44,390 bases of DNA from Aggregatilineales bacterium (GCA_029975765.1 JARKOK010000071.1:1-44390); one strand, 5' to 3'. Shown: positions 1 to 44,390, counted from the stretch's first letter. The notes: generated from the sequence alone by a model not told the origin. Numbers and translations: made by a program.

Positions 1-111
1 TGGGAACTGGCGGCGCAAAGCACCGAACCGTTCACGGTGTATTATGGAAACGAGGCCGATCTTGAACCCCTCCTGTCACGCCGTCTTGAGCCGGGGACTG
101 GCGAAACTTAA
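1..111 (+). CDS. C-terminal end of an unidentified upstream CDS (partial)
   Basis: Frame 1 is open from base 1 to TAA at 109-111 (WELAAQSTEPFTVYYGNEADLEPLLSRRLEPGTGET*); overlaps the start of the next ORF. Product not recognised. Confidence 0.4.
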   Translation, partial: WELAAQSTEPFTVYYGNEADLEPLLSRRLEPGTGET

Positions 112-550
112 GCGCCTCGCTGTTGTTGGCATCGGCAACGACCTGTATGGTGACGATGCCGCCGGGGTGATCGTCGCGCGCCGCCTGCAAACCGCGCTGG
201 CCGGGCGGCGCAATGTGCTGATCGTGGATGCGGGCAGCGTGCCGGAAAACTGTACCGGCCCGCTGCGGCGCTTTAAACCAGACGGCGTGCTGCTGGTGGA
301 CGCCGCGCAGATGGATGCCAGGCCAGGAGAGGTGAAGTGCCTGAACTGGCAGGATATTGTTGGCCTGAACACCAGCACCCATACCTTTCCCCTGCATGTA
401 CTGGCCGGTTATTTGAGCCGCGAGCTGCGCTGCCCGGTTTTTGTCGTTGGTATCCAACCGGAAGATGCGGCCTTTGATAAACCCCTTTCTCCATCGGTAC
501 GCGCGGCGGTAGATGCGCTGATTCCCACCCTGGTCGCGTTATTATCCTGA
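44..550 (+). CDS. Hydrogenase maturation protease (HycI/HyaD-type peptidase fold)
   Basis: LAVVGIGNDLYGDDAAGVIVARRL, IVDAGSVPEN, HTFPLHVLAGYL and VVGIQPED are typical of the family. Start may be downstream (e.g. TTG at 86). Confidence 0.8.
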   Translation: METRPILNPSCHAVLSRGLAKLKRLAVVGIGNDLYGDDAAGVIVARRLQTALAGRRNVLIVDAGSVPENCTGPLRRFKPDGVLLVDAAQMDARPGEVKCLNWQDIVGLNTSTHTFPLHVLAGYLSRELRCPVFVVGIQPEDAAFDKPLSPSVRAAVDALIPTLVALLS

Positions 551-554
551 TCGC

Positions 555-584
555 TTGACAGACACGTAAGCAATATATTATAAT
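555..584 (+). promoter_or_regulatory. Consensus sigma70-type promoter: TTGACA (555-560), 18-nt spacer, TATAAT (579-584)
   Basis: Both hexamers match consensus; lies upstream of fadR in the 551-708 intergenic region. Confidence 0.8.
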
Positions 585-590
585 AACATC

Positions 591-607
591 AACTGGTCAG
601 ACCACTG
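591..607. promoter_or_regulatory. Putative FadR operator AACTGGTCAGACCACTG (palindromic core TGGTC-A-GACCA, 594-604)
   Basis: Core matches the E. coli FadR consensus (AACTGGTCNGACC...) from memory; overlaps the predicted +1 of the promoter upstream of a fadR homologue. Confidence 0.75.
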
Positions 608-708
608 GCCAGATCACATATCTGATGCTCAAAATGCTTTGTTGTGGGTGGCTGTCACCGCTTTCCTGCAATCCGAACTGTCTGTCTCAATGAGGTCATA
701 ACTGCCTG

Positions 709-1407
709 ATGAACTGGTCGAAGCCGGAACGCCCCGTAGACTATGCCGAACATACCCTGATTACCGCCATTGTGGACGGCCAGTTTCCACCCGGTGCGGC
801 GCTGCCCGGCGAACGCGATCTGGCGGCGATGCTGGGTATCACGCGGCCAACGCTGCGCGAGGTGCTGGGGCGGCTAGAGCGTGACGGCTGGATAACCATC
901 CGGCAGGGAAAATCTACGGTGGTGAATGATTTCTGGTGGGATGGTGGGTTGAATGTTCTGAGTGGGCTGGTGCGTTACAGCCGCTCGCTGCCGCCGGATT
1001 TTGTGCCTAATCTGCTGCGCGTCCGGCTCGATATGGCGCCGTCGTATACGCGGCTGGCGGTCGAACGTGAGGCGGCGGCAGTGGCGATGCGGCTGGCAGC
1101 TTATCACGACCTGCCGGATACACCGGCAGCATTCGCGGTGTTTGACTGGTCGCTCCAGCGCTGCCTGGCGGTAACGTCGGGTAATCCGGTGTATGCCATG
1201 ATCCTGAATGGTTTTAACGGCTTCTATGAATCTCTGGCTGTGCCGTATTTTGAGCTGGACGCAGCGCGGGACACCTCGCGCGCCTATTACGCGGCACTGC
1301 TGGACGCGGCCCGGCGCGGCGATGCGGCGACGGCAGAGGCCGTGACTCGCGCGGTGATGCAGGAGAGCATCAGTCTGTGGTTACGGACGCACCCGGACGA
1401 GGGTTAA
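709..1407 (+). CDS. fadR: FadR-type GntR-family acyl-CoA-responsive transcriptional regulator
   Basis: 232 aa; RFPPGTxLPAERxL..G(V/I)TRxTLREVLxRLxRDGWxTI-like wHTH and a FadR_C-like region (SGNPVYAMILNGFNGFYES, ESISLW) resembling E. coli FadR along its length. Confidence 0.85.
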   Translation: MNWSKPERPVDYAEHTLITAIVDGQFPPGAALPGERDLAAMLGITRPTLREVLGRLERDGWITIRQGKSTVVNDFWWDGGLNVLSGLVRYSRSLPPDFVPNLLRVRLDMAPSYTRLAVEREAAAVAMRLAAYHDLPDTPAAFAVFDWSLQRCLAVTSGNPVYAMILNGFNGFYESLAVPYFELDAARDTSRAYYAALLDAARRGDAATAEAVTRAVMQESISLWLRTHPDEG

Positions 1408-1419
1408 AAGGGGGACGGT

Positions 1420-3012
1420 ATGCGGCGGTGGAACGGTTGGGGCGATGACAGCGTGCGCTATCCGCTGCCGGGGAGCGCGATAAAGTTTCTGGAGCAGCGG
1501 TTAGGGGAAGGAACACGACCGCATGATGCTGCCCTGCCGGATGTCGCTGCGCGGGTGCGGTCGTCACGCCTGCCTGCGCACCCGCTGGTGACGACGGATG
1601 CCGTCGAACGGGTGCGCCACGCGCGAGGGCAGAGCCTGCCGGACTGGCTGGCGCTGCGCGGCGGGCGAGTGGACACCTTTCCTGATGGTGTGGCCTATCC
1701 TCTGACTGCCGACGATGTATGCGGCCTGCTGCGGTATGCGGCAGCGGCAGGCGCGCGGCTGATTCCCTATGGCGGTGGAACGAGCGTTGTCGGCCATATT
1801 AACGCTGTGCCGGGCGATGCGCCGGTGCTGACCGTTGATCTGAGCCGGATGAACCGCCTGCACAAACTGGATGAAAATACTTTGCTGGCGACCTTTGGCG
1901 CGGGGGTGGTCGGGCCGGATCTGGAGGCACAGCTTCGGGCACGGGGTTATACCCTGGGGCATTATCCCCAGTCGTTTGAGTATTCAACGCTGGGCGGCTG
2001 GATTGCGGCGCGCTCCAGCGGCCAGCAGTCTTTACACTACGGGCGCATCGAAGGTTTGTTTGTCGGCGGGCGGGTGGAAACGCCGAACGGCGCGCTGGTG
2101 CTGCCCGCGATCCCCGCGTCCGCCGCCGGACCAAACCTGCGCGAACTGGTGCTGGGGTCAGAGGGTCGGCTGGGCATCATCACTGAGGCGACGGTTAAGG
2201 TTTCGCCTCTGCCGGAGCGAGATGAATTCTGCGCCGTGTTCTTCCCGGATTTTGAGAGCGGGCTGACCGCCGTGCGCGAGATGGTGCAGGCGCGGCTGCC
2301 GCTGTCCATGCTGCGCCTGAGCACGCCGGCGGAAACCGAAACCACGCTCAGGCTGGCCGGGCATGACCGGCTGATCGGCGCGCTGGAGCGGTACTTGACC
2401 CTGCGCGGGATGAAGAATGGCAAGTGCCTGCTCATCTTTGGTGCGACCGGACGGAAAGCCATCACCGGCGCGGCGGTTAAAGCGGCGCTGGGATTAACGC
2501 GTGCGCACGGTGGGATACACATCGGGCAGACGTTTGGCCGCCAGTGGCAGAAAGGGCGGTTCCGCACGCCGTACCTGCGGAATACGCTGTGGGACGCGGG
2601 GTACGCGGTGGATACACTGGAAACGGCGACCGACTGGACAACCACGCCGACGATGATCGCGGCGATTGAAACGGCGCTAAGGGACGCTGGCGCCGGGACA
2701 GACGAGAGACTCCACGTTTTCACACACCTGTCACACGTTTATCCTCATGGCACAAGCGTTTATACCACCTATGCTTTCCGCCTGTCGCCGGACCCTGATG
2801 AAACGCTGCGCCGCTGGCAGGCGATGAAGGCCGCCGCCAGCGCAGCGGTGGTTAAACACGGCGGCACGATCAGCCATCAGCACGGCGTTGGTCAGGATCA
2901 TACGCCGTATCTGGCTGCCGAAAAAGGCGATCTGGGCATGGCGGCCATTCGGGACGCGCTGCGAACGTTTGACCCGGCAGGCATCATGAATCCGGGCAAG
3001 TTGGTGGAATAA
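1420..3012 (+). CDS. FAD-binding oxidase of the alkylglycerone-phosphate synthase (AGPS) family
   Basis: N-terminal RWNGWG, PYGGGTSVVGH, FEYSTLGGWIAARSSGQ, GSEGRLGIITEATVKVSPLPE, ISHQHGVG; FAD_binding_4 plus FAD-oxidase_C layout as in AGPS. Confidence 0.85.
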   Translation: MRRWNGWGDDSVRYPLPGSAIKFLEQRLGEGTRPHDAALPDVAARVRSSRLPAHPLVTTDAVERVRHARGQSLPDWLALRGGRVDTFPDGVAYPLTADDVCGLLRYAAAAGARLIPYGGGTSVVGHINAVPGDAPVLTVDLSRMNRLHKLDENTLLATFGAGVVGPDLEAQLRARGYTLGHYPQSFEYSTLGGWIAARSSGQQSLHYGRIEGLFVGGRVETPNGALVLPAIPASAAGPNLRELVLGSEGRLGIITEATVKVSPLPERDEFCAVFFPDFESGLTAVREMVQARLPLSMLRLSTPAETETTLRLAGHDRLIGALERYLTLRGMKNGKCLLIFGATGRKAITGAAVKAALGLTRAHGGIHIGQTFGRQWQKGRFRTPYLRNTLWDAGYAVDTLETATDWTTTPTMIAAIETALRDAGAGTDERLHVFTHLSHVYPHGTSVYTTYAFRLSPDPDETLRRWQAMKAAASAAVVKHGGTISHQHGVGQDHTPYLAAEKGDLGMAAIRDALRTFDPAGIMNPGKLVE

Positions 3013-3058
3013 GCAAGTCGTGTCCTGCCGTAACCCTGCAAATTGCGAGGAATGATGG

Positions 3059-4795
3059 ATGTGGGACAAGAACTGGCGTGATGAACTGTGGGCGCGGCTG
3101 AGCCAGCCCTGGGATGTGCTGGTGATTGGCGGCGGCATCACCGGGGCGGGGATTCTGCGGGAAGCAGCCCGGCTGGGGCTGCGCGTTCTGCTGGTCGAAC
3201 GACGCGATTTCGCGTGGGGTACATCCAGCCGGTCATCCAAGCTGGTACACGGCGGCCTGCGGTATCTCGCCAGCGGGCAGGTGGGTGTAACGCTGACATC
3301 GGTGCGCGAGCGCGAAAGTCTGCTGCACGACGGGCCGGGTCTGATTGACCCCCTGGGCTTTCTGGTAGCGACCCATAAAGGTGATAAGCCAGGACGTTTC
3401 ACCTACGGCGCGGGATTAGCGGTGTACGACCTGATGGCCTTACAGTGGTCGCACCGCTATTACAGCGCGGACGAATTTCGGATGCTGATGCCGTATCTGG
3501 GTGGCGAAGGACTGCGCGGTGGCTTCCGCTACGAGGATGCGCAGACTGACGACGCGCGGCTGGTGCTGCGGGTGATTCAGGAAGCCGTGGCCGACGGCGG
3601 CGCGGCCATCAATTATGCCGGTGTGGACGAACTGCTGCTGGAAGATGGGCAGGTGGTCGGGGCGCGGTTGTGCGATCAGGTGGCTGGACGCGTGGCTGAT
3701 GTATCGGCGAAGGTGGTCATTAACGCAACCGGCGCGTATGCCGACAGCCTGCGAGGGCAGGTCGGTGGCGAGCGGCGGATTCGCCCCCTGCGGGGCAGCC
3801 ATCTGATATTTCCCGCGTGCCGCCTGCCGCTGGCACAGGCGATCACCTTTCTGCATCCGGTCAACCGCCGCCCTGTATTCGCGTTCCCCTGGGAGGGCGT
3901 GACGCTGGTGGGGACAACCGACATTGACCATGACACGCCGCTGGATGAGGAACCGGGTATCGCCCCGGAAGAAGTCGCTTATTTGATGGCCGCTGTTACC
4001 TATCAGTTTCCCGCCCGCGCGCTGACGCTGGATGATGTGGTGGCAACGTATGCTGGCGTGCGTCCGGTCATCGGTACGGGTAAAGATGACCCCTCTAAAG
4101 AATCGCGCGAGCATGTCGTCTGGCAGGAGAACGGCCTGCTGACCGTCACGGGTGGCAAACTGACGACTTTCCGCGCGATTGCGCTGGACGCGCTGAAATC
4201 GGTGCAGGAACGGCTGCCAGCGATGCCGCCAGCCAGCGATAAAGTGCCGGTGCTGAACGCGGTAGACGTGGCGCTGCCGGGTACGATGGATGAGGTTATG
4301 CGCCGCCGCCTGCTGGGGCGTTATGGGGCGGACGCGCCCGCGCTGGTAGCTGCCGCGCAGCCGGGTGAACTGGACGCTGTCCCCGGCACGATGACACTGT
4401 GGGCGGAACTGCGCTGGGCGGCGCGGGCCGAAGGCGTTGTTCACCTGGACGATCTGCTGCTGCGGCGCGTCCGGCTGGGGCTGCTGCTGCCGGACGGCGG
4501 TGCGGCGCTGCTGCCGCAGATTCGGATGATCTGCCAGCCCGAACTGGGGTGGGATAACACACGCTGGGAGGCTGAAACTGCCGCGTATGCCGCCCTGTGG
4601 CAGGCACACTACAGCCTGCCGCCGCGTGATCAGATTCCCGACTGGAATACCATGCTGCCCGCCCCGGACGAAGCGCAACCCCCTGCGCTGAAGCCGCACC
4701 GCAACCGCATACCCATCTATGTGTTATTGGCTGTACTGCTGATTGCGCTGGTAGTCTGGCGCGGCAGGCGCGAGAATGTCGAAAATAGCGGCTGA
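3059..4795 (+). CDS. glpD: FAD-dependent glycerol-3-phosphate dehydrogenase with C-terminal hydrophobic helix
   Basis: DVLVIGGGITGAGILREAARLGLRVLLVERRDFAWGTSSRSSKLVHGGLRYL, GVRPVIGTGKDDPSKESREHVVW, TVTGGKLTTFRAIA are hallmark GlpD motifs. Confidence 0.92.
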   Translation: MWDKNWRDELWARLSQPWDVLVIGGGITGAGILREAARLGLRVLLVERRDFAWGTSSRSSKLVHGGLRYLASGQVGVTLTSVRERESLLHDGPGLIDPLGFLVATHKGDKPGRFTYGAGLAVYDLMALQWSHRYYSADEFRMLMPYLGGEGLRGGFRYEDAQTDDARLVLRVIQEAVADGGAAINYAGVDELLLEDGQVVGARLCDQVAGRVADVSAKVVINATGAYADSLRGQVGGERRIRPLRGSHLIFPACRLPLAQAITFLHPVNRRPVFAFPWEGVTLVGTTDIDHDTPLDEEPGIAPEEVAYLMAAVTYQFPARALTLDDVVATYAGVRPVIGTGKDDPSKESREHVVWQENGLLTVTGGKLTTFRAIALDALKSVQERLPAMPPASDKVPVLNAVDVALPGTMDEVMRRRLLGRYGADAPALVAAAQPGELDAVPGTMTLWAELRWAARAEGVVHLDDLLLRRVRLGLLLPDGGAALLPQIRMICQPELGWDNTRWEAETAAYAALWQAHYSLPPRDQIPDWNTMLPAPDEAQPPALKPHRNRIPIYVLLAVLLIALVVWRGRRENVENSG

Positions 4796-4805
4796 ACAGG
4801 GTTGG

Positions 4806-4825
4806 GGCGGGTTTCTTAACCCGCC
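4806..4825. repeat. Intergenic GC-rich palindrome GGCGGGTT-tctt-AACCCGCC
   Basis: 8-bp perfect arms, 4-nt loop, between glpD and the FGGY kinase. Confidence 0.75.
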
Positions 4826-4846
4826 TCTGCGGTTATTGAGGGCAAT

Positions 4847-6406
4847 ATGGAATATATTTTGGCGATAGATAACGGCACGCAGAGTGTCCGGGCGCTGCTG
4901 TTCGATTTAAAGGGCAATCTGGTTGATAAAGCCCGCGTGCCGATTGAACCGTATTTTTCGCGCCATCCGGGCTGGGCGGAACAGGAACCTGAGGTGTTCT
5001 GGCAGGCGACCTGCCAGGCGTGCCAGCAGCTCTGGCAGATGACCTCTGTGTCGAAAGAAGCCGTCGCCGGGGTAACGCTGACAACCCAGCGCGGCACGGT
5101 CATTAACCTGGATGCAAACGGCCAGCCGCTGCGGCCTGCGATCATCTGGCTGGATCAGCGCCGTACCGAAGGGCTGCCGCCGGTAAGCGGCTGGTGGGGG
5201 CTGGCGTTCAGGCTGGTACGGATGTCGGAGACGGTGGCTTATGTCCAGGCCGAGGCCGAAGGAAACTGGATTCGCATCCATCAGCCGGACATCTGGGATC
5301 AGACTCATAAGTTTGTGCTGCTCTCCGGCTATCTGACGTATCGCCTGACCGGACGGTTGGCGGACTCCGTGGGCTGCCAGGTGACGTATATGCCGTTTGA
5401 CTACAAGGCACAGGCGTGGGCGAAACCGAGCGACTGGAAGTGGCAGGCCATGCCGATAGACCGCGACCAGCTGGTTGATCTGGTACCGCCGGCGCAGGTT
5501 ATCGGCCAGATTTCAGCCGAGGCCAGCACCGCGACCGGTATTCCTGCCGGGCTGCCGCTGGTGGCAGCGGCGGCGGACAAAGCCTGCGAAGTGATTGGCT
5601 CAGGCTGTCTGGAGTCCCATATCGGCTGTATCAGCTATGGTACGACGGCCACGATTAACACCACCCACCGGCGCTATATTGAACCAATCCCACTGATTCC
5701 CCCGTATCCGGCGGCTATTCCGGGCGCATACAGCCTGGAGTTTCAGATTTACCGGGGGTACTGGCTGGTAAGCTGGTTCAAACGTGAATTCGGCCAGCGC
5801 GAAGTGAAGCTGGCGGAAGAGCGGGGCATCGAACCGGAAGCCCTGTTTGATGATCTGGTGCAGCAGTCGCCGCCGGGTTCGGAAGGGCTGATCTTGCAGC
5901 CGTACTGGACGCCCGGTATTAAAGTGCCGGGGCCGGAAGCGCGCGGCGCGATTATTGGCTTTGGCGACTGGCACACCCGCGCACATCTGTACCGCGCGAT
6001 TCTGGAAGGGCTGGCGTTCGCGCTGCGTGACGGCAAGGAGCGCATGGAACGGCGCAGCCATGTGCCGGTTACGGAACTGCGAGTCTCGGGTGGCGGCTCA
6101 CAGAGCGACGCGGCCATGCAGCTTACAGCGGATATTTTTGGCCTGCCGGTGGCACGACCCCATACTTACGAAACTTCCGGCCTGGGCGCGGCGATAGATG
6201 CGGCGGTTGGCCTCAGACTGCATCCTGATTTTCATACTGCCGTTCGCGAAATGACTCGCATGGGGCGCGCCTTCGAGCCGAACCCGCAGACACGGGCGAC
6301 CTATGATGAACTCTATCATGCGGTCTACCGGCGCATGTACGGCCAGCTTCAGCCGCTCTACCGGCGCATCCGGTCAATCACGGGCAGGCAGCCGGCCTCT
6401 GTCTAG
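4847..6406 (+). CDS. FGGY-family carbohydrate/polyol kinase
   Basis: [73 protein letters not shown]; substrate not assignable by eye. Confidence 0.88.
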
Positions 6407-6484
6407 AACTTCGCCCGTGTCTGATATACCTCCAATGTTTTTTGCCGTAAGCTGAAAGCAGAGACAAGCGAGGTGAAGTATATC

Positions 6485-6946
6485 ATGGCGAGTGATGACA
6501 TGGGCAAAACAAGTCTGCTGGAACAACGCTGTACACTGCTGACAAACCAGACGCGGCGGCTGTCCGGTGGCGAACTGGCGCAGCTCATGCCGCAGGTGAG
6601 CCGCTGGCGGGCGACGCATGATGGGAGCGTAAAAACGCTGCGACGTGAGTTCACGTTTACGGACTTTAAAGAGGCCGTGTTGTTCGTGGACAAAGTGGCC
6701 GAACTGGCGAACACCCAGGGGCATTATCCGCGCCTGACGGTGCTGCCCCACCGGGTCATCGTGGAATGGGGTTCACCGGTGATTGGTGGTCTGCACTGGA
6801 ATGATTTTATCATGGCGACTCGCACCGACGATCTGTTTTCGCGCTGGGATGTGATCAGCGGCAAGACTGACGTGGTACAGGCCGCGTCGGAGGAATCCTT
6901 CCCGGCCAGCGACCCGCCAGGCTGGACGAGCAGCCGCCGGGACTAG
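6485..6946 (+). CDS. Pterin-4a-carbinolamine dehydratase (DCoH/PhhB)-fold protein, degenerate active site, with ESFPASDPP tail
   Basis: REFTFTDFKEAVLFVDKVAELANTQGHYPRLTV...GGLHWNDFIMA resembles PCD. ATG at 6485 is preceded by AGGTGA, so the GTG at 6473 is a less likely start. Confidence 0.65.
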   Translation: MASDDMGKTSLLEQRCTLLTNQTRRLSGGELAQLMPQVSRWRATHDGSVKTLRREFTFTDFKEAVLFVDKVAELANTQGHYPRLTVLPHRVIVEWGSPVIGGLHWNDFIMATRTDDLFSRWDVISGKTDVVQAASEESFPASDPPGWTSSRRD

Positions 6947-6985
6947 ACCGGCAGAGAATGATTCCCGCGTCAGCATCAGGATTTT

Positions 6986-7007
6986 GGGGCATGGCGTGCC
7001 GTGCCCC
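6986..7007. terminator. Imperfect hairpin GGGGCAtGGCgtGCCgTGCCCC after the PCD-like gene
   Basis: Nine paired bases interrupted by one mismatch; no U-tract. Confidence 0.45.
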
Positions 7008-7095
7008 ATGCCTGCTGGCAATTATGCCTTGCTCTCCTCAGTTTCGCCGCTAGAATAACTTCCATCTCTACTTGAGATGTGAGGTTAAGCCCCCA

Positions 7096-8307
7096 ATGAT
7101 AACACTCGGCCACTGGGACACCCGCCCGGTGACGATCAGTGTCAAACCCAACTGTATCACGGTCAGCGTGGATGACCCGAAAGAGGCTGATGTCTTCAGC
7201 TACGATCTGGCTGGCCGGCTGTGGACGGCCTTCCTCGATGGTACAGCCTACCGTCGCGGGCTGGATGGTAAGATGGTTGCCAAACGGCGGCTGCCGGGGG
7301 AAGCCCGCGAACGCCGCTGGCTGACCCGGACGGAGGCGCTGGCGATTGAAGACCATGCGCGGCAGCAGATGGTGGACTTATACACTGCGATTCAGTCCGG
7401 CGCGGCGCGGTTGAATACACCGCTGCCTGCTGCCGGTCACGCCGCGTTTGAACGCGCCATCAGGTTCGACGCGGCCCGGTCGCAGGCTGATGTTGAACGG
7501 TATGGGCAGGTGTACCAGCCGGTTGGGATTCTGCCACCTGACCAGTATATGGCGGTGGTGCTCCAGGCGACCGAAGGCTGTTCGTTTAACACCTGTAACT
7601 TTTGCAGCTTCTACAAGGAGCGACCGTTTCGTATCAAGCGGCCTGATGAGTTCCGCGCGCACGCCGCCGCCGTGCGCGATTTTTTGGGCGACGGCCTCAG
7701 CCTGCGCCGCACGATCTTCCTGGGGGATGCCAATGCGCTGGTGGTGCCGATGCCCAGACTGATGCCGCTGGTGGATGCTGTCCATGAAGTGTATGATGTA
7801 CCGGCTCTGGGCGGGCTGTACGCTTTTCTGGATGGTTTCAGCGGCGAGAAAAAAACGATCAGCGATTATCGCGCGCTGGCACATAAAGGGCTGACGCGGG
7901 TATACGTCGGGCTGGAAAGCGGCTGCGATGATCTGCTGGCCTTCCTCCGAAAACCCGGTCAGGCGGCAGACAGCGTCCAGGCCGTGCGCGCGATGAAAGC
8001 GGCGGGGGTGGCGGTCGGCGTGATCGTGCTGCTGGGAGCCGGAGGACAGACTTACGCCGCTGCTCATGTGCGCGAAACGATTCGCACCGTCAATGACATG
8101 GGACTGGACGGTGACGACATCCTGTATTTTTCTGAACTGGTGGTAGATGATGATTTGCCCTATGCGCGGGCGGCGTATGAAGCCGGGCTGACACCGCTTG
8201 GCGCAGCCGAACGTATCGCGCAGGGGGAAATGATTGAGGATGGCCTGCGCTTCAGCGGCGAGCCGCCTCAGATCAGCCGCTACGATATCCGGGAGTTTAT
8301 TTACTGA
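7096..8307 (+). CDS. Radical SAM protein
   Basis: QATEGCSFNTCNFCSFYKERPFR cluster motif, LGDANALVV, YVGLESGCDDLLAFLRKPG. The ATG at 7096 is preceded by GAGG; the ORF track starts at 7072. Confidence 0.88.
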   Translation: MITLGHWDTRPVTISVKPNCITVSVDDPKEADVFSYDLAGRLWTAFLDGTAYRRGLDGKMVAKRRLPGEARERRWLTRTEALAIEDHARQQMVDLYTAIQSGAARLNTPLPAAGHAAFERAIRFDAARSQADVERYGQVYQPVGILPPDQYMAVVLQATEGCSFNTCNFCSFYKERPFRIKRPDEFRAHAAAVRDFLGDGLSLRRTIFLGDANALVVPMPRLMPLVDAVHEVYDVPALGGLYAFLDGFSGEKKTISDYRALAHKGLTRVYVGLESGCDDLLAFLRKPGQAADSVQAVRAMKAAGVAVGVIVLLGAGGQTYAAAHVRETIRTVNDMGLDGDDILYFSELVVDDDLPYARAAYEAGLTPLGAAERIAQGEMIEDGLRFSGEPPQISRYDIREFIY

Positions 8308-9515
8308 TGGCTGCCAGATTATACTACGACGACTCCTATACCTGTGATTTTACCGCGCAGGTCGTTGAACGGCTGGCGGTGGACGGCCATCCGGCGCTGG
8401 TACTGGATGGCACATACTTTTATCCCGCCAGCGGCGGGCAGCCAGCCGATAGCGGGACGATCAACGGCGTGCCGCTGATGGAACTGCGGACGCGCGAGGA
8501 AGATGGCGCGGTGCTGCATGTGCTGGCAGCGGATATACCTGACTCTACGGTGAACGGCCAGCTTGACTGGTCGCGGCGCTTTGACCACATGCAGCATCAC
8601 ACCGGCCAGCACATTCTGACGCAGGCGTTTGTGCAGGTGGCGGAGGCCCACACCGTTGGTTTTCATTTAAGCCCGGACAGCGTAACGATTGATCTGGACA
8701 AAACCAACCTGACGGCGGAAGCCGTCGCCCAGGCGGAAATGGTCGCCAATCAGATTGTGTGGAACAACCTGCCGGTAACAGCGCGGCTTGTTGAAGAAGA
8801 CGGCGCGACCGGTGTGCGGGTGCGGAAGAAACCCGGCCATCTGTTGACCGACGGCCTGCGGGTGATTGAGATTGGCGGCTTTGACAGGACGGCCTGCGGC
8901 GGCACACACGTCGCGCGTACCGGCGAAATCGGCATCATCAAGGTGCTGAAACCGGAACGGCGGGGCGACAAAACGCGGGTGGAGTTTCGCTGCGGCGGGC
9001 GGGCGCTGGTGGATTACCAGCAGAAGAACGCGGTCGTGAACGCGGTTGTCGCGGCGCTGACATGTAAAGCTGAGGAAATCGAGCCGGGGGTGGCGCGGCT
9101 GCAAGAAGAAGTTCGCAGCCTGACGCGCAGCCTCAAAACAGCCACCGGTCAGTTACTTGAATACGAAGCGGAACGCCTGTTACCTGCCGCGCGCGAAGAC
9201 GACAGCCTTCGTGTAGTCAAACACACCTACGAAGGCCGTGATGCCGGTGAACTCAAACTGCTGGCAAACCGGCTGACCGAATCACCGAATGTCGTGGTGC
9301 TGCTGGGTACAAGCGGCGAAAAAGCACAGTTGGTACTGGCCCGCAGCGCCGATCTAACCCAGGATATGAACGCGCTCATTAAACAGGTGCTGCCGCTGCT
9401 GGGGGCGGCGCGCGGCGGCGGCCAGCCGGCGCTGGCGCAGGGTGGGGGTGTTCGTGCCAGCCGGTTACAGATAGAAGCCGCGCTGGATGCTGCTGAGATG
9501 ATGCTCAGAGCGTAA
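8307..9515 (+). CDS. AlaX-like alanyl-tRNA editing protein with C-terminal DHHA1-like domain
   Basis: MQHHTGQHILTQAF (HxxxH), TACGGTHVARTGEIG (CxxxH), LLGAARGGGQPALAQGGG DHHA1-like. Start overlaps the previous stop (TGATG). Confidence 0.88.
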   Translation: MAARLYYDDSYTCDFTAQVVERLAVDGHPALVLDGTYFYPASGGQPADSGTINGVPLMELRTREEDGAVLHVLAADIPDSTVNGQLDWSRRFDHMQHHTGQHILTQAFVQVAEAHTVGFHLSPDSVTIDLDKTNLTAEAVAQAEMVANQIVWNNLPVTARLVEEDGATGVRVRKKPGHLLTDGLRVIEIGGFDRTACGGTHVARTGEIGIIKVLKPERRGDKTRVEFRCGGRALVDYQQKNAVVNAVVAALTCKAEEIEPGVARLQEEVRSLTRSLKTATGQLLEYEAERLLPAAREDDSLRVVKHTYEGRDAGELKLLANRLTESPNVVVLLGTSGEKAQLVLARSADLTQDMNALIKQVLPLLGAARGGGQPALAQGGGVRASRLQIEAALDAAEMMLRA

Positions 9516-9577
9516 CCGGAGGACAAACAGCGCGAAAAAAGTACGGACACACTGCTGCGTGCCCGTACCATCATAAT

Positions 9578-10492
9578 CTACCGCTGCGCTGCTAACAATT
9601 CGTCCACTTCGACACGGGTGGGCATACTCGGCGCAGTACCCGGTCGGGTGACACATAACGCCGCCGTCGCGTTGGCGAAGGCAATCGCATCAGGCAGGTC
9701 TTTACCCTCGGCCAGCGCCACCGCCAGCCCACCGTTAAAAGCATCCCCCGCGCCAGTGGTATCCACTACGTTGACTTTATACGTCGGGATCAGCGCGCTG
9801 CTGCCCCGGCGGATATAACTCGCACCCTGCGCGCCCATCGTTACCACAACGGTCTGCTGTTCGGTTGTCAGCAGCGAGCGGGCGGCCTCTGCCACCGCAG
9901 CACCCGGCCTGCCGGACAGCACTTCCAGCTCCGTCTCATTAGGCGTAATGTAGTCGGCCAGTGCCACCACCTCCGCCGGGAGATGACCGGCTGGCGCAGG
10001 ATTCAAAATCGTGCGGATGCCCTGCTGTTTGGCGGCTTTAAGCGCATAGCCTACCATGTCATAATTAACTTCAAGCTGTGTCAGCAGTACATCCGCCCGC
10101 GCGATAACCGCCGCCGCCGAATCGACATCCGAGGGTTTAAGATTCAGGTTCGCGCCTAATACAACCACGATGCTGTTCTCGCCAGAGTCGTCCACGAAGA
10201 TGGGCGCGACGCCGGTTGCATGGTCGGGGTCGCGCACAACATAATCGGTATTAACGCCTTCCTGCTGCCAGAAGCGCACCGCCTGATCGCCAAAGGCATC
10301 CTGCCCCACACGCCCGATGAAGGTGACATCAGCGCCCAACCGCGCTGCCGCCACCGCCTGATTCGAACCTTTGCCGCCGGGGCCGGTGACGAACTTCCGC
10401 CCGCTGACGGTTTCACCGGGGCGCGGCATCCGTTCCATATAGGTGGTGAGATCGGTGTTAAAGCTGCCAACAATCACAATTTTTGCAGTCAT
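9578..10492 (-). CDS. rbsK: Ribokinase (PfkB family)
   Basis: VVGSFNTDLTTYMERMPRPGETVSG, GGKGSNQAVAAARLG, NPAPAGHLP, TPNETELEVLSG, VVDTTGAGDAFNGGLAVAL. Confidence 0.9.
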   Translation of the reverse strand: MTAKIVIVGSFNTDLTTYMERMPRPGETVSGRKFVTGPGGKGSNQAVAAARLGADVTFIGRVGQDAFGDQAVRFWQQEGVNTDYVVRDPDHATGVAPIFVDDSGENSIVVVLGANLNLKPSDVDSAAAVIARADVLLTQLEVNYDMVGYALKAAKQQGIRTILNPAPAGHLPAEVVALADYITPNETELEVLSGRPGAAVAEAARSLLTTEQQTVVVTMGAQGASYIRRGSSALIPTYKVNVVDTTGAGDAFNGGLAVALAEGKDLPDAIAFANATAALCVTRPGTAPSMPTRVEVDELLAAQR

Positions 10493-10604
10493 GGGAAGTC
10501 CTCGGCGCCAGAACGCATGAGAAAATATTCATGGCGAAAAGTATACCGCAGGACTATGATTATGACATGCAGCCAAGCATGTATCATGTATAAGGAGAAG
10601 GCTC

Positions 10605-11282
10605 GTGGAAGTTTGGATTTCCGGCACGATTGATGAAGTCACCGCTGCCACCCAGTCCGGTCTGGCCGCTGTGGTCGCTACCAATCCAACGCTGATCGCC
10701 AGATGGACAGCGACCGGCCGCACGCTCGAATCGGTTGTAACCGAGGTGTGCCAGCGAGTGGACGTGCCGGTGTATGTACAGCTTCATGGCCCGAATGTGG
10801 CAGGTTATCTGGCCGAATATGAAACCCTGCGCCATATTTCGCCACAGATTCAGCCCAAGCTGGTAGCCACACATGACGGTATCGCGGCAGCGGCCCAGAT
10901 TGTGAAAGCGAGACATAAGCCGCTGGTGACGGCTGTCTGCACGCTGAATCAGGCCTTTCTGGCGGCAGCAGCGGGTGCAGCCTATATCGCGCCTTACGTC
11001 GGGCGCATCGAAGATGCGGGCGAAGACGCGATTGGTCTGATTGATAAAATCGCCAATCTGTATGCCCGTCAGAACGTCGAAACGAAAATCATCGCCGCCA
11101 GTGTCCGCACGCCGGCTCAGGCCGAAGCTTCGCTGCTGGCCGGGGCGTATGCGGTGGTCGTATTCTACGATGTGTTCCAGCAGTTATTTGAGAGCCATTT
11201 GACACAGGCTTCGATTGAGGGTTTCGAGCGCGATTGGTCGCAGTTTACCTTTGAAGGGCGGGCTGATCTGGCGCGGGCGTAA
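10605..11282 (+). CDS. Transaldolase / fructose-6-phosphate aldolase-like protein (GTG start)
   Basis: VATNPTLI, PKLVATHDGIAAA (aligns with the Schiff-base Lys region), FLAAAAGAAYIAPYVGRIEDAG; AAGGAG upstream of GTG. Confidence 0.82.
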   Translation: MEVWISGTIDEVTAATQSGLAAVVATNPTLIARWTATGRTLESVVTEVCQRVDVPVYVQLHGPNVAGYLAEYETLRHISPQIQPKLVATHDGIAAAAQIVKARHKPLVTAVCTLNQAFLAAAAGAAYIAPYVGRIEDAGEDAIGLIDKIANLYARQNVETKIIAASVRTPAQAEASLLAGAYAVVVFYDVFQQLFESHLTQASIEGFERDWSQFTFEGRADLARA

Positions 11283-11304
11283 CCGACAAACGGCTGTCCG
11301 GCGG

Positions 11305-12234
11305 CTACAGCGGCTGCCATACCAGCCGCCGCGCGACATTCTGTCCCGTGAGTCTGGTAATCGTAGCCGCCTCCACCCCTTCGCTTTGCAGGCGGGGAAT
11401 GATAAGCTTTGGCAGCGCCAGCAGCCCCCATTCGCCGCCCTGATGCGCCCACATACGAGGGTGCGCCAGATCAAGGCCGAGCGCGATGCTGTCGCCAAAA
11501 TCAGCTTGCAGCATGGTTTTCAGCAGCGGCCAGACGTTCTCATTGGGATTATATTTAGGGCGCAGGAATGTATCGTAACCGAGCAGCACACCGGCGCGGG
11601 CGAGATCCTGATGCAGGCCGGTATCCGGCCGTTTGTCCATGTGGCACAGATACAGCCGTGTCGCGGGGATACCCCGGTCGGCAAAAAAGGGAACGAGTTC
11701 TTCCACATTTTTACCCTGTTCGGTATGGATAAGGATGGCCGCGCCGGTCTGCCGGGCGGCGGCGGCAGCGGCTTCCATCAGGGCGCGCATCTGGCCTTCG
11801 ATCAATCCATCGTAACCGATTTTGATAGTCGTCGCCCGCACGGTGCGGCTGCTCTCGCTGACGCCCGCCGTCAGTTCCTCGATGAAATAGGCGGCAGCCT
11901 GCTGTTCGGTAGCCGTCCACAGCCAGCTTTCCAGCGGATAATAACGTTTGAGGTGAAAGCCAGTGGTTGAGGTAATCTGCACGCCGGTGACTTCGGACAG
12001 GTTGGCGAGCATTCGCGCGTCTCGCCCACAGCCACCGGGCTGGCAGTCAATCAGCGCGATCCCACCCGCCGCGCGGAATTCTTCCAGTTCAGCAGTAATC
12101 GTGTCGTAGTCATCAAGAACCGGCGCGCTGTCGTCCATCACGCCGGGAGGCGGTTTAATCCAGGCGTGGGCGTGCCCATCAGCCAGCGTGATGGTTTCAA
12201 CGGGTACTTCTCCCAGCACGGTACGCAGTTTCAT
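11305..12234 (-). CDS. Phosphotriesterase-like (PTE family) TIM-barrel metal-dependent hydrolase
   Basis: HAH near the N-terminus, Lys in TIKIGYDG, ILIHTEQG, LCHMDK and ALGLDLAHP supply the HxH/K/H/H/D metal-ligand pattern. Confidence 0.75.
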   Translation of the reverse strand: MKLRTVLGEVPVETITLADGHAHAWIKPPPGVMDDSAPVLDDYDTITAELEEFRAAGGIALIDCQPGGCGRDARMLANLSEVTGVQITSTTGFHLKRYYPLESWLWTATEQQAAAYFIEELTAGVSESSRTVRATTIKIGYDGLIEGQMRALMEAAAAAARQTGAAILIHTEQGKNVEELVPFFADRGIPATRLYLCHMDKRPDTGLHQDLARAGVLLGYDTFLRPKYNPNENVWPLLKTMLQADFGDSIALGLDLAHPRMWAHQGGEWGLLALPKLIIPRLQSEGVEAATITRLTGQNVARRLVWQPL

Positions 12235-12339
12235 CAGGACTCCTTCACAGGATCAGCCGCTTACGCTCACAGAGACAGATTTGCGCACGGTGGTGAGTGA
12301 TGATCTGCCGTATGTGATTGTACCCTAAAATGAGACGCG

Positions 12340-12367
12340 CGGGGGCAAACCTGCTCGCTCGCCCCCG
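12340..12367. terminator. Inverted repeat CGGGGGC...GCCCCCG in the intergenic gap after GH3
   Basis: 7-bp arms, 14-nt loop; no U-tract. Confidence 0.35.
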
Positions 12368-12374
12368 TGTCCTA

Positions 12375-14522
12375 TCAGTCCAGAAAACGCCGGTCGCCGC
12401 TAACCGTCACGGTGCGGCTGATACCGCTGCTGCCGCGCGCGCCTGGCTGCCCGCCGCCAATGGTCACGCGGAAGATGCCGGGTTCAAGCACCCGCCGCCC
12501 GGCCTCATCCACGAAGGACAGGGCTTCGGGAGTCAGGGTAAACCGGACAGCCGCCGTTTCACCCGGTTTCAGATGCAGCCGCCGGAAGCCTTGCAGTCTG
12601 TGGACAGGCACCGGCGCGCTGGCCTCCAGATCGCTGATATACAGCTGCACGACCTCATCCCCGGCGCGGCTGCCGGTGTTGCGCACCTCGGCATGAAGCG
12701 TGATCGTATCGCTGGTGGTGAAGCTCTCACCCTCAAAGCGTAAGCTGTCGTAGGCGAAGGAGGTATAACTCAGGCCGTAACCGAAGGGGTAGAGCGGTTC
12801 ACCCTGGAAATAGCGGTAAGTGCGCCCGGCCATAGTGTAATCCTCGAACGGTGGCAGATCGTTTACGGACTTATAAAATGTAACCGGCAGCCGCCCGCCG
12901 GGGTTGTAGTCACCAAACAAGACTTCGGCCAGCGCCGTCCCGGCAGCCTGCCCACCATACCAGGTTTCAATAATCGCCGGTAAATGGGCGTCCGCCCAGG
13001 GGGCCGCTATGGCGCTGCCGCCCACCAGCACCAGCACGATGGGCTTGCCTAAGGCGTACAGCTCCTTAAGCAGATTTTCCTGCACGGCGGGTAACGCGAT
13101 GTCCGTCCGGTCGCCCTGGCTTTTGCCATCGGTCACACCTTCTTCCTGACCCTCTTCCCCTTCGATGGCCTGCGACAGCCCACCGACAAACACAATCACG
13201 TCCGCGCGGGCGGCTGCCGCCAGAGCTTCCGCATAACCGCTGGTGTCGCTGCGTAACACGGAACAGCCGCGCGCGTACAGGATTTCCGCCGGCGCGCCCA
13301 GGGCGGCACGAATCCCGGCCAGCGGTGTGACCGTGAAGGACGGCACGCCGTTGTAGTTACCCCACAGCACTTTTTCGTCATCGGCATTCGGGCCGATGAC
13401 GGCGATGGTTTTCAGCGTCTTGGGGAGCGGCAGGGTATTGTCGGCGTTTTTCAGCAGCACGATGGATTCACGGGCTGCCCGCAGCGCCAGCGTCCGGTGT
13501 GCATCACAGTCATTGACGCTGATCGGAAGCTGCGCGTAGGCCACCTGTTCCGGCGGGTCGAACATACCCAGACGGAAGCGCGCCGTGAACAACCGGATCA
13601 CAGCGCGGTCGAGGACAGTTTCATCCAGCAAACCCTGTTTGACCGCTTCCACCAGCGCCTCGTAGGTGCAACCGCAGTTCAGTTCGCAGCCATTTTCGAC
13701 CGCCAGTGCTGCCGCTGCCTCCGGTGTATCTACCACTTTGTGATCGCGGTAGATGTCGTCAATCGCACCGCAGTCCGAGACCACAAAGCCATCAAATCCC
13801 CACCGTTCGCGCAGGATGGTTTGCAGCAGCGTGGGGCTGGCACAGCAGGGTTCGCCGTTCGTGCGGTTATACGCGCCCATGATGGAGGCCGCCTGACCCT
13901 CGCGGATACAGGCTTCAAAAGCGGGCAGATACGTATCCCACAGATCACGCTGGTTAACAACGGCATTGAAGCGGTGACGGTCGGCCTCTGGTCCACTGTG
14001 AACGGCGTAATGTTTGGGGGTGGCGACCAGCTTCAGATAATGTGGATCGTCGCCCTGCAAGCCTTTGACGAACGTGACCCCCAGCCGGGCGGTCAGATAG
14101 GGGTCTTCGCCATAGGTTTCCTGGCCGCGACCCCAGCGCGGATCGCGGAAAATGTTGATGTTTGGCGTCCAGAAGGTGAGGCCGTAGTAAATATCATGGA
14201 CGCCGCGCCGCAGGGCATCGTGATGTTTGGCGCGGGCTTCGTCGCTGATGGCGGCTGCGATCTCCGCCAGCAGATCGGCGTTCCACATGGCGGCCATACC
14301 AATCGCCTGTGGGAAAACGGTGGCAATACCGGCACGACCGACACCATGTAAACACTCGTTCCACCAGTTATAAGCAGGTATCCCCAGCCGTTCAACGGCG
14401 GGCGCATCGTGCAGCGTTTGTGACACTTTTTCTTCCAGTGTCATCCGGGAAACAAGGTCGGCGGCACGGTCTTCAGGATTCAAGATTATATCCTGATACG
14501 GCAATGATGGGGAAGCGGTCAT
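12375..14522 (-). CDS. Glycoside hydrolase family 3 (beta-glucosidase/beta-xylosidase type) with C-terminal FnIII-like domain
   Basis: PNINIFRDPRWGRGQETYGEDPYL, GFDGFVVSDCGAIDDI, NGCELNCGCTYEALVEAV, YPFGYGLSYTSF, GDEVVQLYI. Confidence 0.92.
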   Translation of the reverse strand: MTASPSLPYQDIILNPEDRAADLVSRMTLEEKVSQTLHDAPAVERLGIPAYNWWNECLHGVGRAGIATVFPQAIGMAAMWNADLLAEIAAAISDEARAKHHDALRRGVHDIYYGLTFWTPNINIFRDPRWGRGQETYGEDPYLTARLGVTFVKGLQGDDPHYLKLVATPKHYAVHSGPEADRHRFNAVVNQRDLWDTYLPAFEACIREGQAASIMGAYNRTNGEPCCASPTLLQTILRERWGFDGFVVSDCGAIDDIYRDHKVVDTPEAAAALAVENGCELNCGCTYEALVEAVKQGLLDETVLDRAVIRLFTARFRLGMFDPPEQVAYAQLPISVNDCDAHRTLALRAARESIVLLKNADNTLPLPKTLKTIAVIGPNADDEKVLWGNYNGVPSFTVTPLAGIRAALGAPAEILYARGCSVLRSDTSGYAEALAAAARADVIVFVGGLSQAIEGEEGQEEGVTDGKSQGDRTDIALPAVQENLLKELYALGKPIVLVLVGGSAIAAPWADAHLPAIIETWYGGQAAGTALAEVLFGDYNPGGRLPVTFYKSVNDLPPFEDYTMAGRTYRYFQGEPLYPFGYGLSYTSFAYDSLRFEGESFTTSDTITLHAEVRNTGSRAGDEVVQLYISDLEASAPVPVHRLQGFRRLHLKPGETAAVRFTLTPEALSFVDEAGRRVLEPGIFRVTIGGGQPGARGSSGISRTVTVSGDRRFLD

Positions 14523-14630
14523 GATTCTATCCTTGCTGGCGATTTTGAGAATAACGGCGATTATAACCGTTTACGGCAGCGCGTCACAATTGACGCGGCG
14601 TTCGGGCAGGTTGTCTGGAATAGAGGGTGA

Positions 14631-14655
14631 TGGGGCGGGTTAGCGGCCCGCCCCA
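14631..14655. repeat. Intergenic GC-rich palindrome TGGGGCGGG-ttagcgg-CCCGCCCCA
   Basis: 9-bp perfect arms; shares the 11-mer TGGGGCGGGTT with 4803-4813. Confidence 0.75.
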
Positions 14656-14667
14656 CAGGGTATAACC

Positions 14668-17600
14668 TTACCGAATTGGCACGTTTTCCCAGCTGCCACG
14701 CGCGTTTTCGATGTAGGCCGGAATCCAGCCAATCTGACCTTCATAGCGCACATGCAGCCAGTAGTTGCCGCCGTTCTGCCGTGTGCGTCCGATGACTGAA
14801 ACGGTTGCTCCGGCGGGCAGCGTGCGGATAATCGCGGCACGTCCGCTCGGTCGGCGGCGCATGTCGGTGATCGCGGGGAGGACAGCCGTCATGCCGGTGT
14901 CGGGCGCGCCGTCAATCTGGTCGAAGATCGAGCCGGATGATGGCAGCAGATCCGGGTTGCCCTCGAATCTGAAATACCGACCGGATGTCCAGCCGGTAAT
15001 CCTGCCTACCTGAATCAGATACCATGCAAATTCGCCGCCCTCATCAAAGCTGCGCGCCAGTATCGGATACTGCTGGTTGGTGAGCACCGAGCCAATCAGC
15101 GTTGCGCCCAGGTATGGGCCGGTGCGGAGCGCCTGCCCTTTCACTTCATTGTTAACCGCGCCCGTACTCGGCGCGGAGGGGGTTGGCGTGGGCGGAATCG
15201 CTGTCGGGGTCAGCGTGCTGAAGGGCGTGCCAAAGGGCGTAACCGTCGGCAGCAGCGTGGTGGTTACGTTGCAGGTGATCGTGTAACCGGCCGAAGTACC
15301 GCCCGGTGGCGTGTAGGCCACCGTCAGCGTCGTCAGGAACGTGCCAACTGTTGGTGACAGACACTGGACACCGATGCTTTGTGAGGTGCTGGGCGCGATG
15401 TCAAACGGTGCGACCGTAAGCAGCGAGAAATTAATCGGATTGCTGACCGCAATGGATGTGATTCTCAGGGTGCTGGTGCCCGTGTTGGAGACCGTCAGGA
15501 AAGCATTGACCGGCACGTTGGGTACGGTATTGACGGTAATGAAGCCGCCCGGTGTGGGGAAGGAAGTATACCCGCCAATCGTGACCGTGTACTGCCGGGT
15601 CGCGGATATGCTGTTGGCATCGGTCGCCCGGATCGTGAAGGTGTACTGCCCGGCGGTGGTTGGCGTACCGGCGAGTGTCGCGGTTGAAGCGAGCGGACTC
15701 GGATTAGCGAGAGTCAGCCCTGGCGGCAGCGTGCCGCTGGCGAGCGCGAACTGATAGGGGGATGTGCCACCGCTGGCGGTCAGTACCTGGTTGTAAGCCA
15801 CCCCCACCATACCATTCGGCAGCGTGGCCGGGGAGATGTTAACCACCGGCGTGGCGGTGCCGGTACACTGCAAGGTGTAGGACACGCTGGTTTGCGTCGG
15901 GTCATTGGTGGTGAAGGTCAGCGTGGCTGTTCGGGTGCCGAGTGCGCCGGGTGTACAGCGAATGCTGACGGCCTGCGGCGCTCCGCCATCGTCTATCGTG
16001 AGCGGGAAGGCCGGGGCGGTAACGGCGAAATCGGCTGCGTGGGTGCCGCTGATGGTCGGATTGCTGACCGTAAGCGGCTGCGTGCCGATTTCACTGATGG
16101 TCAGCGCAGCGACCGTAATCGGTGTGCCCACGACGCTTGACCCCAGATCAATCGTCGCGCCTGGGGCAGGGGCGGATTGATAACCGGGCGCGGGTATCGC
16201 TGTGCCCGTACATTGCAGGCTGTAGCTGGGATTAGGGTTAGCAGGGTCGTTGGTGCTGAATGTTAAACTGGCCGTTCGGATGCCGGCGGCACTCGGATTA
16301 CATTGAAGCGTGACGGCCTGTGAGGCAGCGCCGTCATTGATAGTGAGCGGGAACGCTGGTGCGATGATGCTGAAATCCCCTGCGTTTGTCCCGCTAATGG
16401 TCGGGCTGCTGACGACCAGCGCGGCGCTGCCGGTTTCGCTGATCGTGAGCGAACTGTTGCTGACGGGTGTGCCGACCTGAGTGGAGCCAAAGTCAATCGT
16501 GCTGCCGGGAACGGGATTCGAGGCATACCCCGCCTGGGTCGGCGGCACGTTAACGGTGCAGTTGACCGTGTATGACGCCGTTCCGCCGGCGGCATTATGG
16601 ACGACGGTTACGTTGGTCGTATACGGCGTGCCGCTGGCTGTTGTTGCCCGGCAGCGTACCTCGATATTCTGTATGTCGGCGCCCCCGCCGGCAATCGTTG
16701 CTGGCAGCGGCGGCACCAGTTCAAAATCGGTCGTGTTCGATAAGGTAATGCTGCTGAGAATTAGCGGCGCGTTGCCGGGGTTGGACACGGCAATCGTGGT
16801 GCTGACCGGTATGCCCTGAGTTGTGACCAGGTTTATTGGCGCGCCGCCGGGCGCGGGTACCGACTGGTAAATCGGTTCCGGCGCGGCGGTGATGGTGCAG
16901 CCGAGAGTGTAGGTGACGGGGCTGGCGACGTTGGTGCCGTCGTGGGTAACGGTGATGGTGGTGCTGAAGCTGCCTGCCGCCGCCGTGTCACACACGAGGC
17001 TGATGCTGGCGGTGGCGTCCGGCGCGACGGTGAAGGTGGTGGGGGTGGTGAGGCTGATGGCCGGATCACCGGACAGGGCGACGTTGGTGATGGTGAGCGT
17101 GTCGGTGCCGCCGGTGTTGCTGACGCTGATGCTGGTGGTGGGGTCAGGGTCGTTCTGGTTGGCGGCCAGCGGGGTCAGCGCGCCGGAGGCTGGTGTCGCG
17201 TCGTAGATGCGCGTGACCGGCGCGGCGGTGATGGTGCAGTCGAGGGTGTAGGTGACGGGGCTGGCGACGTTGGTGCCGTCGTGGGTGACGGTGATGGTGG
17301 TGCTGAAGCTGCCTGCCGCCGCCGTGTCACACACGAGGCTGATGCTGGCGGTGGCGTCCGGCGCGACGGTGAAGGTGGTGGGAGTGGTGAGGCTGATGGC
17401 CGGATCACCGGACAGGGCGACGTTGGTGATGGTGAGCGTGTCGGTGCCGCCGGTGTTGCTGACGCTGATGCTGGTGGTGGGGTCAGGGTCGTTCTGGCTG
17501 GCGGCCAGCGGGGTCAGCGCGCCGGAGGCTGGCGTCGCGTCGTAATTCCGGGCCACAGGAGTATTGGCCTCACAGGTCAGGTTGTAGACAATGAGCTGTT

Positions 17601-19263
17601 CGGCAGCGTCAGGGTCGTTGGTCGTCAGGGTCAGAGTCGCTGTGAAGGTCGCCGCCGCGCTTGGCTGGCAGCGAATCTGTATCATCTGGCTGTTATTCTG
17701 ATCAAGGCTGAAATTCAGCGGCAGGCCGTTCACAATACTGAATACGGCGGGTACATTCGGGTCGTTGAGCGCGTCAGCGGCCAGATTCACGTTGAGCGTT
17801 GAGCCGGGATCGCCAATATTTGTGACGCTGAGGTTGGTGGTGGAAGCACCGCCAAAGGCCGCCGTCCATTCGACGTTTGGCGGCGGCGGGCCGGATTCAA
17901 ACTGCGGCTGCGGCAGCGCGCCTACCTCGCAGTTGACGGTATAAACTGCCGGACTGCGCGGCAGATCATTATGCGTGACGGTCACCGTTGTGACAAAGCT
18001 GCCCCCACCGGTGTCCGCGTCACACTGTACTTCGATGTTTACCGTACTGCCTGCCGGTACATTGAAGGTGGCCGGAGTGACTAACGAGAAATCAGTGGTG
18101 TTATCCAGCGTCACGTTAGTGATATTCAGCACCGCGCTGCCCAGATTCGACACCGCAATCAGGGTGCTGACCGGCGTGTTTTCACTGGTGGGCGGCAGAT
18201 CAATGACGCTGGCCGAATCGGGAGCCGGAGCTGGAATGGAGCTGTAAATCGGCGCGTCCGTGATTTCCACGCACGCGGAAAACTCCGACGTGCTGCCGGT
18301 GGGGCTGGTGGCCGTCGCCGTCAGGAAATCACCGGCATTGATGAGGAGCGTGGTCGAAAAGGCTGCGTTGCCCGCGCCATCGGTTGTAATAACCAGATTC
18401 TCCAGATAACTCCCACCCTCACCATAACCGGAGGGGTCGCACGCCGCATTGGTGAAAAATTCCAGCCGGAATGACGTGTTGGGGATGCTGTTCAGCGTAC
18501 CCTGAACGAGCGTGGGGGTTGCTATCGTAATTACCGGATAGTTCTGGTAATCGTTAGTGCCGGTGTCGGTGTCTCCGTCGTCATTTACGGCCACACCCGT
18601 GGGCGCCAGATCAATACCCAGGCCGCCGTTGTCAAAGATGTTATTACCAAACAGAGCATTATCAACTGCCGCCGCGCCAGCTACATAAATCCCGACGCCG
18701 GTATTGCCGGCAATCGTATTATTCTGCACCGTATTCCCGCTGCCCTGAATCTCGATACCTGAAGCATTTGGGATAGCGACGCTGCCATCCCAGCCAATGT
18801 AATTGTTTTCAATCGTGCTGCCATTTCCATTGATGACCATGCCCGCGCCAGTAAAGTTCCCGATAATGAACCCGCGCACGATGCTGCCGCTGGCGTTAAT
18901 CGTCAGCCCATCGCTGCTGACGGCTGTGCCATCGAGGGTGATAATCGGCACCCCCGGATAACCGGGCTGCGTCGTAGCATCGAGGCTGACCGGCTGCGTG
19001 ATCTCCAGCGTGCCCTGAGTCAGCATGATGGTTTGTGGGCCGCCCGCATCCAGCGAAAAGGTAATCGTGTCGAAATCCGGGTCGGCATTGGCGGCAGTAA
19101 TGGCATCACGCAGGGTGCAGGTGTCATCACACACGCCGTCGCCGGCATCATCCAGTTCATTGACTTCAAAGGTCGCCGCGCGCGTGATCTGCCGGGTTGA
19201 CAGGCACAGCAGCAGAACAAGAACTAAAGTGACCACGTGGGATCGGGTTCGCATCTGGCGCAT
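14668..19263 (-). CDS. Large secreted protein: signal peptide, TLRDAI-type N-terminus, beta-helix-like region, 8 ASH/choice-of-anchor-D-like repeats, Ig (He_PIG)-like domain, Thr/Pro linker, two SH3b-like domains
   Basis: Hydrophobic N-terminus VVTLVLVLLLCLS; TCTLRDAITAANADPDFDTITF; repeated SVSNTG...ITN...QC...TNDP...Y.L.C blocks; LPPGLTL..AGTPTTAGQYTFTIRATDA; TPTPSAP linker; C-terminal GWTSGRYFRFEG and IGWIPAYIEN. Confidence 0.85.
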   Translation of the reverse strand: MRQMRTRSHVVTLVLVLLLCLSTRQITRAATFEVNELDDAGDGVCDDTCTLRDAITAANADPDFDTITFSLDAGGPQTIMLTQGTLEITQPVSLDATTQPGYPGVPIITLDGTAVSSDGLTINASGSIVRGFIIGNFTGAGMVINGNGSTIENNYIGWDGSVAIPNASGIEIQGSGNTVQNNTIAGNTGVGIYVAGAAAVDNALFGNNIFDNGGLGIDLAPTGVAVNDDGDTDTGTNDYQNYPVITIATPTLVQGTLNSIPNTSFRLEFFTNAACDPSGYGEGGSYLENLVITTDGAGNAAFSTTLLINAGDFLTATATSPTGSTSEFSACVEITDAPIYSSIPAPAPDSASVIDLPPTSENTPVSTLIAVSNLGSAVLNITNVTLDNTTDFSLVTPATFNVPAGSTVNIEVQCDADTGGGSFVTTVTVTHNDLPRSPAVYTVNCEVGALPQPQFESGPPPPNVEWTAAFGGASTTNLSVTNIGDPGSTLNVNLAADALNDPNVPAVFSIVNGLPLNFSLDQNNSQMIQIRCQPSAAATFTATLTLTTNDPDAAEQLIVYNLTCEANTPVARNYDATPASGALTPLAASQNDPDPTTSISVSNTGGTDTLTITNVALSGDPAISLTTPTTFTVAPDATASISLVCDTAAAGSFSTTITVTHDGTNVASPVTYTLDCTITAAPVTRIYDATPASGALTPLAANQNDPDPTTSISVSNTGGTDTLTITNVALSGDPAISLTTPTTFTVAPDATASISLVCDTAAAGSFSTTITVTHDGTNVASPVTYTLGCTITAAPEPIYQSVPAPGGAPINLVTTQGIPVSTTIAVSNPGNAPLILSSITLSNTTDFELVPPLPATIAGGGADIQNIEVRCRATTASGTPYTTNVTVVHNAAGGTASYTVNCTVNVPPTQAGYASNPVPGSTIDFGSTQVGTPVSNSSLTISETGSAALVVSSPTISGTNAGDFSIIAPAFPLTINDGAASQAVTLQCNPSAAGIRTASLTFSTNDPANPNPSYSLQCTGTAIPAPGYQSAPAPGATIDLGSSVVGTPITVAALTISEIGTQPLTVSNPTISGTHAADFAVTAPAFPLTIDDGGAPQAVSIRCTPGALGTRTATLTFTTNDPTQTSVSYTLQCTGTATPVVNISPATLPNGMVGVAYNQVLTASGGTSPYQFALASGTLPPGLTLANPSPLASTATLAGTPTTAGQYTFTIRATDANSISATRQYTVTIGGYTSFPTPGGFITVNTVPNVPVNAFLTVSNTGTSTLRITSIAVSNPINFSLLTVAPFDIAPSTSQSIGVQCLSPTVGTFLTTLTVAYTPPGGTSAGYTITCNVTTTLLPTVTPFGTPFSTLTPTAIPPTPTPSAPSTGAVNNEVKGQALRTGPYLGATLIGSVLTNQQYPILARSFDEGGEFAWYLIQVGRITGWTSGRYFRFEGNPDLLPSSGSIFDQIDGAPDTGMTAVLPAITDMRRRPSGRAAIIRTLPAGATVSVIGRTRQNGGNYWLHVRYEGQIGWIPAYIENARGSWENVPIR
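16878..17216. repeat. Copy 1 of a 339-bp tandem duplication inside the surface protein gene
   Basis: Direct comparison with 17217-17555: six mismatches over about 328 comparable bases. Confidence 0.93.
17217..17555. repeat. Copy 2 of the 339-bp tandem duplication
   Basis: See copy 1; 113-codon period keeps the reading frame. Confidence 0.93.
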
Positions 19264-19475
19264 ATCACGCTTTCCCTTATGTTCATTTATGCAAACGCTT
19301 GCGTTTCAGTATAGCTTAAGTCTATCTTACGCGATGTCAGCGTTTTGATACAACATGACCTTCAGGCAAATCAGCCACCTCTCCTATGTGAAAATGCTCC
19401 CGTGAGACGATGTATCGTGTCCAGTTTCTGTGTAAAGTGTACAGAGTGGGCCGTGATTTAATGGAGTGAAGGAAC

Positions 19476-19844
19476 ATGATCCAGAATGTGCTGCTGCAAG
19501 TTCGTGAGGGAATGACGGTCTATGATCGCACTGGCGCGGCCATTGGCACAGTGGAATTTGTGCGTTTTGGCGATGAAGACCCCCACCAGCCCGGTACGGA
19601 AACGGTAACCGGGTCTCCGGCAGCTACCCCCACCGGTTCATGGCTGGTAGAAGACATTGCCAGGGTATTCAGTGACGATGACCTGCCTGAGACGCTGCGC
19701 GACCGGCTAATACGGCAGGGCTTTGTGCGCGTGGATGGCGGACTGCTGGCCTCTGATCGTTTTGTTCTGCCCGATCAGATCGCCGATGTGACCGAAGAGG
19801 GCCTGTATTTGCAGGTAACAGACGACGATCTGATTAAGGCGTAA
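19476..19844 (+). CDS. Small PRC-barrel/DUF2171-like protein
   Basis: VREGMTVYDRTGAAIGTVEFVRFGD and DRFVLPDQIADVTEEGLYLQVTDDDL resemble PRC-like half motifs. Confidence 0.55.
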   Translation: MIQNVLLQVREGMTVYDRTGAAIGTVEFVRFGDEDPHQPGTETVTGSPAATPTGSWLVEDIARVFSDDDLPETLRDRLIRQGFVRVDGGLLASDRFVLPDQIADVTEEGLYLQVTDDDLIKA

Positions 19845-19923
19845 TGGCCGGATCGTCACTACCGTATTTTCGCCAGGGCCAGGCTGGCCCGATGGCGTTC
19901 CAGAACACGAGAGGAGATGTAAC

Positions 19924-20415
19924 GTGAAGCCGATGAAAGACCTGAACGAACTGTTAGTCCATGATCTGCAAGACCTGTATGATGCCGAGCATCAAATCAG
20001 CGAGGCGCTGCCCAAGATGGTCGAGGCTGCCTCGTCGGAAGAACTCAAGACCGCCTTTCAGGAACACCTGGCTCAGACCGAAGAACATATCAAACGGCTG
20101 AAAGAGGCGTTTCGCCTGCTGAACAAACGCGCGCAGCGCGTATCCTGCAAGGGGATGCAGGGCCTGATTGAAGAAGGCAGCGAACTGATGCAGGAACAGA
20201 GTACGGGTGAGGTGCTGGATGCCGCCCTGATTGCCGCCGCGCAGAAGGTCGAACATTACGAAATGGCGGCTTACGGTTCAGCGCGCACCTACGCCTATCT
20301 GCTGGATATGAAGGACGTGGCGCAGTTGCTCCAGCAGACGTTGGATGAAGAAGAAACGACTGATAAGTCGCTGACGCAGATCGCGGGGCGGCTGAACGCC
20401 GAAGCAATCCGGTAA
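19924..20415 (+). CDS. YciE/YciF-type ferritin-like protein (DUF892)
   Basis: MKDLNELLVHDLQDLYDAEHQISEALPKMVEAASSEELKTAFQEHLAQTEEHIKRL; KVEHYEMAAYGSARTYA. Confidence 0.92.
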   Translation: MKPMKDLNELLVHDLQDLYDAEHQISEALPKMVEAASSEELKTAFQEHLAQTEEHIKRLKEAFRLLNKRAQRVSCKGMQGLIEEGSELMQEQSTGEVLDAALIAAAQKVEHYEMAAYGSARTYAYLLDMKDVAQLLQQTLDEEETTDKSLTQIAGRLNAEAIR

Positions 20416-20428
20416 CGGATCTCACAAT

Positions 20429-20466
20429 AAAAAGGCCGCTGGAAAAACCACCAGCGGCCTTTTTTT
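20429..20466. terminator. Bidirectional intrinsic terminator AAAAAGGCCGCTGG-aaaaacca-CCAGCGGCCTTTTTT
   Basis: Strong stem with flanking A and T tracts between convergent genes. Confidence 0.93.
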
Positions 20467-20484
20467 ATATCAGATTGTCAGACG

Positions 20485-20700
20485 TTAGAAGCGTACCGTG
20501 TTTTCCCAGCGTTCAATCTGCGCGTTCGCTTCTTCCTTGGCAATGCCGTAGCGTTCCTGGAGTTTCCCGGCCAGAATATCCTTACGGCCGGCAATCTGTT
20601 CCAGATCGTCGTCGGTCAGTTTGCCCCACTGGGTTCGCACCTGGCCTCGAAGTTGTTTCCACTTGCCTTCAATCTGATCCCAGACACCATTGTTTGCCAT
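20485..20700 (-). CDS. CsbD-family stress protein
   Basis: 71 aa: WDQIEGKWKQLRGQVRTQWGKLTDDDLEQIAGRKDILAGKLQERYGIAKEEA is the CsbD signature. Confidence 0.93.
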   Translation of the reverse strand: MANNGVWDQIEGKWKQLRGQVRTQWGKLTDDDLEQIAGRKDILAGKLQERYGIAKEEANAQIERWENTVRF

Positions 20701-20956
20701 CGTGTATTGCTCCTTACACTAAAACATCGAACAGTCCCATCTTACGATGGTCGTAACGAAAAAGCATGAGGCAACCGGTTCGTTTCAGAATAGGACTGAA
20801 CGAGCCAATGAATGGGACAATCCGTCCCACCCTTCAACCAACCAGGTGGCCTATCGGAAAATCCACTAAAAACCTCATGAAAGCGGTTGGGATTTTTCGT
20901 ACACTAACCATACATTGAGTGGTTCGTTGGATGAGAAATCGAGAGGTACGCCTATC

Positions 20957-21121
20957 ATGTTACGTCTTGCGGTACTTTTCCTGGTCATTGCAATTGTCGC
21001 GGCGCTGTTCGGCTTCGGCGGTATTGCGGGGACGGCATCATCTATCGCGCAAATCCTGTTCTTCCTGTTCCTGGTGCTGTTCGTGGTTGCGCTGATCTTT
21101 GGCCGGCGGGTGATCAGTTAG
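20957..21121 (+). CDS. DUF1328-family small membrane protein
   Basis: [54 protein letters not shown] at 20957 preceded by GAGAGG. Confidence 0.88.
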
Positions 21122-21143
21122 CCCGGTCTGAGCATAGATTGTC

Positions 21144-21180
21144 AAACAAACGAGTCCGCACTGTCGGACTCGTTTGTTTT
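21144..21180. terminator. Bidirectional intrinsic terminator AAACAAACGAGTCCG-cactgt-CGGACTCGTTTGTTT
   Basis: 15-bp perfect stem, T-run, between convergent genes. Confidence 0.92.
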
Positions 21181-21187
21181 AGAGTGG

Positions 21188-21970
21188 CTAACCTCGCAAG
21201 AGGGACTGCGCGCCGTCAATCCAGATTTCAGTGCCGGTGATATGGCTGGCCGCGTCGGAGGCCAGAAAGACGACCAGTTCAGCGACCTGCTCCGAGGTGC
21301 CGGGACGGCCAGCGGTCAGCGGCACTTCGCCTTTCGGGAATTCGATCTGCGGCTGTATGGTTTCCAGACGGCGTTTTTCGGTACTGTCATTAATGTCGGT
21401 GTCAATCGCGCCGGGGCAAATAACATTGACGCGCACGCGGTGGGGGGCAACTTCCAGCGCCACCATTCTGGCAAAGGCTACCTGCGCGGCTTTTGAACAG
21501 GAATAGGCAGTCGCACCTGAATTGCTGAACACACGCGTTCCGTTAATTGAAGAGGTGATGATGACCGAGCCGCCCTGGCGTTTGAGATAGGGCAGCGCAT
21601 ATTTTACGGTCAGGAAAGTGCCTTTCAGATTCACGTTCAGGGTGGTGTCCCAATCCTCCGGCGTGAGGTCTTCCAGCGGCGCCCAGACGCCATTAATCCC
21701 CGCATTGGCAAAAACTATATCCAACCGTCCCCACTGCTGGATGATCTGCTCGACCGCGCGTGAGATGGGTTCAGGTTGTGATATGTCGGCGGCGATGGAC
21801 ATGACCTCGACGTTCTGGGCACGAATAGCATCGGCTGTTTTACGCAGCTTATCTTCAGTACGTCCCAGGACGGCTACTTTCGCACCCTCACGCGCCAGCA
21901 GGCGTGCCGCTGCCGCGCCAATCCCTGAACCCGCGCCGGTCACCAGCGCCACCCGATCTTGTAATTGCAT
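21188..21970 (-). CDS. SDR-family NAD(P)-dependent oxidoreductase
   Basis: ALVTGAGSGIGAAAARLLA, NAGI, YSCSKAAQVAF, CPGAIDTDI, SDAASHITGTEIWIDGAQ. Confidence 0.92.
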   Translation of the reverse strand: MQLQDRVALVTGAGSGIGAAAARLLAREGAKVAVLGRTEDKLRKTADAIRAQNVEVMSIAADISQPEPISRAVEQIIQQWGRLDIVFANAGINGVWAPLEDLTPEDWDTTLNVNLKGTFLTVKYALPYLKRQGGSVIITSSINGTRVFSNSGATAYSCSKAAQVAFARMVALEVAPHRVRVNVICPGAIDTDINDSTEKRRLETIQPQIEFPKGEVPLTAGRPGTSEQVAELVVFLASDAASHITGTEIWIDGAQSLLRG

Positions 21971-21992
21971 CTGTTTATCCTTTCCAGACTGG

Positions 21993-22985
21993 CTACAGCC
22001 AGCCCTTACGTCGAAAGACCCAGACCAGTGTTACCCCAAACGAGAAGGTCAGAAGCAAAATGATGAGCAGCACGACATCGCCGCTTAAGGGAATACGAAG
22101 TTCCGGTTCGGTGGTGACAAAGTTCAGTTCAAACAGCCCCATGATGAAGGTCAGCGGCAGGAAAATCATGGACAGGATGGTGAGGCGGTTGACCGCGTTG
22201 CCCAGTTTGCTGGCCGTCTGGCTTTCGATCAGGTCCAGTACGTTGCTGGTCAGATCGCGCTGCGCGTCAATCACATCGTAAATGCGCAGCAGGCGTTCGT
22301 ACAGATGACGGAACAGATCGCGGCTTTCACCGGTGCGCATGATGCGATCTTCACCGATGACGCTGGAGAGTACTTCACGCTGCGGCGCGACCATCTGCCG
22401 CAGTTCAATTAACTGCTGTTTAATGCGGAACACAGCTTTCTGGGAGAGGCTGCCACCGTTCAGCAGCACACTTTCTTCCAGTTCGTTGAGCTGGTTGCTG
22501 ATGCGGTCGAGCAGGGGATAATACGAATCCACGACAAACTGGGCTGTCAGGTAAAGCAGATAGGGTGTACCGCCGTGCCAGCTATCGCGCAGTTGGGCGG
22601 CGCGTTCATAGGCGCTGTCAACGGCGCTTTTGCCCGACGTGCGAACCGTAATAAAAAAGTTTTCACCGATCAGACAGTGGATTTCCTCACCGGCCACCTT
22701 GTTCAGACGAATATGCGGCTGGAACAGGGACAGAAACAGGTATTCAGGATAGACCATAAGGGTAGGGCGGCGGTCTTCGCGTTTGAGATCACTGACAACG
22801 GCGGGATGCAGTTTGAACACCCGCTCCAGCCATTGAATTTCATCATCGCTCGCATCACTTATATCCAACCAGACGAGATCACCAGCCGCCAGGGCCGTTT
22901 CCAGATCGGCTTCCACCGCATTACGGCGCAGGACGAATTCTTCATCCTGCGCAACATGAGCCGGGGCAACCAGAGAACGCAGCAT
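21993..22985 (-). CDS. CorA-like divalent-cation transporter family protein (non-GMN)
   Basis: VSDLKREDRRPTLMVYPEYLFLSLF, long helical region, two C-terminal TMs; loop reads FIMGLFELNF in place of the usual YGMNF. Confidence 0.85.
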   Translation of the reverse strand: MLRSLVAPAHVAQDEEFVLRRNAVEADLETALAAGDLVWLDISDASDDEIQWLERVFKLHPAVVSDLKREDRRPTLMVYPEYLFLSLFQPHIRLNKVAGEEIHCLIGENFFITVRTSGKSAVDSAYERAAQLRDSWHGGTPYLLYLTAQFVVDSYYPLLDRISNQLNELEESVLLNGGSLSQKAVFRIKQQLIELRQMVAPQREVLSSVIGEDRIMRTGESRDLFRHLYERLLRIYDVIDAQRDLTSNVLDLIESQTASKLGNAVNRLTILSMIFLPLTFIMGLFELNFVTTEPELRIPLSGDVVLLIILLLTFSFGVTLVWVFRRKGWL

Positions 22986-23031
22986 AAATACACAGCCTTA
23001 TACGATTGACTGCCAGTAAAGGACGAATGTT

Positions 23032-23796
23032 CTACTTGATGCTGGTCGGCAGGAGGCCGACAGCCCGTAACAAGTCGTGGTCTTTTCGGTACGCCTGTGC
23101 CAGCGCCACCACCGTATCATTGACGATCTGGCCGGGAGCAGCGATGAGGCTGCCGCTGTCCGTGCGCAGCGGCTCATGGATGCGCCGTCCCAGCGTTTGA
23201 TGGATCGAAGGCGGGGCAATCAGAACGGGCTGTACACGTTCTTCCATCAGCCGCGCCGTGTGTGACGGAACATAGGCTGCATTCTGGTAGACGTGCAGGG
23301 TGGGCGGCGCCGGCACAAAACCGCAGTTGGTCACTTCGTCGGCATATAAACCGCCCTTTACCTCATAACCGATCACCGTGCCAATATGCTGGCTAAAGTA
23401 GATATCGGTCATGATGCCCAGATGACGGCCATCCTGAGTAATGATCGGCATTCCTTTGGTCAGGTTGCTGCGCCCCAGCACCTGTTTGATGCGGTACAGT
23501 TGTTCAGCGACGACAATCATGTTTTTTGACCAGACGATCACGCTGTCCGGGCTGACCGACTGAATACCACTCCAGGGGATAATGCGCGCGGCTCTATGCC
23601 ATCCCGGTTGGTCAGCAACAAACGCCAGCACCTGATTGGTGTTATGATCAAAAATCACGTCTGAAACGCTGGCAATGCCGCTGTACTGGCCGTAGGTGAT
23701 AATGGGTTGCCCGACGATGTCACTGCCTTTGAGCATCGGGGCATGGTTGGGCTTATTGAACCGGGTATAGCCGGCTGTTGGTGTTGGTTGAAACAT
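23032..23796 (-). CDS. Protein with two PRC-barrel domains
   Basis: LKGSDIVGQPIITYGQYSGIASVSDVIFDHNTNQVLAFV and LTKGMPIITQDGRHLGIMTDIYFSQHIGTVIGYEV. Confidence 0.78.
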   Translation of the reverse strand: MFQPTPTAGYTRFNKPNHAPMLKGSDIVGQPIITYGQYSGIASVSDVIFDHNTNQVLAFVADQPGWHRAARIIPWSGIQSVSPDSVIVWSKNMIVVAEQLYRIKQVLGRSNLTKGMPIITQDGRHLGIMTDIYFSQHIGTVIGYEVKGGLYADEVTNCGFVPAPPTLHVYQNAAYVPSHTARLMEERVQPVLIAPPSIHQTLGRRIHEPLRTDSGSLIAAPGQIVNDTVVALAQAYRKDHDLLRAVGLLPTSIK

Positions 23797-23864
23797 TATC
23801 CCGTTATATTAACCTGAGACTAACGATGCTGATTCCACCAGCCTGTCCTCTCTTGTAGGATAAA

Positions 23865-23907
23865 ACAAAAATCCGCCGCCGTGATGATATGGTCAGCGGA
23901 TTTTTGT
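23865..23907. terminator. Bidirectional terminator-like hairpin ACAAAAATCCGC...GCGGATTTTTGT
   Basis: 12-bp perfect arms with A/T-rich outer ends between the PRC-barrel gene and the NarL-type regulator gene. Confidence 0.7.
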
Positions 23908-23936
23908 ATAGGCCAACAGGCGGATTATGGCTTGGG

Positions 23937-24578
23937 TCAACTGACTAAGTGATGCTGTATTGCGGTAGCAACAGCTTCCGCGCGGTTGGAAACGGCGAGT
24001 TTCGAAAAAATATTGCTGACATGATTTTTCACAGTGGAGCGGCTGATGGTCAGAAAATCGGCAATTTCCCGGTTATTCATGCCCTGCTTGATGAGCGCCA
24101 GCACTTCGCGCTCCCGTTCGGTCAGGTCATAACCCGGTGACGGTGGGCGCGCCGTCACTTTGACGAGCACCTGAGCCGCTTCAGGCGCCAGGGTTGGGCG
24201 GCCTCGATGCGCTGCCCGCAGCGCGTTCGCCAGTTCATCCACTGTCACATTCTTCAGCAGATAGCTGGTGGCGCCAGCCTGAAGGGCGGCATATACCAGC
24301 TCCTCTTCTTTGAAATTGGTCAGGGCGACGATCTGGGTGTGGGGACAGTGCTGGTGTACCGACTGAATCACGGCCACACCGTCCACACCGGGCATCACCA
24401 GATCGGTGAGCAGAACATCCGGCTGGCAGTCAAGACACAGGCGGATCCCATCCTCGCCGTTTGAAGCTTCACCAACCAGGAGCAAATCATCAAAGGCTTC
24501 CATCAGGACGGCGAGTCCCTGACGTACAACGTCATGGTCATCCACAATCATCACCCGAATCGGCTCTGTTTGAGTCAT
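23937..24578 (-). CDS. NarL/LuxR-family response regulator
   Basis: VMIVDDHDVVRQGL, LLTDLVMPGVDG, LLKNVTVDEL, LTEREREVLALIKQGMNNREIADFLTISRSTVKNHVSNIFSKL. Confidence 0.95.
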   Translation of the reverse strand: MTQTEPIRVMIVDDHDVVRQGLAVLMEAFDDLLLVGEASNGEDGIRLCLDCQPDVLLTDLVMPGVDGVAVIQSVHQHCPHTQIVALTNFKEEELVYAALQAGATSYLLKNVTVDELANALRAAHRGRPTLAPEAAQVLVKVTARPPSPGYDLTEREREVLALIKQGMNNREIADFLTISRSTVKNHVSNIFSKLAVSNRAEAVATAIQHHLVS

Positions 24579-26500
24579 AATCCCTGTCCTTCTTCATTTA
24601 CCGGCCAAATCATTTTTACTTCTGTGCCCTGCCCCGGCTGGCTGTGGATCGTGAGTGCCCCGCCAATGGCCTGGGCACGCTCGCGCATGATCTCCAGCCC
24701 CATACTGGCCGGCGCCACCTGGGATGTGTCGAACCCACGCCCGTTGTCCGTAATGGTGAGATGGTACTGATAGTCGTGCCGCAGCAACACGACACGCGCG
24801 TGCGTAGCTTGGGCGTGTTTCAGGACATTATTCAACGCTTCCTGCGTAATGCGATAGAAAGCCTTTTTTACATTTAAATCAAATTCCGGTTGATTTTCAA
24901 TCTCCGTTTCAACCAGTATTTTCTTGCGGCTCTGCACGCCTTCGATTAGCTGTGTCAGCAGCGGGCCAATGTCCATCCTGATCATGTCATTAGGGCGCAG
25001 TTCCAGCAGCAGCGTGCGCGTTTCGGCCAGCGCGCCGCGCATCAATCGGTGGAGCGTATGGAGCCTCTCTTTGACGGTTTCGGGATGCGTCTCAAACTGG
25101 CGCGGCAGAGCTTCAGTTATGATGCTGGCCGAAAAGAGTGATTGTGTTACCGCATCATGCAGATCCCGCGCGAGGCGCTGGCGTTCTTCATAGGCCGCCA
25201 GCAGGTGCGCCTGCTCGTACAGCCGCGCGTTCTGAATGGCAATCGCCGCGGATTCGGCAAACGCTTGCAGGTGATCGGCATCTACCGGTGTAAAAAAATC
25301 ACGGGTCAAATTGTGAAGGTTGATGAAGCCAATGACTTCATCGTTCAGACAGATAGGCGCCCCGACATAGGAATGGAGGGGTGTCAGCGATAGTGACGGC
25401 GGCTTCGAGGCTAATACCTGAACATCAGGAATGATAATGGGCTGCCGGGTCTGCTGCATCTGACGTAAATAGATCGTGTCTGCCAGTTTCACGCGCCAGC
25501 TATTCGCCATCTGGTCGCGCCCCACCGTATCGTAGCCATGACTGCGCACGATGTGCACGTCTGTCTCGTCCAGCAGCATGATATTCGCCGCATCATGGGG
25601 AACGACCAGGCCGACATTTGCCAGAATCCGCTCAAAAACATCTGTCAGATGGAGCGTGCTGGTCAGCGCGGCGGCGGTATCACGCAGCGCGTCAGCCATT
25701 GCACGGGCGTGGTTGCGTTCGGTTACATCCATACCCACACCCCAGGCCGCCCATTCAAAAATCGGAAACTGGGCGGCCAGGCTTGACCAGGCGATGGTTC
25801 TGGCCTGTCCATCCCTGGTCATGAGTGTCCATTCCCAGTCACGGTAAGCACCCTGCCGGGACATCCACTCTGTGACCATCTTTTCCCGGTAGGCGCTGTC
25901 AGGATACAGGAGTTCGAGCGCGCGGGGGTTATCTACAATTTCGTCGGCGCGATAGCCGGTTACCCGTTCGCACTCGTGGTTCCAGAAAACGAAGGTATTG
26001 GATTTGTCCCAGGCATTCAGCATGACCGGCAGATTCCGGGCGATACCGCCAAACTGTTTCTCGTTGCGCTGCAAGAAGACCTGGGTCTGCTGGCGTTCAG
26101 CATTAACAGCCAGAGATGAGCGGCGGTTCCGCAGCAGCAGCGTCAGCCGTGTCTGAAGTTCAGCCAGATCGAGAGGCAGCGTGATAAAGTCGTCTATCGG
26201 ATACCACTGCTGCCACTGGCGGCTGTGGATCGATTCGCGGGTGGTAATCAGCAAAAAAGGGAGCAGTACGGGAAATTCGGCTTGCTTGCGGGCAGCGGCT
26301 GCCGCGTGCCGCCGCTGAAGTTCGATTTCATCAATCAGGCATACGTCAAATACCTGCCCGAAGGGATTCGTTTGATCGGCTGCCAGCAGCACATAACTGC
26401 TGCTCAGTCCGGCGTGAATCTGCCGGTGAAGGAGAGGATCATCCAATAACGTTAGAAGCTGGTACACACGGATTCTCCGGTTAAGCGTTATGTCATCCAC
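24575..26500 (-). CDS. Histidine kinase: receiver-like N-terminus, PAS, GAF, HisKA_3/HATPase
   Basis: PAS-like FVFWNHECERVTGYRADEIV; GAF region; EERQRLARDLHDAVTQSLFSAS; ITDNGRGFD. 4-nt overlap with the response regulator. Confidence 0.92.
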   Translation of the reverse strand: MDDITLNRRIRVYQLLTLLDDPLLHRQIHAGLSSSYVLLAADQTNPFGQVFDVCLIDEIELQRRHAAAAARKQAEFPVLLPFLLITTRESIHSRQWQQWYPIDDFITLPLDLAELQTRLTLLLRNRRSSLAVNAERQQTQVFLQRNEKQFGGIARNLPVMLNAWDKSNTFVFWNHECERVTGYRADEIVDNPRALELLYPDSAYREKMVTEWMSRQGAYRDWEWTLMTRDGQARTIAWSSLAAQFPIFEWAAWGVGMDVTERNHARAMADALRDTAAALTSTLHLTDVFERILANVGLVVPHDAANIMLLDETDVHIVRSHGYDTVGRDQMANSWRVKLADTIYLRQMQQTRQPIIIPDVQVLASKPPSLSLTPLHSYVGAPICLNDEVIGFINLHNLTRDFFTPVDADHLQAFAESAAIAIQNARLYEQAHLLAAYEERQRLARDLHDAVTQSLFSASIITEALPRQFETHPETVKERLHTLHRLMRGALAETRTLLLELRPNDMIRMDIGPLLTQLIEGVQSRKKILVETEIENQPEFDLNVKKAFYRITQEALNNVLKHAQATHARVVLLRHDYQYHLTITDNGRGFDTSQVAPASMGLEIMRERAQAIGGALTIHSQPGQGTEVKMIWPVNEEGQGL

Positions 26501-26523
26501 AGTATCAGGCGCGAACTGTGAAA

Positions 26524-27645
26524 TTATAACTCCTCCTGATCTGCCTCCTCGTCGCCGATCTGGTTCAGAACAATCAGACCATCCTGAATGGTGTAGGGGG
26601 TGACACTGGCTTTACGCGGTTCGATGACCCACCGGCGGAAAACAATATAGAAAATCCCCACAATCGGCACAGCGAGAATAGCGCCGATCACGCCGCCTAA
26701 CGCGAAACCGACAAAAACCGCCACGATAACTAGGATCGGATCTATCCCCACACTGCGCGACATGACGCGCGGCGTCAGGTAATGCGTTTCGATCTGCTGC
26801 ACACCGACGAATGTGCCGAGTGTGAAAAGCGCGTGTAAGGGGTTGATCAGCAGCGCCATAATTGTCGCCAGCCCGCCGCCCAGGAAACCGCCGATGACGG
26901 GCAGCATGGTCGTGACGCCAATGATGAAACCCAGCGTAGCGGCGTTGGGGACACGCAGCAGCGTTAAAATGGCACAATTGGCGATGCCGACGAAACTGGC
27001 AACCAGCACCACGCCGCGCACGTAGTTGCCCAACGAAGTTTCGATTTCATCAATGGTGGCTTTTACTTCCTCGCGATGGCGAAGGGGGAACATTTGCAGC
27101 AGAAAGTTCACCGCGCTGTCATGAGAGGTGAGCCAGTACACCCCGATCACAAAAGCCAGAATCGATTCACCCACCACGCCGCCGAGTTCGGTTGCCAGCC
27201 GGGGCGCAGACAGGGTAAATTCATCTACCATAATGCCTACAGCACGCTGGATTTCGTCTGCATCTATCGGGCTGATGTTCGCGCCCAGATTGGTGTTGGC
27301 GAAGTTCATGAACCAGTTCTGCGCCGCGATCAGCCGGCTGGCAAGCTGCCAGTCGTTCTGAATGTAACGGCTGATCTGGCTAAATACCGGCGGCAGCACG
27401 CCGATCAGTAGCGTGATAATCAGCCCCAGCAGCATTGCATAGACCAGCAGAATTGCCAGCCCCTGCGGCACACGCAGCCGCGTGAGACGGATAATCGTGG
27501 GCCTGAGGGCTGACGCGATCAAAATGGCAATCAGCACGACCACGAAGATGCGGGCACTGAGCACCAGCACATAAGCCAGCGCCAGCGTTGCCAGGATGAT
27601 CACCGTATTACGGAACACCTGCTGTGCAGTCAATTCTAACCTCAC
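26524..27645 (-). CDS. AI-2E family (YdiK/PerM-type) membrane protein
   Basis: Multiple TMs; GFIIGVTTMLPVIGGFLGGGLA, IETHYLTPRVMSRSVGIDPILVIVAVFVGFALGGVIGAILAVPI. Confidence 0.92.
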   Translation of the reverse strand: MRLELTAQQVFRNTVIILATLALAYVLVLSARIFVVVLIAILIASALRPTIIRLTRLRVPQGLAILLVYAMLLGLIITLLIGVLPPVFSQISRYIQNDWQLASRLIAAQNWFMNFANTNLGANISPIDADEIQRAVGIMVDEFTLSAPRLATELGGVVGESILAFVIGVYWLTSHDSAVNFLLQMFPLRHREEVKATIDEIETSLGNYVRGVVLVASFVGIANCAILTLLRVPNAATLGFIIGVTTMLPVIGGFLGGGLATIMALLINPLHALFTLGTFVGVQQIETHYLTPRVMSRSVGIDPILVIVAVFVGFALGGVIGAILAVPIVGIFYIVFRRWVIEPRKASVTPYTIQDGLIVLNQIGDEEADQEEL

Positions 27646-27814
27646 CTGTTCTATGACCTCTCTAGCTTATGTCAAAAGTTAAGCGGACACATCGGCTAGG
27701 GGGTGTGAATTTTTATTGGGAAAAAAGACTTCAGGTAGGGGGACAATGGGGCTATAGGTCTACCCACTAGGTGGCCTAGTCGTGCACGCTGGATTACCGT
27801 CAGCCGCCTGTAAC

Positions 27815-27840
27815 GGGCGCGAAAGCTGTCTTTCGCGCCC
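27815..27840. terminator. Hairpin GGGCGCGAAAG-ctgt-CTTTCGCGCCC in the intergenic gap downstream of the DUF1349 gene
   Basis: 11-bp perfect arms, 4-nt loop; lies after the minus-strand stop at 27876. Confidence 0.7.
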
Positions 27841-27875
27841 CGTGATTACGGTGTCTTCTGCCCGTGATGAGCGGC

Positions 27876-28424
27876 TTACCCACGTACCGTGTCGGCACGA
27901 AGGGTGTAATTCTCGAATGAAACCGCAAAGCCGCTGCCGTCCGGCGAACAGGCCATCAGCCCGACTTGCAGCGTCTCCTCCAGTGTCAGATGAGCCAGGC
28001 GCAGCAGGGTATAGGTCTGTCCATCCAGCGAGTAATGCACCTCAAGGGCATCGCCATGCCGCGAAACACGCAGGCTGATGGAGGCCGGATTCTGATGCAG
28101 CGGCGTCACTGACCAGTCGGAGTAGTCGCGGGTAACAACGGCGCTGGCCTGCTGGACGCCGTGCACGTACTCGATGCCACATTTCATCCAGTGCTGTTCG
28201 TCCAGCCGTACCATCAATCCCGCCTGGTCGTACAGGTCGCGGTACTGGCCGATAACTCGGACATCGGCGGCGAAGTCGCCGGACACCCGCTGATAATAAA
28301 AATGGCCGTTGTCTCGAATGAACCCGTAATGTGTTTTCCGCCAGAAGTCGGTCTTGGGTGCGGTGGTGATGTCCAGCGCGTTGCCGCGTTCCTTCCAGAC
28401 CGGTGGTTCGTTGAACCATTCCAT
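27876..28424 (-). CDS. DUF1349 (concanavalin-like) protein
   Basis: KTDFWRKTHYGFIRDNGHFYYQRVSGDFAADVRVIGQYRDLYDQAGLMVRLDEQHWMKCGIEYVHG. Confidence 0.88.
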   Translation of the reverse strand: MEWFNEPPVWKERGNALDITTAPKTDFWRKTHYGFIRDNGHFYYQRVSGDFAADVRVIGQYRDLYDQAGLMVRLDEQHWMKCGIEYVHGVQQASAVVTRDYSDWSVTPLHQNPASISLRVSRHGDALEVHYSLDGQTYTLLRLAHLTLEETLQVGLMACSPDGSGFAVSFENYTLRADTVRG

Positions 28425-28448
28425 GTCGTTTTGCCTTTTAAGCCAGGA

Positions 28449-28474
28449 TCAGGGCGAGACATGCCTCGCCCTGA
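28449..28474. repeat. Intergenic palindrome TCAGGGCGAG-acatgc-CTCGCCCTGA
   Basis: 10-bp perfect arms between DUF1349 and the isomerase-like gene. Confidence 0.75.
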
Positions 28475-28483
28475 CAAAGTGAT

Positions 28484-30133
28484 TTAGAGTTTCACGTCGC
28501 CACACAGATGAACCTGAATACCCATCTCAGACAGCATGGCTGCTTTGGCCGCCAGCGCCCTGTCCGCATCGGCGGCGCTCGGCGCGTAGGCAACGTTGAT
28601 ATGATTGGCCTTGTGCCGCGCCATCATCTGATCGCGGCTGACGCCGTGTGTGACCGCGTGCATGATCGGCCACTGCGGGGTTGTCATCTGCCAGCGGCGC
28701 TGGGTTTCAGCTTCCGGCAGTTTCACGGCGGTCGCGCGCCCGATGTCGCAGTGCAGCGCGCCGTCCATCACGTATACCCGACTCCAGACGATTTCGCCCG
28801 GTTTGCTAACGCCTTTGAGCGTACCGCCGCCCAACCGGAAGTACATCGGCGGCTGGCGCTCGCTGGACGCGCCAGCATAACCGCCGGTGAAATGTGAGGC
28901 AGGCGCGGCGCCAGAGATGAGAAACACCCAGACAAAATCATCCACGCCATCACCGGTGAAGTGTTCACCATAGCGCAGATCGTGCAGGGTGGTCGCCGGG
29001 TCAAAGCCCATCACCGTCCAGACACGATTGGTCACCAGCGCGTCCAGGCCGGCGCATTCGTCTACTTCGTTGAAATGGGGCAGGGCTTTACCGGCGTAGA
29101 GTTCCTGACCGTCCTGATCGAACACCGGGGGGCGTTCAACATTGTTGAGCAGCCCTTCCACCAGATCAGAAGCAGGGGCCATATCCTTGAGACCCTGCTG
29201 GTACTGGATGCCAATCGCGTCGCAGCCAAATTCGTGCGCAATCCGCACAGCGGCGATGTACATCTTACACTGCTGGTGAATCTGCTGATTGGTGAGTTCG
29301 GTCATTTCGTCCGTGCCGGTGACGAACTTCACGCCGCGCGCGTTCAGCCAGTCGCGCACCTGCTGGGCCTCGGCATCACTCACCGTCTGCATTCTGGCTA
29401 CCAGCGCCGACTGGCTGAGGCGTTCTTTGTACACACCCGCCGGGTTCAGCAGTTCATCATCAATAATGGCGTTATACATGCCCATGCAGCCTTCATCAAA
29501 CACGCCCAGGATTGCTTTCTCCTGGCGCAGTTGGGCGGCGAGGGCGCGGCCCAGTTCGGCCTCGGCGGCGGGCAGCTGGCCGGGGTTCAGATCGCGGACG
29601 TGGCTGGTGTCGTGTGTGATTTTGCCTTCCTTAATCCACTGGCGAATGCCATTCAGGAAGAAGTCGTCGGTGAAGTCCACGCTCCAGATGCTGCTGTATT
29701 TCACGCCCGCTTTGGTCAGCGACCCATTCAGATTGAGCATACCAACCAGCCCCGGCCACTGGCCGCTCCAGTTCGCCAGTGTCAGAATCGGCCCGCGATG
29801 GCTTCGCAGCCCGGCCAGCACATGATGGCTGTACTGCCAGACAGCCTCAGCGACAATCAATCGGGCATCCGGGTCAATATTGGCAAATACGTCCATCCCC
29901 ATACGCTGGCTGGAGATGAAACCGTGTTTTTCGTCAGGGTTATACGGATGGCCGCGTTTGACCGTGATGCCCTCCTGGGCAAAAACGGCGATCACCCGCT
30001 GTTCCATATCATGCTGGGCAGCCCAGCAGGTCTGGTTGGCGGCCAGACGCAGGTCACCGCTGGCAACCAGTATGGCTTCATTCGCTCCGACCTTAGAAGG
30101 CTGAGGCAGGGTGGGGATGGTATAAGTGGACAT
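28484..30133 (-). CDS. L-fucose/L-arabinose isomerase superfamily-like protein
   Basis: [72 protein letters not shown]. Confidence 0.72.
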
Positions 30134-30349
30134 CTATTTCACCTTTAGCTTGGAGTATCGGACATATGAACGGCATGGCAAACCACGCGGCACAGCCGAT
30201 GACGCGCTATAAACACTTTTCTATAAGGTCTGGGACGTGGTTAGACCTCTGCTTTGAATAAAGTAGAGTATATCCCCCGCCGGTGAAAACTGCTACCTTT
30301 GCAGGGTAATCGAAAAGTGCGATGGCAGCAAATCCGAACTGAACAGACT

Positions 30350-31711
30350 CTACGGTGCGCCCGGTGGCCGGGGCAGGGTGATGAGCATCGTCGTGCCGGC
30401 CTCAAGCTGGCTCTGTGCCGCTATCGTGCCGCCGTGCGCCTCGACAATGGACTTTACGATTGCCAGCCCCAGTCCCGACTCGCCGCTGTCCGATTGGCGG
30501 GATGGATCGCTGCGGTAGAAACGGTCGAACACTTTGGGCAAATCCTCCGGTCTAATACCTGAGCCAGTATCGCTCACCATGAGCTGAACTCCGCCGGCAG
30601 TGGTCTGTGCTTGCAGTGTCACAGTACCCCCGCGTGGGGTGTGTCGCAGGGCGTTGCTGACGAGATTACCTAATACCTGCACCATCCGTTCCTGGTCAAT
30701 CAGGATGTCTGACAGGTCATCTGCTGTTTTTACATATAGGGTGATGCCGGCGGTCGCGGCTGATTCCTCGAAGGAAACGGCCACCCGTTCCAGCAGTTCG
30801 CGCGGGTTGACCGGCGCGCGCAGCAGTTTAAGTTCGCCGGCGTCGGCCAGCGAGAGCGTTCGCAAATCCTCAACCAGTCGCTGAAGCAGGCGAACTTCAT
30901 CACTCATAACGCTGAAACGCTCAGGGGTAGGTTTCAGCGTTCCATCCCGCAGCGCTTCCAGATAACCGCCAATCACGGTCAGCGGTGTGCGGAGATCGTG
31001 TGCGATGTCGGCGGTCATCTGTTTACGATGCTGGATGGCGTGGTAAAGATTGGCGCTCATCTCGTTAAAGGTCTGAGCCAGAATACCCAGCTCGTCACGG
31101 GTGCGAATCTGCACCCGCTGGTCAAGATTGCCGGCGCGCATCGCCGTGATGGCGCGTGTTAGTTCCGACAGGGGACGTAAGAACTGGCGGGAAAGCAGGA
31201 TGCCAACGACGAGCGCGGTCGCGCTGGCGCCTAACGCGCCGACCAGTAAAGCACGATTGGCGCCGTCCATGTAACGCTGTTCGCGGGGGTCGAGGGCTGG
31301 CGGCATCTGTGCCAGCAGCGCCGTGCCGACCTGTTTGCCGTCAATCGTGATCGGTATGCCGGCTTCCATCATAGCCGCCGGAATCTGATCGCCAGTGTTG
31401 AGCGGCCCGCGTCCGGCCACCACGATGCCGTTCATGTCCACCAGCGCGAACCACTGCGGCGGTTGAAACCATCGCTGAGGGCTGGCGATGCCCGGTTCGG
31501 TGCGCAGCCAGCCTTCGATCCCGGCCCATGACTCCGTTGCCTGATAATAGGAGGTGACGTTCTGGACAAACAGAGCTTCAGCCTGATCGCTGCGCAGCCG
31601 GTCAAATTCGGTGACGGTTGTCCGGTAGGCGAACACCCCCACCAGCACCACGCCGATCAGACTGGTGAGCAGCAGCGTGGCGATCCACTTCAAGGTCAGC
31701 GACCGAAACAT
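30350..31711 (-). CDS. Membrane sensor histidine kinase (HAMP, HisKA)
   Basis: N-terminal TM, HAMP RPLSELTRAITAMRAGNLDQRVQIRTRDELGILAQTFNEM, ADIAHDLRTPLTVIGGYLEAL, GESGLGLAIVKSIVEAHGG. Confidence 0.94.
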   Translation of the reverse strand: MFRSLTLKWIATLLLTSLIGVVLVGVFAYRTTVTEFDRLRSDQAEALFVQNVTSYYQATESWAGIEGWLRTEPGIASPQRWFQPPQWFALVDMNGIVVAGRGPLNTGDQIPAAMMEAGIPITIDGKQVGTALLAQMPPALDPREQRYMDGANRALLVGALGASATALVVGILLSRQFLRPLSELTRAITAMRAGNLDQRVQIRTRDELGILAQTFNEMSANLYHAIQHRKQMTADIAHDLRTPLTVIGGYLEALRDGTLKPTPERFSVMSDEVRLLQRLVEDLRTLSLADAGELKLLRAPVNPRELLERVAVSFEESAATAGITLYVKTADDLSDILIDQERMVQVLGNLVSNALRHTPRGGTVTLQAQTTAGGVQLMVSDTGSGIRPEDLPKVFDRFYRSDPSRQSDSGESGLGLAIVKSIVEAHGGTIAAQSQLEAGTTMLITLPRPPGAP

Positions 31712-31720
31712 GCCCGACTC

Positions 31721-32407
31721 CTATGCGGTTTCATCCGTAAAGCGGTAACCAACCCCAAATACGGTCAGAACGTAGCGGGGGTGCGATGGGTCGGGTTCGA
31801 GTTTGGCGCGCAGGTTACGGATATGGACATCCACCGTCCGTTCAACGTTTTCGAACCAGTCACCCTTAAGCCGTTCCAGCAGATGAGCGCGGGTGAAAAC
31901 CTGCCCCGGCGCGCTCATCAGAACGGTGAGCAGGTCGAATTCGGAGGGCGTGAGTTCGATTTTGCGTTCTCCGACACGAACGAGGTGAGTTCCTTTATCC
32001 AGGGTGACATCGCCTACCCGCAGGATGTCGGCAGCCGGTGGTGGTTCGGTCGCGCGGCGCAGGACAGCCCGAATCCGGGCGACCAGTTCGGCCATACCAA
32101 ACGGCTTGGTAACATAATCATCGGCGCCGAGTTCCAGCCCGACGACCTTATCGGTTTCTTCAACACGGGCGGTCAGCATAATGACGGGTGTCTGCCGCTC
32201 CTTACGGAAGTGACGCATGAATTCCAGTCCGTCCATTTCCGGCATCATGATGTCCAGCAGGACCAGGTCAGGTTTTTCGTGCCGCGCAACATACAGGGCT
32301 TCGCGCCCGTTAGAAGCCGTTACCGTTCGAAAACCGGTTTCTGTCAGATAGTCGGTCAGCAGCCGCAGGGTACTCAGTTTGTCGTCCACGATCAGGATGG
32401 TTTTCAT
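31721..32407 (-). CDS. OmpR/PhoB-family response regulator
   Basis: MKTILIVDDKLSTLRLL, DLVLLDIMMPEMDGLEFM, YVTKPFGMAELVARI, HIRNLRAKLEPDPSHPRYVLTVFGVGYRF. ORF opens at 32431; ATG at 32407 fits the family better. Confidence 0.94.
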   Translation of the reverse strand: MKTILIVDDKLSTLRLLTDYLTETGFRTVTASNGREALYVARHEKPDLVLLDIMMPEMDGLEFMRHFRKERQTPVIMLTARVEETDKVVGLELGADDYVTKPFGMAELVARIRAVLRRATEPPPAADILRVGDVTLDKGTHLVRVGERKIELTPSEFDLLTVLMSAPGQVFTRAHLLERLKGDWFENVERTVDVHIRNLRAKLEPDPSHPRYVLTVFGVGYRFTDETA

Positions 32408-32499
32408 AACAAACTTCTTTGACAGGCTCATGATGATATTCGTATCCTATCGCAAATGACGGCTGAATGCTGTATAGACTTTGGTTGTGCGGGAGTCCC

Positions 32500-32523
32500 G
32501 GCGCAGCCCGTCCAGGCTGCGCC
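32500..32523. repeat. Intergenic hairpin GGCGCAGCC-cgtcca-GGCTGCGCC
   Basis: 9-bp perfect arms between the CotH gene and the OmpR-type regulator gene. Confidence 0.7.
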
Positions 32524-32535
32524 AGGGGTGCGATG

Positions 32536-34107
32536 TCAGTTTCCGGCTGGCTGGCTGCTGACATAGGCCTGTGCCAGAGCATAACGCTGGCTGGCGTGTT
32601 CGATTAGCTGGTTGAGCGAGTTCTTAAACGTGTCCACCGATTCCAGTGCCGGGTCGGCTGTGCCGCTGGCCTCCCCCAGCACATACGGCGCAATCAGTGT
32701 GTGCAGTGCCGTGTAGGTCGCTGCCATCTTTTCCGGCGCGAAAGCACCGTTGATGGTGGCTTCGACGTAATACACATAACGTTCAAGATAGACCGGGTCC
32801 GCCAGCAGATAGCTGATGAGCGGCCAAGTATCACCTGTGCCGGTCAGGTCAAACGCGCCGCTGCTGCCTCCCGGACGCCGGCCTCCGCTGGATAAAGCCT
32901 CATTGTTATCCCATGGAATCCAGGTGAAGCGCCCGGTGGTGGGGTCGTTATACAGATAGTAGTTGTGTGCCATCGTACCGTAGGTATCCCAGTTCTGGAT
33001 AACCGTGTTAACCGCCAGCCAGTGAATGAATTCATCCACATCCAGAATGGCTTCAAGGTGGGCACGCCAGGCCGCCGGGTCAGTCGTGCGTGTTTCAGCG
33101 TGCAGCGCCTCGAACAGCGCGAGGATGTCGCTGTAATCTGCCGCATCTTCGTTGGTTTCTTTCGAGAACGTCGCTTCGTCGAAGGTGCCGGCCTGGAAGC
33201 CGGCGCCGGTGCCTTCCGGCTTGTAGAGATTGCCGCTGTCGTCAGCAAACTGAGTCTGGATGACGGTATCCTCAACAGCTTCGACCGCCGTGTACAGGCC
33301 GATATAGACCGGGTCATCGCCATAATCCAGGTAAACGGCATAGAAGGCGGTCTGCGCGGCAGGGATGCCCGCTTCGCGGAAAATGTCTGCCGCCGCTTTT
33401 TCGTGCAGGTACGACGAGTCGCGGAAGTTGCTGGAGAAACTCAACTCGTCAAACCCGTAGAACCGCTGGTTTTTGACAGTGGGGTAGTCATCCTCAAATT
33501 TATCGAAGTTGAGCTTGAAGCCCAGTTTGAGCGATCCATTACTCCATGCGCCGCTCAAGGTGGAATTGCCTTTATAGCGAATGCCAACGTTCGTCCAGGT
33601 CTGGCCGTTGAAGGAAATATCGGCAGTGACCCAGATGGGGTTCTCATCCGTAAAATCACCACCGCCCGCCATACCGTCGGGGAAATTGCCGCCCATACGC
33701 CCGCCGGGTGGCATCTGATTGGCATCGAAACCTTCTGGCGGCGCGCCCTCAGCCGGGGGCTGGCGGGGACTGCCGCCCGGCGGGGCCTGTCCGGGTTGGA
33801 CATCACCCTCCGGCGGACGGAAGCCACCCATCGCACCCCGGTTCATTCCGACGCCAAATTCTCCAAAGAGGCCGGTCATATCAGCCTGCATGGCCTGCCA
33901 GTTGTCCGGGCTGATGGTGATGGTGATCGTGTTGACGGCAGCCTGAGGAAACACGACCGTATAGTCGGGAGCAGTGTTGTCGCCATGCGAGTATTCGTCC
34001 CACCCCGCGGGGCGTGCCACTGTGTCCTGCGCCAGCATCACGCTGGCGCTCAGCAGAAGGGTGAGAAACATCCCACCGAGAATCAGGCTTGTTTTGCGTC
34101 GGCTCAT
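32536..34107 (-). CDS. Secreted CotH-kinase family protein
   Basis: Signal-like N-terminus MSRRKTSLILGGMFLTLLLSASVMLAQ; GIRYKGNSTL, DYPTVKNQRFYGFDELSFSSNFRDSSYLHEKAAADIFREAG, GLYTAVEAVED, FTWIPWDNNEAL. True ATG likely 34107, not 34272. Confidence 0.9.
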   Translation of the reverse strand: MSRRKTSLILGGMFLTLLLSASVMLAQDTVARPAGWDEYSHGDNTAPDYTVVFPQAAVNTITITISPDNWQAMQADMTGLFGEFGVGMNRGAMGGFRPPEGDVQPGQAPPGGSPRQPPAEGAPPEGFDANQMPPGGRMGGNFPDGMAGGGDFTDENPIWVTADISFNGQTWTNVGIRYKGNSTLSGAWSNGSLKLGFKLNFDKFEDDYPTVKNQRFYGFDELSFSSNFRDSSYLHEKAAADIFREAGIPAAQTAFYAVYLDYGDDPVYIGLYTAVEAVEDTVIQTQFADDSGNLYKPEGTGAGFQAGTFDEATFSKETNEDAADYSDILALFEALHAETRTTDPAAWRAHLEAILDVDEFIHWLAVNTVIQNWDTYGTMAHNYYLYNDPTTGRFTWIPWDNNEALSSGGRRPGGSSGAFDLTGTGDTWPLISYLLADPVYLERYVYYVEATINGAFAPEKMAATYTALHTLIAPYVLGEASGTADPALESVDTFKNSLNQLIEHASQRYALAQAYVSSQPAGN

Positions 34108-34132
34108 GATTATGGGGCACTCCTGTGATAAG

Positions 34133-34783
34133 TTAGCTGTCGGCCAGGTCGCCTTCGACGACTGGCAGAGCATGGTTAACATAGCTGACCTGTCCTGGCT
34201 GGACGGCGCGCGCGTCGTAAAAGATTTTGATTTCGGCGGTGTCGCGCAGGAAGTCGAGCCGTCCGATCTCAATCCGGCTGATGGGCAGGCCGGTGCGTTC
34301 GCGCAGGTCGGCCAGCAGCAGCGGCCAGCTTTCGGGGCGGATCAGTTCGATACGTTCGTAAGTGACCGATTTGCGCGTTTCGTAGTGAAAACCCCAACCG
34401 CGTTCCAGTACATAGAGCAGGCCGCCCAACACGACATTTACCAGCATAAATTCGGCGTAGGCCTGGCTGCGAAGCAGCAGCGAATTGACGACCGCCAGCG
34501 CAATCAGGACAAACAGATAGGTCATGTCCCGGATCGGCACGGTGTCTGTGCGATAGCGCAGGATGGAGAAGATGGCGAATAAGCCAAAACCTACCCCAAC
34601 ACTGAGATCCGTGCTGTTGAGCAGCCCCATCACGAAAAAGATGATGGTGTTAAAGGCGAAGAACGTGAACACATAATCCTTGTCACGCTGCCGGGGATAG
34701 TAGATAAACCGGATGATGACAAAGACGATTGCCAGATTGAGCGCGAAGCTCATCACAAAATCAACCAGCGAAGGCAGATTCAT
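34133..34783 (-). CDS. DUF4956-family membrane protein
   Basis: Several TMs, GVGFGLFAIFSILRYRTDTVPIRDMTYLFVLIALAVVNSL. Confidence 0.87.
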   Translation of the reverse strand: MNLPSLVDFVMSFALNLAIVFVIIRFIYYPRQRDKDYVFTFFAFNTIIFFVMGLLNSTDLSVGVGFGLFAIFSILRYRTDTVPIRDMTYLFVLIALAVVNSLLLRSQAYAEFMLVNVVLGGLLYVLERGWGFHYETRKSVTYERIELIRPESWPLLLADLRERTGLPISRIEIGRLDFLRDTAEIKIFYDARAVQPGQVSYVNHALPVVEGDLADS

Positions 34784-35594
34784 AGCCGAACATCCTTTGT
34801 ATGACTTTATTGACCTGTCGCATTTGCGCCTTGAAGTTGTTGATCTTCACGCCGTCATAGAGTGAATACACCCCCGCCGCATACTTGCTGTAGGAAAACG
34901 GACGAATACCAGACTGCCGCATCTGCCGTATAAGTGCGGTGGCCTGCGACCGGCGCGCCTGTTTCACCTCAACAATCACTACTCCGGGGAGATCGGTATA
35001 AGCCCCATGCCAGCGAAATCGCAAATTCATGTCCAGTGTCACCCGTTCTGGTCGGTCCCGGCTCACCAGTGTCAGGCGGACGTATTCATTCCAGAGTTTG
35101 GGTTCCAGCCGGTCAGGGTTGCAGGCGGCATGTTCCAGCGTGAATTCCGCTAACTGGTCATCGAGACGGGTCATCACATCGGGTATTGGCAGCCGGGATT
35201 TAATCGTCCGGTGCTGGTTCGTGCGATGTTTGATCTCGAAGAACGCCATATCGGTGTCAAGATACTTGCGCGCCCGCACTTTGTAACGGGAAGCCACCCC
35301 GTTATGGTGCTGCTCGTAGAACGTGAAGCCGCTGGTATCGAAATACAGTGTCTGGTAGGCGTGCAGGCGTGTATCATTGATGGTCAGCGCCCGGTAGTGT
35401 TCGCTCAGCTTCGGCAGAATGGCGTAGAGTTGATCCATGCCGATGATATATTTCGTGTCCACGCGGTCGAGCAGGGCGGCCTCCTGCTGGAGTTCAGCCA
35501 GGCTGATCGTGTCAAACGGTGTCAGCAGTGTCTCCAGCCGGCGAAACTCGTTATCCTCCTGACCGGTTTCATATGGCTCGTGGATTGTGAACAT
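34761..35594 (-). CDS. VTC-domain polyphosphate polymerase
   Basis: DRVDTKYIIG, RYKVRARKYLDTDMAFFEIKHR, ERVTLDMNLRFR, VIVEVKQARRS. ORF opens at 35642; ATG at 35594 has a nearby GAGG and is more likely. Confidence 0.88.
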   Translation of the reverse strand: MFTIHEPYETGQEDNEFRRLETLLTPFDTISLAELQQEAALLDRVDTKYIIGMDQLYAILPKLSEHYRALTINDTRLHAYQTLYFDTSGFTFYEQHHNGVASRYKVRARKYLDTDMAFFEIKHRTNQHRTIKSRLPIPDVMTRLDDQLAEFTLEHAACNPDRLEPKLWNEYVRLTLVSRDRPERVTLDMNLRFRWHGAYTDLPGVVIVEVKQARRSQATALIRQMRQSGIRPFSYSKYAAGVYSLYDGVKINNFKAQMRQVNKVIQRMFGYESAFAG

Positions 35595-35643
35595 CTTCCT
35601 CAACAGCCCTTCGCTGGCATTCCCAGCGTTCGTCTTGTGCATA

Positions 35644-35706
35644 ACAGTTGAAGATTCAGGGACAGCCGGCGGACATCTGTCCCGTCTTAACTGTCGCTTA
35701 ATCTTC
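35644..35706 (-). promoter_or_regulatory. Structured leader of the VTC operon with competing stems
   Basis: GGGACAG/CTGTCCC inner stem; ACAGTTgAAGA/TCTTAACTGT and GAAGATT/AATCTTC are mutually exclusive outer stems. Confidence 0.45.
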
Positions 35707-35733
35707 GATGTGCCTCACGATAACAGAGAGATA

Positions 35734-35755
35734 TTCAGAAAATGTTTAGAAGGTG
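35734..35755. promoter_or_regulatory. Tandem 11-bp direct repeats TTCAGAAAATG / TTTAGAAGGTG (putative OmpR-type operator)
   Basis: 8 of 11 positions identical, head-to-tail with 11-bp period, upstream of an operon containing an OmpR-type regulator. Confidence 0.45.
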
Positions 35756-35808
35756 TTAGGTAGTTTTTCGGCAGGCGATGGTCACGTCAGCTCAGAGGTG
35801 TTAGGTGA

Positions 35809-35831
35809 AGGGCGGGGGCATCACCCGCCCT
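35809..35831. repeat. Palindrome AGGGCGGG-ggcatca-CCCGCCCT
   Basis: 8-bp perfect arms, downstream of GH130; no U-tract. Confidence 0.65.
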
Positions 35832-35845
35832 GACAGGAGCGGCGG

Positions 35846-36850
35846 TTACAGTTCGGAATGGTGTTTCAGGAAGTCCAGCAGTTCGTGGATGTAGGTAAAG
35901 GCCAGCCCGGTAACGGTATCGGCAGCGCCGTAGTACAGCGTAATCCGTCCGGTCGGCTGGTCGTACAATGCCGCGCACGGGAACACCACGTTGGGCACGT
36001 CGCCGACACATTCGTACAGGGTTTGCGGGGACATCAGATAGGGCGCAGAACGGTAGATCACTTTCCAGGGCTGGTCGAGATCCAGGAGCGCCGCGCCCAT
36101 ACTGTAGACAAAACCGTTGCATGAGGTCAGCACGCCGTGATAAATCAGCAGCCAACCCTCGCTGGTTTCAATCGGCGTTGGGCCGGCGCCGGTTTTGGTG
36201 CTTTGCCACGTCCAGCCCTTCGGCCCCATCACAAACCGGTGTTTGCCCCAGTGAACCATATCCGGGCTTTCGCTGTAAAAAATGTCACCAAACGGGGTGT
36301 GGCCGGTATCGCTGGGGCGGCTGAACATGGCATATTTGCCGTTGATTTTGCGAGGGAACAGGACGCCGTTGCGGTTATAAGGCAGAAAGGCATTTTCCAA
36401 AAAGTGAAAGGACTCAAAATCAAAGGTATAACCCATGCCAATCGTCGGGCCGTGATAGCCGTTGCACCAGGTGACGTAATAACGGTCTTCCAGCCACGTC
36501 ACGCGTGGGTCGTAGCGGTGTACAAACTGCGACAGTTCGGGGTCGGTATAAACCCACTCAATCGGGTCGGGCTGGATGTCCCAGTGGATGCCGTCCTGGC
36601 TGTGGCCGACGTGCAGGTTCATGAACCGCTGTTTGTCGTCCACGCGGAAGACGCCGGCAAAGCTGCCATTGAATGTAACCGCCGCGCTGTTAAAGATGCT
36701 GTTGGAACGGGGAATGGCGTTGCGCGGGATAATCGGGTTCTGACTGTAGCGCCAGACGACATCATGGTTTCCCGCCGGACGTTCTTCGCAGGGCAGATTA
36801 GGAATCCGGGGCGCGAGCGTTTGCCCTGCGGAATAAGAGGTGTTTGCCAT
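35846..36850 (-). CDS. GH130-like glycoside phosphorylase/hydrolase
   Basis: [91 protein letters not shown] at 36850 has CAGGAG upstream; ORF opens at 36898. Confidence 0.88.
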
Positions 36851-36898
36851 GTGAATGCTCCTGTTTGCAGTATGGTGAAAATGGCTCACATCCACCAA

Positions 36899-38848
36899 TC
36901 ATAACACCGGCGCGGCGCCGCCGGGATCGCCGGCCACAAACCACAACTGCCCTTCATGCGGCAGCAAATCTGCCGTGAGCGCGTTCACCAGCTTCGGCCC
37001 GTCCTCATTCGGCCAGTGGCAGGCATACAGGTTGTCGGGCAGCCCCAGGAGCGCGAGAGGGTAGGTACGCTGCACCGCCGTTTCGCCGGTGTTCAGGATG
37101 AACACAGCGGCAGGTAAAGTCTGATCGAGTGCCGAGCGCACCTGTACCAGCACCGGATCAAGGGCGCGAACCGGCGCGCGACCGGTCTCTCCACCGCCCA
37201 GCACCAGCGGTGACTGCCCCAGCAGCGGAAACCGGCAGCGTGATTTATCCGGTGAGAGCAGCAGTTTCCACAGTCGCAGGCGTTCCGGTGACAGCTCGCT
37301 GAGGTTGTCGCTGGTCAGTACCAGACCGCCGGACATCCCGGCGTACAGCGCGAGGGATTGAATTTCCCTGTCTGTCAGGTGATGAAACCGCTCGCGCAGC
37401 AGGATACAGTCCGGGTCGGTCTGCCAGAGAATATGATTGCCAAAGTTACGGGTGGCCTGATCGCGCAGGAGCGACTGCGCCGCCAGACTGTCACCTTCCC
37501 ATTTCACGCCAACATCACGCCCGATACGGACGGCATCCACCAGCCCGACCGACGCCCACAGCGGGCAGCCGCAGCCCAGCCACAGCGCGTCACCGACTGT
37601 TTCCCGAATCATTTCGGCTGTTCGCCGCCAGCTTTCGATGCGCGTCATGCCCGGCTGATACCATTGAGCGCGGTCAGGGCCGTACTCGCTGCCAAAGTGC
37701 ATGAAGTCGGTCTTGAAGTACTCGCAGCCCCACTCGTGCCGCCAGATGCGGAACACCTGCCGCAGGTAGTCGAAGGCGTCGGGGTGCGTCGTATCGAGAA
37801 TGTAATATTCTTCGCTGCGTTTGTGCCAGCGAAACTCGCTGTAAAAACGCATGTGCGCCAGTGGGCCGCCTGTTGCGCGATCAGTCACCACCCAATCGGG
37901 ATGGTCGTGGTACAGGCGGCTGCGGTTGCCAACCATAAACGGCGCAATCCATAGTCCCGGTATAAACCCGGCAGCCCGGATGTCGTCCAGCAGCGGCTTC
38001 ATGCCGCGCGGAAACTGCGGTTTCACATCCAGCCAGTCACCCATTTCCGGTGTGAAGCCGTCGTCAATCTGAAACACCCCCATCGGCAGGTGTTCACGCG
38101 CTGCCACATCGCGCACACCGCGCAGGTGTTCAAGGATATTTTCCTCGGTGATGGCGGCATACAGGCTGTACCACGAACACCAGCCGGTGATCGGCGGCGC
38201 GCTCAAACGCGGCGACATGGCTGCCGCGACAAGGCGCGCCCACTCACGCAGCGCGTCCTCCACGCCGTTATGTTCGAAGATCACCAGCCGTTCGGAGTTG
38301 CAGCGCGCCAGCCCCCGGCGATTTTTGTCATCCCACAGCGTTTCGATGGTCAGCGAGAAGCTCTCCGCCTCGCGCTGGAGCGTGAACGGCTGCTGGTAAC
38401 GGTCGTGACGGTCGAAGCCGATGACAAGGCTGCCCGCGCCGAACAGCGGCAGAAGCTGGGTCATGGCGTAGCCCTGGATGCTGCTGCCAACTGCATACTC
38501 TTCTGGCGGCACATAATAGCTGCCATCCCAGCTAAAGTAGCCGTTTTTAAGAAACGCCCGCAAACCGCCGAGCGGCGCAAGCCGCAGCCCGAACGACAGA
38601 AGTTGAAAGTCATCTGGCAGTGTTTCCAGCCCGTAGCGCAGCCCGCAGCGTGTGTCGCCCTCCGGTTGAAGTTCGACATAAAACGTCCCCGCCGGCAGCG
38701 TGAAACGGGCGGTTATCTCGCCGTCCAGGGCTGTCACAACCGGGGGCGCGTCCGGGAACGGAACGCCGTTGACGACCGGAATCAGCCGCCCCAGGCTGAC
38801 GATACGCGATATCAACGTGATTCCGTCTGGCGCGGCGCTCACGATCAT
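36899..38848 (-). CDS. GH36-type alpha-galactosidase-like glycosidase
   Basis: GWCSWYSLYAAITEENI, GVFQIDDGFTPEMGDWLDVKPQFPRGMKPLLDDIRAAGFIPGLWIAPFMV, YFKTDFMHFG, DAVRIGRDVGVKW. Confidence 0.88.
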   Translation of the reverse strand: MIVSAAPDGITLISRIVSLGRLIPVVNGVPFPDAPPVVTALDGEITARFTLPAGTFYVELQPEGDTRCGLRYGLETLPDDFQLLSFGLRLAPLGGLRAFLKNGYFSWDGSYYVPPEEYAVGSSIQGYAMTQLLPLFGAGSLVIGFDRHDRYQQPFTLQREAESFSLTIETLWDDKNRRGLARCNSERLVIFEHNGVEDALREWARLVAAAMSPRLSAPPITGWCSWYSLYAAITEENILEHLRGVRDVAAREHLPMGVFQIDDGFTPEMGDWLDVKPQFPRGMKPLLDDIRAAGFIPGLWIAPFMVGNRSRLYHDHPDWVVTDRATGGPLAHMRFYSEFRWHKRSEEYYILDTTHPDAFDYLRQVFRIWRHEWGCEYFKTDFMHFGSEYGPDRAQWYQPGMTRIESWRRTAEMIRETVGDALWLGCGCPLWASVGLVDAVRIGRDVGVKWEGDSLAAQSLLRDQATRNFGNHILWQTDPDCILLRERFHHLTDREIQSLALYAGMSGGLVLTSDNLSELSPERLRLWKLLLSPDKSRCRFPLLGQSPLVLGGGETGRAPVRALDPVLVQVRSALDQTLPAAVFILNTGETAVQRTYPLALLGLPDNLYACHWPNEDGPKLVNALTADLLPHEGQLWFVAGDPGGAAPVL

Positions 38849-39840
38849 AACGCGACCTCAGCGCGGCTCTCTGCTGAACGGCGCGCCGCCAGCACCAGAT
38901 CGAGCGATTTGGCGCCCTCGCGCATCGGGGTGCGGGTTTCGCCGCCGGCACGGACAGCCTGGATGAGATCAAGTGTCAGACTGCGGCGGAAGTCCTTTGT
39001 CGACTCGACAGTGATTACCGGATTGTCCGGCTGGTTGGTCTGAGTAAAAATCGCCTGATTGGCAGTCTGAAAATCGGCCACCAGATGATGCGCCACGACG
39101 CGGTAATCGTTGATCCATTTGCCGGGGATGGCATTGTTGGTGGCATAAATCACCCCCAGCCCGCCGCCCTTGAAGCCGACAACGGTCGCGCTTACGTCCT
39201 CAATCGTGTAATCAGGTACGTCCTGATGGAACAGGTTTTCCTGGCGGCTGTAGACGCTCACCGGGTCACCTACCAGATAGCGCAGTAAATCGAACAGGTG
39301 GATCACCTGCTCGACCACCTGCCCGCCGGATTTATCGCGCCTTCGCCACCAGGAAGCGTGCAGCGCGTTGCAGAAGTAACGGGCGGTCATCAATCCGATT
39401 GCCCCGGTCTGCCCGGCGGCCTGCAGCGCCTTGAAGCGTTCGATGGCCTCGCCAAAGCGGAACATAAAACCAACCTGCGACTTCACGCCGGCTTTCTCAA
39501 CCGCTTCGACCATCTGCCATGCATGTTCGGACGTGAGCGCGATGGGTTTCTCCATCAGGATATGCACGCCGGCCTCGGCGGCGCGCTCCACTTCATCGCT
39601 GTGACCATAGGGCGGCAGGGCGACGATGACCATATCCAACTGCGCCTGATCGAACAGGGTGTGATGGTCGGTGAATACAGCAGCGCCCGGCGCATACTTC
39701 TGCTCGAATGCCTGCGCTTTCCAGGCGTTGCGGTCGCAAAAAGCGACCAGGCGAGCCTCATCTTTTAAATCGAGAATGATCTGAGCGTGTTTGTTGGCAA
39801 AATCGCCGCAGCCCAGGATACCAACCCGCAGGGGATTCAC
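38845..39840 (-). CDS. Gfo/Idh/MocA-family oxidoreductase
   Basis: RVGILGCGDFANKHAQIILDL, VIVALPPYGHSDEVERAAEAGVHILMEKPIALT, GGQVVEQVIHLFDLLRYLVGDPV. 4-nt overlap with the GH36 gene. Confidence 0.93.
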   Translation of the reverse strand: MNPLRVGILGCGDFANKHAQIILDLKDEARLVAFCDRNAWKAQAFEQKYAPGAAVFTDHHTLFDQAQLDMVIVALPPYGHSDEVERAAEAGVHILMEKPIALTSEHAWQMVEAVEKAGVKSQVGFMFRFGEAIERFKALQAAGQTGAIGLMTARYFCNALHASWWRRRDKSGGQVVEQVIHLFDLLRYLVGDPVSVYSRQENLFHQDVPDYTIEDVSATVVGFKGGGLGVIYATNNAIPGKWINDYRVVAHHLVADFQTANQAIFTQTNQPDNPVITVESTKDFRRSLTLDLIQAVRAGGETRTPMREGAKSLDLVLAARRSAESRAEVAL

Positions 39841-39852
39841 AGGTATGCTCTC

Positions 39853-40902
39853 CTATTGTGTGGTGTCAAATTCCAGCAGGGGAAGGACAACTTCGTTGGG
39901 GCGCTGATCAAGCACCTCGTACAGTTCGGCGGCACGCTCGAACGGCGCGCGGTGGGTGATGAGCGGGCGCAGGTCAAACCAGCCCTCGGCTTGCAGGCGC
40001 ACCGCGCTCTGCCACAGGCGCGGCTTGTTCCAGCGGTAGCTGGTCTCCGGTGACACGCCCGAAATCTGGGAGCATATCAGCGAGATACGATTATGATGGA
40101 ATTCATCACCGAGATACAGACCGTGCGCGTCACCCTGGAAGAAGCCCATCGCCACCACCCGCGCCGAATACGCCACTGCCCGGATAGCTTCATGTAGTGC
40201 CGCTGTCGAGCCGGATACTTCAATGCAGACGTCCGCGCCCATCCCGTTGGTCATGGCCTTAATGGCTTCAGCCGGATTATCCCGCGCGGCATTCAGCGTT
40301 ACGTCCGCGCCCAGCGTCCGCGCCATGTCCAGCCGCGAGTCGTGCAGGTCAACGGCGATGACTTTCGCACCGCTCTGGCGTGCCATAATGGCAACAATCT
40401 GGCCGAGCGCGCCTAGCCCAAACACGGCTACCGTATCGCCCAGTTGGATGTTAGCATCATGCACGCCGTTGAGCGCAATCGCGCCCAGGTGCGAAAAAAT
40501 GCCAAACAGCGGGTCTGCGCCCTCCGGCATCAGGCGTGGGCGAACGTAATCCAGATGGGCGACAAAGTGCGTGCGGTGCCCCCACGTTCCGAACAACTGC
40601 GCGCCAATGGGAATATCGGCCACCGCGTTGCCAACTTCGATAATCTCGCCAACTTCCTCGTAGCCGAGATTCGTCACCGGATACGCGAAGGTGGCCTGTT
40701 CGCCGGTGCGGAACAGGCGGTTATCGGCATCCCATTGTTTGCTCAGATACGGATTCGTGCCCCGGTAAAAGGTGAGTTCCGTCCCGGCGCTGATACCGGA
40801 GTACAGTGTCCTGATGCGCACTTCATCCGGCTTCAGCGGCGCGTCATCATACGCCTGATAACCCGGTGTGCGCGGGGCGGTAAAGACCAGCAGCTTGCCC
40901 AT
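39853..40902 (-). CDS. MDR-superfamily dehydrogenase lacking canonical Zn-ligand motifs
   Basis: YSGISAGTELTFYRG, LGYEEVGEIIEVG, VAVFGLGALGQIVAIMARQSGAKVIAVD. Confidence 0.88.
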   Translation of the reverse strand: MGKLLVFTAPRTPGYQAYDDAPLKPDEVRIRTLYSGISAGTELTFYRGTNPYLSKQWDADNRLFRTGEQATFAYPVTNLGYEEVGEIIEVGNAVADIPIGAQLFGTWGHRTHFVAHLDYVRPRLMPEGADPLFGIFSHLGAIALNGVHDANIQLGDTVAVFGLGALGQIVAIMARQSGAKVIAVDLHDSRLDMARTLGADVTLNAARDNPAEAIKAMTNGMGADVCIEVSGSTAALHEAIRAVAYSARVVAMGFFQGDAHGLYLGDEFHHNRISLICSQISGVSPETSYRWNKPRLWQSAVRLQAEGWFDLRPLITHRAPFERAAELYEVLDQRPNEVVLPLLEFDTTQ

Positions 40903-40938
40903 GACATGAACCTGCCTGTTGAAAAGAAGTCCCTAAAA

Positions 40939-42699
40939 CTATCGGTCAAATGCGCCCAGTTCGACACAGGCCAGCGCCGCGTTCGGCCAGGCGAACCAGT
41001 GGCGGGAAACCACTTCATTGGTCTGCGCGTCGCAGGCTTCGGGGAGCGCGCCATCCCACTGGGCTGCGGCCCGCAGCCGGTCGCGGGCACGGTTGGCGCG
41101 TTCCGCATCATTCAACGACTGTGCCATGATGAGGTCCTGCACGTCGCCCAGCGGCCAGGGCGCTCTGGTATGGACTGATCCCAGGCGGCCAGCGTATGCG
41201 CCGCCAACATTGGCCTCGGAAAAGGCAAAATCCAGCGTCGCGCGCCATACCGGGTCGTTGGCTGCGACAAAACCCCAGCGCGCAGCCAGCGCCAGCGGAA
41301 TATCATTGGCGTCGTGATAAAAATGGTATCTGCCGCCGCCGTCAGTGGCGTAAGCATACAGCGGCCTGCCGGCCTGCTCGCTGATGAAATGCCGGTTGAT
41401 GGCCGCGTGACACTGTGCCGCCAGCCCGTCGGCATCAAACCCCAGTTGGTTCAGCCGGGTCAGCACCCGCCAGAACAAAAGGTGGCTGGAAAAATGATAG
41501 GGGAGGGCAATCGGATCGTCTGCCGGGGTTTCGTCGGTTGGCAGTAACAGCGCGTGTGCGGCTTTACGCGCCAGCAGTTGCTCCAGCAGCGGTCGGACGT
41601 GTGGTTGCAGCCGCGCCCAGGTAGCCTGGTCACCGGTCTCCAGGGTATATTCCGCCAGTTCCAGCAGGGGAAAGAGCTGCTGGTCAAGCTGGAACGCGCC
41701 ATCCTTGATCCGCCCATTTGCCAGATAACACCGGCTCCACAGCCCCCCATCGCGTTCGGCAGTTTCAAACAGCCACAACAGATGGCGGCGCACGATATCC
41801 GTCAGTCCCCAACTGAGCAGCGCGCGGGCAACGTAATAGGCATCCCGGTTCCAGGACAGCGGCAGCAGCATATGATCGGTCAGCAGGCAGATGGTATCAC
41901 CAACTGGCACCGCTGTTGCCAGCCCGTAAACCAGACCGCGCCGGAGTAACGGGTCTGCCGGCAGGTTCTGCCAGCGTCCCTGCCAGTCTGCCAGCGTTTG
42001 ATCGAGTAACGCTCTGGCATGGGTGTGCAGCCAGTCGGCGTTTTCGGCGGCCTGTTCGACCGTGCTGCCAGCGCCGTAAGCCAGGACCGTAAACTCCGGT
42101 TGAACGGGTGTGAGTGCGATGTTAACCGGCTGATCGCTGTGGAGGATGTCGGGCGTGGCGGACGATTTCAGGCCGGCCATCACGACCGCCGCGCCCAGGA
42201 TGGTGTTTTCGACGACCAGCCGGTCATGACAGGTCACCGTCAGCGCCAGCGGCGGCATGGGCAGCGGCCCGCCTTCAGTCAACTGGGTATAGGCGCTGCG
42301 CTGCAAACACAGTTTGCCCTGCCAGCGCGGGGTGACGCCCCGCACATCCCAGATTTGCACCACGCCGCGCTCATGGGCCAATGTTGTTACTTCGGCGGCC
42401 CCGCCATTCTGAAAGATCAGTCGAAGGTGCGGAATAGCGGAGTCCAGTAGCGCGGCCTCGCGCTGGATAATCGGCTCATCAAAGTGCAGCCCGAACCCGC
42501 GCAGGCTGACCAGACCCGCGCGGTAGGCGCGCACCGCCGCCGGGTTATAACGCTCGCTTTCGGGAAAGGGGTCAGCCGTCGTCAGCGTGACATAACCGTG
42601 AGCGGCATGGTAAAAATTCAGCGCGATGATCCGTCCATCGGCATCCAGGCTGCCGGTCACACCGCCCGCGCCGAAGTCCGCCGGTTTATGCAGGGTCAC
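40939..42699 (-). CDS. Six-hairpin (alpha/alpha6) glycosidase-like protein
   Basis: LPLSWNRDAYYVARALLSWGLTDIVRRHLLWLFETAERDGGLWSRCYLANGRIKDGAFQLDQQLFPLLELAEY; family number not assignable by eye. Confidence 0.7.
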   Translation of the reverse strand: MTLHKPADFGAGGVTGSLDADGRIIALNFYHAAHGYVTLTTADPFPESERYNPAAVRAYRAGLVSLRGFGLHFDEPIIQREAALLDSAIPHLRLIFQNGGAAEVTTLAHERGVVQIWDVRGVTPRWQGKLCLQRSAYTQLTEGGPLPMPPLALTVTCHDRLVVENTILGAAVVMAGLKSSATPDILHSDQPVNIALTPVQPEFTVLAYGAGSTVEQAAENADWLHTHARALLDQTLADWQGRWQNLPADPLLRRGLVYGLATAVPVGDTICLLTDHMLLPLSWNRDAYYVARALLSWGLTDIVRRHLLWLFETAERDGGLWSRCYLANGRIKDGAFQLDQQLFPLLELAEYTLETGDQATWARLQPHVRPLLEQLLARKAAHALLLPTDETPADDPIALPYHFSSHLLFWRVLTRLNQLGFDADGLAAQCHAAINRHFISEQAGRPLYAYATDGGGRYHFYHDANDIPLALAARWGFVAANDPVWRATLDFAFSEANVGGAYAGRLGSVHTRAPWPLGDVQDLIMAQSLNDAERANRARDRLRAAAQWDGALPEACDAQTNEVVSRHWFAWPNAALACVELGAFDR

Positions 42700-43808
42700 G
42701 CCAGCACCTTCTCCAGATCAGAAGCCAGCGCCTCGCCGCTGTCCGGGTCTATCCAGCGGATTTTGCGAACCGGAAAGCGCAGCCAGATTTGCCCCCCTGT
42801 GCTAACGGGAAAATCGGGATGAGTAGAGATTTTGAGCATACTGCCTTCGATATGAGCGGTCAGCAGATTTTGCGAACCCAGCGGTTCGATCACCTCGATG
42901 GTTACGGGCAGCGCATCCGGCGCGGCTTCGGTCAGGGCTTCCGTGTTTTCAGCCCGGATTCCGACATAGATATGCCGGCCTTCGTAAGCGCGCAGGGCGG
43001 GCTGGATTTCCTCTGGCGCGGTGATGAGCAGTTCCCCAATTTTGACCTTCATCGTGCCAGCGTCACGCTGCACCTGTCCGCTCAAAAAGTTCATCGGCGG
43101 ATTGCCAATGAAACTGCCAACGAACTGGTTGGACGGTAGATCATAGACACGGGTAGGGGAGTCGATCTGAAGGATTTTTCCGGCGCGCATCACCGCGATG
43201 CGGTCGCCCATGCTCAGGGCTTCAATCTGATCGTGGGTTACGTACACAGTCGTTGCACCCAGCCGTGCCAGCAGCGATTTCAGTTCGGCGCGCATCTCCA
43301 GCCGAAGCAGTGCGTCCAGATTGCTCAGTGGTTCGTCCATCAGCAGCACTTTGGCGTCGTAGGCAATCGCGCGGGCGACCGCGACTCGCTGCCGCTGACC
43401 GCCGCTCATCGCGCCGGGATAGCGGTCGAGCATATTCTCGATATGCAGCAGTTTAGCCGCGTGATCAACCCGCTCCCGTATCTTTTCTTTTGCCAGCTTC
43501 CGCATTTTCAGGCCGAAGGCGATGTTGTCGAAAACAGTCATATGCGGGAAGATCGCGTAGTTCTGGAACACCATCGAGATATTTCGCTGTTTGGGGGGTA
43601 AATACGTCACATCCTGCCCGTCAATCACAACCCGCCCTGTATCTAACATGCCCAGGCCGGCGACCGCTCGCAGCAGGGTGGTTTTGCCACAGCCGCTTGG
43701 CCCCAGCAGCACGACAAATTCCTGGTCGTGGACGGTCAGGCTCACGTCATCAATGGCGACAAACTTGCCAAAGCGTTTCACCGCATTTTCGATGACAATT
43801 TCAGCCAT
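42696..43808 (-). CDS. Carbohydrate ABC transporter ATP-binding protein (MsmK/UgpC type)
   Basis: MAEIVIENAVKRFGKFVAIDDVSLTV, LLGPSGCGKTTLLRAVAG, MSGGQRQRVAVARAIAYDAKVLLMDEPLSNLDALLR; OB-like C-terminus. ATG at 43808 (not 44024) fits the family. Confidence 0.94.
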   Translation of the reverse strand: MAEIVIENAVKRFGKFVAIDDVSLTVHDQEFVVLLGPSGCGKTTLLRAVAGLGMLDTGRVVIDGQDVTYLPPKQRNISMVFQNYAIFPHMTVFDNIAFGLKMRKLAKEKIRERVDHAAKLLHIENMLDRYPGAMSGGQRQRVAVARAIAYDAKVLLMDEPLSNLDALLRLEMRAELKSLLARLGATTVYVTHDQIEALSMGDRIAVMRAGKILQIDSPTRVYDLPSNQFVGSFIGNPPMNFLSGQVQRDAGTMKVKIGELLITAPEEIQPALRAYEGRHIYVGIRAENTEALTEAAPDALPVTIEVIEPLGSQNLLTAHIEGSMLKISTHPDFPVSTGGQIWLRFPVRKIRWIDPDSGEALASDLEKVLA

Positions 43809-43818
43809 ATTGCTCCTC

Positions 43819-44390
43819 TTATTTGTTAATCTGCCCCCACATGTTGAACAGATAGCGCCGGATAAAGAAGATAAAGATGAGCGAGGGCACCAGCATGAAG
43901 AACCCGCCGGCGAACTTAAACGGGTCGCCGGATTTGTCCAGCGTATAGAGAATCTGCGCGGGCAGGGTGCGGTTGGTGATGGTGAGCAGAATCGCGGCAA
44001 ACACCTCGTTCCAGGACAGCACAAACGTCAGGATGGCCGCCGCCGCGATGCCGGGCAGTGCCAGCGGCAGAACAATCCGCCGGAACGCCTGCGCGCGGGT
44101 GCAGCCGAACACCAGCGCCGCCTCCTCCAGTTCGTATGGAACGCTGGTAAATACACTGGCAACCACCAGGATGGTGGTGGGTAAAGTGAGCGCCGCGTGC
44201 ATCATGGCTAGACTGTGGACTTTATAGAACATCCCTAACCGGATGAAATCCACTGCCAGGGGCACGGCCAGCACCACAACCGGGAACGCGCGCACCGAGA
44301 GAATGCCGAGGCGAATCACGTCGCGTCCGGGAAAGATGTAACGCGCGATAGCATAACCGGCAGGGACCGCCAGCACGGTTGAAATAATCA
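43819..44390 (-). CDS. Carbohydrate ABC transporter permease (MalG type), truncated by window end
   Basis: EEAALVFGCTRAQAFRRIVLPLALPGIAAAAILTFVLSWNEVFAAILLT EAA loop; open to the edge. Confidence 0.92.
   Translation of the reverse strand, partial: IISTVLAVPAGYAIARYIFPGRDVIRLGILSVRAFPVVVLAVPLAVDFIRLGMFYKVHSLAMMHAALTLPTTILVVASVFTSVPYELEEAALVFGCTRAQAFRRIVLPLALPGIAAAAILTFVLSWNEVFAAILLTITNRTLPAQILYTLDKSGDPFKFAGGFFMLVPSLIFIFFIRRYLFNMWGQINK

Follow-up and report, generated by a model that had tools for sequence, protein, structure and literature searches.

Organization of the locus

The stretch of DNA that we analyzed (44,390 nucleotides from an Aggregatilineales bacterium, GCA_029975765.1 JARKOK010000071.1:1-44390, hereafter the window) contains a cassette of four genes encoding a FadR-type regulator, an AGPS-like flavoenzyme, a GlpD-like dehydrogenase and an FGGY kinase, preceded by a predicted promoter and a candidate operator:

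555..584, + strand: predicted sigma-70-type promoter, TTGACA-18-TATAAT, 12 of 12 consensus matches
591..614, + strand: candidate FadR-type operator AACTGGTCAGACCACTGGCCAGAT, with a perfect TGGTCNGACCA core
709..1407, + strand: FadR-type GntR regulator (FadR_C), 232 aa, assigned by Pfam/NCBIfam
1420..3012, + strand: AGPS-like flavoenzyme, 530 aa, of a subfamily sister to bona fide AGPS, assigned by domains, motifs, fold and tree
3059..4795, + strand: GlpD-like FAD-dependent glycerol-3-phosphate-type dehydrogenase (DAO and DAO_C), 578 aa, a paralogue of the GlpD at the genome's glp locus
4709..4759, + strand: C-terminal hydrophobic segment of the GlpD-like protein, IPIYVLLAVLLIALVVW, identified from sequence
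4847..6406, + strand: FGGY kinase (FGGY_N and FGGY_C), 519 aa, with catalytic Asp244 kept and glycerol-contact residues altered

All four genes run in a single direction on the + strand with intergenic gaps of 12, 46 and 51 nt, and the open reading frame coordinates and family assignments confirm the co-directional arrangement described in the initial annotation; we infer that the genes are co-transcribed. The candidate operator lies directly 3′ of the −10 hexamer of the predicted promoter, and such a position, covering the likely start of transcription, is suggestive of repression.

Distribution and gene neighbourhood

An orthologue of the AGPS-like gene is present in 16 of 150 relatives (55-81% identity), and the order FadR-AGPS-GlpD-FGGY is preserved in many of the relatives that carry it, a recurrence beyond chance. 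Scanning 84,980 genomes returned hundreds of further AGPS-like matches, the best 80 of which come from Chloroflexota, Acidobacteriota, Bacillota, Myxococcota and many Proteobacteria. The cassette itself is seen repeatedly in Chloroflexota, Acidobacteriota and Proteobacteria. We counted neighbours at 97 loci from many phyla, picked as best matches and partly non-independent (L044 and L079 are one contig). In this set, a GlpD gene lies directly 3′ of the AGPS gene at 86 of the 92 loci with room for it, and an FGGY gene is next in order at 59 of 82, bearing out the conserved AGPS/GlpD/FGGY neighbourhood that had been suggested when the window was first annotated. A FadR gene is found upstream of the AGPS gene at 30 of 92 loci, and a GliR-like AraC gene is present at 34 loci, every one of which is without FadR. 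The FGGY gene is absent from 12 of the 22 FadR-type loci with room, and the kinase may thus be encoded elsewhere or be dispensable. The remaining neighbours are variable, except for a YegS-type lipid kinase at six Pseudomonas loci, and no conserved sugar transporter or isomerase was present among the neighbours scanned. One Pseudomonas cassette neighbour gave a weak match to phospholipase C (E 0.12). At L265, from a distant lineage of AGPS-like proteins (32% identity), an FGGY kinase (47%) is adjacent to the AGPS-like gene and a GlpA-type dehydrogenase (DAO and BFD) lies about 2 kb past this kinase, an arrangement suggestive of a functional link between the three enzymes.

The gene trio has been described before: Kotecka et al. 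(2021) reported the P. aeruginosa PA3026-PA3024 operon and its activator GliR, proposed that the operon serves alkylglycerone phosphate synthesis, showed that it is co-activated with the phospholipase C PlcA and the lipid kinase YegS, and observed no phenotype of its deletion under the conditions tested (PMC8151288). The earlier statement that the set has no assigned function is therefore only partly right, in that the trio is published together with a biosynthetic suggestion. The AGPS-like, GlpD-like and FGGY genes of PA3026-PA3024 occur in the same order as in the window, and other Pseudomonas copies of this type show about 56-58% AGPS identity to the window copy. However, PA3026-PA3024 has the divergent AraC activator GliR and a downstream YegS lipid kinase, whereas the window copy is preceded by a FadR-type regulator gene instead and is without YegS. 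As far as the papers we searched go, the FadR-controlled form with its candidate operator, the separate AGPS subfamily, the contrast in genomic context, the altered residues of the kinase and the catabolic route proposed below are new; the literature search yielded no ygcU/ygcE papers and no AGPS-GlpD operon paper.

The flavoenzyme belongs to a sister subfamily of AGPS

The AGPS-like protein contains FAD_binding_4 and FAD-oxidase_C domains, and the RWNGWG, STLGGW and GSEGxLGxITEATxK motifs of AGPS are present and conserved in its family; identity to guinea pig AGPS is about 31%. When its structure model (pLDDT 90) was compared with the PDB, AGPS structures took each of the top 37 places (TM up to 0.91, E 1e-46 to 3e-39), with D-LDH behind them (E 3e-28). 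Residues R299, R387, Y448 and H181 align with AGPS residues, and the first three, which are present in every aligned cassette copy, are the counterparts of R352, R447 and Y508 of Dictyostelium AGPS (the PDB chain index being the published numbering minus three), all of which matter in mutagenesis of that enzyme (PMC3509576). LDH/GlcD-type homologues instead carry E at 299, H at 448, P or I at 181 and E at 487. The HHH motif of AGPS (guinea pig His615-617) reads HQH in the window protein and most members, with His616 replaced by Gln487, and is intact in three cassette members (L048, L049 and L088).

Our phylogeny places the cassette family in a clade of its own (support 100/100), outside of and sister to a bona fide AGPS clade (99/96) formed by the guinea pig, Dictyostelium and four myxobacterial proteins, within which guinea pig and myxobacterial AGPS group together (100/100). 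GlcD/LDH proteins and E. coli YgcU fall outside both clades, YgcU on a long branch that makes its placement unsure. Fold, catalytic residues and phylogeny thus bear out the assignment to the AGPS type, and clustering with D-lactate/glycolate oxidases, proposed in the initial annotation as a refuting test, was not what the tree returned. On the grounds of tree, fold and residues, we rejected a glycolate/lactate oxidase identity. The window enzyme is AGPS-like and belongs to a separate subfamily, sharing with bona fide AGPS (guinea pig, Dictyostelium and the myxobacterial MXAN_1676 type) the fold, the catalytic Arg/Arg/Tyr and two of the three His of the HHH motif. We rejected the presence of a canonical AGPS elsewhere in the relatives, since guinea pig AGPS used as a query had no matches there besides the cassette protein and oxidase-like proteins of more remote similarity.

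A FadR-type regulator with a single local candidate operator

The regulator combines GntR and FadR_C domains (Pfam/NCBIfam) and scores 202 bits against the FadR equivalog NF003444 (cut-off 189), but remains under the stricter TIGR02812 cut-off. The DNA-contact residues of E. coli FadR are preserved, as are R105, Y172, Y179, S219 and W223, which together with G216 we take to be residues of the acyl-CoA pocket. All 30 copies carry Met in place of G216, and acyl-CoA may therefore not be the ligand. In 27 of 32 upstream regions, the core of the candidate operator reaches a score of 9-10 of 10 (P of 9 or more in shuffles, 0.005). The perfect 16-mer occurs exactly once, at the cassette, in eight of the nine genomes searched; in the ninth (G019), the cassette has a site with one mismatch. 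Beyond the cassette, 16-mer matches with up to two mismatches occurred at control level only in these nine genomes, a search that more diverged sites would escape, and on this ground we rejected a global fatty-acid regulon. With essentially a single candidate operator per genome, located at the cassette, this FadR appears to act as a switch that is local and autoregulated. The FadR_C domain, equivalog score and matching candidate operator corroborate the annotation of a FadR-type regulator. Cassette FadR and E. coli FadR share GntR and FadR_C domains, DNA-contact residues, a TGGTCNGACC-type candidate operator and several presumed ligand-pocket residues; the cassette protein differs in having one local candidate operator per genome (by the 16-mer search), in the G216 to Met change and in its host phylum, Chloroflexota.

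The dehydrogenase and kinase are additional, dedicated copies

The GlpD-like protein has DAO and DAO_C domains and a GlpD-like sequence, and, as is the case for the genome's other GlpD, scores under the NCBIfam equivalog cut-offs. Its segment IPIYVLLAVLLIALVVW is probably a membrane anchor; such a C-terminal hydrophobic tail is found on about half of the Chloroflexota GlpD-like copies and is absent from proteobacterial copies. The genome also contains a separate GlpK (over cut-off) and, about 1 kb from it on one contig, a GlpD. This pair marks the cassette kinase and dehydrogenase as extra, dedicated copies. Since this separate pair exists and DHAP is a central metabolite, we rejected DHAP supply as the reason for the cassette GlpD, and the role of DHAP producer first suggested for it is not supported.

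The best NCBIfam score of the FGGY kinase is to XylB rather than GlpK, and it is under every cut-off. Among R83, E84, W103, Y135, D245, Q246 and F270, which we take to be the glycerol contacts of GlpK, the kinase keeps R83, W103 and D245, whereas E84 is replaced by G, S or A, Y135 by F, L or V and Q246 by K, and the F270 position is missing. These four changes are universal or nearly so among the cassette copies, and the same four residues are intact in 12 of 12 GlpKs of the same and related genomes. With several glycerol contacts absent, salvage of a compound other than glycerol, an option that the initial annotation also offered, fits the kinase better. Cassette and GlpK/GlpD glycerol pathway thus share the FGGY kinase and FAD glycerol-3-phosphate dehydrogenase families, but the cassette consists of extra copies with altered kinase substrate contacts and, in many Chloroflexota, a GlpD-like protein with a probable membrane-anchor tail.

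Bona fide bacterial AGPS genes have different partners

At four of four myxobacterial loci, a gene for a fatty-acyl reductase/acyltransferase fusion lies directly 3′ of the bona fide AGPS gene. The same neighbour has been published for the AGPS MXAN_1676, whose loss lowers ether lipids only slightly (PMC9131029). No such fusion was present among the cassette neighbours scanned, where the partners are instead GlpD and FGGY genes, nor did the loci scanned have a conserved acyltransferase or fatty-acyl-CoA reductase partner beside the cassette; at one locus (L077), an acyltransferase gene lies just 5′ of the AGPS gene. A strong fatty-acyl-reductase-like gene is present elsewhere in the window's genome, and such genes, found in 4 of 10 cassette genomes and 6 of 21 others, do not track the cassette.

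Proposed function of the cassette

Our leading reading, to which we give tentative preference, is a locally regulated three-enzyme cassette for a 1-O-substituted, most likely 1-O-alkyl, glycerol, presumably acting in the catabolic direction. With more reserve, we propose as possible that it carries out oxygen- and pterin-independent cleavage of glyceryl ethers by a kinase, a dehydrogenase and an AGPS-derived, flavin-dependent ether-cleaving enzyme under a dedicated lipid-sensing FadR switch. Substrates, direction and ligand are those that we infer from the family assignments and gene context. The FGGY kinase would phosphorylate 1-O-alkylglycerol at C3 to alkyl-G3P, which the GlpD-like flavoenzyme would oxidize at C2 to 1-O-alkyl-DHAP, passing electrons to quinone. 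By reverse AGPS chemistry (proton abstraction by Tyr448 and a flavin N5-DHAP adduct), the AGPS-like enzyme would then expel the fatty alcohol, yielding DHAP, or acyl-DHAP if a fatty acid takes the place of water. Oxidation and activation of the alcohol would give acyl-CoA, the expected ligand of FadR, which could relieve repression at 591-614. The phospholipase C and lipid kinase co-activated with the operon in P. aeruginosa could feed this route.

In favour of this reading we count the AGPS fold and active-site residues, the separate clade, the kinase and dehydrogenase near the AGPS-like gene of L265, the separate GlpK/GlpD pair, the residue changes in the kinase, the preserved FadR residues with one local candidate operator, the co-activation in P. 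aeruginosa and the absence of AGMO-type and pterin hydroxylase genes from five genomes of the genus. Reaction direction and gene context also favour breakdown. Alkyl-DHAP is the product of AGPS, so that kinase, C2 dehydrogenase and AGPS-like enzyme fit together directly if the substrate is 1-O-alkylglycerol; the reaction of GlpD-type enzymes is an oxidation, whereas ether synthesis would need the opposite direction at the step that follows alkyl-DHAP, and the enzyme set therefore appears arranged for breakdown. In addition, bona fide AGPS adjoins a reductase/acyltransferase, whereas the cassette family adjoins a kinase and dehydrogenase. Several observations count against it, however. AGPS is established as a synthase, and the searched literature yielded no documentation of its reversibility; most cassette members have Gln487 in place of guinea pig His616, some keeping His; and deletion of PA3026-PA3024 had no phenotype under the conditions tested. 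Also opposed are the acyltransferase at L077, the reductase-like gene elsewhere in the genome, the Met at FadR position 216 in all copies and the missing FGGY gene at over half of the FadR-type loci with room, and the kinase pocket argument depends on the presumed GlpK contacts.

The first alternative, which we consider unlikely, is biosynthesis. Here DHAP would come from the kinase and GlpD and acyl-DHAP from an acyltransferase encoded elsewhere, and ether lipids would form as the AGPS-like enzyme exchanges the acyl chain for a fatty alcohol. The AGPS fold with its catalytic Arg/Arg/Tyr, the published suggestion for PA3026-PA3024, the acyltransferase at L077 and the reductase-like gene in the window's genome are consistent with this, but the cassette is without the conserved acyltransferase or reductase neighbour of bona fide bacterial AGPS, the reductase-like gene is distributed independently of it, DHAP needs no dedicated enzyme in a genome with its own GlpK/GlpD, the kinase is without GlpK's glycerol contacts, and the family is a separate clade with H616Q. 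Thus, of the ether-lipid or glycerolipid pathway first envisaged, the AGPS-type enzyme, FadR-type regulator and neighbourhood are supported, and GlpD as DHAP source and a simple biosynthetic role, the latter opposed by the unconserved partner, sister subfamily and His616 to Gln change, are not.

Erythritol catabolism uses EryA/EryB, a model for the kinase and GlpD-like pair under a second alternative, which we regard as marginally less likely than biosynthesis. Here the cassette would break down a polyol or a glycerol derivative other than a lipid (e.g., a tetritol or a glycosyl- or aryl-glycerol ether), and the AGPS-like enzyme would cleave or oxidize the keto-phosphate. The XylB-leaning score and altered pocket of the kinase agree with this, as does the related E. 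coli pair ygcU/ygcE, located among sugar-transporter and flavoprotein genes. However, YgcU falls outside the AGPS-plus-cassette clade, albeit on a long branch, the scanned neighbours include no conserved sugar transporter or isomerase, and lipids are indicated both by a FadR-type regulator with acyl-CoA-type residues and by the joint control of operon, phospholipase C and lipid kinase in Pseudomonas. Very improbable is a lactate/glycolate-oxidase-type redox dehydrogenase with no more than a resemblance to AGPS, since, despite shared superfamily domains and a best NCBIfam match to GlcD (far under cut-off), the protein groups with AGPS by fold and tree and its family has R299, Y448 and Q/H487 where GlcD/LDH-type enzymes have E, H and E.

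If the catabolic reading is true, a widespread gene set would explain bacterial ether-lipid recycling without oxygen-dependent AGMO, and the AGPS fold would be shown to work in reverse; if the biosynthetic one is, ether lipids are predicted in many Pseudomonas, Marinobacter and Chloroflexota. In both cases, an unexplained operon without a deletion phenotype becomes a testable pathway with named substrates. The cassette also cautions against taking each AGPS homologue in metagenomes for an ether-lipid maker, as surveys by homology only may do (PMC11868695).

We did not find the catabolic reading of the cassette in the searched literature, where pterin-dependent AGMO is the only enzyme credited with cleavage of the alkyl ether bond. 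No AGMO-type (FA_hydroxylase) or pterin hydroxylase gene was present in five genomes of the genus. A part in AGMO-type ether cleavage was considered for a neighbouring dehydratase and rejected, given this absence and the rarity of its adjacency. The gene in question, encoding a pterin-4a-carbinolamine dehydratase, is located at 6473 and, among the loci compared, adjoins the cassette only here and in one other genome (G009).

Genes flanking the cassette and features of its proteins

Downstream of the four-gene cassette we find a pair of genes which is kept close to the cassette in three of the compared loci (L034, L035 and L039):
7072-8307, radical SAM protein with weak likeness to the PhpK/bcpD P-methyltransferase group
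8307-9515, AlaX-like alanyl-tRNA editing protein, next after the radical SAM gene

Immediately 3′ of the FGGY kinase gene lies a pterin-4a-carbinolamine dehydratase gene (6473-6946), and the same arrangement is present in locus L033; five genomes of the window's genus contained no pterin-dependent aromatic hydroxylase or FA_hydroxylase.

Within the cassette, the GlpD-like protein has a predicted C-terminal hydrophobic anchor (encoded at 4709-4759), which is present in approximately half of the Chloroflexota copies and absent from the proteobacterial copies. The regulator (709-1407), with its FadR_C domain and E. coli-like operator, is an E. coli-type FadR. This type, formerly viewed as mainly gammaproteobacterial, occurs here in Chloroflexota, Acidobacteriota and others.

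Among distant loci, L265 has in its region 5237-11999 a distant AGPS-like gene adjoined by an FGGY kinase gene, with a GlpA-type (DAO + BFD) dehydrogenase close by. Five loci from myxobacterial-order genomes (L268, L270, L271, L272 and L273) show a second partial match to the AGPS-like family shortly 3′ of the AGPS-like gene, possibly representing tandem copies.

Elsewhere in the window, a minus-strand gene series (36899-44024) probably serves sugar degradation and uptake; among its products are a MalK-type ABC ATPase and glycosidases resembling melibiase and GH125 enzymes.
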